Shown: one piece after another, positions 1-64,000 of the stretch
Position numbering within the stretch: position 1 is the stretch's first letter
Layout: the number at the start of each line of letters is the position of its first letter
NCBI RefSeq assembly: GCF_019649055.1
Contig: NW_026570237.1
Location: forward strand, 186,001-250,000
DNA length: 64,000 bases
Direction of reading: 5' to 3'
Source: Paramacrobiotus metropolitanus
Taxonomy: Eukaryota > Tardigrada > Eutardigrada > Parachela > Macrobiotidae
The notes under the pieces: generated by a model
What the model was told of the DNA's origin: nothing
Database searches by the model: none
What the model saw: only the letters and a program-made list of their open reading frames with translations
Program-made: the position numbers and the translations under genes

Positions 1-1646
1 TCTAGCCCAAAGCGGTACGTCCGTTGGCTGATCTCTGCTATAGCGTCGGCCTGCTTGTTGCTCTCCGCAAACCGGTCGATGAATTTATCCAGCCATTCAT
101 TGACAGTCCAGCCTTCTTCAGGCTCGGAGGTCGACTGGTTTTCAAACCATTCGAGGGCCGGGCCGGAGAGGGCAGTTTCAATGCGGTCGTGAAGTTCACG
201 TTCGGTTCATCCAGGTCGCCGTCCGGTCCGTAGATCCGTCGGATGGATTTCACCCATCTGCCCAGGTTTGTGCAGACTCCGTCAAACTTCGGTAACTGGG
301 GTCGGTTGAAGCAATCTCTCTTCGCGTTCCCGGGCATGCCGTAGGGCTGCCATGACACGTTCTGCGTCGGGACCGTGTTGAGGGGCCGGGTAGCCTTGTT
401 GGGCCACCGGGATGAACTGCGGTTGAGCCGGCTGATGTTGAGCCGGGGGTTGAGCCAGGTATGGAACCGGAGGTTGAACCGGGTGTTGAGCCGGATGGTT
501 ACCCTGCAAGTCGGGTTAACCAGGTGGGTCGACCAAGTTGGGTCGATCTCCCGGTGCCAATGGTCTCAGATGTTCTGGCTCGGCCGCATTCTGCGGCATC
601 CGTCCGGCGATTTGCAGGCGGAGGCCAGGATCCCGCCAAATCGGCTGATTCCGCAGTCGACGATAAGCACCAGTCGGGTCTCCGGGGGTCGGGCTGGATG
701 AAGATGACTCCGAGTAATGGTCCGGTAACTGGTCGCGACCCTCAATTAGACCTATTTGGGTCATGTTTAGGGTCTCCTGCGGCAGAACGTGCCTCGGTTG
801 CTGGTCTAGCAGCACCCTCGAGGGTCGGTCCCGTCTGGGATCCGCAGGATGGGGTCCGGTAACCTCATTCTGAGGGGCAGACACAATAACTGCCGGGTAA
901 TGAGGCTGTTGTGACACTGGCTTTAGCACAGGCTGCTGCTGCTCCAAGTTGGAGATCCGCCGATGTAAGGCTTCCATGTCCTGCCTGGTAGCCGTCTGCA
1001 AGTACCGAGGTTCCGCTGCAGGGTGCCAAAGGCATGCTGGGTTTCATTCTGTTGGGTGCCGAGGGCATGCCGGGTTTCCGTGTGCTCCCGCTGAAGTGTA
1101 CCAACAGCTTGCAGGGTTTCCGTCTGGTTTTTCTGCAAAGTACCGACGGCTTGCAGGGTGTCCGTCTGGTTCTGTTGCAAGATGCCGAAGTTCTGCGCTG
1201 AATTCGCTTGCAGTTGCCCTAGGAGGCCAGCAATCTGCTGGAGAAGTGGCGAGTTCTGTTCGCGCCCTTCTGATGGGTCGGGTCTACAGTCCAACGGGGT
1301 TGCGTACCGAGGGTCCAACTGAGGTGAAGCCCCGAGGCCGATATGAGGGACATTCTGTCCTGGTGAAGGGGTTGCCTGTACCCCCACTAGCCTAATTGGG
1401 CCCGTGGATGGTACGTAGCGGCCAGCGGGACTAACATAATTAGGGTCGTAACCCCCGGTCTTCATCGGTTCCGGTGGAGTCTGGTGACTACGGGTCTGAG
1501 CGCTCATTCTGACGCTCAGCCTCAGTAACCAGGGAATGAAGATAATGTGATGCCTCGGCCGGGGCGTACAGACTATCCCTATTTGGGGACCGTCTGATGT
1601 TGACAGGTTCAGCTGGTTCAGCCTCGGTACGTCCGGCTTCGAGGGT
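1..1646 (-). pseudogene. Partial second copy of minus-strand gag (direct-repeat copy 1)
   Basis: This block is nearly identical to 9277-10922; I saw only a handful of substitutions and one- or two-base indels. On the minus strand it encodes the coiled-coil N-terminus, Pro/Gln-rich linker and start of the capsid-like region of the gag described at 8478-10594. It is cut by the window edge and broken internally: the frame changes in the coiled coil near 1007 and in the capsid region near 145. At 1646 similarity to the other copy stops abruptly and a Ty1/copia-type gag fragment begins. It is a retroelement fragment, from a tandem or segmental duplication of about 9.3 kb or an assembly duplication. 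Confidence 0.7.
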
Positions 1647-1649
1647 GAT

Positions 1650-2130
1650 GCACTGATGCACTCATCGTTCGTCTTCGTCGACTTCCCGCACCCATCTATC
1701 TTCGCTGCTTGCACATGCAATGTCGCCATAAACGTATTCACGTCATCCGTCTCTTGCCACTTCACGTTGAAGGAATTCTGTGTATTGCCGACATAAGGTC
1801 ACTGGCAGACTTCAGTTCCCGCAGCTCTTTAATCCTGTCGAGAATTGCTTTCCACGTCTTGCAGTCTTACTTGATTAAACGTTGCTACGTCAATCATGGC
1901 ACGGAGAATACTCCTAGCCTTGCCATCTCCGGCAATCCACTTCTTGTATAGCGCATGCTTCTTCTCATCCTCCGGTACATCCACAGGCATCGCTTGCGTC
2001 CCATCCACGATGGACCAACGTCCTCACCCGTCAGCCCATCTTCAATCTGCACTCTCCACCGTGCATAATTCGGATCATCAACACAGTTATCTTGATTCCT
2101 TTCATAGACATTTTACCGTGGACTGGATCC
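1650..2130 (-). pseudogene. Ty1/copia-type gag fragment
   Basis: Reading the minus strand from about 2130 to 1650 gives the signature of copia-type gag (UBN2-like) proteins. There is an NYARWRVQIEDGL-type start, a short stretch around IVDGTQAMPVDVPEDE, then KKWIAGDGKARSILRAMIDV, followed in other frames by ILDRIKELRELKSASDLM and VKWQETDDVNTFMATL. The fragment is split over at least three frames and contains stops, so it is dead. It joins directly to the coiled-coil gag segment ending at 1646, so two retroelement types abut here. Family assignment is by eye. Confidence 0.55.
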
Positions 2131-2179
2131 ACCTGATCCCTACACTGTACGAATTCTACGCAACCAAAGGTCAAGACTA

Positions 2180-3980
2180 ACTTCCTGCTTAGAGACAAGC
2201 AGGTCTCATAATCTATTAGAATATATTGGATAATGTTCTGACTACACGTATCCTATAACGAACCAACACACTTCCCATCGTATTATTCACTAGACTGATA
2301 CACGATGTTCAAGGAATACATGTTACTGACAGGGCTTTAAGTACCACACATTGTACGATAAGCACACTCACTGACACATGACTTAGCCCGTATGTATCAT
2401 CGGTTAGGGATCTGTATACTGGATGCATATGATCAGATATTAAGTTACACATACACAATGAGTAATCATAATAAAAATCGTTTGCGACTAGTTTTGCCCT
2501 AAGATAAATCTCTAAACAGAATAACACGGTACTTTTGGTTTCTTTTGTTGCTTCGCGTATTTAAATATAGTACACGGGGCATCATTGGATACAGTTGATG
2601 AAACAAAACGTCCAGTGACACAAGGCCTGAGTTTTCGTTTGAAGTGTTTTCTAATTGATTGCGTCCCTGCTGTCCCCTTTTCATATAAAGTCGTTGCTTT
2701 TCGTGTCATGGAACAGACGCCGTTAGGTGTTCGGAAAACACTGCAATGAATTTTCGGCAGACATTTCAATGAACCGGAAACCTCCGTGGAATGCATCAAG
2801 CTAATTCATCGGTTTTTTAAGGTTAATGGTTGCACAAATTCTGCGAAAATCAAATCGTTTTGAAACGCTGGCCGAACACATCTTCCTAGGATGTTACGAC
2901 AGTAAGACCCATTCCTTTCAAACCATGCAGATGCCGGGCCTTCTGATTAAAGGGCCTTCTGGGTGATATCAATCTTCTCTGGCTCGAGCGGATGCAGCAC
3001 CTGCAACTGCTGGCCGCCGGAATCTTGGTGATACAATAACTGAAAAAGATTGTCCTTATCTGCTTACAAGATGTCTGCTTCTGAGTTAAATTCGCACTCT
3101 GTCGTGAATTCCAAATGCAAACGGGATAATTTTTGGGCATTATAGCACACAAGGTGGAGTGAACGGGCAAGTGTATCCCATCCGGGCACAATTTTGGCTC
3201 ACCATGCAGGTTCTCAGTGAAGTTGACGAAACGCAGACGTTTGCCATTTCCTCCGGGACTGATAATAGCAAAATCCATAATTTGAAGTTTTTCTTACACC
3301 TTTTTTGATTGCTATTTTGCCCTGCAGGCTTGTTTTTTCGTTTTACCTTTTAAGAGATTCGGCCCCGTATAAGCACCGCGTTTATGAATGAGTTGGTTTT
3401 AGTCGTACTATCGCATTCGTTAACCGGGGATATGAATAATAACAGTGTTATGATCATCATGGTGGAAAGCGCAGGTAAGTGAAACATCTTTCGTCAAACT
3501 ACTGTGTTCCCTTAAGTGAGATAAAGTAGACAGGAGAAGAATACTCGTACTAAGAAGTAGGAATTGATGGAAGGTTTAATTGGCCATAAATGCCCCGCGC
3601 TCAAGCTCTGACTCTGACTCTGACCGCTCAAACTCTGACTCTGACTACTCACTACGCACCCTTGAACCTGGGCAATAAATATGAAGCGTCCGCAAAGATT
3701 TTGCAGAATCAAGACAGCTCACCATTTCGGCAGCTTAAGGTGATGTTCCGGCTTTGTGACCGCATGTGTACTGGGAGAAACACAGTGATCACATAACGTA
3801 CCAAACGTTCGCCTTGGTTCGGACACAGTTGTATGTCTTTATCTGGCAAGGCACAATTAGGAATATTACTTTGCTGGAATGCCAATTTAGAGCCGATGGT
3901 TTCTTAAAATCTGCGCTGCACTCTTTTTTGCATCTGATAATAAAGCCACGAATTCCGCTTTTGCTGTGGCACTAAAATTT
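2180..3980. other. Mostly featureless stretch; one unassigned minus-strand ORF
   Basis: No recognised gene is visible. A 130-codon minus-strand reading frame at 2886-3278 begins MDFAIISPGGNGKRLRFV and has several cysteines in its second half. I do not recognise it, and it has no supporting neighbour. A short CTCTGA-type simple repeat lies at about 3600-3650. Confidence 0.3.
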
Positions 3981-6900
3981 GCTACCCATAGCAACCGGTG
4001 CATGCTGTCGTCTGCATCCAGAGCCGCAGAGCTCAGACGACAGAGAAGGCTCTGGGCTGGAGTCCGAGTCCGGCTCCGATGGATTTTTGCCTTCTGGTCG
4101 GGACGGAGGCCCCTATTGGGAGCCGTCCTGGTCCGTGAAAGGCTAGCTTAGCATCCTCTGGGCGGGAGTCTGGCCCCTGTTCTGTCTACTCCAATGGGGT
4201 ATTTTCTCGGTGTTCTAGGCTTCTTGACCGAGGGTTGATAGGACTTTGATATTCGTTCGAGGGTGGATTGGGACTTAGAATTTCCAAAAGGGTTAAGTTG
4301 GACACCTATTAGGCCTCAAGCTCCGGAGCGTTTAGGGTCCGGGAAGGTTATTAACGATCCATCCGTTCAGTGGCTGGATATGGCTGAAGACTGCGACGTA
4401 GCAAATCATGGTTAAGAGCCGCGATCTGCGGATGGAATATGGTCGCGAAGATCTCCACGGACGGCCGTACCTGTGGCGGTCCCCTGTCACTTTTCTTCGG
4501 TAGCAGAGCGTGGTTAGCCACGATCTGCAGGTTAGACATCGTTGGCTCAGGCAAAGGCTCCGTTCTGGGCCGGTGATGGTAGCCAAACGTGGTTGAGGTC
4601 GCGATCTGCGATGTTGGTAGCAGATATGGTTAAGGACACGATCCGTGCCATGAAAGTTATGAGCACCGGAGGATCCGAACATTCTGACGGATGCTGTCCG
4701 GGGGAAACCGCGGGAGACATGCCGGTACGGTGCAAGCACTGAAATTCTGACGGCTGCACTTGTAATTTCCGGGTCAATCCGGGGAGTCCTTTTCTTTGGA
4801 TTTGTTAAGCTGACCCTCAGGGGGTGGAGTCGAACTTTGGCTTCTCCACCGAGGGTCAGAATGATATAGAATTTTTGAGGAGGGTTCAACCACCGTATCC
4901 CTTATTGAGGGTTCTGTTAGGTGGCAGAACGTGGTTAGTACGATCTGCGCTTCCGGTCCATTCTACCACCGTCTCCCTTATTGATGGTCCGTATGGTAGA
5001 AGATGCGGTTAGAATGCAGTCCACAGGGGGTCTACTGCGGTATCCCTTATTGAGGTCCGGCTAGTAGCGGGAACAAGGTGAGTGCCGCAATCTGCGGTTG
5101 CAGGGTCCGGGAACTATTGTCCATGTCCCTGTTGGGGACGTCGTCATGACTATTTCCAGCTAGTTTCATGGTGAGCTTAATCCTATTGGGGTCCGGCTAC
5201 CATTGAGTTCCAGTTCACCGAGGCTCTTTTGCTGTCAGGTGTCTATCGGACTTATGGTGACCTTCTGGTTTGCTTCGGTGACCAGCTTCCGTCCGTCGGC
5301 GCGATTCTTCGGACGATGGTCCAGTTGACTTGGCTGGTTCTGCCTCAACCTTCGGTCGTTCAGGCTTCTTCGGTTCCTTTGATGCAGCCTTGGGTAATTT
5401 AACAGAGTCCAATATCTGCGTCAGGCCGACCTTCATGGGGGTCTTGCACCGTCGTAGAAAGTCAATGTTGAAGTCAAGGCTCGGTCTGTGCCGTTGTCTT
5501 CACAGTTTCAGGGAAATCCAGGCTGCCTAGCCGGGCGTCCAGGATCGGGGCTTCGGGTTCTCCGAAGCTTCCATATTAGCGTTCGAGGCTTCTCAGCAGC
5601 CGAGTTAAGGTGTCTCCAACTTGATGCAAGGTGCGAGCCACCCTTTGACGTGATCCACGTGGTACCTATTGGGTGCCATCTCCGGCTTGTAGGCTCCGGG
5701 TTTCCCGCGTTCCTGCCCATTGGGCAAGATGGGATTATTAAAAAGAGGGTCATCCTTCGGATGTCAACCTTGGCTCGGTCGCCTCCTTCGCTTCTGTCCG
5801 GTTAATTACTCCGTCCAAGAGCGAACTGGCGGTTTCCGCTCCGTGGTATTCAGCCATGTCCTGGGTTGGTCGCCTCCTGCGCTTCTGTCCGGGTAATTAC
5901 TCCGTTCAGTGGCGATTCGGCGTTCCTACCCATGACAACTGGCTATAATCCGAGGTCGGTGGTATCCCTCTTCTAGCCGACGAAGTTAGAATTTTTCGCC
6001 AGAAAATGACATTTTCCCAGACAAGACAAGTTTCCCAGCCATCTTGCTCGGTGAAGGTAGGGTCCGGACCCTCAATTGAGGGTTCCGACCATCATTTGGG
6101 AGGGTCCGAGGTTCATCCTTCGGGGGTGCGTCTGGGGTCTCCAAACGTCTTTCTCGGTCCGGCAAGGCCGATTCTCGGTCCTTTCCGGATGACTAGGGTT
6201 TTTCTCGGTGGTTTGAGGCTCCAAGGCGGGAACATCAGAGTTCCGCCCGGTAAACTCGCCTTGTGAGTCACCTTCCGTGTCGGAAAAGAAGTCCCTTGGG
6301 TCCATTCCGGATCTGTTCTGGTAACCGTGTCACCTCGTTGGGGTAACACCGGGTCATCGAGGTTTGATGACACCGCGGCAACGGTTAGTGCCGGGTACGA
6401 GCCTCCGTTGATTGGAGGAATGGTTGGCATGGCACCTATTGGGCGCTGAGAGCCAACCCGAGCCTCCGGGTTCACAGTATTCTTGCCTATTGAGCAAGTC
6501 GAAACCTCGGATCCAATTTTGGATGGCTCTTGGGAAGTTCTATCCCGGTCATTCTCCAGGTATCTCATGTCATTCAACAGTGGTCACCGGGCAATTACTT
6601 AAGGTACCACTACATCAGGAGCTTTTTATTGCCCCAGAGTGCTTCTACCTAGGCTTGCATGGCTGCTAACTCAGCCTGGCTCCGAAGGAGACATTAGCGG
6701 CTCTTCTATCTGCCACTCAGTGCCCGATGCCTCTGGTATCGGGATAGCCTTACCAACCCGTCTACCTTGCGGGCTTTATCCTCTTTACGGGCTTGCTGTG
6801 CCACGGTGATCTTCTGTCCGTCGCCAGTCCGATCCGTTAGAGTGCATCCTTCCTCGGGACTTGGTTTACTGCGGCGGTCTTCTGTGCGTTGCCAGCTTGA

Positions 6901-7001
6901 TCCTGGCCGAGGGTGCGGTTTTAGGGGGTATCGACCTTCTGTTGTACCGGTTTATCCGCACTGCCCGATGCCTCTGGTATCGGGATAGGCTTCCGTCCCG
7001 T

Positions 7002-8000
7002 CTACCTTGCGGGCTTTCTGGTCCTGCTTTGCTGCCGGAACCTTCTGTCCTTCGCCAGTCTGATCCTGGCAGGGATACGGTTTTCACCGGCGTCGACTTT
7101 CCGGATTACCCGTATATCTACACTGCCCGATGCCTCTGGTATCGGGATTGGCTGCACTACCGGGTTAGGCTGTTGAGGTGTCCGGTCAGCCGGAGAGTCC
7201 GTTGGGACTCTGCTTGTCGACCGGAGGTTCCTTTGCAGCAGCTCTCCTATACTAGTGACCGGTGGTATGGCTCGTCTTGTATCGGACGCAGTTGAACGGG
7301 TAGCTACTCCGTCACCTAGCGCCCGAGCGTAAGCCTCCTTGTATTCGGCGACATTGCTTGCCGTCGCCGAGGTTCCATCCCTGGGCCCGTGGTAGGTAAC
7401 CTTGTCCGCAGTTTTGGCAGACGATCCACTCGAAGCTTTGCCGGGGGATCCTTCCGTCTTTTTGGCGGGCGTTCCGTCCGCTGGGGGTGCGGTGGAGGGT
7501 CCAAGAGGCCTACTCGCATCCTGGGGGGTCATGTTACAGCCTTTCGCCGAGGCTCGAGGTCCGGTTGCAGTGGCGATTTTAGTGACGCCATCCGGTCCGG
7601 TGGGTAAGGCGCCGTTCTTGGCACCTGTCGGTCCGGCGACGTTATATTCGCCCGACGTTCCGGTGGACGAAGTGCCTTTAATGGCACCGGAGGGTCCGAG
7701 GGGCACAGCGCCGTTCATGGCACCGGCTGGTGTGGCGACGTTATTGGCGCCAGGCGACCCGGTAGCATGGGTGCTACCGGACGACACTATTCCTTTTTGG
7801 GAACCATGTCGTCCTTTAAGGGTCTTCTGGAGAGACTGAGACCCACTGGAGCCTAATTGGGCTACCGTGGTAGGTCCCAGAGTCGGTTGACTCGGTTCAA
7901 CGGAACGTCCGGATTTACCCTGAGTCGTCGGCGGCCGTGTCCGTGATGGGCTGACGGCGATATTGTCGCCAGTCGGCTTAACGGCATGAGTCGCTGTCAA
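7002..8000 (-). CDS. Gly/Pro/Thr/Ser-rich low-complexity ORF (332 codons)
   Basis: A long open frame on the same strand as, and downstream of, the gag reading. It is made of short degenerate G-P-S/T-G-A repeats (for example GPSGAIKGTSSTGTSGEYN), giving a collagen-like look without strict GXY periodicity, and turns more charged near its C-terminus. No domain is recognisable. It could be the C-terminal extension of the neighbouring gag polyprotein or an ORF opened by repeat expansion in GC-rich DNA. The hairpin repeats described for this region run through it. Confidence 0.3.
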   Translation of the reverse strand: MTATHAVKPTGDNIAVSPSRTRPPTTQGKSGRSVEPSQPTLGPTTVAQLGSSGSQSLQKTLKGRHGSQKGIVSSGSTHATGSPGANNVATPAGAMNGAVPLGPSGAIKGTSSTGTSGEYNVAGPTGAKNGALPTGPDGVTKIATATGPRASAKGCNMTPQDASRPLGPSTAPPADGTPAKKTEGSPGKASSGSSAKTADKVTYHGPRDGTSATASNVAEYKEAYARALGDGVATRSTASDTRRAIPPVTSIGELLQRNLRSTSRVPTDSPADRTPQQPNPVVQPIPIPEASGSVDIRVIRKVDAGENRIPARIRLAKDRRFRQQSRTRKPAR

Positions 8001-8477
8001 GGGTCCGGCGACGTTGTCGTTTCTGTTTAGGATGGTTCCGGTTCGGATACCATCCGGGCCGTCAAGATTCTCTTGTCGGGCACGGGCCGACCGCGGCAGC
8101 TATTGGCGCCTACGGTGGCCCTTATCTTCCGCAACTTCCGGGTTTTGAAGTTTTAGTTGCTTTTCTATGAGTATTGGGAGGGCCGGCGAAGGTTCGCTCG
8201 TCGGACGGGGGCCCACCGGCGCGATTATGGGCGCTTGCAGTGGATCCTCCAAATGGGTTGTCTTTGTCCGGTGGCTCGGTTGGTGGCAAGCGGTCAGCTA
8301 AGGCACCGTTTCTTACTGACCATACTCGTTTCCCGTCAGGTATACCGGGGCTGATCCACCACCGTTATTGGGGGGATAAGGTGCTGACCCTGAGGGCTGC
8401 GGAGCTACTGGCTCCTGCATCCGTCCGGCGGGATACTGGTATCCGTCAGGTTCGGAGTAGTATCCACCTTCATCTGG

Positions 8478-10594
8478 CTAACCTCCACCATTAACTCTTC
8501 CTTCGGGGGGCTGGTTCCGGTTGACCCTTCTCCTCGGTCTCCCTGCGCCTATTGGGCGCAAAGGAACCAAGGCCGCGCGGTTCGGATTTGCCGAGCCTAT
8601 CGGGCCACCGCCATCATACCTCTGACGCCAGTTCTTGTACCAGCGCAGGTTCGGGTTGAACGCCGGGTCAACGTTCGCGTACGCGCAGGCATTGCTGTGG
8701 CGATTGCCCCACATGCAGTTGCCGCAGGTAATCCCATTCTCGAATGTCCATTGCCAGAACAGGCCCTCCTGTCTGTCCACGTAGGCATCCAGGGTCCGCT
8801 GGCGCTGATTAGGGCCGGGGTTCTGACCGTTCTGGCCGAGGTTTCTCCCCTGACCATGGGTACCCTGCAAGAATCCGTTTCCGCCATTGCACTCTCCGTT
8901 GTAGCCTCCATTCTGGCCAGCGAACCCACTTCCTGGGTACTGGCCGGAACCGCCGTAAAAAGCCAACGGGGCCCGGGGCTGCATGGCTGGCATCCCTATT
9001 GGGGACGCAAAGTGCACTACTCGTTGAGGTTCGGGTGCCAAAATCACGTTCCGGACAATGGAGTCCTCGAACGGCATCCTGTACTCGGGCTTTCCAGCGG
9101 TGAACTTCCGGATATATGCCAAGAAATCGTCGGTAGTTTCCGGCATCCTAATGTCCAAAGCCCGGCGTAACTCTGATTCGGTTACGTTCTTCCGTAAGTA
9201 GGTGAGGGCCAGCTTTTCCGAAAGACCACCACGTGCCTTAATATTCATCATGGCGTCGTAGTACTGCTCCGGTGTCTCTAGCCCAAAGCGGTACGTCCGT
9301 TGGCTGATCTCTGCTATAGCGTCGGCCTGCTTGTTGCTCTCCGCAAACCGGTCGATGAATTTATCCAGCCATTCATTGACAGTCCAGCCTTCTTCAGGCT
9401 CGGAGGTCGACTGGTTTTCAAACCATTCGAGGCCGGGCCGGAGAGGGCAGTTTCAGTGCGGTCGTGAAGTTCACGTTCGGTTCATCCAGGTCGCCGTCCG
9501 GTCCGTAGATCCGTCGGATGGATTTCACCCATCTGCCCAGGTTTGTGCAGACTCCGTCAAACTTCGGTAACTGGGGTCGGTTGAAGCAATCTCTCTTCGC
9601 GTTCCCGGGCATGCCGTAGGGCTGCCATGACACGTTCTGCGTCGGGACCGTGTTGAGGGGCCGGGTAGCCTTGTTGGGCCACCGGGATGAACTGCGGTTG
9701 AGCCGGCTGATGTTGAGCCGGGGGTTGAGCCAGGTATGGAACCGGAGGTTGAACCGGGTGTTGAGCCGGATGGTTACCCTGCAAGTCGGGTTAACCAGGT
9801 GGGTCGACCAAGTTGGGTCGATCTCCCGGTGCCAATGGTCTCAGATGTTCTGGCTCGGCCGCATTCTGCGGCATCCGTCCGGCGATTTGCAGGCGGAGGC
9901 CAGGATCCGCCCAAGTCGGCTGATTCCGCAGTCGACGATAAGCACCAGTCGGGTCTCCGGGGGTCGGGCTGGATGAAGATGACTCCGAGTAATGGTCCGG
10001 TAACTGGTCGCGACCCTCAATTAGACCTATTTGGGTCATGTTTAGGGTCTCCTGCGGCAGAACGTGCCTCGGTTGCTGGTCTAGCAGCACCCTCGAGGGT
10101 CGGTCCCGTCTGGGATCCGCAGGATGGGGTCCGGTAACCTCATTCTGAGGGGCAGACACAATAACTGCCGGGTAATGAGGCTGTTGTGACACTGGCTTTA
10201 GCACAGGCTGCTGCTGCTCCAAGTTGGAGATCCGCCGATGTAAGGCTTCCATGTCCTGCCTGGTAGCCGTCTGCAAGTTGCCGAGGTTCCGCTGCAGGGT
10301 GCCAAAGGCATGCTGGGTTTCATTCTGTTGGGTGCCGAGGGCATGCCGGGTTTCCGTGTGCTCCCGCTGAAGTGTACCAACAGCTTGCAGGGTTTCCGTC
10401 TGGTTTTTCTGCAAAGTACCGACGGCTTGCAGGGTGTCCGTCTGGTTCTGTTGCAAGATGCCGAAGTTCTGCGCTGAATTCGCTTGCAGTTGCCCTAGGA
10501 GGCCAGCAATCTGCTGGAGAAGTGGCGAGTTCTGTTCGCGCCCTTCTGATGGGTCGGGTCTACAGTCCAACGGGGTTGCGTACCGAGGGTCCAA
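8478..10594 (-). pseudogene. LTR-retrotransposon gag (coiled coil, capsid, zinc knuckle), frame-broken
   Basis: The first part (10594-9791) is a 267-codon frame with Gln/Asn-rich repeats of about 13 residues (TLQKNQTETLQAVG type), predicted coiled coil. It ends in a Pro-rich linker followed by a Pro/Gln-rich segment at 9784-9557. The capsid-like part follows in other frames: RPQLPKFDGVCTNLGRWVKS at about 9595, then WTVNEWLDKFIDRF and a segment starting MMNIKARGGLSEKL from 9251. The C-terminal frame (9251-8478) has a Gly/Asn/Gln-rich stretch and one Cys/His knuckle, CGNCMWGNRHSNAC, spaced C-x2-C-x5-H-x3-C rather than the usual C-x2-C-x4-H-x4-C. At least one frame change lies near 9430. No protease or reverse transcriptase was found on this strand nearby. 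Confidence 0.6.
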
Positions 10595-10922
10595 CTGAGG
10601 TGAAGCCCCGAGGCCGATATGAGGGACATTCTGTCCTGGTGAAGGGTTGCCTGTACCCCCACTAGCCTAATTGGGCCCGTGGATGGTACGTAGCGGCCAG
10701 CGGGACTAACATAATTAGGGTCGTAACCCCCGGTCTTCATCGGTTCCGGTGGAGTCTGGTGACTACGGGTCTGAGCGCTCATTCTGACGCTCAGCCTCGG
10801 TAACCCGGGGAATGAAGATAATGTGATGCCTCGGCCGGGGCGTACAGACTATCCCTATTTGGGGACCGTCTGATGTTGACAGGTTCAGCTGGTTCAGCCT
10901 CGGTACGTCCGGCTTCGAGGGT
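9277..10922. repeat. Direct repeat, copy 2 of 1-1646
   Basis: Same orientation and nearly the same length as 1-1646. Similarity ends sharply after CTTCGAGGGT at the right side of both copies. Because copy 1 is cut by the window edge, the full repeat may be longer. Confidence 0.85.
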
Positions 10923-11077
10923 TCAGGCTTCGGTATACCCGGCTTCGAGGGTCCGGTAATCGGTTTGATGCTTCAGCACCTCTGCCAAGACGTACAGACT
11001 ATCCCTATTTGGGGACCGTCCGATGTCAACGGGTTCAAATTGATCAACCTCAGTACGTCCGGCTTCGAGGGCCAAGG

Positions 11078-11299
11078 GTCGAGGCTTCAATATGTCCGAC
11101 CTCGAAGTTCGAGGGTCGAGGCTTCGATATGTCCGGCCTCGAAGGTCAAGGGTCGAGGCTTCGATGTGTCCGGCCTCGAAGGTCGAGGGTCGAGGCTTCG
11201 ATATGTCCGGCCTCGAAGGTCGAGGGTCGAGGCTTCGATGTGTCCGGCCTCGAAGGTCGAGGGTCGAGGCTTCGATGTGTCCGGCCTCGAAGGTCCGGG
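11078..11299. repeat. 37-bp minisatellite, six units
   Basis: Units begin at 11078, 11115, 11152, 11189, 11226 and 11263 with consensus start GTCGAGGCTTCGATRTGTCC, and most also carry GGCCTCGAAGGTC. Each unit contains a TTCGA...TCGAA type inverted repeat. Since 37 is not a multiple of three, the array reads open in several frames by cycling the same peptide units; those frames are not genes. Confidence 0.9.
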
Positions 11300-11389
11300 T
11301 GCGGTGGTTCCGGCAATCTGCGGAAGTCGGTCGGAGTCCCTAACTGGGGACGTCCGTCCAACAATGTCCGATTACCACTGATGATGGAG

Positions 11390-12210
11390 GCTTAAGCGGT
11401 TTTCGCTTCAGCCGGGTTGACCAGATATCCCTATTGGGGACCTCTTGGTCAAGTCAAACCTTCGCTAAGTTAATTTCGAGCCTCCGTTGGATCAACCGAT
11501 TATCCCTATTGGGGACTTCAGGTTGAGTCGGACTTCCTTGGTTTGAAGAGCCTCCGAGGGTCCGTGGGGGGCACAGGTCCGGTGGGGTGAGGGGGTGATG
11601 TGGTGGGTGTGCTCGTACTACTTGTGACTCAGTACAGGTTACAGTACGGTACGGTTATTACGTACGTCCTATACTGAGGTCGTTAAGTACTGTAACGTCA
11701 CACAAAATGATCTTGCTAAATGCTGCCTACGTCACAAGTTTAGTGCCGGGCGCAAAAATTTGTAAACAAGTATGACTCACTACGGGCGCTTAGCATAGGG
11801 AATCTCCCCGTTACGCTGATTGGCTGCCGTAAAGTACTATAAATCGGCTACCGTGACGTCACAATTATTTTAAAATTTGAATTAATTAATTTCCGCGATT
11901 GAAAAATTCTGGAAAAATCAGGAAAAATTCAGAAAAATTTATTTAGCCGACCAAAAATTAATTTAGCCGGGAGAAAATTTATCCCTTAATTTTTCGAAAA
12001 TATTGGAAGGAGTTAGCCGAGGCTCAGAGGGTCTACACCGAGGCTTCGAGGGTCCGACCTAGTAAAGTTGGTTAACCCCTTATCTACCCGTAAAAGATGT
12101 TCTAAGGCCCGTTTCTCCGGGTGAAAAAGGTTTTTAGCCGACCGAACTAGTTTTCGGCGGTAGAGAATCAAAACGGCCCGGCTATATCGGGTCCACGAGG
12201 GTCTACTCGG
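11390..12210. other. Intergenic stretch, GC-rich to AT-rich transition
   Basis: No gene seen. The first part carries more CCCTATTGGGG hairpins; about 11860-12010 is strikingly AT-rich with repeated GAAAAATTC-like words between GC-rich flanks. Confidence 0.4.
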
Positions 12211-12213
12211 CCG

Positions 12214-12785
12214 TTACGACCGTTTTACCGCGTGATCCGAGGCTTCGCACCGTTCTTCCGGGTTGTCCGCGCGCTTGATCCGCTTGTCCGCGTTGGTAAA
12301 GTTGCGGGTTACCGCAACAAACACAGCGCTCAGTAGATCCTCCAGGATGCCTCCCGGGAACTTGCACGTATATGATCTGTTCCGTAGTTCATTAGAAAAC
12401 TGTACGAGCGACTGGCTAGCTTGCTGACGGGTGCGAAAGAATGTAGCCCATTCAGTCGTCTGATAGGTCACCTTGATGTATATGTCGTCGAGTTTCTTCA
12501 GCAGCTAATCATACGAAAATTCGGTTGGATCTTTCGGTCGGCAAGCGCTGACAACATCCTGGAAGGCGCGCAATTCCAGGCTGTTGATCAGCACTTCGTT
12601 TTGCTTGTAGCTGTAGTCTCTGTGAGGGACAGGTAGTTTTTGAGGAGGGACTTCCAGGATGTCCATTCAATCTGATCCGGATTAAAACGGATCAAGTTCT
12701 GGGCTTTTTCTTTCGCGGCAGTCATTGGGGAAAACACTGGGGAAGTATCAGAAGTCGACGTGGATGTATCGACCGATCCGGGCAT
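12214..12785 (-). pseudogene. Retrotransposon gag N-terminal fragment
   Basis: The minus strand from 12785 reads MPGSVDTSTSTSDTS and reaches LIRFNPDQIEWTSWKSLLKN, the W-x-x-(W/Y)-containing start of Ty3/gypsy-type gag. After a frame change near 12590 it continues to TYQTTEWATFFRTRQQASQS, with the Q-x3-S-(L/V)-x2-(F/Y) region expected in the capsid C-terminal half. It then runs into basic residues and stops at 12214. It faces the same way as the gag at 8478-10594 and may be part of the same or a related element. Confidence 0.5.
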
Positions 12786-12872
12786 ACACTCGCTTGAGTA
12801 ATACCGCCTTCACGCCAATGTCGTATATGTAATACGCTTTAATAATATAATAATACAGTAATATCACAAAGT

Positions 12873-12981
12873 CTCAGATTCTCGTACCCAGCTGGTAATT
12901 GTACTAAATCATCAGTATTAGTACATATCACAACTCAGATTCTCGTACCCAGCTGGTAATTGTACTAAATCATCAGTATTA
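12873..12981. repeat. 48-bp direct repeat, two copies
   Basis: CTCAGATTCTCGTACCCAGC and the following bases occur at 12873-12920 and again at 12934-12981, separated by a 13-bp spacer. No coding content. Confidence 0.85.
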
Positions 12982-13471
12982 ATCATGAAAGCAACATCAT
13001 ACACTACAATTAATAAAAATAATCGAATCGTCAAAATATTACGAAATGCACTTACATCTCAGTATTAAGTGCAACAACATACAAGTAGGTGCAAGGACAT
13101 TACATAAAGAACCTAAACATAAAGTACATTTTAACCGACGGGATACAGTTGCGTGGACGCAAGGCCGTTATCCGTAAGTTTGCAAGCCGATGATCGAGGA
13201 AGGATTAATTTGCAAAACTGAAGGTGTATAATTCAGTGCACATCAAAAGCAGGTAAAAAGAGCCATTGGGAGAAACAACTAATCGCAGTTATTAAGACAG
13301 AATTGTTTTTGTAATTTTAACGCCGGCGTGGTATTTAATATGCACGTTATTTTTGGGTCGCTTTGCGATCTTTTGTTATTGTTATTTTAGAAAAGGTAGA
13401 GTGATCCGTTCCACATCAGGGCTATTAAGGACGCTCCCAGCTTGAATAAAATCCGATCTAAACTGGTCGAG

Positions 13472-14460
13472 TTAGCAAAGGCATATCACGGCCCGGAGTT
13501 TTTGTCGCGCTCCTGGGCTCGCAAGAGCGGCCCAATTTGGACTTCCGCTGGCCGCACCGATCTCCAGTCTGGCTTTAAGCAACCTCTCAACCAACGCCAA
13601 TAATTCTTTGCGTTCATGCGGTTGAAAAAAGGTGGTGGACGGAGCAGCCAAAAAAAATTTTGAAAAAACCGGTTTAGGTTTCAAGGCGTTTCTGACTGTA
13701 GTAGAGTTACATATTTTGAAAGAACTCCACTAAAGCTTTCTTCCAGTTTATCAGCTTTTTCTTTATCCGTATAAGATTTACCTAGCTCTTCTAAGATATC
13801 AAAGAGCTTTATTACTCTGGCCAGGTAGCCATGATTCAATTCATCTGATTTGAACTTCCGACGATTGAGCACACCAATCTGGTGTTCCAGGAAACCAGGA
13901 GAACAAAGTCGGCGCGTAAAAAGTGCTCTCAATATGTTCCAGGACGCTGGTGCGGAAATAAACGCTTTATTTCTATGGTACCAAGCTAAAGCTGTTACCC
14001 TGTGGTAAAGAGCGAGGGGATCAGCCATAAATTGCTCCGTGTTCCCATGCGCATGCGTTTTTACTCCGAAAACTTTTTAAAACAATCCAATGTCCTCATC
14101 CGCTTCCTTTGAGAGCGTTGGCGGCGCTACCGGCGGCGCTACCGGCGGCGCTACCGGCGGCGCTACCGGCGGCGCTACCGGCGGCGCTACCGGCGGCGCT
14201 ACCGGCGGCGCTACCGGCGGCGCTACCGGCGGCGACTGTCCATTATCTTCGCGGCGATAATCATGGCCGTTGATAACTGAAACTCCATCCCGCGATTGGT
14301 ATTCAGCGTCATGAACGCTGCCTCCAAGATCAGGATTCTCATTATCGTCATTTCTGACTTGGTCTAACGCAATAACTTTCGGATTGAATCCCCAGCTATT
14401 GACTGACCCTGCCTGACTTTCCCTTAAAAGGCGATCCGAGAAGCGCTTGTTTATTTTCAC
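13472..14460 (-). pseudogene. Second gag-like relic with (PPVA)n insert
   Basis: Minus-strand reading from 14460 starts MKINKRFSDRLLRESQAG, runs through nine PPVA units and reaches a TAA at about 14077. The same frame then continues to MADPLALYHRVTALAWYHRN (14028), a D-P-x3-Y/W gag-capsid opening. It goes on with FLEHQIGVLNRRKF and a leucine-rich region to 13681. A further fragment (13684-13472, KPKPVFSKFFLAAPSTTFF) follows in a different frame. The in-frame stop and frame change make it a relic. Assignment to gag rests on general architecture only. Confidence 0.4.
14120..14227. repeat. 12-bp minisatellite (GGCGGCGCTACC), nine units
   Basis: Nine perfect tandem units of GGCGGCGCTACC. On the minus strand they encode nine Pro-Pro-Val-Ala repeats in the frame of the gag-like relic, so length changes are always in frame. 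Confidence 0.95.
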
Positions 14461-14522
14461 TAGTCAGGCTGTAATTTCTTTAACTCCGTTCCGACAGTAT
14501 TTTAAAAATCGATTACTCTAGC

Positions 14523-14560
14523 ACGCCTGTGTAGAGTAATCGATTACTCTACACAGGCGT
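14523..14560. repeat. Perfect 38-bp palindrome
   Basis: ACGCCTGTGTAGAGTAAT is followed by CG and then its exact reverse complement, with no spacer. A partial extra half-site, ATCGATTACTCT, lies just to the left at about 14509-14520. It may be a fold-back transposon end or a dyad binding site; nothing nearby decides which. Confidence 0.9.
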
Positions 14561-14599
14561 AATCCCGAACTTGAACACCAAACCAGCTCACTATGGCCG

Positions 14600-16250
14600 C
14601 GCCCAGTTTGTACATGGTCTGTGTCCTGTGCTGCAACGTAATTCCATGGTACAAAAAATATGCGTCCAGAATGCTGGGGCGGTCTTACACGCAGTATGGC
14701 ATCCGGTCCGGTGGCTTCCAAAAACGTACTCACGAAAGCATGATGACGATCAGATGGTTTTTTTTTCTAACGTTTAGACGACGAAGAAATTAAAGTATAC
14801 TCATTTCTCAAATTAAACCTGAGTATTTATTGTTAATTCACGTCCAAATGGTTTATCGCAATCTACCATTAATATCTACGTACAATGACATCTTTCGGGG
14901 TAGCATCAGTGCCTTTGGCATCGTCCGCAATTTTTGCGCTAGAAGCATTCTTTGCCCACAACAGATAGTGCCGAACACGGGTGCGGAAATACGTATCGCT
15001 GAAAAGTCTTCTTTGGCTGATATCTCAAAAACCATACGAGGAGGGGGTAAATACATGGGATAGACAGAAAAAACGGCATTAATAAGGGATAACCATTCAA
15101 GTGTTGTGCAGCATGGCCAGCCACCAAGAGAAGGCAGTCCAGCGACACCACACAAAATTCAGGCTTTGAGGCCCGAACTGCCTTCTCCGTAGACTTTTAT
15201 GTTATACTCCAACATCTGCGTCTTGCACATTTCAGAATCAAACCGTGCAATCTTTGTCTTAAAAGAACAAGAAATGATTAACAAGATTTTCGATACCACG
15301 AAAGCCGTGATCTACGAGAAACAACACAAGTACAGCCAATTAAGTTTCCCATAGACAAAGCACAGGGCTCCGTAAAAGCAAAGTTAGCAAACCATCCGAC
15401 TCTCTTGCTTAGTCTACGAGAAACTCAAATGGCTCGATCTTGCCTCAGTTTTAATAAGTGGCGAGTTGTTTGGTATCAGAAATCTTGTAAATTTTTTCTT
15501 GTTTTGAGCTATCGATTGTGCGGATTAATTCCGAAATGTGCAAGACGAAGGTGGTTGAGTTTAACAAAGACGTCTACGGAGAAACAGCTCGAGACTGGAG
15601 TCTCAATGGGCTGTTCTGCACTTGTCGAATCCATTAACCTGTATTCCGGCCAAAATAATTTCCAGTTACAGTGTAACAGCGAAAACCATAAGTTGGGGCT
15701 CCAACGCGTCTTCACAAAGTGCAGTGACCGGGTCAGAGTTCAACGGCCTTTATTCCATAAACAAAGAATTAAGCTGTCCGTGCTACCATAATCAAAAATC
15801 CGCCTCCACACGTTTATCGTACCTTCCCTGGACCAGCCTTTTAATCATTATCATTTTTCCGAGCGCTGGCCAGTGGTCTGAAAGAATGAGTCCATTACGG
15901 ATCGTTCAGTTATTACCACTGTCCATTTCCTCCTTGCGGACCCTGAACGTGAAATCAATGCGATTACTTTCGTTTGATGATAACGGAACAAGCGAGACTT
16001 CGACACTTAAAGTATTCATTTGAAGTATTTGTAATACGAGTAGTTTGTCGGGTTATTCTGCATAATCAATTTCCAGACCAACCGCCATCAAGTGATGCGG
16101 GCCTGTGTGATTATTTCGAATCAAGACAGGAAGTGCACGGTTGGAGAGGAAAGTCGCCGGTTTGTAACATTGTTGGGAAGAGGAAAAAGAAAATGTGTTC
16201 GGCAACGCGTGGTGGTCTAAGGCGAATATTTTTGTAGCCTAAATATTTTA
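14600..16250. other. No recognisable gene
   Basis: Several short open frames on both strands, none with a recognisable motif, consistent codon pattern or splice structure. Probably degraded mobile DNA. Confidence 0.3.
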
Positions 16251-16260
16251 AACGCAAACA

Positions 16261-16870
16261 TCATTTCTTTATCTGAACGGCCTGGTCCCAATGCTCAGCC
16301 GTGCTAAAAATTGAGATACAGTAATCGTGTAAATTACCGTGTACCATCCAGCCGGCAACCACGGTAACTATCATTACGGCAACATATTGCGTAATTTTTG
16401 TTCCACATTTACCAAAACTTTTAAAAGATACTTCTAATAGAAAGCCATGACAAGTGGGTAACGATTCCTTCTTGTAGTTACAAAAGTTGCACACTGTTTC
16501 CGCAAATAATTATTCAACAGACTCCTTTACTTGGATAATAGGTGTTGTTGATGGATTGTGCAGGTGCGGGCACAACAACCTCTTGTGCCACCACCATTTC
16601 TTTCAGCTCTGGTGCAGATGGAGCGCCCGGCGCTGCGGCAACAAAAAGCAACGAATGGCAATTTTCTGAGTGCGGGAAACGTGATCGATCGTAAGGAGCG
16701 CGACACATGGGACATTCAATTGGTTCTTCTTCCACTAACCGTCGAACCTCCCACATTAAGATGTGATCTTGGTGAAAAGGGCAGTGCGGCCAGGTTGGAT
16801 GCGGCCAGCATGCAAACGGGGCATATAACCGGAATGGTAATTTATGGTTGGATATTGTTGTGAAGTTCGG
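16261..16870 (-). CDS. RING-like zinc-binding ORF, possibly with downstream membrane segment
   Basis: Minus strand near 16800-16690 reads HPTWPHCPFHQDHILMW followed after 13 residues by ECPMCRAPYDRS. This resembles the second half of a RING-H2 domain (C-x2-H-x2-H ... C-x2-C). A CPVC pair that would supply the first ligands lies just upstream in another frame (about 16835), so the domain is frame-broken or spliced. The ORF ends at 16514. A second frame (16494-16261) has four cysteines early and a hydrophobic segment, YVAVMIVTVVAGWMV. If functional it would be a membrane-linked E3-type protein, but this is tentative. Confidence 0.3.
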
Positions 16871-16879
16871 TGACTACAC

Positions 16880-18040
16880 ACAAACACACGGCAGAACGTT
16901 GCGGGAGCGTTACTCAGCTCAAACGGCATCCAGCAGAATTAAAAGGCGCTACCTTAAAAACCTGGATAGGCGGGGACCACGCCGCATGGTAACATGAGGA
17001 AAAGCAGTGTTGACAAGAGAGATATAAGCGGGGTCCTTAGTTCGACATACTGCTAATGTGAAACACTGGATAAGTATCTTGTGTGATAACCGATTTGAGT
17101 GGTAGCTCATCAGCAATCACCAACTCGGATAGTTGCATTTTATTACCGAGTGAATTTTGGCGCACCACTCGTTCTCGCTGCGAGAAACGAAGTTCAACAG
17201 CCACGTGCATGACAACTGACCTGCAGTGGTTGACCCATTCTTATTGAGCCCAAATTTTTGGGTCTGCTAAAGGGAGCACGTAACATGATGCGCTGGCTGC
17301 CGCTTCGATCCTTCAAGACTGGTTCCAGACGACCAATTACTTTTTCATAATCTCCAGGTTAGGAAGCATTTAAACCACGGCGGGGTTCCCAGGATGTTTT
17401 GTACACATCAGTTTTATGATGTGAATATCGCACGTCTCAATCAAGTCCCTCCTTTGAAACAGTTCTTAGTCATCCATGGCAGAAAACACAAAAAGATGCT
17501 TGTTTTTGGGAGGAACATCTCAGCTCAAACGGAGAACAGGCTTTCCTAGTGGATACAGCAAAGTACGGCCCCCTCTCACCAAACGTACTGTGACGACATC
17601 GTCACTAGTCGAGCCGCACCGCCATCGCTTTATAGCTGTGTGACTTGTGCCTAAGTCGCTTTATAGTGACTTGTGCCTAAGTGTCTTCATAAACAAAACC
17701 ACGGCATATATTCTCTCGATTCTCTTCTGCCGTCCGAAACGGATTGTGCAGTTTTCTGAGTGTATACACAGTATATACAAGTATACTACTGTGCAATACG
17801 GACTGTGAAACGCAAGTCGCAACCAGTGTCTGGGCTGACCCAAAATAAATTCAACACGTCTATCTCAATATATATCCACGGATAACTGGATGACTTGTCT
17901 AAACACTCTCTGTGTACTATCATTTACACGGTATTCATAACCTGCGACCATCGACTTGCTTTGACGATCTGCCTTTTCGTGAGCTCACTCGGATGACCAG
18001 CAAGACATCGAGCAACAGATGCGGCCAGGGCTGACCGATT
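16880..18040. other. No recognisable gene
   Basis: Only short unsupported frames. A local repeat, GCTTTATAG with GTGACTTGTGCCTAAG, occurs twice at about 17630-17680. Confidence 0.35.
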
Positions 18041-18047
18041 CATGAGT

Positions 18048-18455
18048 TCATTCACTTTCAGTTATGATCACTGATGCGGAAATCCTATTACAAATTAGGG
18101 GAAAAACACAGAGAAACATAGAGAACACTACTACTGCAAGCAGAACACTACTACTGCAATCCTTGTCGTAGTTACGGTCACCGTCTGGGTATCTGGTGTT
18201 GCGGCTGCTAGTGGTGCTGCTTGGAACGGCAGGAAGGCAAGTTACGTTGTTGTTGTCGTATGAGCTCCTGATGATGTCGGCTGTTGCTCCTGATAAAGGT
18301 GTGGTTGTTGCTTTATAATGCGACCCATCACTTGACAATCGTGTGTCGGTAGTGGTGGTGGTGGTGGTTGAGACACTCGGGTGTTGAGAACAGCTGCGGC
18401 GGGTGGCGGCGGCTTCGCCGATAGAAAATGCTCTGGGACACCGAGATGAATCCAT
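18048..18455 (-). CDS. Ser/Thr-rich ORF with C-terminal membrane segment
   Basis: A 135-codon frame: the N-terminus is Ser/Thr/Asp-rich, including a Thr-run from an ACC repeat, followed by one hydrophobic segment near residues 102-122 (VLLAVVVFSMFLCVFPLIC) and a short tail. The overall shape is that of a small mucin-like single-pass protein, but low complexity makes a chance ORF possible. It points away from the ribonucleotide reductase pseudogene and may belong to the same decayed Polinton segment. No family recognised. Confidence 0.3.
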   Translation of the reverse strand: MDSSRCPRAFSIGEAAATRRSCSQHPSVSTTTTTTTDTRLSSDGSHYKATTTPLSGATADIIRSSYDNNNVTCLPAVPSSTTSSRNTRYPDGDRNYDKDCSSSVLLAVVVFSMFLCVFPLICNRISASVIITESE

Positions 18456-18729
18456 TCCTGAACAAATTTAACAAAAGCTGAAATCACAGTTGAAAGGTGA
18501 TTGAAATTTGCAGCTACGCGTCGTGAGCAGATTTGAAGAAGAATATCTGACTGACTGACTGACCGAATTCTGAATGTTCAGCGTGCAGGGCTTTTTAAAC
18601 ATACAAACATTATGAAAAATTTGCATCTGCGATACAAAGGGTGGACATACACAGGCAGGCAGGCAGCCCGGTATATATCAGGTAATGGTTGCGTGATAAT
18701 GTTGTTCCGCTGTAATTATCTCAGATTGC

Positions 18730-18736
18730 TATATAA
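18730..18736 (+). promoter_or_regulatory. TATA box of the ribonucleotide reductase pseudogene
   Basis: TATATAA located 52 bp before the ATG at 18788. Confidence 0.5.
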
Positions 18737-18787
18737 TCCACTGCACATAAGCTTTTATTTTAAAACTTCGTTTCCAGTCTGTTAGCA

Positions 18788-19815
18788 ATGGATGTCGCTA
18801 CCGTTGATCTGAGTGACAACATGTGCACTCCGAATGGCCGCACTCTCAGCGACAAGGACGATGAATTTAACAGCAACAAAGTGATTGCTGCAGTAGCGGC
18901 AGGTGAGCCAGTTCTTCAGTCAACATGGAAAAGATATGTGTTATTCCCGATAGAACTAGACGGAGCCTGGCAGCTATACAAAAAGGCCGCAGCCTCTTTT
19001 TGGACGCTTGAATAGATCAACTTTGCGCATCACGTGCGACAGTGGCCGTCCCTGCTGGACCATGAAAAAACACTAATTCGTAATGTCTTATCATTTTTTA
19101 TTTCTTCGGACGGACTAGCCATGGAAAATCTAGCGGAAAATGTTCTTACAGAAATACAATGCCCAGAGATTAGAACATTGTATGCTTATCAAACCTTTAT
19201 GGAAAACATACACAGCGAAACGTATTCGCTTCTTATTTTAACCTATGCCCAGGACAGTATTCAACGGTTACAGTTGCTGCAAGCAATTATTAATAATAAA
19301 AATGTGGTTTAAAAGGCGGAATGGGCAACCCGGTACATAAAAGATCGTCAAAATCGGACATTTAGCGAACGTTTTGTTGCGATTGCCTGCTCAGAAATGC
19401 TGTTTTTTTTGCGGAGCATTTGCCGTTATCTACTGGTTTTAGGAACCTTTAGCAATGCTTGAATTTGCATGTTGGTTTTACCGTTAACTCCTGTACAAAG
19501 TTCCAGCGGAAAAAATCTATGAGATGGTACAAGAGGCAGTTGAAACCGAATCAAGGTTTTAGGAAAATGCGTTTCTCATCCGCTTCGCGGCCTCAACTGT
19601 ACCATTATCAAAGGCTACGTGCAATTTGTACCTGATGTACTGTTAGAGATGCTAGAATTGGATGCTATTTTTCACACACCTTTTTTATGAAAAACATCTC
19701 GTTTGAGGGAAAAAGCGATTTTTTTGAGCGTCGTGTCTATGAATACCGCAAGGCGGATGTAGGAAGCAAGATGCAAGAATCAAACCATACATTTACGTCG
19801 GATGCTGAATTTTAA
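18788..19815 (+). pseudogene. RRM2-like: Ribonucleotide reductase small subunit (R2), intronless pseudogene
   Basis: Class Ia R2 makes deoxyribonucleotides with the large subunit using a diiron-tyrosyl radical. The frame shows KRYVLFPIE and YKKAAASFWTLE near residue 70, then VLSFFISSDGLAMENLAENV and FMENIHSETYSLLILTY, the last carrying the E-x2-H iron-ligand motif and the adjacent Tyr. Later parts survive in shifted frames: KAEWATRYIKDR, FSERFVAIACSEMLFFL, a YEYRKADV-like stretch and a C-terminal FTSDAEF, matching the conserved R2 tail. A TAG at 19013 interrupts the frame in the first iron-ligand region, a TAA follows at about 19310, and the C-terminal half is frame-broken. Lack of introns and a position beside a Polinton polymerase suggest capture by a viral element, though a processed host copy is possible. 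Confidence 0.8.
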
Positions 19816-19824
19816 AATAGTTTT

Positions 19825-20477
19825 TTATTCAGTCATGTTTTTAAACGCCTCATTTTGAGATTTCATTAGAGATTTCACAACCGACAATTTTGGGCTTTTG
19901 CTATCGTAAGGAAAAACTTTATAACGATGTACTCGACCATGGCTGTAATTCTTGAGACAGTCAACACATCTAATATCTTCCCACTTTCTTGTCCATGTGC
20001 AGCCAGGATGTGCGCACTGGTTTTCTTTGGTGGGGTAATAATCTTCCTGTACCAAAAATTCAATATCTTGGAAATTCGGCAGGTCGGAAAAGGTGCGCAT
20101 ACGGTTGGGGTGAGTGCGGCGGCGTGATACGTGCCGTTCATGAGGATCAGTGTTTAACAGTGAATAAGCTTTCATATCCTGACGTTCCCGTTTAGCATGA
20201 TGTAGGATAGATCTTTCTGACCATGCAAACAGCGCACAGCGCTTCTGAAGTTGTAGCCAATGCCCGATAAATAATAGCGTTTCCAGTGTGGCAGGTGGAA
20301 CATGACGGTGTACATGTGTCGCAGGCGGTCCTTCACCGGATTGCTGTAAATAAGCGGGGCGTCTTTGTAGTCATCATGATCGTGAACGGCTTGGTCGTCA
20401 TCGCTGTCACCGCTTGCGTTGCTATCACGACGATTATCCTCCTTGTTATTGTCGTTACCGTCGTTGTGCACGAACAT
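19825..20477 (-). CDS. Unrecognised gene with Cys-rich C-terminal half, frame change inside
   Basis: The first frame (ATG at 20477) starts MFVHNDGNDNNKEDNRRDSN, an acidic/Asn-rich stretch, then YTVMFHLPHWKRYYLSGIGY. It stops at 20172 in an ATGA overlap with a second frame (20175-19825), which reads HERHVSRRRTHPNRM and contains a Cys/His cluster (CAHPGCTWTRKWEDIRC followed by VDC). The second frame is -1 relative to the first and continues upstream of its ATG without a stop, so this looks like one gene with one frame change. It is convergent with the ribonucleotide reductase pseudogene and downstream of polB1. A reverse-strand TATA-like element (CATATAAA, 20628-20635) precedes it by about 150 bp. 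Function unknown; nucleic-acid binding is a guess. Confidence 0.4.
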
Positions 20478-21234
20478 ATGCACGGTTAAACGATGATGAT
20501 GATACGGCACCGCCGCTGCCGCAACTGCTTGCTAGAAGAGGAACGAAAACAAACCGAACCGAAGTAAGGGGATCCATTATAGCGCACGAAACCGATTAGC
20601 AAATAATAAGACCGCTTATCACTGGCGTTTATATGCAGCCACACTGGTAAATGATAATGACGCTTGCAACAGTCAAATGAGAGGAACGCACATATGCAAA
20701 CATGATTGATTTAGTGATGCGTTATGGAGGCGGAGCAAGTTAAGTGAGCTGACCATCCGCCTACTGACCGCCTACCGCCTACCCAAATTATACCGCGCAG
20801 TTAAGCAGTAATTTTTGTGCATTCTGCTGTAACTAAGTTCCAGTCAATCACGTAGAGATTCGTTTAAATGGTTAAATGATGGTCCCTACAAGCATATAAA
20901 CCCGCCAACAGCCGGCAGAGTTTAGTTAGTGCAGGCAGCTGCAAACAATTGTGCACTGCGTACACCTGTCTATGTTAAGTGTAATTTCAAGAGTTGCCTG
21001 TGCCATATTTCTAGTGATAACGACAACGTTAAAAGTTTTAAACAAGCGCGCCGTTGAAAGATTCTATCGAAGTTGTGCTATTCTGCGTACTAGTTATAGC
21101 ATTGCTACGTTATTAGCAACCACATCAGCTTGAACACATTGTTTCACGCTAATGATTTGTCAATAACGGAGCAGTAGCACTCTTTTCATAACAGCACTAC
21201 TAAAAATAGACAAAAAAACAAAGACTATTTCTTA

Positions 21235-23360
21235 TTACTGTTTAGTGCCGAATGGAAGTCTAGGGAAATCGGCAAGAAGCATGCGATTATCGTGAACCAT
21301 CCGCGGTTTTTTAAAAAGCTGTACGGTGTTTATTTCTTGGGTTTTCCCGTCCCGCTTTATGAACTCCGGAAAGATCACTTTGACGTGCTCGTCCTTTCCA
21401 TCCAGCAGGCGCTTCAGGGCATCAAAGTCTAAAGTACGACCGCTTCGAACAAAAGACTTTTCCACTTCATCAAAATCAAGAATGTTTTCCGTGTACCCAT
21501 TTTGTGCAATCCCTTTTGCCTGGAACAAAACCTAATTATTATATAAATTAAAAAATAACGCACGATATGCTCAATTTCAGCTCAATGCGCCCAGTGTCAG
21601 TCTTGTAACTGTAAACCTTTGGTCCACACGACACGGACTTCACGATGCGGCTTCCTCAGGCCAGCAATTGATTCTCCCAATCACCGAGAATGCTTCCGGT
21701 CTCTGGCAACCAGTCCCCGGGACGCTGAATAAATACGCCAGAATCGGTGTCATAGTACATCAACTGGTCACCCAACTTTCCCATCAAGTCCAGCAAAACA
21801 TGTCGGGCGCTGGCTGTGGTGAAGGCGGCGACAGCTACATTAGTGGAATTGTTGCCTTCGTTGTAGTCTTCTCCTTGCGAATATGACACCATTAGACAGT
21901 CTTCGTTAATTGCATAAACTTCCTGAATTTCCACAGCATTTGTACGGATGAAATCCAGGTACGGCTTGATCTTGTGCAGGAACTTTGTTACAGAAAAATT
22001 ATCCCTTTGACCCAGCTTGCCCCATAGAGAATTTAGACAGTTTTTGGCTACATTGCGCCGGCCTGCATCATAAATCATAGCTTCCGGATCCAGATCAATG
22101 CCCTCGCGTTCTTTTACTTGTCGAATGTATGCGTTTTTCTGTTTCTGAGTCTTGCACCAACTTCGCCATCCACTGGCTTCCATCTTGATTTTTAAGAACT
22201 TGTTGATATATTTGGCAAACAGATCAGATTCTTTTTCGTACCAGTGGTACACTTCGTGTACTTTCTGCACGGTATATTTCCGGTCCATGGCGTGGTGAAG
22301 TTCCGGTGTAGTCCATACCCCTTCGAAACAGCGATTCCCAACACCGTGCTGACAATAGTCGTTATTCTGAGTATCAGCGCAGGTCCGACACAAAGCAAAA
22401 ACAAGGTTCTTGTTGATGGTAGCGAGTAAGACTGGGTACAGACACTGCGGTCTTGGAAGGACTTTACAGTATACAAGGCCAAAATACTTTCTAACGTCCT
22501 CCAAGTCCGAGAGAATAACTGTTGGGTGTCCGATCGGATACGCTTTCGTCTTGTTAACAAAAGGGTACAGGCTGACCACATCAAAGTGAAGGATTTTCTC
22601 TCCAGTTTTCACTTCATATTACAGTCGACTGGCGCTAGTCCGACCGCCTTTGAAGGAATCCCTAGGGTTCATGGGATTGTAAAGGCTTTGCTTGGATAGG
22701 AAATCAGCAATGTCTGGTTCCTTCCGCTCTTTCTTCCAATGGCATTCCCACATTGTTACCGCTTTGTAGTTCTCGTCCTCCAGATTGCGCACACGGCCCA
22801 CGTACACTTCCCATACATCACGCATCAGCTTTCGCGAAAAATGTGACCGATCCTCCTGCTCCGCACACTCAGGGTGCCCATGGAATACGCAACCATTGTA
22901 CTCATACACAGTACGCGTTACCGCATCGTAGCCGTCCACGTAGTACGGACCGATGTGCACTTGTTTGCCATTACGACCATGTTGAATGCGACCGCCCAAG
23001 TCTCGGTAAAGCGCTTCCAGCCACTGCGTTGCCTGCACACTGGTGCGCCGGTTACGGAGACGACCATGTGCAGACAAAACGCCCAATTTGTTAAGTTCCA
23101 GATGGAACGTACGGTAATACTTCTTGCGGGCGGATGACATGGTGATACTGGCCAGAGGGTTCAGTGACGGGAGACCCTGAAAATCCTGAGCAAACTGTAA
23201 AGCGCAACGGTGAAGGACAGTGACATCGTCGGAACAATAGGCCATGATTTCCGCTCGGAAGTCGAAGGGATTTTCAGACGCTGCCTTAGCCTTGGCATAC
23301 CGCTGCAGGAATTCTTGCTTGTGCTTCCCTTTCAAACAATCAAAGAAATACATTTTCGGT
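21235..23360 (-). pseudogene. POLB: Polinton DNA polymerase B, C-terminal part (polB1)
   Basis: Protein-primed family B DNA polymerase of Polinton/Maverick type. The piece 23353-22619 holds the end of the exonuclease region and VDGYDAVTRTVYEYNGCVFH. The piece 22612-21656 is an intact palm: motif A FDVVSLYPFVNK, motif B AKNCLNSLWGKLGQR and motif C YYDTDSG, followed by PGDWLPETGSILGDW. After a frame change near 21656 come SCGPKVYSYKTDTG and a last segment 21528-21235 ending PRLPFGTKQ. Compared with polB2 at 47.8 kb it is clearly divergent in sequence and lacks introns within motifs B and C, so the two come from different element lineages. The gypsy element at 23361 splits the gene. Confidence 0.85.
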
Positions 23361-23613
23361 TGTCATATAGAGAATGTATTTCCGTGTCACGTCTGTACAT
23401 CTACATAGCCTCTTGTGTTATTTACCTAAATACCTTCACTCTTTTACTCGTATTTAAACGCTACCGTTTCTCTCATACGAGAATTCATGCTCTCATCATT
23501 CTACGATCATCTCGATGCTATTTCTCTACGATCATCACCGACTGTACGTTTACCATTAAAGCTATTTAGTATCATCCGCGTATTCTCAATTACTAGTAGA
23601 ACCCTGTATTACA
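23361..23613 (+). repeat. 5' LTR of the gypsy element
   Basis: Paired with 29156-29408. Directly after it, TGGTGGCTCCAGGGGTTGTC (from 23615) is the expected place and form (TGG start) of a tRNA primer-binding site. I could not assign the tRNA. Confidence 0.9.
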
Positions 23614-23662
23614 ATGGTGGCTCCAGGGGTTGTCTAAATTCGGTTTAGACACTGTAGCTTTC

Positions 23663-25438
23663 ATGTCATCTAAGCCAAAGCCGGACAAACGCAAGCACGC
23701 TGACCTTTCCATCTTACTGGATCATCAAAGGACATCACCGCAACAAACGAAGTACCAACACACTGACGAGCCTTCATCCGACAACACCGAGCACGCACTC
23801 CGTTCAACACACCGGATACCAAAGATCACTGGAGCGCAAGGATACGCTGCACTCGACCTTGCCGAAGGAAGAATACGAATCAATCGGGATCGCCCACCAA
23901 TTACCATTCAACCTTCACCGGACACTCGAAACCCAGCTCCTTCGACATCCACTCACAGCGCGCAAGCCACGGGTCAAGAAGTATCAGAACGAAACCATCA
24001 GCTATTTAAAGATAACCTATCAAATTCCAGCCAATCATCGACTTCCGGGGAAGAATCCACACACTCACCACCACCTCGAACATCACCACTTCGGACAACT
24101 GCGCCTCAGATATCATCGCCCCGACCATCACCACCTCGGTCATCACCACCTAGGGTTATCCAGAACAACTCTCCAATCAAATCCACCATGGCATCCTCTG
24201 GCTCAAAATCAAATGAAATTGATTTGGTCAAGTATTTCTCGCGTCTTCATCTACTAGCTGCTCATTATCCGCTCATCAGGAGAGTAACGTACGATAATCT
24301 TCTGGAATTCCATCTGACAATGTTGTTCATATCGGCCAGTACGGATGCAGCTGTTCGGGAAGCAATCACGAATCGTACATTACAGTTCGAGCTAAACGAA
24401 GCGGAAGCGAGAGAAGCAAAAAGATTAACCGCAGATCTATCATACCGTCAGTTGGAGGAAAAATCCAGGAGATCCGCAAGCAACGTTCCTGTGCTAATGC
24501 AAATAACACCCAAGGATATGCCACACTTTGGGGGGGAAGAGTTTGAAGACGTTCGCGATTTTGTCAGCAGGATCGAAAGTTTCGCTAAAGTCTACGACTG
24601 GGACAACACCAGCATTCTCAGTTATCTCAACCTGTCCTTTACCGCCAACGCGCTGAGATGGTACGAATCTGAACGATCAAAACACCAAGTTTGGGACACT
24701 CTTCGGACAGCACTTCTCAAAACGTTTGGTCCAACCGACCTGGATTACGACCTTAAGAAAGAGCACTTCCAAAATTTAACTAAGAAGGATCCTGTTTCGT
24801 ATGTCAGCAAAGTACTAAAAATGTACGAGGTCATCAACCCGACAGCAACGGAAGGAGATAAAGCGACTGAGTTATTTCGAGAACTACCGACCCGGATGAA
24901 GACCAGTTTTATTTCAAACAGACCAACGAACGTTAAAGACTTCCTTGAGAAGCTAACAGTCGAGTCCAAGAAAATCCAGTACAAAAAGAAAGCGGAAAGA
25001 GAAGAACTAGAAGACCAAGAAAAACACAAACCGGCATTTGCAGTTTCAACCCAACCGGACAAGATTGCTGAACTGACCCAGAAATTCGACCAGGTGATGA
25101 CGGTGATCAACAACATCAATCAAAAGCAAGACTTCCGTTCACGAGGCAAATATCAAAACAACAACAACAACAACTGCATCGTCTGTCACAAATGTCACCG
25201 ACCTTGACACCGCTTCGCCGACTGCAATTCAAAATGCCATAACTGCGGAAGGAACGATCATGTTACCACCGACTGTCGACAATCTCGGCAATTCAGGTCA
25301 AACGGCGTACAACGCGGAAACAGCTACCAGCGCGGAAGGTACAATGGCCGACCCCAAAGACGACCGACCTACTTCACGTACACGGATGGGGAAGGAAATG
25401 ATGAAAGTGAATACCTCATGGAAGGACCGTTAAACTAA
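23663..25438 (+). CDS. gag: Gypsy gag (capsid and two zinc knuckles), one in-frame TGA
   Basis: The first ATG in frame is at 23663 (MSSKPKPDKRKHADLS). A Ser/Pro/Thr-rich N-terminal third is followed by the capsid: PHFGGEEFEDVRDFVSRIES and LSFTANALRWYESERSKHQV, then DPVSYVSKVLKMYEVI. A basic, Asn-rich linker leads to two zinc knuckles. The first (C-x2-C-x4-H-x4-C spacing) has TGA at 25205-25207 in the position usually occupied by Gly before His. The second, CHNCGRNDHVTTDC, is intact. The frame then runs to TAA at 25436-25438. Either the TGA is a single inactivating substitution or gag is shortened; the good downstream frame favours a recent mutation. Confidence 0.85.
25429..25435 (+). promoter_or_regulatory. 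Candidate -1 ribosomal frameshift heptamer GTTAAAC at gag end
   Basis: The gag frame reads CCG-TTA-AAC-TAA, so GTTAAAC sits in slippery phase directly before the gag stop. The pol frame is exactly -1 and is open across this point. Confidence 0.55.
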
Positions 25439-27606
25439 AACCCGCGGCGAAAACGGCTCTTTTTACCGCGGATTCATCAACCCTCGTATGCAACGTTTCA
25501 TCCGGCGCACTCTCTTGTTACGTTCGAATCAACAATGAGCCAACCGAAGCCATACTCGACACTGGATCTGGTGTTTCACTTGTAAACAGAAGTTTTGTGA
25601 ACGAAAGAAATTTGCGCACACATACCTGGACAGGTACACGCGCTACGTCAGCTTCGGGGGATACACTGAAGATAACAAAGGCTTGTCGATTCGCAGTAGA
25701 TTTACTTGGGACACGAACATATGTAACGGCCGCGATATTGGACGATTTTCCGTTCAAACAGCTTTTGGGAACGGACTATTTAAACAGTACGCCATTTGTT
25801 GTGAAATTTGGAAACTCAAGGATATACAATCCTGTGACGAAACTTGTGACTAAAATGAGGACTGTCGCAGACACTCCAAGCACTTCCGTCCAACGACAAC
25901 CTCCCAACTTCTCTACAGGGACTGATCACCTCGGTAGGGACACAGGGAATACGGATACCTCTCGTCTGTACAACGTGAGGCCTAGTGCAAAAGGGACAGA
26001 AAGTGCGCACCTGTACCCGGCGGCATGTCCTGAACACGCGCGTGAACAAAACAAACAAGAAGAAATGGAAGAGGATGTTAAGGGAACCCCCATGGATATG
26101 GGAAACCCCATCGAAAAAGATAAAGACGCGTACGACGATATTGATGGTCAGTTAAATCCGAACGACCTGCTTGGAAATTCAGCTAAATTTCCGGCCACCG
26201 ACCCATCGTTCGAAGAATTTAAAGAGACGTTACAGCTGGGCCCAGAGCTGACCACTGACCAGAGAGCGGCATTATTGAAACTACTGTACAAGTATCGACA
26301 CGTGTTCCCTACGAAAGACAAACCTATGGGACGAGCCAACTGCATCAAACACACGATTAACACCGGCACGAATCCTCCGACAGCAAGAAACCTACGCAGA
26401 TACTCGCAATGGGAAAAAGAAGCCATGGACAAGCAGATTGAAGATTGGATAAAACTCGGCATTATCAAACCCTGTCAGTCAAACTATGCAGCGAATTTGG
26501 TCCTAGTTCAACAGAAGAATGGGATAAGGACATGCGTTGACTACCGGGACCTAAACGCTTCGACGATAAAAGACAAGTATCCGCTCCCTCGAATAGACGA
26601 CTGCCTGGACGTCCCTCGAGGAGCAAAGTACTTTTCCGGATTAGACATGGTCCAAGGATACCTTCAAGTTCCGATGGATGAGGAGTCGAAAGATAAAACC
26701 GCCTTCCTAACACCCTCAAATCAGTACCGCTTCGAGGTAATGCCGTTCGGCTTAACGAACGCTCCCGCAACCTTTATGAGAATGATGACTAAAATTTTCA
26801 ATGGAATTACGTACAAATTTGTTATTTTCTACTTGGACGACATTAACGTATTCAGCAAAACCTTCGAAGAGCATCTCGCTCACCTGGAAGAAGTTCTACG
26901 TAGACTTTCCGAATCGGACCTGAAGCTAAAACCCTCAAAGTGTACATTTAGACATACACAAATTGACTTCTTGGGACACGTAGTAAATCCCGACGGCATC
27001 AATCCTAATCCAAAGAAGGTTGAAGCGATCACTAAACTCGAAGCTCCGATGAACAAGAAACAGTTACGATCTTTCCTGGGAATGGTTGGTTACTATGGTA
27101 AATTCATCCGTGACCTTGCGACGCGCTCCGCTCCTCTTCACATCCTGACTTGCAAAGAAACGCCGTACTTATGGACCTCCGAGCACGAGAAAATTTTCCA
27201 AGAACTGAAGAACTGCCTCACGTCCAACCCGTTACTGGCTCACTTCGATCGAGACTTACCACATGTAATCGAAACGGACGCTTCCGGACTTGGAATGGGC
27301 GCCGTTCTCCACCAGATGGAACCCGACGGAACCAAGCGCGTCGTCGCCTATGCGAGTCAATCTTTGTCCAAATCTGAGAAAAATTACAGTGCGACAGAAC
27401 AAGAACTTCTGGCCGTTGTGTGGGCCTTGGACAAATTTCGCCTCTACATCGGTGACCCTAACCGACCGTTCGAGGTCATTACTGACCACAACGCTTTGAA
27501 AGGCCTGATAAACGCCAAAACCCTACCGGACGACATGCCAGATGGATTTTGCGGCTACGCCAGTACAATTTTACGATCGGTTACAGACCCGGAAAAGAAA
27601 ATGTAG
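25439..27606 (+). CDS. pol: Gypsy pol: protease, reverse transcriptase, RNase H
   Basis: Open in the -1 frame relative to gag with no need for its own ATG. The aspartic protease has the active-site motif AILDTGSGVSLV near 25550 and a partner motif around FPFKQLLGTDY. Reverse transcriptase shows RTCVDYRDLNASTIKDKYPL, YFSGLDMVQGYLQVPMD, VMPFGLTNAPATFMRMM and the catalytic YLDD (KFVIFYLDDINVFSK). RNase H carries HVIETDASGLGMGAVL, YSATEQELLAVVWALDKFR and ITDHNALKGL, giving the D-E-D core. After about 27505 the frame ends within 35 codons, while the connection to integrase continues in the -1 frame (27511-29084), so the polyprotein is broken by a one-base change. Confidence 0.92.
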
Positions 27607-29084
27607 TTGCGGACTGCCTCTCTAGATATCCTTTTGACTGTCAAATTACCCCTAAAGGTCAACAATTCTCAACGCCACTATTCAACATCACCACAATCAA
27701 TCTCAAGAAAGAACAAATGAACGATCCATTCTGTCAAAGAATAATCAACATCCTCAAAGGGCCTACTCACACTCAAGCGTATCGTTATCGCCGTGTGCGA
27801 TTTACCCTCATTTCAGATCTTCTCTACCGAATCGCCTACCGCAACGACAAAATGACTTTTCTACTGGTCGTACCGAAAACTATGCATGCCGAAGTTCTTA
27901 AAAACGCGCATGACCTTTCCGGCCATTTTGGCCAAGAAAAAACATACTACAATTTACAAGATCGTTATTACTGGCCTGGAATGATTGAATCCGTATCCCG
28001 ACACCTCGCATCCTGTATTCCATGCAACGTTAAAAAGCCGCCAAACGGGAAACCATCCGGATATTTGCAACCGATTAAAGTCCACGGGCCGTTACATACC
28101 ATCGGGATTGACTACCAGGGACCCTTTACAACATCAATAAAAGGCAATCAGTATTTACTGGTCGCGATCGATCATCTAACAAAGTGGATCGAAACCAAAC
28201 CGGTTCGCAGTGCCACCGCCGAAAATGCAGCAAAATTCCTCATGGAAAATGTGATTTTACGACACGGAGTCCCGTCTTTTATCGTTTCCGACCGGGGTAC
28301 GCACTTCTGCAATGAGCTGTTATCCCAGTTGACTAAGCTAGTCAATTGTGAACAACGGTTCACAACAGCTTATCACCCCCAGTCGAATGGATTAACAGAG
28401 CGCGCAAATCAGACGATTGCCCAAAGCCTTTCAAAATATGTGGATCAGCATAACAGATGGGACCAGTTCATACCTTTCGTCACTCACGCCATCAACACCT
28501 CACTCAGCAAAACAACAAAATTTTCCCCATTTGAACTCTTATACGGAAGAAAAGCCACAACTCCTCTCGACGTTGCCACTGGTGCCACTGAGCGACAAAT
28601 AATAAACGATATGGATCAATACATTAAAGAAACTCAAATTTTTCTCCGCGACGCTCAAGAAATCGCAAAACTCCGCTGCAATGCTGCTTTCGATCAAAAT
28701 GCACCACTTTATAATCAGCATCGAACGACCGTTGATTATCCAATCGGTAGTCTCGTTTACCGTTGGAATGTGCCTCGAGTTGTTGACAAGACCGGCGCGA
28801 TCAGGAAAACAGAAGGAAGATTGACAACCAAATTACTTAAGAACTGGCATGGACCGTATAAAATATTAGAGAAAGTCAGCAATGTCAATTACAAGATTGC
28901 CAATGTTAACGGACGGCGTAAGATCGACCCTGTGCATGTTTCGCAACTTAAGCCTTGGTACAACCATGCCGACGAAGAAGTGAACGTGCAACAAACAGAA
29001 CAGCCCCAGGCGGAACAAGATCAGCCAGCTGAAAGTGAAAGCGCACCGCAACCACCACGCTACAACCTGCGCCAGCGAAAGTGA
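27511..29084 (+). CDS. pol: Gypsy pol continuation: RNase H tail and integrase
   Basis: Starts in the -1 frame with HARWILRLRQYNF and the typical IGYRPGKENVVADCLSRYP tether. The integrase zinc domain has H-x3-H (HDLSGHFGQEKT) and C-x2-C (LASCIPCNVKK). The catalytic core has the first Asp in IGIDYQGPF, the second in IVSDRGTHF and the Glu in HPQSNGLTERANQT. A C-terminal SH3-like region includes KLLKNWHGPYKILEKVSN and VNGRRKIDPVHVSQLKPW. The end is Gln/Glu-rich; no chromodomain is evident. The stop lies 72 bp before the 3' LTR, so there is no room for env. Confidence 0.92.
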
Positions 29085-29144
29085 AATTCATTCTACACAC
29101 ATCATGATCCCACTATTCCACCATAATCTCTACGAGATTCCTTC

Positions 29145-29155
29145 AAGAAGGGGAA
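29145..29155 (+). other. Polypurine tract of the gypsy element
   Basis: AAGAAGGGGAA (purines only) sits immediately before the 3' LTR, where plus-strand priming is expected. Confidence 0.75.
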
Positions 29156-29408
29156 TGTCATATAGAGAATGTATTTCCGTGTCACGTCTGTACATCTACA
29201 TAGCCTCTTGTGTTATATACCTAAATACCTTCACCTCTTTTACTCGTATATAAACGCTACCGTTTCTCTCATACGAGAATTCATGCTCTCATCATTCTAC
29301 GATCATCTCGATGCTATCTCTCTACGATCATCACCGACTGTACGTTTACCATTAAAGCTATTTAGTATCATCCGCGTATTCTCAATTACTAGTAGACACT
29401 GTATTACA
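29156..29408 (+). repeat. 3' LTR of the gypsy element
   Basis: Same length as the 5' LTR. Visible differences include TTATATACC for TTATTTACC, CACCTC for CACTC, TATATAA for TATTTAA, and a change near the right end. Contains TATATAA, which is TATTTAA in the 5' LTR. Confidence 0.9.
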
Positions 29409-31450
29409 CGGTTCAAGCCACGGTAAAATTTTTGTCCCAGTTGTTCGGATGATTCAAGTGATGCGGGAAGTCGCCCTTTTTCATCTTCAATTCTAGATCC
29501 ACAGCTGTTGGCATACTGCTGGGCCGCATTGTAAGAAATTTAACGTATCCCGTGACGTCATTGCTAACCCGCGGTACCGTAGTTCCAGGAGCTCGTTGAC
29601 TCGCTTGATTACTTCCACACCCTTCAACTTATTGTCCATGAGATACTTCAAGATGAAGTGCCCGTCTTTTCCCCGGAAATTATGTGCGACAATGGTATGG
29701 TTGCGGTGTTGCTCCGAAAACAACCATTCGCCGAACTGGTGTCCGACTTCTTTTGTCATCGGCTGGCCGTCCGCCGGAAACCGGAATTCCGTGCCGTTGA
29801 CGTACTGGGCAACAACACAGGCAGGTGTGTGTCCATAAACAGGGTCGTTGTACGTTTTGTTGTCGAAAAAAATGTACTTCTGGGGCGGTGCTGAGTCATC
29901 AGCCGGAAGTGGCAGCTGCTTTGATGAAGTCTTAATAAAGCACTTGTGGGTAGCCTGGAGCACCCATTCGCGGCAGACTACACAATACATTTCTCCGCAT
30001 CGGTTCTTTCCATTTGGGCGGCGTGTCAAGTTTACCAAATGGAGGCAATCTTTTCAATAAAAAATCTGGTCGCAGGACGTTGTTTCGTTGCGTCGACCCT
30101 TTTTGTGTTTAATGAAACACTGTTGATTGTTGAAGCAGCGGCGGCAACGCGGACAGCGAACAATAGCCCCACGTGCACAAACGGACACAGAGCGGAAACA
30201 CATAAATAGTTTTCATCGCAACGACCACGCTCTTTATTGCTGTAAGGCTTGTCATAAGTGGCGTAATAATATGACGAACAGTGGAGACCGGTAACCGTTG
30301 TCACTAAATCGAAGTGTTTTCTCTGCAACCGTAGATATATCACCTGCATCTGCGGCGTCTTCTTCTCCGGGACACGGGCAATTATAGCGTTACCGTGATC
30401 TGCGGAGATAATCTTGATTTGATACTTTGGGAAGCATTCTTCTTGCATGGCGACCAAATGTTCCAGGTCGTAACAATGTCCCGGGGGGGTTAATCGCAAC
30501 GCTAAACTGTCTCGTACGCGTGGCGTTTCAGCTTTCTAACACCTTTCTTGCTGTACAGATGCTGCCATTAGCTCTTGAACTGTTTTTGAACGTCGTTGAT
30601 AAGACGGTACTTGCCCAGGTACAAAGCAGCAGATAAACAAAGATTCTCGCCGACGTGCACATTCACTGTGGATTTGCTGAAGCTTCTTTCATCGCGTTCA
30701 ATGTGACGGTGCTTGCACTTCCACCTTCCTCCGCTTGGCATGATGGTACGGAAATCACGTACAGAAAACGTCTCGTCGAGAACAGTACGTCCGGAATTGG
30801 CCTTGGCCTAAACGCGGCAATGAGATCGTCAATGTTAAAATCCGACAGTTTTCGCATTGACAAGTAAATCGGGTTATCCAGTGTCTTGTAGTGAACGGAA
30901 ATGTTGATCGATCGGAGGGATTAAAACTTCCCAAGCATAGCTTAAGCACAGCCTCAAGCAGTAAGGGCATGAGTAGCACTGTCTACTCCTTGGAGTATAC
31001 ACGAGGTAAGGGGGAAAATTGTATACGATACTCGTGTCTGTCGCTGTTGAAATTTTTGTACCGATGCTCCTTGACTTTGTGCAGACTGAATAAACCGGTG
31101 AAATCCGGAATATCCGAGATGTCAGCTGGCGCCCTTTTAATAACAAAAACATCTTTTAAAAGTCAATTTTATAAGCATTTAATTTGCTGTTTCAACTCAC
31201 CTATAAAATAGAGTTAGTTCCTTTGTCCATTTCTTCACCCTCCTCTCGGTCAATATCCATATGTTCCAAGTCATCCGCTTCCATTCGTTCCTGTTCAATG
31301 AGTATATTGCAATATTGACAACTACATGTATGCCAAACGAGTTACCGTTATGTTCTCCGCTCCGCCAACTTGCTCCATATAATCATCGTCGACTTCCATG
31401 TACTCGTTACCGTCAGCGTTGAAGCCCCTCTACACAACACAAAGGGTCAG
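29409..31450 (-). pseudogene. POLB: Polinton DNA polymerase B, N-terminal and exonuclease part (polB1)
   Basis: Continues polB1 on the far side of the gypsy insertion. From about 31430 down: acidic N-terminal segments (MEVDDDYMEQVGG, MEADDLEHMDIDREEGEEMD) comparable to the Glu-rich start of polB2, a fragment RKLSDFNIDDLIAAFRPR, then 30499-30032 and 30038-29493. The last has YCVVCREWVLQATHKC and the exonuclease domain. Exo I reads FFDNKTY where polB2 has FDFETY, so the catalytic Glu is Lys. Exo II is preserved as IVAHNFRGKDGHFILKYL. The frame changes near 29500, where DTLNFL leaves the frame that carries KKGDFPHHLNHPNNW, and again near 29415. With an Exo I loss and several frame changes this copy is dead. 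Confidence 0.8.
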
Positions 31451-31622
31451 ACACAAAAATAAACCTCTTATGTCTAGACGCCTATTGTTTGCGACTGTCG
31501 TTAACTAAAAGATTATGTCTGGGAATCTATTGTTTTTACTGGCGGTAGGCCTTTCAGTACAAAGGGTCAGGTACAAAAATAAACCTCTTATGTCTAGACG
31601 CTTATTGTTTGCGACTGGCGTT
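31441..31622. repeat. Tandem-like duplication, 62-bp units 120 bp apart
   Basis: AAAGGGTCAG followed by TACAAAAATAAACCTCTTAT and TGTCTAGACGC occurs at 31441 and again at 31561 with few changes. Confidence 0.85.
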
Positions 31623-31649
31623 TAGTAGATCATTATGCTTAATTAGTCG

Positions 31650-34600
31650 AAAGCTCATACTATCAGAAATTGATTACAGAAAAAATTATCATTACATAAG
31701 TAGTACTTTAAAAATCACTTACAAAATCATGCCGATCCGTTGAAGATCCATCCCACTGACCTTCGGCAAAGATGGCATCAGTATCTCGACGAACCCTGCG
31801 GCATTCCAAAGATTGGCAGACGGTATTTTGGCTGGTTTTAACTGGAGAACTAGCCTGAATTATCTTGATGATATTTTAGTAACAGTATTGGGGAAATTTT
31901 GAGGAAAATTTGAGTCGATTAAAAGAGGTTTTTGACCGAATTCTACGTTCCGTTTTGGCATTAAACCTGTAAAGTTACTAAAATAACTTTAGTAACAGGG
32001 GAGCAGACGCCGGTGCCGATGGAGGCCCCGTAGACGATGGAGAGGTGGGAGAGGAGGTGGTTGTGGTGATGGGATGGTTGGAGCGGATCACGAAAAATCC
32101 AGATCTCCTTACCATGACTAAGAGCATCAACAGCGAAGAGACGGTGAAGTTAGGCGATCTATCAAACAAGCAGGTAGAAAACTGACACAGAATGAAAAAA
32201 ACAAGGCCGTAAGAACGCAACGCACTAAATTCATCACAGACAAGCTGAGACAAGTTACAACCATGCACAACTAAACTCGTGTGCAGAGCCAAAATATTTA
32301 CTACCAAATTTTGCAGATATTTGCGCGTTCCCCGCTGTCGTTTCGTATCCGAAACTTTGTACAAACTGATCCCGAGTTATACGGGGTAAGACAAGGGTCT
32401 ATAAAGGATAGTGTTTGCGGTACAGTCTAACTCCGTTTTGCTGCAGTGCCAATTCATGTCTCTTCTACGTAAGATTTTCAACGACAGATGGTGTGAAGTA
32501 GTCAAATTTGCAGGATCTAGCAGAATCCACCACGATACAGCAGCTTCCCATGGCGTTCACTTTCCGACGGATGTGTTTCATGACAGCCACTCTGAGGACA
32601 GATGCGTGAATCAGGCAGTGACTAAAAATTTTGCAAGTATTCACATGCTCTTCGCCGATGACTGTTTCCGACGCTATAGACGGAAAGAAGAAAGAAGACT
32701 GCATTTCGTAAAGAATTCTGCGAAATGCAGTCTTCTTTCGCAATGTCAACATGATGCGCCCAATGCCAGAAAGGCACTGTGAGATTTAATACTGAAAAAG
32801 CGGATACACGTCCACACGGAGTTGATTATGTTGACACACCAGGATGAACGGTGGCGTATCTAAAAGGTGCAGCAGCTAAGCATGCTGATTAATTGCCGAA
32901 GGCGGTAGTCGTCACCTTCAAGTCTGGGTTCGCCTGCAAGTCTGGGATCAATTGCAGGTGATCTCACTTGCTACTGACTTCCATCGTCACGAAAAGTTTG
33001 CGTTCTCAGTAGTTTGGCTGAACAGCCTGAACAGCCTAATTTCTTTGCCGCCGATAAATCATGGGATATATGGACAACATCAAACCCCCATCTCCGCGTG
33101 CCACCATTCACCACTAGCACTTTAACCGTGTTGCGACATCTGTGATGGATAAGCGTTTGCTTCTATGGCGCCCGTTCGTCGGAAAACATTTAACAATGGT
33201 TGTTAGCGGCATTCACCGTGAACCGCTCAACAAGAATGTTGACTCTTTACGGACGATGTTTCCTCGCAGCAACGGAGGGCGGGTTCGACTAATATGTATG
33301 AAAGTTAAAACCCTCACTGGTAAAGGGATCCAAAATTCGTCTTGCTGGTTTGCCCGTTCTGTCCCAGAAAAGGCTGCCTAGAATTAGAATAGCACTAGAA
33401 TGGAGCTTTCGTTATGATTTAGCTATTTTTTCTCTTGAAGTGGATTAGCTATTCTGACACGAGCTCTATTAGGTAGCTGCCACCCATGTACTTCAGGACG
33501 AGATTGGCAACTTTGTCCTGTTTTTCTTTTTCTCTGGATGCGGCCTGCCGGCCAGTACCAGTTTAATCGTAACACTCCAAAGGTACTTTCGTTCCCGCCA
33601 CCGCTACCGCCGAAATCATCGACAACGTCTAGATGCTTCAAAATGCGGCGATATAAGTTACAGTAAACGATAAAGGTATTATACTAAATGTACCCATGTA
33701 AGGGAAAGAACAGCTCAAAATCGCCTTTTGGACCGATGACAAAAAAACATTCCTCGAGTCCAAACTAAAGACAGTCTGTGTTCTTTTAAAACAACCGCCG
33801 TCATCGATGTCGGTTATCTAAGCATCTTTGGCTTCCATTTATATGTTTTTTTTTAAAAAACGAAGTAACGTCGTCCAAATCTGCGCTCTAGCAATTATCC
33901 GCCCTCTTATTCTTTGGGTAATTTAATCCTCTCGTGCAAGGAATTACTCAAAAATTCTTTAAAAAAGAATTGTGAACATTTAACAGCAATCAAGCACCAA
34001 ACATTCAAGAGAGATACAAAGGTCTGACGATATTGCCCGTCCGGCATTTATTGCAGTTATCTCGTTTATGCTATTTCATAACTTATTCACAACGCATTTG
34101 CCTGTCCGCAGATGCACAGCAGGGAAAGCCGACCGTGTCGGCAGTTTCTTCCTTTCGCTGGTTATGTAAATGGTGGTAAAGAGCGCCGGCATAGTTTGGA
34201 GAAACTGGTCGGACATCCGGGTGCCTGACCTAGCGATAATCAGACCCAAGTTGTTCTTTAATTTTTGTAGGACAATAGTACATGTTGTGTAATTTCCTTA
34301 AACACAAAAACAACACCATAAAAGTAATAGTTTTTCTTCGATCTTGTTTATCTACATATGATTATGTCAGGAGACTTTCCGCGTAGTTTACTGTTGTGCC
34401 GCTCGGTTTTCGTCCAAAATCTCACTCGGAGCTGTCGTTCTCGTTCGGTTTTGTTGTGTTTAGTTATGTCCTTTTCCAGTCACAGTCACCTGGAACAAAA
34501 TGTGCAACGGCCCCATTAATTTTTTTATTTTCTGCCAAACGTGAATGTACAGTCACTGGAAGCATGGCCGGCTAACTTGTTCGTTAGCTAAACGGTTGTC

Positions 34601-35600
34601 AGATATATGTTCATAACGATCCAGTTAAAGACAGTTGTTGTGTCAGCGTACACGGGCAGAGGAAAGTGGGAGTTGTATTTCCAAACGTTCAAATGATTAT
34701 AAAGCACATTGTTGTGGTTCGAACACAAAATTTTTTGGGTCAGATTTATCTCGCACTGCAGAGTGTCTGTATAACCTATCGGCATCGAAGCAGACAAGAG
34801 GACTGACTGTTGTTCATTTCATTCTGGTTAGAAGCGCCCGGGCCATACCTAAAGTGGCCCAGTTGCTTGCAAACAGGGACAGGGTGCTAGCTGAAACGTA
34901 CCCCTTGCGCATTCATATTATAATTATTATCATATTATAGTTATAGTAGGTATTGCCTGCATTACGCATACCGTACGTGCAATATTTGCAGCGCTTCCGC
35001 GTTAAAATCCCGATAGCTGACAGAAAGACTTTACGTAGATGTACTATTACCGTATGCACAGACTACTTTCCTTAGAGCCTATACTATGCTTTTGGGTGCA
35101 GACAAACGCTGGGCCACGTACGAGTTTGGTCAGCTAACAAAGATGTTTCAGTATCTAAGTCGCATGCAAACGACAAAATTCATTGTAAGCCAAAGGTCAA
35201 CTTACGCATGTAATGAACCACCTGCAGCTGAAACAGAAATAACCTGCAAAATCGCGGTTGTTGACAGCCGATCCACAGTCTGTCGTAATTATCTTGTTAT
35301 GTACTATTTATTAAGTTGCCTTTCGCGAAAAACCCACAATCAACCAAACGGTACTGTGGCACTTTCGCTGTTGCAATATCTGTTAGCTGCTATCTCAAAA
35401 ATATGCCACCTGGTTTCATTATCGTTTTAAACACGTGCACGTATAAAACCTTCCTGGAGCGGTAGAAGAAATTGAAGTGCGGCCATTAGTAATAATAAAA
35501 ATAATAATAATTAAAGTAACACGGGATTTAATGCCTGTTATCATACGGTGTTTGTTTGGATTGTTTACGGATTAATCCATCGTATAAATCCCATTAAATC
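31650..35600. other. Largely featureless stretch
   Basis: No recognisable gene in about 4 kb. Reading frames are short and interrupted on both strands. Contents: a hairpin at 32690-32739 (separate entry), AT-rich runs near 33850 and 34900, and a TAATAATAAAAATAATAATAA microsatellite-like run at about 35488. Probably ancient mobile DNA. Confidence 0.4.
32690..32739. repeat. 19-bp perfect inverted repeat with 12-base loop
   Basis: Left arm GAAAGAAGACTGCATTTCG (32690-32708), loop 32709-32720, right arm its exact reverse complement (32721-32739). A strong hairpin or cruciform, possibly a small foldback relic. Confidence 0.9.
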
Positions 35601-35603
35601 GGC

Positions 35604-36110
35604 ATGTCTACCACCGACAGCAAGGAAATCTTCAGCGCAGCTGTTTCCACTGGGCGCTGCATCGTATTCTGTTCCAAGGCATTAGCACAGGAATTCTCTA
35701 CCATGACAGTAGGAACCCACGCGAAGCCACCGGTGTTTAAAGGACAAGCTGGCGAAGATGTTGACCAAAACGTTTCAAGATAGTTGTGACCGCATTGGAG
35801 TGTGACGAAGCCAGAAGATTACGCCAAATCTCAGTGTACCTGGACAGCTTCGCCGCCACCTGTTGGGGAAAACTCAGCGGCGAAGGCCGAAGAAATCAAA
35901 TGCCACTTTTGACCTGCTCCTGGAATCACTCATTGAACGGTTCCAAACAGAAGTATACCGTAACCAACTGAAGCAGCAACTGCGAAACCGCAAGCAGAGG
36001 CGCAGTGAACCGCTGGAAGAGTACTTCAACGACATTGTCGGTCTGTGCGATAAGATCAAACGCGACATGGAAGACAACGAAGTCATCCACAAACTGCAGC
36101 GATCAGTGTA
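35604..36110 (+). pseudogene. Retrotransposon gag relic
   Basis: From ATG 35604 the frame has PPVFKGQAGEDVDQNV, the F-x-G-x3-E-D/DP opening of gag capsid. After frame changes it continues with NATFDLLLESLIERFQTEVY, then RRSEPLEEYFNDIVGLCDKI, which is the F-x8-Y-R ... Q-R-x2-E-(P/S)-(L/V)-x2-Y-x2-D/E capsid pattern. It ends at about 36110. No other domain of the element is nearby. Confidence 0.6.
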
Positions 36111-36149
36111 AGCTTGGTACTCAGGACGTCCAGTACTAGATCCCATGAT

Positions 36150-37690
36150 CCACCGCACAAATCAATCAATTTTTTCCCAACAGTCTGAGAGTAGCCATTA
36201 AATTAGACTGGGATAATAAACAACGAGTGTTCATTCTCTCGAGCTACTTAGGAGAGCCATCGCGCAGATTTTTCGAAGCTGAATGATCAATACCGAGAAT
36301 GTGGAAGAACAGGGTGAAGCATTCTGGGACCCCCCGCAAGGGAAACGCATGATCCTGTACTGGCTTGGTGGACCACACGGTGAAAATTCCCATATCTCGC
36401 ACAAATACCCGAAGCATTTCTAGCACAAATACCCGAAGTAAACGCAGCATTTTCATTTTGCTCAACATTTCAGTGGAGTCAACACTCATCTTTGCCCCTG
36501 AACAGCTTTTATCAGGACCATGATCCAGGTATTTTTCAGTCTCACCACTTTTTAATAGTCGTAGACATTCGCCATTCACGAACAGTCGTGTCCCAGTTTC
36601 TACAACCCATTTCTTCTTCTAACAGAGCTTTCTGATGTGGAAGACTACTCACGTTTTAGTTTCAATTGTCATACCTCAGACACCTAAGAAGACTGCATAT
36701 TTCCCTCATCCAGTTCAAGTGTATTGCGATTCATGTGGGATAACTATTTAGTGGGGAATAAGCGTCAGCAAACAGGCATTGAACCACGGAAATCTGATGT
36801 CGTTATCTTCTATTCTGGCGAGGAATCCTTCGATACCGAGTTATTGAAGCATACAGAAGATAAGCAAGATGATTACTAGTTTCGCGGTGCCAGAAAAGGA
36901 TCCAGCACCGTGAAGATCTTTCCGATAGTAATGACAAAACTGTTTGTGCTCCTTCCGTACATTTAAATTTGTTTAACATTGTTTGATCAAACCGTTAAAC
37001 CATTCTTTTACAAATTATTTTGCAAGAGCTGCCTGGTAAAGCCGCATAAGAAGGTGCATTTGGTGATGTTCATGTGGGTCCTCAGTTTTAAATATGTACG
37101 GAAGGCTACCTGGCTGTTGAAAGAAACGGTTATGAGCAGGGGCGTCACAGGTCTGGCAAAATGGGGGTGTCAAATTTTGACAGGGGGGCAAACTCAATAT
37201 AAAAAATCAAAAAAATTGACGGGGGGCAAACGGTTTTCCGAAGCCAAAGTAATTTGACAGGGGTGTCAAATGACAACTTTTAAATTGATAAGAATATTGA
37301 TTTTTTGAGGCGAGGTTTACCCGAGAAAAATTTCAAATCTACCGGTTATGCTTAAGAATTTCTCTTATTAATAAAAAAATTCAAAGCGCAGTGATGTTAC
37401 ATGTCACCGCCCGGCGCCCCAGCACCTCATGTCATTCGAAACTTTTCAGGCTAGTGCTAGAAATTTATAAGAAATTAGATAACAGAGACCTCATACATAA
37501 GTACCGTCAGAGTCGTCAGATAACACAACATTTATTATAACAATATCCTTTTAAATCAGTGTATTATCATATTATGGATTTTTGGACAGCAACCACCTGT
37601 GACCTATAAGAAGTATTTCTCGACTTATAGAATGAAAGCAATACATTATACAATATTCATTTCAGCTAAATGCTTATCAACTTCCAAAGT
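36150..37690. other. No gene; G-rich repeats at 37137-37275
   Basis: Short unsupported frames only. At about 37137 CAGGGGCGTCACAGG, followed by three imperfect GACAGGGGGGCAAA-like words, resembles the CAGGGGCG-type end of hAT elements. It could be the 3' end of the hAT element lying to the right, but no matching inverted end was found. Confidence 0.3.
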
Positions 37691-37701
37691 TATCATGATT
37701 G

Positions 37702-38313
37702 TTATGTAAGGTACTCAATTTGGCCAAGCGTCGGGATTCGGCCATACCCTCTTAGGTGTCGCCTAGACCAAGCCAGCGTGAACACGGCGATTAATAAAAC
37801 AAGACCGACTATAGAAATAACTACTGTTGTTGAAAGTCCACTTGTATCACTGTCAACCGGTATTCCAAGTTGCTTTTCGATAAAAGTAAACCGACTCTCA
37901 AGTTCTTTCAGCTCCCTCCGCTGTGATGTTCTAGGCGCATCCCGCTCGTTTGCACCGTATGTTATGGCTACAACAAACCAGTGAAATCCTCGTCCAGTTG
38001 AGTCTGTATTCAGTATATAATACCGAGTTCCGCCGTTCTCACGCAGTTGAACCGCGTGCTGCGGGTAAACCGACTGAATAAAATGCTGTACGCTGCTGAC
38101 AGCAACCAGTCGATGTGTTTGGCTAAAATTTAGTTGCAAACGATAGCCTAAGAGGTTACCAATGTCCACTGAGTCAACCCATCGTCGGCTATCAGGTAAC
38201 TCGCCCAATACACCTCGACCAATTGCAACTGCAACTCTTGTGTTTGCTTGGGCAAGCTCGGCGTCCGTAATTAAATCAATGGGTGTTCCCGCATTTCGGA
38301 GGAAGCTAACCAC
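37702..38313 (-). CDS. Membrane-anchored C-terminal exon or domain next to the hAT transposase
   Basis: A 203-codon frame with no ATG at its start, so probably an internal or terminal exon. It contains VDSVDIGNLLGYRLQLNFSQ and RYYILNTDSTGRGFHWFVVA, then a charged helix-like stretch. A strong transmembrane segment (TTVVISIVGLVLLIAVFTLA) lies near residues 161-180, with a short basic tail ending GQIEYLT. It overlaps the end of the hAT frame (38271) in another frame. With the signal-peptide exon at 42042-42482 it fits the two ends of a type I membrane protein whose middle now holds a hAT transposase. Family unknown. The NTD...HW pattern superficially recalls adenain-like proteases, but no Cys motif follows. 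Confidence 0.5.
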   Translation of the reverse strand: MVSFLRNAGTPIDLITDAELAQANTRVAVAIGRGVLGELPDSRRWVDSVDIGNLLGYRLQLNFSQTHRLVAVSSVQHFIQSVYPQHAVQLRENGGTRYYILNTDSTGRGFHWFVVAITYGANERDAPRTSQRRELKELESRFTFIEKQLGIPVDSDTSGLSTTVVISIVGLVLLIAVFTLAWSRRHLRGYGRIPTLGQIEYLT

Positions 38314-41300
38314 TTCAGCAGCAATTTATTCCCGCAAGACCAAGAGTCGATTTGTCCGGTTGTAATTGAGTTAATGACGGTGGTACCAACTGCGCGCAAC
38401 CATTCACTTAGCTGTCCAGGAACGGGGCTGCGGCCGTAAAAGTCAATAATCCTTGCAAGATTGTTATTGCTTTCTGCCGGCTCCGCATTGTGGCCCGCAA
38501 GAGGGAATGGTGGTAAACTTTCCGCAAAGCCGTCCACTACATTTTGAGCTGGCGCTGGGCCAATATCTGCTGTCACGGCCTGCAGTATGTAATCTTCGTC
38601 GGCCTCGTCTGCTAAATCGGCATCAACATAGTCGACTGCTACATCGGTGTCATTAAAATCAACAATTTCACTGAATATTTCTACGTCCGCAGACATGTCA
38701 ATTGCTCCAAATTTGTCTGCGCGATTGCGAAAACGCCGCGGAGGACAGGATTTTTTGTTGGGAACAGGATACCTTTTATGGGGGTACCGTCGAAAAAATT
38801 CAGAAACAATATCTGCTGGAACAATCTGGCGATCCCTACTTGTAGACATCAGTGTTAGACCAGTTAAACGGTTGGTGCCCATTGTCGACCTGTGCTCTGT
38901 CTTTATCCGTTTCATAGCGGAAAAGACGCGCTCGTTTGTTGCAACTGTGACCGGTATTGTGCCGAAAATTTCAAGAAGTATTCTAATACTTGGGAATAAC
39001 GAATCAGGGCAATTTTTAAGAGCATCGCTCACGGATGATGGAAGTGGCTTTTTCGGGTAGAGACGACGAAAATTTCGCCAAGTTTGCACCCAAATCTGAA
39101 ATTCTGTCCGGAAAGAATTTCGATTTGGTAAATCGCTGGCGTAGAAGTCAAGTACCGTGTCAAAATCTCCAGCAGTCGGCTGTGTGAGGTTTTCGGCTAC
39201 AAGAACCGAAGGGATAAGAGAAGACAACTTTGCCAAAATGGGTGACCTTTTGCCGAACCGGTCATCAAGAGCCGAAACAACAGAATTGATAAAAGGAGCC
39301 GCAAGGACTCTTTCGTAATAATCAAATGGATCTGGCTTTGTTAGATTCAAAGATGCCATTTTTGCTTTTGAAAGCCTTGGTATGCTCGGGTTGACGTTGT
39401 GATTGGACAATAAATCAACTGTACGATTCCATGCGCCTCGCAAAAATTCATTGCGTTCGTCGGTATACTGCTGCAGTCTAGCGACTGAATCTCTAACCGC
39501 CCGCACATTACGCATGGCCATAGCGTAATCGTAGTTATTTTTCGTTTGCAGGGACTCGCTCAGTCTTTTGGTTTTCCCTAGCACTTCATGAGCTACCTAA
39601 AAAGTTAAGATGCTGAATCTAGATTTGCTGGTTTTTAAAATTTTTCTTAAAACTTACGAACGCGGAGAGTATATGCTCAAAATTTAAAAGTTGTTTGAGC
39701 AGATTCTCGGCTCCTCTCTTGCTCGCGACATTGTTGTCCTTAGCTAAGGTTTTCAGTGCTTCGATTAAGGCGGGAAACATGCATAGCATCCGGTTAGTGT
39801 TCATAGCGTAATTTGTCCATCTCGTTTCGCACACTTTAAGCACAGTCCGTCCTTTCGTCTTCAGCCTAACTGCTTCTTTTTTAAGGGCATCCGCACGCTT
39901 GGCCGATCCAAAATAATTGGAAAGCTCGTTTAGTAGCATAAGATGATTTCGTATTAATATATTTTTACAACTGGTAAGAAGGGCTAAATTGAGGCTATGT
40001 GCCCAGCAATGCACATACATTGCTAGTGGATATTCTCGCTGGATAATTGCATGGGCACCTCTCATCCAACCAGCCATGTTGGCCGCTCCATCATAACCCT
40101 GCCCCCGAAGACCTTCGATTTTTAAATTCCAAAATCGTAAACGTTCCAATATGATGTTGCTTATTCCCTGCCCTAAAAATGTCAGAGTATTATCCTCATG
40201 CAAATAACTATTAATTTAAAATGTTACTGTAACTCTCACCAGAGGTGTCATTGCTGATTGAGACGTACTCAAGAAATTCCTCAACAATTATATTGTTTTT
40301 GTTGATGTATCGCAATACGAGGGCCAGTTGATCAATTCTTGCTACATCGGTGGTCCCGTCTGCGAGCACGGAAAAAAACCGGCTTTCCCTTACGTCATTC
40401 AGTATTCGTGCTTGAATATTTTCTCGAATAAGATCGATAAAAACATTTTGGTGGGTAGCGCTACCAAAAATCACCGGTGACATCTCTAAATGATCTCGAA
40501 GGGCGTTGTCACCGGAGTCCAAAAACGCGTACAGAAAGGCATTAAAAAGCCCTTCTCTTGGATTTGGCAGATCGTAAACGTTGTTGCTGGGCTGTAATGT
40601 TCTAAATTCCGATCCGCGTAACGGCTTTTCCATTAAACCGCACAAGTAGATAGCTTTGACAAAACTTGCCAAGCCACCTTCAATTCTGGCGCGTATTCGT
40701 TTCTGTATGGGCATGTTATCGACTCGGCTGGTTTCGTTATCAGTATAATTTGGATCATGCTTTCTAAAGAAAAAGTACATAATACAAAAAAATTTCATTT
40801 TTTAAAAAAAATTAAGTTTTTATGTTTCTCAAGCTTACAGTCTCCAGGCAGCAGCGTTCGCCACGGCAGCATTATGGATGGACGATCTGGAATGCTGGCG
40901 TAACCGTTCGCCTATTTCACGGAAGTTTGTTAATGTCCGGCTGACAAGCTGCCAGTCGGTACGTTCTTTTTGAGCAGCCGATATCTCGCCGTGAAAAAAA
41001 GGACAGATTTTGCATATTGGGCCCTTATTTTTTTTTGACCAAGCCAGCCATTTGTGCTCCAACAAATACTTTCGGCTGAATTTCCTAAGTAACGGTCGTC
41101 CCGTAATATTGCTTTGGCCGTAACACTGAGGTTCAAAAGTATAGTTTTCTGGCGGTATTGGATAGTCATCTAAAATTTCTAACAGAACGTCGGAAGGTAT
41201 GTCTCGCAAATCTCTGTTCTGCCAGTCAGCTATATCAACTTCACCTTCAGTACGCTGTTCGGGTTCCATATTGTCGCATCCTGGTGGGCGTGATACATCG

Positions 41301-41865
41301 ACCTCCACTGGAATACACTCTGCTGGATGGTCTTCGTTCAATGTGTTCGCTGAATCGTTGACGAACAATGGTTTCGGTGTTGTTGGATCGTTGCTTTCAG
41401 AATTTTCTGGTAAACTTTCACCTTGTGGATTGCCAAGGAAAAAATAGGATGTAATTGTTTTCTGTTTTTTCGAAGTTTGTTCAGTGTTATCTTTTGCTTT
41501 TGATTTCCCTCGCCCGCCTGCCATATCATAACAGCCTTCGGGGATTTCTTGCTCGTTACCAACAACATTTGGGGCTTCGCAGGTGAGCTCTTTTTCAAAC
41601 AGAAGATTGGAAGAACCAGGTGTAGGAATACCATATTGGAAAACTGATTTATTTTTCGAATCAACAAACCGTGACATGGTTCTATCATAAAGCTTCCAGG
41701 TAACTTCCTTGAAAACACTGGACGTTCTCGGGCACATGCCACAGTAGAATGGTATGTTTTCCAAAAGTTTAGGCTGTTGGAAAAAAGCTGCAGCCGGAAA
41801 TGGTCTGTGTAGGCTTTTTTGACCAACTGGCGGGAAGTAAGCATTCTTATAAAGCGCCACGGAAC
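38271..41865 (-). CDS. hAT/ZMYM-type transposase, spliced
   Basis: Four exons fit GT-AG rules: 41865-40839, 40763-40240, 40172-39658 and 39596-38271, with introns of 75, 67 and 61 bp. A PIP-like lead KKQKTITSYF precedes a TTF-type zinc finger (KYLLEHKWLAWSKKNKGPIC with KICPFF). A DUF4371-like region follows (FFSVLADGTTDVARIDQLAL, GQGYDGAANMAGWMRGAHA, YVHCWAHSLNLAL). The hAT dimerisation region is LEIFGTIPVTVATNERVFSA with LTGLTLMSTSR. The reading frame begins before any transposase ATG: its first 110 or so residues (with CGMCPRTSSVF) are Cys-containing and not transposase-like, and they splice in frame from the exon at 42042. After the dimerisation domain it runs on for about 190 residues. 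Ends of the transposon were not found. Confidence 0.8.
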
Positions 41866-42041
41866 CTTAAAAAATTACAATTTTTGTATAACTGTATTTA
41901 GATAAATTTTTTTCGAAACTCTTTTGATCCGTTGTTAGTCGATTTTTTTCATAGAGTTTTGCAATTAATTTAAATGTTTTTAGTGTTTTATTATGTTTTT
42001 ATTATGTTGTGTATTATATGAAAATATTGCAATAGTTTACC

Positions 42042-42482
42042 TAAAAAACTCTCGGCCGGCATCCATTGATCACAAGAATCGTCTGCGACGCGATTTTCTC
42101 TTTTCAAATCAAAAGGACAAAGCTTTATTGCCTTATAATCGTAAATTCCTTCCGTAAAATTTGCATGACTCAAAACCAAATAATTTTCCTGGATATTGCC
42201 CTGTGCCAGCGGTAAAACTAATCGGGATTCCATTTTTGTTGCATCCCAGATTACTAAATGGTGATTGTATACGTCAGTGCCAATAACACTGCGCCGCTGT
42301 TGTCGATCGCAGAAATACTCCAATTCCACGTAAGCATTTTCAATATATAGCTCATTGGCGTGCATAACGGCTGTATTACAATTTATTTCCGAGATTCTCC
42401 AGTTACATATAGACATACAGACTGTGACCTGTGCACACCAGAATAGATTTACGAGTACACTTGTACGAAGGATAATCCACAT
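42042..42482 (-). CDS. Signal-peptide first exon of an unrecognised secreted or membrane protein
   Basis: ATG at 42482 opens a hydrophobic signal peptide (MWIILRTSVLVNLFWCAQVT). An extracellular-type segment with six or so cysteines follows and the exon ends CDQWMPAESFLG. A good donor (G|GTAAAC) lies at 42041/42040 and a good acceptor (TTAAG|GT) at 41866/41865; the 175-bp intron joins the two frames without a stop. The following exon then runs into the hAT transposase in the same frame. It does not match a family I know. Confidence 0.55.
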
Positions 42483-42544
42483 TTTGCATAGAAATTACGG
42501 AGGTTTATCTGCATACATAACAGTAGTAATATGCCTGTCTCGAC

Positions 42545-43540
42545 CGGCTTTTAGATGTGGGACGCTGATAAGAGCGTCCCGGGATGACGTCCCGTTTTTT
42601 TAAAAATAAATTTAAAAAATCAGAAAAAATCACTGATAATCAGAAAAAAATCGCTTAAATTATAGATAAATACATAGAAATTACCTGCTGGAAGTAGCAC
42701 CGCTGCCGTGAAGCGATTCGATATCACCTGCTGGTAGTATCACCGCTGCCGTGAAGCGATTCAAAACGGGCACAAGTTCCCTTCATGCATCAAAACGAAA
42801 TTTGGCGAACAGACTGGCAATGTCTGTTAATAATAGCGTAAAATCAGTATGTTCCGATGGTATGTCCGCTACTCAAACTGTGTGTACTGAAAGCAATAAT
42901 ATCCTTCAGATTTGCGAGCAGGGCCGCCGAGCACATTAACAAAAACCAAAACAAATGTCGCTCTGTCAGAAAATGTGCTCGCAGCATGACTGTCTGGCGT
43001 GGTAAGGGACTTTGATCCCGTACCACTTTTTTCTGTATTTGAGCGTGGCAGATCGTGTACTGTGTGTGCTTGTGGTACTCCATCAAGCACGCACACAGTA
43101 ATTATACACATGTAGCGCACAGGAACCCACGCATTCATTCGGCTGTCAATCTGGAAACCGCACTGGACACCCAGCATCCGTTCCCGCGTATAGAACTCCT
43201 GCTTGCCATACACAGAGATGTCGCAAAACGAGGTGAGATAACATTTTAATTATTACTGTAGTGCAATCACTGTACTCTCTTGAATAATTGTTGTTATGCT
43301 GTGTACTATAGTTGTATGAATAAAATATCAGTAAGTTATGTATGCTGTATGCTTGCATCGTTAATGCATTATCATTATGTATATACTGTAATGTTTTACC
43401 ATAACATTGTTGTATGTACAACTATGCGCTGCTGTTCCTGCGGTAAATTGTAGCTGAGTAACTGGACAATTCTAATTCAATTTAACCAACATATGAGGAT
43501 GGAAATTTTAGCGTGATAACGATACGTTAAAATTTTACCT
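42545..43540. other. Short repeats, no gene
   Basis: A tandem pair of about 43 bp at roughly 42683-42766 (GTAGTATCACCGCTGCCGTG-type units). No coding signal stands out; the overlapping frames at 42844-43421 are short and mutually exclusive. Confidence 0.4.
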
Positions 43541-43549
43541 GCTTATATT

Positions 43550-44690
43550 AATGGGTACATTTTGCAGCGGACTGACAGGGTATAAAAATTATTGAAGCGT
43601 ACATACTGGTATGTAAATTTTTAAGCTGTGCGTACTAGTACGCAAATTTTTCAGCGGGTCAACCGGGTATAAAAATTTTTGAACAGCTTATGCGGGTATG
43701 TAGATTTTTCAGCTGTGCGTACTAGTACGCAAATATTTCAGCGGGTCAACCGGGTATAAAAATTTTTGAACAGCTTATACCGGTATGTAAATTTTTCAGC
43801 TGTGCGTACTAGTACGCAAATTTTTCAGCGGGTCGACCGGGTATAAAAATTTTGAACGGTTTATACCGGTATGTAAATTTTTCAGCGGACTAATTGGTAC
43901 TAGAAATTATTACGCTGCTTATGTTGACCCGTAAATTTTTCAGCGGACTAATTGAGGATAAAATTAATCAGCTGCTTATACTGGCATGCAAATTTTTCAA
44001 CGGACTAACTGGTACTAAAATTATTAAGCTGCGCATACCCGTACGCAAATTTTTCAGCGGACTAACTGGTACTAAAAATTATTACGCTGCTTATGTTGAC
44101 GTAAATTTTTCAACGGTACTGGTACTAAAATTATTCAGCTGCTTATACTGGTACGCAAATTTTTCAACGGACTAACTGGTACTAAAAATTATTAAGCTGC
44201 GCATACCCGTACGCAAATTTTTCAGCGGACTAATTGGTACTGAAAATTATTACGCTGCTTATGTTGACCCGTAAATTTTTCAACGGAGTACCTGGTACTA
44301 AAAATTATTACGCTGCTTATACTGGCACGCAAATTTTTCAACGGACTAACTGGTACTGAAAATTATTAAGCTGCGCATACCCGTACGCAAATTTTTCAGC
44401 GGACTAATTGGTACTAAAAATTATTACGCTGCTTATGTTGACCCGTAAATTTTTCAACGGAGTAACTGGTACTAAAAATTATTCAGCTGCTTATATTGGT
44501 ACGCAAATTTTTCAACGGACTAACTGGTACTAAAAATTATTAAGCTGCGCATACCCGTACGCAAATTTTTTAGCGGACTAATTGGTACTAAAAATTATTA
44601 CGCTGCTTATATTGGCACGCAAATTTTTCAACGGACTACCTGGTACGAAAAATTATTAAGCTGCTCATATGGGTACGCAAATTTTTTACC
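43550..44690. repeat. Minisatellite array, unit about 58 bp, roughly 20 copies
   Basis: Imperfect tandem units containing GGACTAACTGGTACTAAAAA, TTATTAAGCTGCGCATACCC and GTACGCAAATTTTTCA. The central GCATACCCGTACGC and TACTAGTACGC-like parts are partly palindromic. Units vary in length by a few bases, and higher-order alternation of two subtypes (TGCTTATGTTGACCCGTAAA versus TGCGCATACCCGTACGCAAA) is visible. The open frame inside it is a repeat artefact. Confidence 0.9.
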
Positions 44691-44767
44691 TGACGTATTA
44701 GGAATAAAATTATTTACCTATGCATACAGGCATGCTTATTTTCTCATCTATTATTGTTGTCTTCTAG

Positions 44768-45761
44768 GTGAAGGCTGAGTGGAAGACGCTCTATCATGCC
44801 GGTAAAGACAATGCCCAGACCACGAGGAGAAAGCTGATGAAAAAGATTAAAAAACTGGATGAAGAGGCTAAGCAGTATCTGTACGAGAAAGCGGTACGAT
44901 TTTCTATACGATCAGGAACAATACATTGGTCTGTATTGTACCGCAATGGATAACAAAATGCATTTGTTCTGTACAGGTTGCGCTGTTTAAAGAGAATCGC
45001 CATGTAGAAGAAGCAGCTGCCGCCGTACATCGCACTGTGCTACAGTCCATTGATGAATGCACCCGTGAACTCCGTGAAGTCCAGCTAGGGCTGAATGAAT
45101 TAAGGGAAGCGGCGTCCAGAGCCCTAGCGCAAACCACGAAGCCGAAGAAGTCAAGAGACTTGTTGCTCACTGTCCTGCGTAAGCGAACGGAACACCGAGA
45201 GCTGTACCGTCGGTCAGTGGAACGAGAACCGGATCCGTTGATCCGGAAGGCAGGACAGAAACCGGCGAAGAAAAAGAAGAAGGTGGACATCCTTGATATA
45301 TTCCAGCCAGACACTTTTAATATGGATTCCGATTTGGACGACAAAGAACTGGGCAAAGTACGTCCCGGTTAAGTAACCTTTTGCAATGATGAGCTCGTTG
45401 GGACTAATTATTTGTTATGTTCGCATTGTTTGCAGCTGATGCAACGCCATCTGAAATCCTTCAGGAAAATGACAACACAAGCGTTGTGCCAAGCACCAGT
45501 GCAATCAATGTTTGCGCGATTGATGAGTCAAACGGACAAGGTTAAAGGAAATTACGCAAGACGCTGCGTCCTGGGTTGTTTAAGAAGGGAAGCAAGAACC
45601 CAAGACGCGAGGTCATGCAGAAATTCATCGAACTCCATGAAACAGGGTTCAAGGCTGACAAGGTCACGGAGTACAAGGAAGCCTTGATGGAAACAATTAA
45701 GAGAATGAATCAATGGAGCAACGGTTATGAAAACGGATTGATTGGTATGCTAGATGTCTAG
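44768..45761 (+). CDS. Unrecognised spliced gene, charged and coiled-coil-like, with in-frame stop
   Basis: An acceptor TTCTAG ends at 44767. Exon A (44768-44893) encodes a Lys-rich helix (RRKLMKKIKKLDEEAKQYLY) and has a donor at 44894. Exon B begins near 44977 after TGTACAG with VALFKENRHVEEAAAAVHRT and runs through a long charged helical region to a KPAKKKKKVDILDIFQP segment, donor near 45358. Exon C starts after TTTGCAG near 45437. One of its frames (ATPSEILQENDNTSVVPSTS) has a TAA at about 45541 and then continues as LRKTLRPGLFKKGSKNPRRE to 45761. The basic end could bind nucleic acid. The first exon is not located; it may start inside or before the minisatellite. It could be host or Polinton-associated. 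Confidence 0.35.
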
Positions 45762-46012
45762 TAGCATAATTGTTGTGGCGAAAACCATGATATAACACAT
45801 TAAAGTCCACATACTAGCCGCATGATACTGATGCCATCAGACTAATAAACTCTGGACTAATGTTCTAACTGTTATGCCAAGTAATTGTAGTCCGTTTAAT
45901 CAAGATATCTACGTAAATATAATGAAGGGAAGAGCCCTGGGAAGAAAAAAAATTAACAATCAATACCGTATCAAGCCAATCAAGTGCAAGCTAGCAATGC
46001 TATACAGCTAGG

Positions 46013-46019
46013 TATATAA
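46013..46019 (+). promoter_or_regulatory. TATA box of the F-box-like gene
   Basis: TATATAA (context GGTATATAAAAGC) 72 bp before the ATG at 46091. Confidence 0.6.
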
Positions 46020-46090
46020 AAGCACTCGACGCAACGCACGAACGTCTCATTTCCAGTTTTTGTAAGTCGTTCGCTTATTAAGTCACTACA

Positions 46091-47610
46091 ATGAAGCGTA
46101 GCATTCAACTAGAAGGTTCTCCTTGTAAATATTGCAAGTGTGTTCATGACAGCGACGAAGAAGCGCAGATTGTTACGGAGGCGTGTCCCGAATGTCAACC
46201 GGTGCCGAAGGAGGTGTTCAAGGATTTCCAACTCCCAAGAGTTTCCAACCGCTTTCCCCACTGCTTCGATCACCAGTTGGAGGATGTACTGAAGTGGTAC
46301 GCCACGTCCCCCCGGAAGCGACCCAATTCAGCCGGAGAACCAGGCGACCTTGGTTGTGCGATGTGCACATGGAGGGATGGCGTGGAGACGGTGTATGCCG
46401 GCAATGCAGCGGACAGTCTTGAAGCGCAAGGCGCCAGGGACATCTGGACGTCGGCAACACCCACCAGGAACTGGTTGCGACAGTACACCGAACCGGATGG
46501 ATGCGGGCTTCCATTTTACCAGCAGGACACGATGAAGTACATCGTTTCCTTGATGACCCCCATTGACTTATATCATCTGAAGCGGGTTTCATCGGCGTTC
46601 AACTTCTACGCAGAAGAAGAAATAGCTGCCCGAGCTTCCAAACCCGAGGTCATCTTCAAAGCTTCGGATGTGGATAACTACACCAATGAAGGCATCCATC
46701 CTCCGTGTGACAGGTTGTACTGTGAAGTTCGAAATTTTAGCAAGAAGCTGTTTTGCGTAGTGTCCAACCGCACGAAATGCATCACCTTTGACATGAGGGA
46801 AAGCAACGGGGCCTACATCAATCATATGCACGACCATTTCTGCACGGTACTGCTGGTTCTGCAGGACGTTGCACCGGAGCTGCGCCATATCACCGTTAGG
46901 GGAGGTTTCATGAGTGTTAGGGCGATTCTGGAGACCGTGGAATGGATAAACACGCTGGAGTTGGAGGACGTCTATGTCTACGGATTCCGCCATCTTATTC
47001 CTGGATATGTGCACTCGGACATGTCGTACCTTGAGTGCGGGTGGATGAGAACGGAGAAATCGTATGTATCATTCTTTTAAGCTTTAGTCATAGAGTCGTG
47101 CTGCGTTGTACTAATCGCTCTGTACGTTGTAGATATCTTAAGCTTAATGCTTTGTTCGCTCGTGGAGCAAACCAGCCTCACCATGTCATCCATGTCGCCG
47201 AGGAATTGCTGGACACTTTCCATCTGACCTCCAAGGATCCACTCCCCCATCTGAGGACTACGCCTCATCTACGTACGGTTTGGCGGACAATCTGCGAGTA
47301 CTGGTTAACACGCCTGGACTGCCGCGGGATCGATGCAGTGGAGAGCATCATGCGCAAAGTGACATCCAACGACGCGTTCTCAATCTACAGTGCAGTGCGT
47401 ATTTGTGGAGACGATATGAACATTGGCTACCTCAACGAATTTCGGTACTATATGTTACGTTTACTACTAGCTGCACGCGGTATGGCTTTTCCACGTATGA
47501 TTAACTGTTTCTGTAAATTGTGTCACCAGGCACATCAAAGGTTGTTGATAGACGCAAAATCTTGTTTTGGCAAAGGAACTAGTTTACGTATGCTTGATTA
47601 TGCTTTGTAA
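46091..47610 (+). CDS. F-box-like protein, two exons
   Basis: ATG at 46091; exon 1 to 47061, intron 47062-47132 (GTATGT...TTGTAG, 71 bp), exon 2 to 47610, giving about 482 residues. The N-terminus has a Cys cluster (SPCKYCKCVHDSDEEAQ with CPEC), perhaps a zinc site. Near residues 140-180, GLPFYQQDTMKYIVSLMTPI followed by DLYHLKRVSSAFNFYAEEEI resembles an F-box (LP ... I ... L ... DL ... VS ... F). The rest has leucine-rich helices and several His/Cys residues. An F-box would link a target to a Skp1-Cullin ubiquitin ligase. It lies upstream of polB on the same strand with its own TATA box. A lineage-specific host gene cannot be excluded, because the element border is unknown. Confidence 0.5.
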
Positions 47611-47745
47611 TCTTTGGTCACAAACTTTGACTTCTGTTAGCTTTCTTCTTTTTTTTTTCGCGGGTGGTGGGTAGCCCTTGTTTACGATTTGCTGTTAGTC
47701 GATAAGGCGTGTTAGAACTTGACCGATTTTAATAAGAATAACAAG

Positions 47746-47752
47746 TATATAA
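47746..47752 (+). promoter_or_regulatory. TATA box of polB2
   Basis: TATATAA (context AAGTATATAAAGCC) about 100 bp before the ATG at 47851. Confidence 0.6.
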
Positions 47753-47850
47753 AGCCGTGAACGTCATTCAGCAGGGTAATCATAATTCGAAGGAGTCTCT
47801 TGAGTTCATTAGCTGTGTACACATTACAAGTTGTGTTTATTGAGCGAAAA

Positions 47851-50800
47851 ATGGATGAGCATTCTGACAACCACGAAGAAGAAGAAGAAGAAGATGGCTT
47901 AGGTAGCATCCCTAGCATTTCAGAAGATAATCTGCTACTTGAGCAGGTAGCAGATACTTATTCTCAGAAATGGAAAACTGCACTTGCGGTTTTTCAGTGC
48001 CGCATCGCGCCCGAGTTGTTTGATGTTCCGTTTTCACGCCTCTGTGGAGTAATAGAAAGCATTTTTGAAGAACTGCTTAACAGAATTTTGGTAGACAAAA
48101 TTCAGCCTTGGTATATGGTACGCGTGCAATTATACAGCGATCATTTGCGAAAGAAGATTCCTATTTGGACACCGTTAATGCGGCGGGACGAACTAACTGT
48201 GGATCGTATCATGGCGCGCGTGGAACGGGTGATGCAAAGTTCAACAAGCTTTCGCTTGGATGAAAGCTTCAGGATTGAAGTCCAGTACACAGAAACGCCG
48301 GATGGTGGAGGTAATGACAATCTAGTGATTCCTGAAAGCGTTAAAAGGCTACTGAAAAACAAGATGTCTATCGTGCGCATAAAGAACGACGATAATTTAT
48401 GTTTACCACGGTCCCTAGTAACGGCTAAAGCCTTAGCAGATGACGATCTGCAGCTGTATTCAACGCTACGTGACACCAGGGCACATAAGCACCCAGAAAA
48501 GCAGCATAAGGATCAGCAGACATTATTGGCGAAACAGCTGGTAATAGCTGCAGGCCTGACGGAGCGGCGCTACAGCCTGGACGACGTAGAGACTTTTCAA
48601 AAGTTACTAAGCGATTATCAAATCATAATTGTTGGACTGGAACAGCTTAACAGCATTATCTTTGCTGGCGAATTCAGGGAAAAACGCTTAATGCTATTGT
48701 ATTATGCCAACCATTTTGACGTTTTAACATCTCTTCAAGGGTGGTACGAAAAAAGCAAATGGTGTTTTCATTGTAATCAGGGGTACTCTCACGAAGGTGA
48801 TCATCGCTGTAAATATACCTGCAAGCTTTGCTTGCGCGAAAGGTGTGAGCTCGAAGCAAACTTTGCGCGATACTGTGCGGGATGCAATCGAACGGGCTTT
48901 AGAAACAACGAGTGTTTTAACCACCACCTTGCAAAGACAGCGAAAAGCACAAACCATAACAAAAAGAAAAGCATTTGCGAAAAATTCAAGGTCTGCATAG
49001 ATTGCTCAGCATTCATAAAGACGAACGTGAAACGAGGATACGGGACAGACCATGTATGCGGCGAAATTTATTGTTCGGTTTGCCTGTGTTATGTATTACC
49101 GGAGCACCATGACTGCTATATTAAACCCGAGAAACTTGACGACAAAGTATTAGCCAAGCACAAATCTGCTAGTTTCATGTACTTTGATTTCGAGACGTAC
49201 CCCGACGGTAATGGAAAGCACATCCCAAATTTTTGTGTAATACAAGTGCAAGAAGATGGAAAGCCCATTGAAACCCGCCAATTTCCCGAGGACATCAGCA
49301 ACATTGGCAAAGACATTGCAGGCGATGTCTGTGAATTTATTTTCCAAGAAAAGCATGCTGGATTCTTTTGTTTGGCACATAACTTTAGAGGGTAAGAAAT
49401 TTTAGTTCTTCTTCTGTTTCACACAACATGAAATACGTTGAAAGTATACAGCTTACGGATAAAGTGGTGGGCTTTCTAGGTTCGATGGCTATTTTATTTT
49501 AAAATGGCTGCTTCAGAAAGGTCAAGCGCCTGACGTTATCATGAAAGGTTCCCAAATCACGCACCTGCGCGATCGGGAGTTTGGCATTAACTTTCGGGAT
49601 ACGCTCAATTATGTTCCTTTGTCATTGGACAACTGGGCGAAATCATTCGCCGTTGAGGAAACTAAAGGTAAATTTCCACATGTCCTGAACCGACCACAAT
49701 TTTGGAACACAGTTATTGACTATCCGGACATTGAAAAGTTCAACTACCGATTTATGAGCGATAAAGAAAAACATGCATTTATGGAATTCTATAATGAAGA
49801 CAAAGCTTTAAAAGAGGATTGTATGACGTCAACAAGGAACTGGCTGCCTATTGCCACCAAGACGTGACCACGCTACGTTGTTGTGCAATGCAGCTGCGCG
49901 AACTTTTTTCAAAATTACGGATGGACTATGTATTTTTCAATCCGGTTTAACCCTTCCAAGTGTTTGTCATTATTTTTGGAGGTCCAGGCTGCTAAAGCCT
50001 TTGGAAGTTGAGGTTATTCGTATGCCCAGCAACAGAATATCCTCCAATAAAGCCAATTCATGGTTACAGTGTATAAGTCAGAGCCAAGGTATTGAACTGG
50101 AGCGAGAATTCAAAATTGGTGCATTATTCATTGATGGGTACCATCTGGAAAGTCGAACTGCATATGAATTTTATGGGTGCGTGCACCATGGCCATCCAAT
50201 ATGCACGAATCCAAGTACACGCCACCCGCATCAGGACGCCACAATGGGTGAGTTGTACGAGCGAACCGTACGGCGCGAAGGAATGTTGAAAAAGCTTAAA
50301 ATCAATATTGTGAGCGTTTGGGAATGTGAATATGACAGTCGCATTAAAAACGACGCTAATTTTGCTACTGCTATAAAGAACATACGGATTGTTGAACCGC
50401 TTGACCCGAGAAAAGCATTGTTCGGAGGACGAGTAAATGCCCTAGTGTTAGACTATAAGGTCAAGCCTGGAGAGAAGATAATGTACTTGGATGTTGTATC
50501 CGAATATCCATATGTCAATAAAAACAAGCGCTATCCGGTTGGCAAGCATAAAAGAATTACTAATAATTTTAAAACCTTGGATAACTATTTCGGAATTATG
50601 CATTGCAAAATATTACCGCCTCGCAACCTGATGATACCGATATTACCGGCGCATTTCGATAAACTGATTTTCACGTTATGCCGCACCTGCGCTGAAGAAA
50701 AGAATCAGCAAGTTTGCACGCACGAGGATCCGGAGCAAAGAGCTCTGACGGGGACTTGGTGCACACTAGAACTACAAGAAGCCGTGAAAAATGGTTATGA

Positions 50801-52016
50801 ACTAATGGAAATTCACGAAGTATGGCACTATCCCGACAGCAGAGAGCGCTTTTTTGCTGATTATATTGATTTGTTCCTGGCGCTTAAAGTGCAAGCTTCT
50901 GGCTGGCCGGCTGATATTAAAACTCCAGAGCAGCAAGATGCGTTTCTGGACCACTTTTTCCAAACGGAAGGCATCCGGTTGGACGGTTCCAAAATAAGCT
51001 GGAATCCGGGACTGCGGCAGCTCGCTAAGTTGTGCCTGAACAGGTTAGTGCTTGATTTTTTTTGTTTGTTTGGTGTCGGTCATACACTAAGAGTAGTTGT
51101 AGTATTAGTAATTTATGCTATGGTGTTTACAGCTTTTGGGGCCGGCTGGGAATGAGAAATAACCTTCTCAGCACAGTTTTCGTGAACACTGTGAAGGATT
51201 TTCTGCACTATTTAACGTCTTCAGAATTCGAAATCCATGATTATGACGTATTTTCGGATGACGTTGTACAAATAATGTACACGAGGAAGGATGCTATGGT
51301 TCCGACTAACCCGAAAACGAACGTGGTTCTAGCAGCGTAAGTGATAATAGTTTCAGTTTTAGTGCTTCATTTAAATCAGGTAAATTAGACTTGTACTTAT
51401 TTTTTGCTGTCAGGTTTACAACGGCACACGCAAGATTACATTTATTGAAATTCATGCAAAGAGCTGGCGAGCGATTACTATACTTTGATACGGTAAGAGC
51501 TAAAGCATTAGCGTAAAGCATATGAAACTAGAAGAAACGAGAAAAAACATAGTTTTTAAATTGTAGGACAGCATTATCTTTGTTCAGCGTCCAGGTGATG
51601 AGCCGTTTGAAACCGGGTCCACTCTGGGGATGTTAAGTAATGAGCTGGCCGAGGACGACTTCATTACGCGCTTCTGTAGTACTGGTCCAAAATCTTACAG
51701 CTACGTTACGGCATCTGGGCAGGAGGTCTGTAAAATCAAAGGATTTGAAATTAATAAACTTACAGGAACGGTGTTGAATTTTGATTCGATGTTGAAAATC
51801 GCAACCCAACCTCTCCAAGATGAGACCGCCTCCGATAGCGCTCATGGTAACGTTCAGCCCGAGTCCCTTTCCGTCACATATGGTAGTACTATTCGCCGGA
51901 AGAAACGGACATATGAAATCCAAGATGTGCCTATGACAAAGCGGTTCAAAAAGACGTACGACAAACGACGCATCTTAGATGACTTTACTACTGTGCCATA
52001 CGGTTACGTACCATAG
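47851..52016 (+). CDS. POLB: Polinton protein-primed DNA polymerase B (polB2), five exons
   Basis: The family replicates Polinton genomes by protein priming. Exons by GT-AG: 47851-49391, 49480-51043, 51133-51336, 51414-51492 and 51567-52016. The N-terminus has an acidic start MDEHSDNHEEEEEE, MSIVRIKNDDNLCLPRSLV and Cys/His clusters (WCFHCNQGYSHEGDHRC, CGEIYCSVC). Exo I is FMYFDFETYPDGNG, Exo II spans the first intron (AHNFRG, then FDGYFILKW) and Exo III is AAYCHQDVTTL. Palm motif A is LDVVSEYPYVNKNKRYP (Glu where Leu is usual). Motif B is split by the third intron after CLN, continuing FWGRLGMRNN. Motif C is split by the fifth exon border exactly between DT and DS. Two -1 frame changes occur in exon 2, near 49800-49820 and 49903-49914. 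The gene ends TVPYGYVP. Confidence 0.9.
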
Positions 52017-52247
52017 CCCTTTGATCATGAACTTGAATGTTGGCATTGTGTCGTTATTGAAAGTAAAGTCCAGGGTGGTGTTGGCTTCGTCGATACTGGC
52101 GGCGGCTGATGGCCGATAGGGTAGAAAAGTGGTGACGGTTCCAAAAGTAATGCCCGATAAAATCAGAACAAGTGCTAGCAGACTACCAAAAAAAGCAATC
52201 GTAATGACAACGCATATCGCTCGACGCCTTTCCTCAGCAGGGTCCAT
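51975..52247 (-). CDS. Small single-pass membrane protein, antisense to polB2 end
   Basis: 90 codons from ATG at 52247. After a charged start (MDPAEERRRA) comes a strong transmembrane segment (ICVVITIAFFGSLLALVLIL) at residues 11-30, then a Thr/Asn-rich tail with DFTFNNDTMPTFKF. Its last 42 bp overlap the end of polB2. No family recognised. The well-formed membrane segment and the start beside the divergent promoter of the next gene support it. It could be a membrane or virion-associated accessory protein. Confidence 0.45.
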   Translation of the reverse strand: MDPAEERRRAICVVITIAFFGSLLALVLILSGITFGTVTTFLPYRPSAAASIDEANTTLDFTFNNDTMPTFKFMIKGLWYVTVWHSSKVI

Positions 52248-52259
52248 GGTAATGCAGGA

Positions 52260-52266
52260 TATATAA
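52260..52266 (+). promoter_or_regulatory. TATA box of the ADP-ribosylglycohydrolase-like gene
   Basis: TATATAA (context GGATATATAAACGG) 100 bp before the ATG at 52367. The 120 bp between this gene and the divergent small membrane-protein gene form a shared upstream region. Confidence 0.6.
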
Positions 52267-52366
52267 ACGGACGCAATTTAGACAGCTAAGAAACAGTTAG
52301 GGAAAACGAAACGTGCAACTGAAGTTTTGTCAGTTTTGCTGCAGTTTATATAGTAGTCGATAGAAC

Positions 52367-53545
52367 ATGTCTGGATGTGAACCCGAAAATGTTCGTTTAT
52401 CATCAACATCGACATCGCCACCACCATCGCCCGGAACAATGGATGCCATTCAGCACATTATCTGGCAAGGTGACTGGCAAGGTGGATTGCACGATAGGTT
52501 AAAAGGTTGCCTCGTGGGGAGTGTTGTTGCCAGCAGCTTTGGTCGTCTGTTCAATACACCCTTCTACAGAAGCCATTTACCAACCTTGAGAGAAGTTCAT
52601 GAGCGGTGTGCTGATGTGGCCAAGGATCCTTGTTATGTGCGTTGTGGGTTTAGTGGAACAGTTGCTCTGGTGGTTCTCGAAGTAACTGTAGGTTGCTATA
52701 CAGTCGAGCGTGACTATATAGCCGATGGACTGGGTAAAGCGTTAGGATCATCCAACTACTTTGGGGGTAGTAAGCACATGGAGCGTTTATTGAAAGAGTT
52801 TCATCGGCGATGGAATGCTACAAGCAGCGAGAGCAACTTTGCTCTTCGACGAGATGACGAAGCTTACGTTTGTGGGCCTGCAAGAAGTGCGCACGGTGGG
52901 CAGGGCTCTCACGGGTATCACGGAGCAGTGATGGCTGCAGCGGTGGCTTTGTACTACTGCCGCGAACCTAGTTGCTTCCTCCGGAGAGAAGTCGAGAAGT
53001 GTGTAGCCATCACACATGCGCATCGTTTGGGGATTGATGGAGCTGTGCTGTTTGCCTTTGGTTTACAGGAAGCGTGTGATAGCGCCCGCACAGCTTCAGT
53101 GACGACCTTTTTGAAACGGCTAGAGGATTATGCTTCAACTCTCGAACCACCATTTGGAGAGAACATGATAGCTGCCAATGCGTTATACGTAAACCATAGC
53201 GTACTGCGTTCGCCGGCAGACATTATCCGACTGTATCCGAATGTTAACTCGCGCGCCGCACAGGACTTTGTTCCGCTGGCTATGGTCATGGCATTCGTGG
53301 GTGGAAACCTGCAGTGGTGGTCTGGATATAACATCATGTCACCTTGGAAGCGAATGGTCCAGAGCTGCATTGCCCTTGGAGGTGACACGGATGGTCGTAC
53401 GTTCATGGCAGGCGCATTATATGGAGCTTTCTATGGACTTTCGTCTGACCAACGTGAGTTTGAGGCGATGCCCGAGATAACGGAAGCAAACAATGCTAGT
53501 ACTTTAGCTGATGCATTGTATAAAGGGTGTCCACCCGATGACTAA
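52367..53545 (+). CDS. ADP-ribosylglycohydrolase-like protein
   Basis: Intronless, 392 residues, close to the usual ARH length. ARH enzymes remove ADP-ribose from proteins, reversing PARP/ART marks. Domain start near residue 45: HDRLKGCLVGSVVASSFG (family D-R-x2-G-x2-x-G-x3-G-D-x2-G). Near residue 190, GSHGYHGAVMAAAVALYYC matches G-S-x-G-N-x2-x-M-R. Near residue 222, VAITHAHRLGIDGAVLFAF matches the x-T-H-x-H-P-x-A region. At the end, ALGGDTDGRTFMAGALYGAF matches GGDTDT-x5-G-x2-G. The two Asp of GGDTD are kept, but the upstream (S/T)DDT metal-site motif is replaced by FSGTVALVV, so activity may be lost or altered and it could be a binder rather than an enzyme. An internal ATG at 52439 is an alternative start. 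Between polB and the PC4-like gene, same strand. Confidence 0.8.
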   Translation: MSGCEPENVRLSSTSTSPPPSPGTMDAIQHIIWQGDWQGGLHDRLKGCLVGSVVASSFGRLFNTPFYRSHLPTLREVHERCADVAKDPCYVRCGFSGTVALVVLEVTVGCYTVERDYIADGLGKALGSSNYFGGSKHMERLLKEFHRRWNATSSESNFALRRDDEAYVCGPARSAHGGQGSHGYHGAVMAAAVALYYCREPSCFLRREVEKCVAITHAHRLGIDGAVLFAFGLQEACDSARTASVTTFLKRLEDYASTLEPPFGENMIAANALYVNHSVLRSPADIIRLYPNVNSRAAQDFVPLAMVMAFVGGNLQWWSGYNIMSPWKRMVQSCIALGGDTDGRTFMAGALYGAFYGLSSDQREFEAMPEITEANNASTLADALYKGCPPDD

Positions 53546-53762
53546 AAACAAAAGCAAGAATAAACATGCTGCTGTTTTAACCTATTTAGTTGGCTATAAA
53601 ATGAGTAGGTCGGCTCGTGTTTCTGATGTTAGTGCATAGAGTTTGCGTATTCCTGCCTCCACTTTGATTTAGTTGTCCATTATTCTGTTTGTCTGCTTTG
53701 AGTTTAAAGCGTTATCGTAGCGTGTTACCGTTATTTGTGAGTATTTTTAAATTTTCACCGCA

Positions 53763-55127
53763 ATGGCTGCAATGCGAAGCGTAGATAGTGTATCAGGTGA
53801 TAACAGTGACCTTTTGGCTGCCTTGTCGTCATCACCATCGTTGTCGACTATTCCGGCATCACTTCAGCCTGTTAGGGCATTAACTATTACTGGTACTAAG
53901 AAACGTAAGGTCACCGCGGACTCGTATAAGCCCAAAACCGATGCAGTTAGCTTAGCTCGGCGTGGGTTTACCCAGGGGCAGGTTGCATTTCAGTACGAAG
54001 GTGGGCCGGTAATTAAATTTGGAGGAGAAAAATTCATTGCAGTTTACTTGATGAACAACCGTTTGCGATACATTATTGGGGAGTTTGATAAAAATCAGGA
54101 GGGTCAGTGGGTTCCGAGTTTAGCGTCCAAGCATGTCGAGTTAGATGCGAAGCAGTTTGCCAAACTAATGGGTTTACAACTGTGTGGACAACTGGAAAGA
54201 CTGATCAATTATGACGAAGGCTCTACACCCATTACGGCAATGCATGACCTGGGCGGAGGTTACTTCTTTAACTGGGGATGGTAAGAAAGTCATTCATATA
54301 ACAACCTTGTGCTTTTGTTTCTATGGCACATTATTATTATATTTCTGCGGTTGCTTCTCCTCAGGCTTGACGAAGTACCCATTGCCAACATTCGGGTTTA
54401 CCTTGAAGCAAACAGCCTGAAAGAACCGGGAACAAAGGTGGTCATCGGCTCACCCAGTGAGAAACGACTTGCGATGAAGTGAGTGTTGTGTTCTAGTGAT
54501 AGCAGCATAATTAATACCCAAATTTACTTATTTTTTTGGTTATTTCATAACCGTTTAGCTTATTGATATTATTATTATGGTTGTTGTGGTTGTTGCAATT
54601 GTAGTGAAAAGAACTGGACGGCGTTCTGTGAACTTTTGGACAACGGAACCATCCTTAAGCATACGTATGAGGTGCTGAAGGGACGATCCGGGTACCCTAC
54701 CATGCAAGTCTGCCAAGCCGACTACCAGGATATTTTTGAGAAGCTACCGTGGCCTATGATGGAGCGCTTTTGCAAACGCCTGACGCAAGAATGCAAGCTT
54801 TGCCACCTTATGGAGGATACCTTTGCTGATCCGCTGCAACCTGGAGCTCATGATGGCCATACTGCATGCCGCTACTCGGATCGTATACAACTAACGGACC
54901 GTATGCGAAGCTATGTCTGTAAGGATGTGGAAAAGAGTCTGCTGGGGTTGTTTCTCAAGCAACTGCCGTACCGCTATGCTGACGAAGCAGCGCACTCGCA
55001 TCATAATGCGGAACGCAACTTGCTGGAGGCGTACCACTTCAAGCCGGACGAATTTCTGGTAATGCACGGAGATCGACTGTGTGCTGAAATGCTGCAGCGT
55101 TTCAAGGAGCAGTTCAAACTGAACTAG
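53763..55127 (+). CDS. PC4-like (transcription coactivator p15 type) DNA-binding protein, three exons
   Basis: Exons 53763-54280, 54365-54478 and 54605-55127 join in frame at GT-AG sites (introns 84 and 126 bp), giving 384 residues. After a Ser-rich start and a TKKRKV basic motif, residues about 75-140 have KFGGEKFIAVYLMNNRLRYI, IGEFDKNQEGQW and VELDAKQFAKLMGL. This is the beta-strand, R-x-(Y/F) and LS-x2-Q/QW-x2-L layout of PC4 ssDNA-binding domains. A weaker second copy may follow (NIRVYLEANSLKEPGTKVVI, then NEKNWTAFCELL). The C-terminal third has several Cys and His and is unrecognised. In adenovirus-like replication an ssDNA-binding or transcription role would fit, but the assignment is by pattern only. 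A CTATAAA at 53594 may be its TATA box. Confidence 0.45.
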
Positions 55128-55395
55128 TATGAATGTTTCTGTGTATGTGTGTGGTGTGTGCCTGTTTGGTTTTTCAAGCAATCATCTTAGCTCGTTTAGG
55201 TAATTTTAATCGCTATATCATCAGTTTCAGTATATTCGTAATCATTTATTACTGATGTTATTTGTAAATATTTTTGATTCGCGTTGGCGGCCCCAAGTCG
55301 ATTTGTCATTTTAATTGCCACGCAGGCCTCTGCAAAACCAAAGGTGTGTGCGCGCACCTCCCTTGATTTTGCGAGGCAATATTGCAATTTAATTG

Positions 55396-56040
55396 TTAGT
55401 AGAATGCTTCAAAATTATAAACACGTGTTTTTGCATTGAAAAAGTCATTAATAAAGTTACGAACCATCAAGTCGTTTTGAAATTGATTATCAATTCGATA
55501 TAGGTTATGAATGATGTAGGAATAGGAAAAGCGACATACTGATCGCATTACTATAAAAAACATGCAGTGTTGAGCGCAGGTAGTGGACAATGGCTGTTGT
55601 AAAACAGCTCGCTGTTCGTATAGGGGCAACGGTGGTGATGACGCAGGCTGGCCGATGAGTTGCGTTTTCAGAAAATTTTCAAGTGACTGACTATAATAGG
55701 CCACGGGTTTGCCGTAGGAATCGAAAACTTCAATAAATGAGGGGCACTCAACGTAGACGGCAATCCAATGTGTTCCGGGTTCGCTGGCTGGATCAGTGTT
55801 TACAATAAACGCAGCAGGTAGGTCGACCTCTGTAAGATGCTGCTGCTGTAGCTCATCTAGGGCGTAAACGCCGCGAAACACCGATCTCAGCATGTGCGAA
55901 GCGGGGTTGTACTGTGACCACATGATATTCCGAATTTCCTGTTCGTTCATTGTGACGATTTGTTGTTTAATTACGACGCAAAGTCGCAAATAACCTGGCG
56001 TAAATTGGTGAATTCTATTAAATGGTCGCACGTTATCCAA
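55396..56040 (-). CDS. PRO: Adenain-like cysteine protease (Polinton PRO)
   Basis: Maturation protease related to adenovirus protease. A conserved-type opening FRGVYALDELQ precedes AAFIVNTDPASEPGTHWIAV, which holds the catalytic His in THW. VFDSYGKPV supplies the acidic residue. LQQPLSTTCAQHCMFFIV carries the nucleophile Cys, with Ala where most relatives have Gly after Cys. The long frame begins at 56040, but an internal Met (MNEQEIRNIMW, about 55950) matches the usual family start better. Its gene follows the major capsid gene on the same strand, the usual Polinton neighbourhood. Confidence 0.88.
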   Translation of the reverse strand: MDNVRPFNRIHQFTPGYLRLCVVIKQQIVTMNEQEIRNIMWSQYNPASHMLRSVFRGVYALDELQQQHLTEVDLPAAFIVNTDPASEPGTHWIAVYVECPSFIEVFDSYGKPVAYYSQSLENFLKTQLIGQPASSPPLPLYEQRAVLQQPLSTTCAQHCMFFIVMRSVCRFSYSYIIHNLYRIDNQFQNDLMVRNFINDFFNAKTRVYNFEAFY

Positions 56041-56062
56041 GCCAGCATTTGATAGGCATTAG

Positions 56063-57315
56063 TTAGTGGTGTGTCAAAGTTACTTCCAGGCCCACTGTCC
56101 CTGATCGAATTAGCGTCATGGGCCCTAAGCCTGTAGCCGTTGGCGTCAGGTCAAAAGCGAACACTGTGTATCCTTTTGCGTATGTATGACGATCCAGAAT
56201 ATGGGCTCCAGCTGGATGGTTTTTTGATTCAAAACATCCAAGAAGCCGTCATAACACTTTAAATAGCGGTTGTTTGGAAAGTCACACATGTAGGGTATCG
56301 TTGGGTATTGCTTCCCATCCACATTAATACAGATTTGACGAACGCGACAATGATCAAATACAAACGGATTGAGGCTTGTTGTGCCATGGAAGCGGTCCGA
56401 TTGCACAAAAGCAATAAATACCACCTTAGGTAGTTGGCCGTACTTGAGGTCAGAAAAGGCTATGGTTTGGGTGCCAGCAGGAATAGCACGCGCCTTTAAT
56501 TCTGCGCGTTCAATGTGGTATTTGGCTGTTGTTGTTTGTAACTTTTGTGTAATAGCGTTCATGAAATCCGGTGATGGGATATAGCGTCGTACGGTTATGC
56601 GTGGATGTTTCATAAATGCCTTGTATTCTGTTGCAGCCGCCGCACCAGTATTCCATGATCGTAAATAAAATTCTGAATTGTTAAAGTATAGGCTAACGTG
56701 CACGGGCACGCCTGTGAGCAAAGGTTTTGATTGTACGCATAAGTCCGTGAAAATCTTTCCCGATAACTGAACGCTAGCACTTAAAGCAAATAGCTCCTTG
56801 CGCTTTGCTTCACCAGTGTTCTCTGTGGCATGTTCCATCTTGCCTGGTGTGTCGAAATAAAATCCGCCGCTCGTTAGCTGGCTTTTCATGGCATCTTCAG
56901 TATAACTTGTTAGAACCTCCATTATAGCGCGATAGGGATAATAAGGTGAACAGTCAGAGATCACCTTGTTCGCCACAGTAAAATGAATTTGTTTGAACAA
57001 ACTATGCACAATATAATTAACAGGCGCTACGTTATCATTGTTCTCTAGGTTCACCCATGCATTTGTGGCGTTCTTTTTCTTTATACTTAATTCACACTCA
57101 AAACACGTATCCGTGAGCGAGAGCAGACCGTTGGATGACGGCGGGATAAAGAAAGACAGGTTACCGCTTAATGGTGAGTCTTCCGGAGGCGCCGACTCTG
57201 GTCCATACTCTTGTGTCTCATAGCTGAAACGTTCCGTTAACGATGCCGGTACGGAGAACAGGTTCATGTCACTAGACATGGCCGGCTCTGAGTGTGGTAG
57301 GAGATATTCAGGCAT
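56063..57315 (-). CDS. MCP: Polinton major capsid protein (double jelly roll)
   Basis: Forms the hexon-like capsomers. ATG at 57315 (MPEYLLPHSEPAMSSDMNLF). Family-typical parts: DSPLSGNLSFFIPPSSNGLL, NDNVAPVNYIVHSLFKQIHF, YPYRAIMEVLTSYTEDAMKS and VQSKPLLTGVPVHVSLYFNN, then RYLKCYDGF near the end. The first frame stops at 56146, but from the T6/A6 run at 56220-56225 the -1 frame carries a family-like C-terminus (GYTVFAFDLTPTATGLG) to a stop at 56063. So the final 50 or so residues are out of frame in this copy. The start overlaps the end of the pVI-like gene by 8 bp. This is the family often annotated as F54H12.2-like. Confidence 0.88.
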
Positions 57316-57835
57316 TTTTGTAGTTTTTTTTAGAAAATATCGGGATACTTATCAAAAGAACCGTTACTAGTACGGTGCTTTCGTCGTTTCGTGTTTTTTC
57401 TCTTTTTGAATGTTTAGTAGGGCGTTTGCGTTTACTTCCGCTACCAGTTTGCTGTTTAACAGTCACGAGTTGAGGGGCTTCAGTAGAGGTTACTGCTGCG
57501 TCTGAAGGCTGAGCTGGCTCCAATATTTTCCCTAGCTTTTCAGTCACCTTTTCCGCAGCACTGGTGGCTACACTTTGAGCGGCTTGCTTCAAGTGAGGTT
57601 TTGCTGACTCTAATGCTGCTCTAGCATGGGGTAGAGCGCTTCGAACGAGCGGTGCGGTGAATTTGGAGACGCGCGAAAACACTGTTCGGAAAAAGTCTGC
57701 TAAGCCTGAACCGCTTTGTAGACCTGAACTCCGATATCTGCCTAATGGACCATAACCAATCTGATTCTGTTCAAACAGCTCCTCAAATAGACTTGAATCA
57801 GGTTCAAAGAGCACAAGGTTATGGGGCGCAGCCAT
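57308..57835 (-). CDS. pVI/pX-like minor virion protein
   Basis: 175 residues. It has an acidic N-terminus followed by GYGPLGRYRSSGLQSGSGLA, then DFFRTVFSRVSKFTAPLV with an amphipathic Ala-rich helix region, the Gly-rich plus amphipathic layout of adenovirus pVI-like and Polinton minor proteins. The C-terminus is basic (KRKRPTKHSKREK), suggesting nucleic-acid contact. At an A6 run about 80 bp before the end, the -1 frame gives a more typical basic tail ending DKYPDIF (stop at 57330-57332), so the written end may be out of frame. The annotated stop overlaps the capsid ATG. Confidence 0.65.
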   Translation of the reverse strand: MAAPHNLVLFEPDSSLFEELFEQNQIGYGPLGRYRSSGLQSGSGLADFFRTVFSRVSKFTAPLVRSALPHARAALESAKPHLKQAAQSVATSAAEKVTEKLGKILEPAQPSDAAVTSTEAPQLVTVKQQTGSGSKRKRPTKHSKREKTRNDESTVLVTVLLISIPIFSKKNYKNA

Positions 57836-57859
57836 GATAACAGCTAGAGCTATAACGTT

Positions 57860-58888
57860 TCAACGAACAGGCCTAAAATGCAGTTTCACTAATGATTTTC
57901 CCGCCTGAAATTTAAAATCTTCGTCTTCGGAGCTCAAGTTGATTTCGATGGTTTCGATGAAATTACGTACTAGTGGTACATAATGTGGTTGGTCGAATCG
58001 TTCCGTTATGAGATCAAACGGTTCTCCTTTAATAGGCATAGAACGTAAAACTTGTGCGGTTTGATCGCCTAACGCTGAAAACTCCACAATGTCCGAATAA
58101 ACATACATTGTTGTGTTGTTATGTTGCATGTTGGCAGATTTATTGGACGCTACCACCATTGGTACGTCCAACGTATCAGCATTCAGCGGTTGTTTTCTTT
58201 TAAGTAGGTACCATAGATAAGGTCGAGGAGTAATAAAAGTACTAGGAATTCTTCCGAACGGTTCAGCTGGCGTCCCATCTTCTTCTATCATTTCTTCAAT
58301 ATAGTAACGAAATTTTGAAGGAACACCGTCAAGATCTTTAAAGTCTAAAGGGTCTATATCGTGTTGAGTCTGCACAAAACCAAGTAACCCTTTCAATCGG
58401 TCATCGTTTTCGGAAAAACGCAGCTTGCCACGCAAGCTATTAAACGTTACTTCCGTCTTGAGCGTTACAGGATTATAACGTATATTGAACACCTTTGTGG
58501 TACTGTTATTTGTGCGAAGGCGTGAGGGAGTAACATTGCGACCTTTTAAGTCTACCGAGTTTGGCGACTGTCGCTCAATTACGTCAATTAGCGCCTTCAA
58601 TGTATATAGACCCGGTGGAATGATGATCGTATTCTGAACCGATGACAAGGAAGTGTCACTGATGACATCGTACTCGTTAACAGTTAGTTCTTGCTCTTTT
58701 GGTATGTTGTAGATTGAGTTTGTATATTGCAATTCCACCAAACCCACTTCCCACCGGCCCGATAAGGAAATTGGAATTTTTAGTTTAGTCTTCCACATTT
58801 GCGCACTGTTCTTGGGATACATGTCCATTGACGCATCGCTTGGTAATGTTACGTAAAACGGTGTACTGTTTCCAACAACACTAGCCAT
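57860..58888 (-). CDS. Penton-like minor capsid protein (single jelly roll, Polinton PW type)
   Basis: 342 residues, intact. Family features: FYVTLPSDASMDMYPKNSAQ at the start, RWEVGLVELQYTNSIYNIP, a middle segment PPGLYTLKALIDVIE, and a conserved end with NNTTMYVYSDIVEFSALGDQ, FDQPHYVPLVRNFIETIEIN and SLVKLHFRPV. It occupies capsid vertices in the adenovirus-like model. The gene overlaps the stop of integrase by 8 bp and is followed by the pVI-like gene 24 bp later. Confidence 0.88.
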   Translation of the reverse strand: MASVVGNSTPFYVTLPSDASMDMYPKNSAQMWKTKLKIPISLSGRWEVGLVELQYTNSIYNIPKEQELTVNEYDVISDTSLSSVQNTIIIPPGLYTLKALIDVIERQSPNSVDLKGRNVTPSRLRTNNSTTKVFNIRYNPVTLKTEVTFNSLRGKLRFSENDDRLKGLLGFVQTQHDIDPLDFKDLDGVPSKFRYYIEEMIEEDGTPAEPFGRIPSTFITPRPYLWYLLKRKQPLNADTLDVPMVVASNKSANMQHNNTTMYVYSDIVEFSALGDQTAQVLRSMPIKGEPFDLITERFDQPHYVPLVRNFIETIEINLSSEDEDFKFQAGKSLVKLHFRPVR

Positions 58889-59903
58889 TTCCGTCAGCTA
58901 CTTTTGATAGCTCTTGCTCATAAAACTTTCCAATTACACTGGGTCCACCGTCGGCAGGTTCCACTTCATACACAGGTACGCGATGCTTGATTACCTTATT
59001 CACTCGATATAGCTTTTTTGTGTACTTCACATCAGCGCCTTTCTTAAAAAGCTGCTTTTGCAAACGAAGACGCACTGTGTCTCCGTCCTTAAATAGCGGT
59101 ACCTTAGCTTTGCTTTTGTTATTACTGTTGGACTGTAATCGCTGAAACACTAAAAGCGAATTTTCTCGATTGACGTCATTCGGCGCCAATCCATGCGCCG
59201 TGTGAGGTGTGCTGTTGTAGCTGTGAATAATGTCCTGTAACTTGTCATAATATTTTACACTCCCATCACGAGCGGTCATCAGTCGCATGAGACGCTCTCG
59301 TAACGTTCGGATGAATCGTTCTGCCATGTTAGCTTTAATTTCACAGTTCTCTTCAGAAAACATAACGACGCCGTTCTGTTTCATGTAGTCTTGAACTGGT
59401 TTGTTGTAAAATTCACGCCCTGTGAACGAATAATACAGTTAGTTTGCGACGCTTACGACGGTTCCATCCTATGTGTGTGTGTGTGTAGTACCTCTATCCA
59501 CTTGTAAATACATAGGTGGTCCATACAAACGAGAAAAGGCTTTCTCCAGGGCAGGAAGAACGTATTCACTGCTTTTTTTTGTCAGCATTTCGCATGCTAC
59601 TTTTTTGGAAAAACTGTCCACAACAACCAGCAGAAATTTTTTATGTTTATTCTGCTTTGCGTAACGGGACACATCCATCAGGTCAGCCATGTATTGTTCA
59701 CCGAACTGTATTGAAACTACCGGATTTCTGCGGAATTTCCGCCGAGACGGCTTATGTAAATTGTAGGCGTCAATTCCTTGCAGAAGCTTTAGGGCTTTGT
59801 CATGCTGATTAAGTTCGCTTGACACGGTTTGATGCTTCCGGAATCGTTCCACTCCCCCCAGGCTTGCCACTTGCGCCGCACTCACGTACTCCGCTTCTCC
59901 CAT
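58881..59903 (-). CDS. INT: Retroviral-type integrase (Polinton INT), two exons
   Basis: ATG at 59903; exon 1 ends at 59492, intron 59491-59420 (GTACTA...TTCACAG, 72 bp, with a (AC)n run), exon 2 59419-58881, about 316 residues. The catalytic D-D-E is complete: first Asp in EQYMADLMDVSRYA, second in MYLQVDRG at the exon 1 end, Glu in ANMAERFIRTLRERL. The SH3/chromo-like tail is FKDGDTVRLRLQKQLFKKGA with YEVEPADGGPSVIGKFYEQE. The N-terminus has LHKPSRRKFRRNPVVSI, a typical linker. It integrates the element; 6-bp target duplications are known for the family but were not located here. Confidence 0.9.
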
Positions 59904-59909
59904 CTTTAG

Positions 59910-60173
59910 TTAGGTCAACTTGGACACTGACGTCAACTTTGTTTTGTTTTGACCAAAGCTATTGTCTTTACTGACGTTTGAGTCTTCCGAATCTTTATCC
60001 CCAGCACAGCATGATGAAATAAAGGTCAGCTTCATACCCTCTCCAAAGTTCAGGCTGACTGGTATGCACCCCGCCATGCCTGCTATTCTTAAATAACTAA
60101 CCACTTTAAGCGCTTGTGTTGCTGAAGTTTTCTTTTCCAAAGCCCAGCTGTGGATCATCATATTTATTTTCAA
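59910..60173 (-). CDS. Possible small ORF upstream of integrase
   Basis: 87 codons (MKINMMIHSWALEKKTSATQ), ending 7 bp before the integrase ATG. No domain recognised, four Cys in the middle. Position in the packed minus-strand block is its only support; it might be leader sequence of the integrase transcript. Confidence 0.25.
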   Translation of the reverse strand: MKINMMIHSWALEKKTSATQALKVVSYLRIAGMAGCIPVSLNFGEGMKLTFISSCCAGDKDSEDSNVSKDNSFGQNKTKLTSVSKLT

Positions 60174-60221
60174 CGGCGTAATAGTCTACCCGATCTCGAT
60201 TTCTTAAATTATGTATTTTGT

Positions 60222-60779
60222 TTAACGTTGTTTGAAGTCGTTTTTTGATTTTGGATGGCCGATTTTGCTTGGCGTGATCATGTCCTCATACACTTTCCGT
60301 TTTCCTTGTGACCTTGAAAGGGAACTTGCAGGCGTTGCGTACTGGCTGTTTTCACCGCTTAACGGTTGTTGGCGCACCGGTGTACCGGTACCTGCTTTGC
60401 CAAATATACTGGCGGCATGCTTTTTTAAAAGTGACTGTTTTCGTCGAGCTGAAGTTCTTTTACCATCTGCTTAAATATAGGTTTTGGTTTACGAATTTTT
60501 TCAAAGGCTGGGATCCTTCCTGGGAAATATTTGGATTGGTTTGGCTACCGCTCGTATCATCTAAAGCGTACGGCCGCAGCGCTAAAAACCGCTGCAGACT
60601 AGATGAAAGTAATTGTGCTTTCTGATATTCCGATAGGCTTTTGTTAGCCAAAGTTTCCGTTGTCAGCTGTTCTAGAGAAAGGATTTTGGAAGCTTCTGGG
60701 GTACTTGGTTTAGTGCTAGCTCAACCTCCGTGCGCCGTTTCTCCGCTTGCCGTTTTGGTATTAGCATATAGGTTTCCAT
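60222..60779 (-). CDS. Polinton conserved protein of unknown role (METYMLIPKR type), two exons
   Basis: ATG at 60779 begins METYMLIPKRQAEKRRTEVE, like the YM-(L/V)-(I/V)-P-K start of a small protein common in Polintons and adintoviruses. Near 60715 the reading moves to the -1 frame (LSLEQLTTETLANKSLSEYQ), then a 82-bp intron (60548-60467, GTAGCC...AAGCAG) leads to exon 2 with GKRTSARRKQSLLKKHAASI and a Ser/Gln-rich basic tail ending at 60222. A virion core or scaffold role is possible. Confidence 0.5.
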
Positions 60780-60794
60780 GTTTTTTTTATATGC

Positions 60795-61132
60795 TTATTG
60801 GTGGTTTGCTGTCACTGCGCTTATAACGGCTGATGCTAGTAATGGTAATAGAGCGGGTAAGAATCCTCCTCGTTGTAATAGTATACGTTTTTTCTTTTGA
60901 AGTGATACACTTGGAGATGCTAGAAGCTTTATGGGAGTCTTGCACTTTTACACGCTGTCAGCTGATGAGGCTTTAAGGGGACTCGTCCTTTAATAAGGTT
61001 CAAGGCAAGCTCTTGAATACCCCTTATATGGTGTTTATCGCAACACTGCTTCAACAGTGCTCTTCGTTGCTTAGGCTTTGCCCGGTTAAGGGTAAGCAAA
61101 AACGGGGCAATCTCCTTCGCTTTACTTGCCAT
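60795..61132 (-). CDS. Polinton small conserved virion-type protein with hydrophobic tail
   Basis: ATG at 61132 (MASKAKEIAPFLLTLNRAKP), followed by KQRRALLKQCCDKHHIRGIQ and ELALNLIKGRVPLKPHQL, the LL ... N-(V/L)-L/I-x-G-x-(V/I)-P-L pattern of a frequent Polinton/adintovirus ORF. At an A4 run (60946-60949) reading moves to the -1 frame, where the expected end RILLQRGGFLPALLPLLASA follows to a stop at 60795. That hydrophobic GGFLPALLPLL tail is characteristic of the group. The start overlaps the ATPase stop by 11 bp. Exact role unknown. Confidence 0.6.
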
Positions 61133-61826
61133 TTTTTAGGCTCAGTGATGGCAGATGATCAGTATAAATTCTCATTGTCTCTTTAGGAAACAAATGCGAT
61201 CGCAGCCTTAAATAAGATGGACAAGCTGGGGTAAGGTCAATTAAGAGCGGTTGATAGTTTTCTGACGTGCAAGCCGCGTACGCTTGCGCAAGGCACTTTA
61301 GTTTTGTTTGACGTTGTAAGATATCGATCTGGCCGAGGTCCCGAGCATTCTTAAACAGCACCATATACTGACAATTTAGTGTTATATCACGCATCGCTTT
61401 TCCTTGTTTGTACAGGTTTTGGGTAATATAAATAACGCTCAGGTTTTTATGGTGAATTCCTTGCGTGAACAGATTACTGGCCTGCTCATTTTTTGCCATC
61501 TCGTGTGCCAAATCATCCACAATCAGTAAATTTGTCACCTCTTTATCGAAAAAATCCTCGTCCGAAAAAAGGTCACTCAGTCCTTTCACAAACTCTGTTT
61601 CTGGACACTGAACTTTCAAAGCATCGTATCCATTCTGCCACTGATTGTATGCATATACCACTCTTCTCGGAGTCGAAGTCATCATTTCTTTTCGTTGCTC
61701 GATTAGGCGGAAGACAAAAGACGATTTTCCAACCATTGTAGGACCGCAAATCATCATTCCAAAAGGAGTTACGAGTTTTGGCTGACTTTCCAGCTCCACG
61801 AAATTGTTTTGAATTACTGCTGTCAT
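61122..61826 (-). CDS. ATP: FtsK/HerA-type genome packaging ATPase (Polinton ATP)
   Basis: 234 residues, intact. Walker A MMICGPTMVGKSSFVFRLIE, Walker B NLLIVDDLAHEM, and a sensor-type Asn in SVIYITQNLYKQGK. It powers DNA packaging into capsids. Gene order (ATPase first, then small proteins, integrase, penton, capsid) shows a continuous minus-strand block. Its ATG overlaps the ATG of the TBP-like gene on the other strand in a CATG palindrome (61824-61827). Confidence 0.92.
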   Translation of the reverse strand: MTAVIQNNFVELESQPKLVTPFGMMICGPTMVGKSSFVFRLIEQRKEMMTSTPRRVVYAYNQWQNGYDALKVQCPETEFVKGLSDLFSDEDFFDKEVTNLLIVDDLAHEMAKNEQASNLFTQGIHHKNLSVIYITQNLYKQGKAMRDITLNCQYMVLFKNARDLGQIDILQRQTKLKCLAQAYAACTSENYQPLLIDLTPACPSYLRLRSHLFPKETMRIYTDHLPSLSLKNGK

Positions 61827-62346
61827 GGCGGCATCAATAAAAAATATAGTCGCAGTTGGTAAACTGAATTGTGGCTTTGATCTTCAAGATATCGCAGACC
61901 TTCTCCAGATCCCGTACGATCCCAACATTTTTTCAGGACTTACTATTCGCCGAACGCGTCCATACAAAAGTCACTGTCAACTATACAGCAATGGTCGGAT
62001 TACAGTAAACGGAGCTGTTACCGAGCGTAATGCTGAAGAGCTTCTCGAACTCTATTGTAACGATATGCACATTTTAGGCTATACCGATGCGTACGTTACG
62101 GACTTCGAAATAGTTAATGTAGTAGCGTCTTGGGACATGTATCGACCATTGAAACTAGATAACGTGTTTAAAAAGCTGCACTGCTACCGCCCGTGTTATG
62201 AACCTGAACTGTTTCCTGGTCTAAGCGTCCATCTACCGGAAGCAACTTGTGTAATTTTTACCTCTGGTAAAGTTAATATTTTGGGTGCAAAGTCGGAATT
62301 GGCTGTGCGTAGTACGGCAGCCGAACTTCGCTTGCTACTGTTTTAA
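61825..62346 (+). CDS. TATA-binding protein (TBP) homologue encoded by the Polinton
   Basis: 173 residues, the length of the TBP core, and shows both pseudo-repeats. Repeat 1: IKNIVAVGKLNCGFDLQDIA, YDPNIFSGLTIRRTRPYKS, CQLYSNGRITVNGAVTERNA. Repeat 2: FEIVNVVASWDMYRPLKLDN, YEPELFPGLSVHLPEATCVI, FTSGKVNILGAKSELAV. TBP binds the TATA minor groove using four Phe. Here three are present (IFSGL, ELFPG, IFTSGK), and the second of repeat 1 is Tyr (QLYSNGR). It is well diverged from metazoan TBP, without an N-terminal extension or introns. It could recruit polymerase II to the element's own TATA boxes or compete with host TBP. The start codon is shared in a CATG with the divergent ATPase. Confidence 0.85.
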   Translation: MAASIKNIVAVGKLNCGFDLQDIADLLQIPYDPNIFSGLTIRRTRPYKSHCQLYSNGRITVNGAVTERNAEELLELYCNDMHILGYTDAYVTDFEIVNVVASWDMYRPLKLDNVFKKLHCYRPCYEPELFPGLSVHLPEATCVIFTSGKVNILGAKSELAVRSTAAELRLLLF

Positions 62347-62349
62347 TGT

Positions 62350-62499
62350 TCACATGAATCTTATCAAAGTTCAATTTGTTTGTTTTTTTTGACTAAGTCT
62401 TCTCCGCTTTAATAGACCACTGCTCTGCCATAAACTAATAAACATACAAAAAACGATATTCTTTTTTTTTTAAAAAAAACAAAACCGTCAGTTTTAACA
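62350..62499. other. Short AT-rich gap between TBP-like and BIR genes
   Basis: Contains TAATAAACAT (possible AATAAA polyadenylation signal for the TBP-like gene) and T8-10/A8 runs near 62462-62479. The genes converge here. Confidence 0.4.
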
Positions 62500-63104
62500 T
62501 CAGTTTTCTTGCGGCGGGCGATCTGGTCTGCAGGACGTTCCGCTATGCCAGTCATGCTCAGCTTGTGGGTCGTCATGCGGCTCCCAGTTTTCTAACTCTA
62601 GTCCACAATGAATACACTTCACTAGGTCACGCAATCCCGTGTAAAAGAAGCCGGCTCTCGCAAAACGCGCCGCTGACGGTGTACGCAGTGTCCAGTTCCG
62701 GTGTTGAACGAGTGCAGACGGTATACGAACCGTCTGAATTCATGTTGCAGCCGATAGCCTGCTGCAGCACGCCCAGGAGTCGCTGTGTCCGTTCTTCTGG
62801 TAGGCGCTCCCGGGGGATCCAACCAAACCAAAGTGTATCCACTCAAAGCGCCCAATGGTAGACGATACGGCCTATCCGCCGCAGGCGCTGAAGTCGACGC
62901 AGTTGCTGGTTCTGGCCGTAGCGGTGGTTGTGGCGGAGTTGGCGTGGCTGGTGACGCTCCGGTTTCAGCGCTTGGTACTGAAGCTGAGTCCGGTACTTGC
63001 GGTGGAACAGACCTTGTTGAGCTTACTGGAGAATCTTGCAATTCGCCATCTTCAACCAGAAGAGAGTCTCCACCACTATCGTAGTCTTCGTTGACTTCAG
63101 ACAT
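62500..63104 (-). CDS. Single-BIR (IAP/survivin-like) protein, one frame change
   Basis: ATG at 63104 (MSEVNEDYDSGGDSLLVEDG); the first 90 residues are acidic then Pro/Ser/Thr/Ala-rich. Near the end of this frame comes FRRFVYRLHSF, the R-x2-(S/T)-F start of a BIR. From about 62705 the rest of the BIR lies in the -1 frame: WTLRTPSAARFARAGFFYTG, LRDLVKCIHCGLELENWEPH and DDPQAEHDWHSGTSC, stop at 62500. Zinc ligands C-x2-C-x16-H-x7-C are all visible (the last spacing is usually 6), along with the AGFFYTG and DDPxxEH signatures. There is no RING. BIR proteins of baculoviruses and animals block apoptosis or act in cell division; which applies here is unknown. A TATATAAA (reverse strand, 63150-63143) sits about 40 bp before the ATG. 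Confidence 0.75.
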
Positions 63105-63142
63105 TTTTACACTGCCGTACTAACCGCTTGCATGTTTCTCGG

Positions 63143-63150
63143 TTTATATA
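63143..63150 (-). promoter_or_regulatory. TATA box of the BIR gene
   Basis: Reverse-strand TATATAAA (context CCGGTATATAAACC) just upstream of the BIR ATG at 63104. Confidence 0.6.
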
Positions 63151-63695
63151 CCGGCCATCGGTATGGTAGCGTTAGGGTCACCTTTATAGGATCGATACCG
63201 TTCAAGGATCATTTCCCACCATGACTGATAACCAGCCCGACGCGATACTATTTTACAGCAGTACTGTGCGACCTGCATGACTTTCCCAACATACAGGCCT
63301 AGGTCAGAGTCACCGTTCACAGGTCGGGGTAGCGGAAGCCGATAGCGACCTCTCAAAACTGTGGCTCCCACCAGCTTGAACAATTCGGGTTAACTGGTAG
63401 ACTAGAAAAAAATCTTCTGGCTTCTTAGGCTTGGGGACTTCATACCCCACGTGGAGAATTTTGCATAACCAGCCATCGACCATGATGTTCATACCCGGTG
63501 CCAAATCTAAACAATTGTTTTTTTTTATTTGACTTTCAGACGACCCTCTGTTTTTATATTTGTTTTACCGTGAATTTCCTTCACAACGTCCCTGACAAAC
63601 ATCTCAGTGTCACTATTAAAGGTTGAATTATCACTTGCCAAACCGCCGAACACCGATGGAGCACACAGGAGGAAAACAATCGTCTTGAACTCCAT
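63144..63695 (-). CDS. Small secreted-type protein, probably two exons
   Basis: ATG at 63695 starts a clear signal peptide (MEFKTIVFLLCAPSVFGGLA). Unspliced it gives a 56-residue peptide ending at 63525. A 62-bp GT-AG intron (63568-63507) would instead join it in frame to NIMVDGWLCKILHVGYEVPK and a Lys/Pro-rich stretch. A frame change near 63385 then leads into LVGATVLRGRYRLPLPRPVN and a segment ending at 63144. The second exon lacks a good ATG of its own, which favours splicing. No family recognised. It may be a secreted accessory protein. Confidence 0.45.
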
Positions 63696-63777
63696 GGTTG
63701 TTTTTAATAAAAAAAAACGACGTTCTAGAAACTTGCAGGTCGTTGCCTTATACTCTGAAACTTGAACTCCTAAGGCC

Positions 63778-63999
63778 TTAAATAGACTTTACACCCGCAG
63801 CCGTATCGGTCTCTAGTGCTATCTTAATTTCTTCCAAGAAACCGTGCAGTATATGATACAGCATATACTGGTCGTAACTCTTAAAGTGGATGGAGAACCC
63901 ATGAGCGTTGACTAATGCCATTCTTGAACAATCCAGTTCGTACTCTATTTCCAATGTCCAAGGTGATTCCGGTTGTGTATCTTTAAATTTTTTAACCAT
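63778..63999 (-). CDS. Small ORF at the window edge
   Basis: 73 codons from an ATG at 63999 (MVKKFKDTQPESPWTLEIEY), ending KIALETDTAAGVKSI. The balanced composition and segment HGFSIHFKSYDQYMLYHILH look protein-like. It may extend past the window. No domain recognised. Confidence 0.35.
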   Translation of the reverse strand: MVKKFKDTQPESPWTLEIEYELDCSRMALVNAHGFSIHFKSYDQYMLYHILHGFLEEIKIALETDTAAGVKSI

Positions 64000-64000
64000 T

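Follow-up and report, generated by a model that had tools for sequence, protein, structure and literature searches.

We report here that a Polinton in the genome of the tardigrade Paramacrobiotus metropolitanus carries its own TATA-binding protein (TBP), a homologue of 173 residues with the two lobes of cellular TBP, encoded at 61825..62346 (+) of the window, by which we mean the whole 64,000-nucleotide stretch of DNA analysed. Related genes recur beside Polinton genes across this genome, appear to evolve under purifying selection, and share a set of substitutions on the presumed DNA-binding face that sets them apart from the cellular TBPs compared. On balance, we favour the reading that the Polinton TBP is an altered-specificity factor, likely recruiting host TFIIB and RNA polymerase II to the late (virion) promoters of the element.

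The TBP gene and its product

The open reading frame is complete, from ATG to TAA, and the Pfam family PF00352 matches both halves of the product in two stretches, with a whole-protein E-value of 9.5e-30 and a score of 102.7 bits against a curated cut-off of 22.9. The best matches in the PDB are cellular TBPs (phmmer, 1.4e-21); down to 1e-12 all matches are TBPs or TBP fusions, and the sole other match has an E-value of 1.9. A saddle fold is predicted by AlphaFold2 with a mean pLDDT of 96.6 (input alignment of 23 rows), and in Foldseek the model has 44 PDB matches (E <= 0.001), every one a TBP or a complex that includes TBP, with TM-scores to the query of 0.77-0.93, mostly around 0.9, and identities of 28-32%. 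The window TBP shares about 30% of its residues with cellular TBPs, has no N-terminal tail, and keeps the YEPELFPGL stirrup and the central Asn 257 of cellular TBP. The profile search and the structure prediction that the first-pass annotation had proposed therefore both bear out its reading, made from the letters alone, of a 173-residue TBP with two pseudo-repeats, and the identity of the ORF as a two-lobe TBP homologue is confirmed.

The neighbours of the gene are also those that had been claimed for it. The packaging ATPase gene (61122..61826, -) is divergent from it, with the two ATGs overlapping in GTCATGGC at 61822-61829, and a BIR domain of the inhibitor-of-apoptosis type lies downstream (62506..62736, -; PF00653, 9.4e-17). 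The BIR frame is distinct from that of a 160-aa ORF at 62622-63104, for which Pfam gave no BIR domain. BIR/RING domains lie within the element.

The surrounding Polinton

The element is a Polinton, bounded by terminal repeats and a target-site duplication. Its left terminal repeat lies at 42522..42648 (+) and the right one beyond the window, at 67499-67625 in window-frame coordinates (fetched locus L083); the two are inverted, 89.8% identical over 128 columns (8.75e-43), and begin with AGTAGT at both ends of the element. A perfect 6-bp duplication, CATAAC, flanks them, its left copy at 42516..42521 and its right copy following window-frame position 67625. AGT-type ends and perfect 6-bp duplications are among the criteria applied to vertebrate Mavericks (PMC8097293). 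The TBP gene lies between these repeats, and it recurs beside Polinton genes genome-wide (see below), so the earlier assertion that it is element-borne holds.

Among the genes on the forward strand are the N-terminal piece of PolB (47800..49395, +), recognized by a search within this genome, a further PolB piece of the viral/organellar B-family type (49851..51155, +; PF03175, 5.5e-22), and an ORF of the ADP-ribosylglycohydrolase family (52367..53545, +; PF03747, 3.7e-19). The reverse strand carries an adenovirus-type cysteine protease (55396..56040, -; PF00770, 8.1e-6, over the cut-off) and an integrase in two pieces, the first with the rve core (59469..59903, -; PF00665, 1.5e-8, over the cut-off) and the second with a weak match (58881..59384, -; PF13683, 0.021) and tblastn matches in other elements. 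The A32-like match of the ATPase is weak (Pox_A32, 0.0033, below the cut-off), and the family alignment shows its P-loop to be conserved across element families.

The ORF at 56146..57315 (-), which is 45-49% identical to its counterparts in three other aligned elements, we take to be the probable major capsid protein; it has no Pfam or PDB match, and its single-sequence fold reached a pLDDT of only 31. The ORF at 57860..58888 (-), conserved and syntenic in other elements and with no Pfam or PHROG match, is presumably a minor capsid (penton-like) protein, and a small protein at 57308..57835 (-) is likewise conserved in other elements, with no Pfam match. PDB profile searches with the capsid and ATPase alignments yielded nothing useful. 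The integrase frame is broken beside a TG repeat, and the PolB frames are broken as well, in this copy or in the assembly; since the host TBP gene itself shows an apparent one-base frameshift in an A run, an assembly error is possible for these broken frames.

Recurrence and purifying selection in the genome

Three match lists were merged, omitting two host-TBP rows and counting fragments more than 1 kb apart separately, which gave at least 221 loci for element-type TBPs with the host gene excluded. A listed ATPase or integrase match (for the integrase, the best 150 of 398 candidates) lies within 10 kb of 163 of these loci, and the remaining 58 have none at that distance. For the ATPase by itself the number is 136 of 221; when positions were drawn at random on the same contigs (200 draws), the mean was 22 and the highest count 31. 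Seen from the other side, a TBP lies no more than 10 kb away from 135 of the 148 ATPase loci, a figure that holds for the best-matching ATPases, as the 148 were merged from the best 150 of 419 candidates. All 20 stretches fetched round other TBPs (10 kb each, two of them shorter at contig ends), which represent about six families with 14 of the 20 in one family, match further genes of the window element.

The arrangement is not uniform. TBP and ATPase lie at most 15 kb apart in 141 pairs; the distance is no more than 200 bases in 56 of these and 6-9 kb in 47, and in the families of loci L021-L038 the TBP lies within a few kb of both ATPase and integrase. As this distance varies among families, the TBP gene seems to have been kept while its position changed. 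Decayed copies with internal stops exist; in 20 pairs chosen among open frames, within and between close families, dN/dS (NG86) was 0.05-0.34 in every case. Judged from these substitution ratios, the element TBP is under purifying selection in the copies compared, and a neutral passenger, for which dN/dS would not lie well below 1 in all 20 chosen pairs, was rejected.

At least one element TBP ORF is already present in databases as a host TBP-like gene: entry P0123, from P. metropolitanus, is identical at 165 of 165 compared residues to the element ORF on contig G000:C147. A transcriptome study of this species is also on record (PMC11191345).

Relationships of the element TBPs

In order to place the element TBPs, a tree of 69 rows was built, which included 24 element rows chosen to span families from 61 TBP ORF matches (the host gene and near-copies among them), 18 environmental rows (17 derived from metagenomes, and P0136 from an unnamed NCBI record), and archaeal outgroup rows taken from PDB alignments and Halorubrum virus HRTV-9. 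The 24 element and 18 unnamed environmental TBPs form one clade (support 100/99, branch 0.94). The host TBP, a separate gene at G000:C4 with an apparent intron, is 97.5% identical in its core to the Hypsibius exemplaris TBP (P0013) and groups with it. Of the tree envisaged in the first-pass annotation, the host part is thereby realized, with the host TBP outside the element clade; the 69 rows cover element, environmental, cellular, diverged or related, and archaeal-type proteins.

A clade made up of the element TBPs of this host alone is rejected by the AU test (p ~1e-103), so the element TBP lineages are common to other, unnamed sources. Under the same test a shared origin with animal TBPs (p 0.13) or with tardigrade TBPs (p 0.094) was not rejected, and the element TBPs may ultimately derive from an animal TBP.

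In the BFVD, the top viral structural match of the window TBP is a giant-virus TBP (1.7e-12); the named matches (E <= 0.001) are 8-20% identical to it, and among the 50 rows listed, many of them unnamed, no named match is a Polinton. Scans of IMG/VR with the TBP alignments and with the ATPases found no relatives, nor did a scan of the genome-contig collection with cellular TBPs find any. Six further candidates from fish and bug (P0204, P0211, P0225, P0236, P0171, and P0172) were set aside; they are without the element signature described below and are likely host TBP paralogues.

Changes on the DNA-binding face and the partner surface

Positions are given in human numbering, taken from a PDB chain, and we assume that yeast numbers are the human ones minus 98. 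Three of the four intercalating phenylalanines are kept in the window TBP (F197, F288, and F305), and they are present in 23/24, 24/24, and 24/24 element rows, respectively. The fourth, human F214 or yeast F116, is Tyr in 20/24 element rows including the window TBP, which agrees with the single Phe-to-Tyr exchange seen at first reading. At five positions that presumably face the DNA, the element rows depart from all 15 cellular rows: L212Q (24/24), T222N (22/24), V301T (22/24), V311N (19/24), and T313L (24/24). The triple L212Q/V301T/T313L is shared by 22 of the 24 element rows and by 15 of the 18 environmental ones; none of the 15 cellular rows, the eight diverged or related factors, or the four archaeal-type rows has it.

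L303V is a further change, present in 14/24 element rows and in the window TBP. TBPm3 (Ile152Phe, Val161Thr, and Leu163Val in plant numbering) is reported to retarget TBP to TGTA boxes (PMC4466886). Mapped by spacing in our analysis, V301T and L303V of the window TBP correspond to two of these three substitutions, and the third position, human 292, is Ser.

On the partner surface, Glu 286 is found in 20/24 element rows and Glu 284 in 13/24, with both in 13/24 and in the window TBP; Glu 284 is missing in the other 11/24. We matched these two residues to C.L3.2 and C.L3.4, the acidic positions of TBP that are reported to contact TFIIB (PMC7221094). R205 is absent from all 24 element rows. The net charge of helix 2 is -4 in the window TBP and +2 in the host TBP, and ranges from -4 to +5 over the element family; the loss of the N-lobe basic patch is thus clear in the window TBP and variable among element families. 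Selection for an altered set of promoters or partners, as suggested in the first-pass annotation, may have acted on the element TBP, and the clade-wide changes on the DNA-binding face fit this suggestion.

TFIIB and promoters

A search of the whole genome with the TFIIB family PF00382, which could miss a very diverged element TFIIB, gave six matches at three loci, none of them on the contigs of the listed TBP, ATPase, integrase, or PolB matches. As no element TFIIB was found, the partner of the element TBP is probably host TFIIB.

In the window, a canonical TATA box, TATATAA, lies at 47746..47752 (+), where the first ATG of the PolB frame follows 105 nt downstream and no upstream open frame of 60 codons covers the site, and another TATATAA at 46013..46019 (+) precedes the ORF at 46091-47080 by 78 nt. 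Upstream regions of PolB were collected from the window and from 20 loci fetched out of 94 rows; the anchor was the start or, for L070, L071, L072, L078, and L080, which have no ATG in the fetched stretch, the opening of the frame. TATAWAR occurs within 160 nt before the start in 15 of 21 PolB genes (12 of 18 sequence clusters); of 32 virion-module genes, taken from seven elements, only one has it within 150 nt before the start (Fisher 1.2e-7; by clusters 1.7e-6). Most of these virion-module upstreams fall in the coding sequence of adjacent genes, several of their predicted starts are uncertain, and the AT contents of the two sets are 63% and 59%. Over the whole PolB upstreams (440-630 nt) the motif is likewise present in 15/21, where shuffled sequences gave 3.3 on average and 9 at most. 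In seven of the 15 PolB genes the matches lie solely inside upstream open frames of at least 60 codons, five of them in frames of 97-124 codons; when sites in upstream frames are left out, the contrast becomes 8/21 PolB versus 1/32 virion-module genes (p 0.0015).

A motif that might mark late promoters, where 'late' is a label given by gene type and not by expression, was sought before the same 32 virion-module genes, and none was established by the 8-mer and k-mer searches. The top 8-mer, TTTCCAAC, scored 28.5 against a shuffled maximum of 27.6 (12 shuffles, with fewer restarts), and we do not count it as a promoter motif because in the stretch upstream of the window TBP it coincides with the ATPase P-loop codons read on the reverse strand. 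None of the k-mers was more frequent than the shuffled maximum, and the 7-mers of highest z (up to 4.6) were found in only 4/32 upstreams; one of them, TTGTAGG, also lies within P-loop codons in the window. TATTWAA was not enriched: with upstreams taken as 120 nt it occurs in 2 of the 32, and shuffling gave 1.3 on average and up to 4.

Proposed role of the element TBP

In the role that we favour, host TBP would read the TATA boxes of the early element genes, and the element TBP would read a different core promoter, docking on host TFIIB through the retained glutamates of the E284/E286 type. With the basic contacts of its N-lobe lost, it may evade regulation by host factors, Mot1 for example. 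The outcome would resemble a virus-style switch, the simplest account that accommodates all these observations, in which replication genes would be expressed first through host TATA recognition and virion genes afterwards through the element TBP. We put forward this two-stage programme, with host TBP for replication genes and then a TBP-only orthogonal system, having no TFIIB of its own, for virion genes, more tentatively than the altered specificity itself; its protein half is drawn from sequence comparison, and its promoter and partner steps are ones that we infer. On such a two-stage reading, the virion core promoter would be one that the host does not use.

Several other explanations have to be weighed. 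The element TBP might simply replace host TBP at ordinary TATA boxes, PolB included, and by doing so escape control by Mot1, NC2, or TAFs. The TATA boxes before many PolB genes, the three retained intercalating phenylalanines, the acidic N-lobe helix of the window TBP, and the loss of R205 in 24/24 rows all agree with such a substitute, and the same escape is argued for giant-virus TBPs (PMC7221094). However, the substitutions at positions 212, 222, 301, 311, and 313 have reached, or almost reached, fixation in the clade, which would be unexpected if TATA reading were conserved, and the loss of N-lobe charge differs among families, so in our view this explanation is rather unlikely.

We consider it improbable that the protein, as a decoy or repressor, shuts down transcription of the host by tying up its TFIIB or occupying its promoters, and does not drive element genes. 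Purifying selection on the whole protein, together with a shared signature on the DNA face, exceeds what a decoy would need, and an endogenous element that shut down its germline host would, by this reasoning, harm itself; these arguments have to be set against the TFIIB-contact glutamates, which are often kept while regulator contacts are lost, and against the lack of any element TFIIB among the PF00382 matches of the whole genome.

A cofactor of integration or of Pol III transcription, tethering the integrase or the element DNA to promoter complexes in the manner of Ty3 and TFIIIB, whose structure has reportedly been published (PMC8632968), would account for the TBP being near both ATPase and integrase in the families of L021-L038. 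The position of the TBP varies, however, with 47 of 141 pairs lying 6-9 kb from the ATPase, and we give this idea only a slim chance.

Finally, a recent retrocopy of the host TBP, or a neutral passenger, is scarcely credible: the element TBP is intronless and the AU test leaves room for an ultimate origin from animal TBP (p 0.13 and 0.094), but the window TBP is only about 30% identical to cellular TBPs, compared with 97% between host and Hypsibius, and groups in a separate clade with element and metagenome TBPs, in which environmental relatives interleave with the copies of this host (p ~1e-103 for a one-host clade), and dN/dS is well below 1. With at least 221 merged loci, the case of a recent host copy with no counterparts, against which the first-pass annotation had wished its claim to be held, is contradicted.

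The element TBP bears on the debated nature of Polintons, which may be transposons or integrated viruses, and on how virion genes could be expressed in an animal nucleus. That these elements possess a TBP under selection, placed next to most of the ATPase genes examined in this single genome, suggests a dedicated expression programme, which can be tested directly through one small protein. If the proposal is true, a mobile element of an animal would possess an orthogonal promoter system based on TBP alone.

Comparison with known systems

With animal Polintons/Mavericks the window element shares PolB, integrase, adenovirus-type protease, ATPase, AGT-repeat ends, and the 6-bp duplication. The main texts of five papers on these elements (PMC4028283, PMC8097293, PMC11071308, PMC10120064, and PMC10328495) contain neither 'TATA' nor 'TBP', and no report of a TBP in Polintons was found in the open-access main texts searched, PMC12945077 among them, in line with the first-pass annotation, which knew of none.

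TBPs are encoded by several eukaryotic DNA viruses. A TBP is recorded in 59% of mirusvirus genomes (PMC10132985), elements in Cymbomonas that putatively stem from mirusviruses have sporadic TBPs (PMC10675990), and algal-virus TBPs are on record (PMC4602308). Mirusviruses, which are eukaryotic DNA viruses, resemble the present element in encoding a TBP, and differ in their HK97-type virion lineage and large genomes. The giant viruses (Nucleocytoviricota) also have a DNA-virus-encoded protein of TBP fold with changed N-lobe regulator contacts. Their TBPs, however, almost always come with a viral TFIIB, and C.L3.2 is kept in about 40% (PMC7221094), whereas no element TFIIB was found near the listed Polintons and E286 is kept in 20/24 element rows. 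That no element TFIIB was found is the clearest difference from the giant viruses.

The vTBP of beta- and gamma-herpesviruses may offer a working model by analogy. This viral TBP mimic (KSHV ORF24, EBV BcRF1) reportedly steers host RNA polymerase II to late genes (PMC7498053, PMC4922670, PMC4893493), together with five other viral proteins and at late promoters with TATT; the corresponding TATTWAA is not enriched in the virion-module upstreams of the Polintons.

With cellular TBPs and TBP-related factors, finally, the element TBP has in common the two-lobe saddle, the YEPELFPGL stirrup, three of the four phenylalanines, and Asn 257. It differs from cellular TBP in being encoded by a mobile element, in its identity of only about 30%, in the residues 212Q, 222N, 301T, 311N, and 313L, and in the loss of R205 in 24/24 rows. 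The element TBP could be regarded as a natural experiment in specificity, in which an altered DNA face is combined, probably, with an unaltered host TFIIB.

Element-borne TBPs in the host genome and their annotation

In the P. metropolitanus genome (G000), a second deep branch of elements is found on contigs C146, C308, C25 and C3, in which the TBP and ATPase genes are arranged in tandem on the same strand, with about 145 bases between them. The TBPs of this branch share just 27-28% identity with the TBP of the window. A further Polinton-type TBP ORF, P0123 (G000:C147:277997-278476), has been entered in a public database under P. metropolitanus as though it were a TBP-like protein of the host, and has a C-terminal extension without a match to TBP. 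In this assembly, the host TBP itself (G000:C4:406165-406662; loci L009 and L010) presents an apparent one-base deletion within an A run, and therefore the frameshifts observed in element genes may, in part, be assembly errors.

Cargo genes and neighbouring mobile elements

BIR domains and a RING finger are encoded within the Polinton of the window, at 62506-62736 (minus strand) and at 2208-3479 (minus strand) of L083, the locus that carries the right end of this element. This region is an inhibitor-of-apoptosis-like cargo gene, perhaps present in two copies. The Polinton also contains an ADP-ribosylglycohydrolase-family ORF (52367-53545, plus strand; PF03747, 3.7e-19), an unusual cargo, which might counter ADP-ribosylation-based defence.

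Outside the element, translations point to pieces resembling the polymerase of a second, older Polinton (21656-30499, minus strand), interrupted by an apparent gypsy-type retrotransposon (23630-29084, plus strand). Judging likewise from translations, ORFs similar to a hAT-type transposase lie immediately outside the Polinton left end (37702-41860, minus strand).

Other diverged TBP-like proteins

TBP-like proteins that evolve fast and whose function is uncertain occur in several fish (P0204, P0211, P0225 and P0236); the signature of the element TBPs is absent from them. Another diverged TBP group (P0163, P0183, P0187 and P0212) is encoded on metagenome contigs, the longest of which reach 75 kb. 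The two members included in the 69-row tree are separate from both cellular and element TBPs, and the group possibly originates from large DNA viruses.
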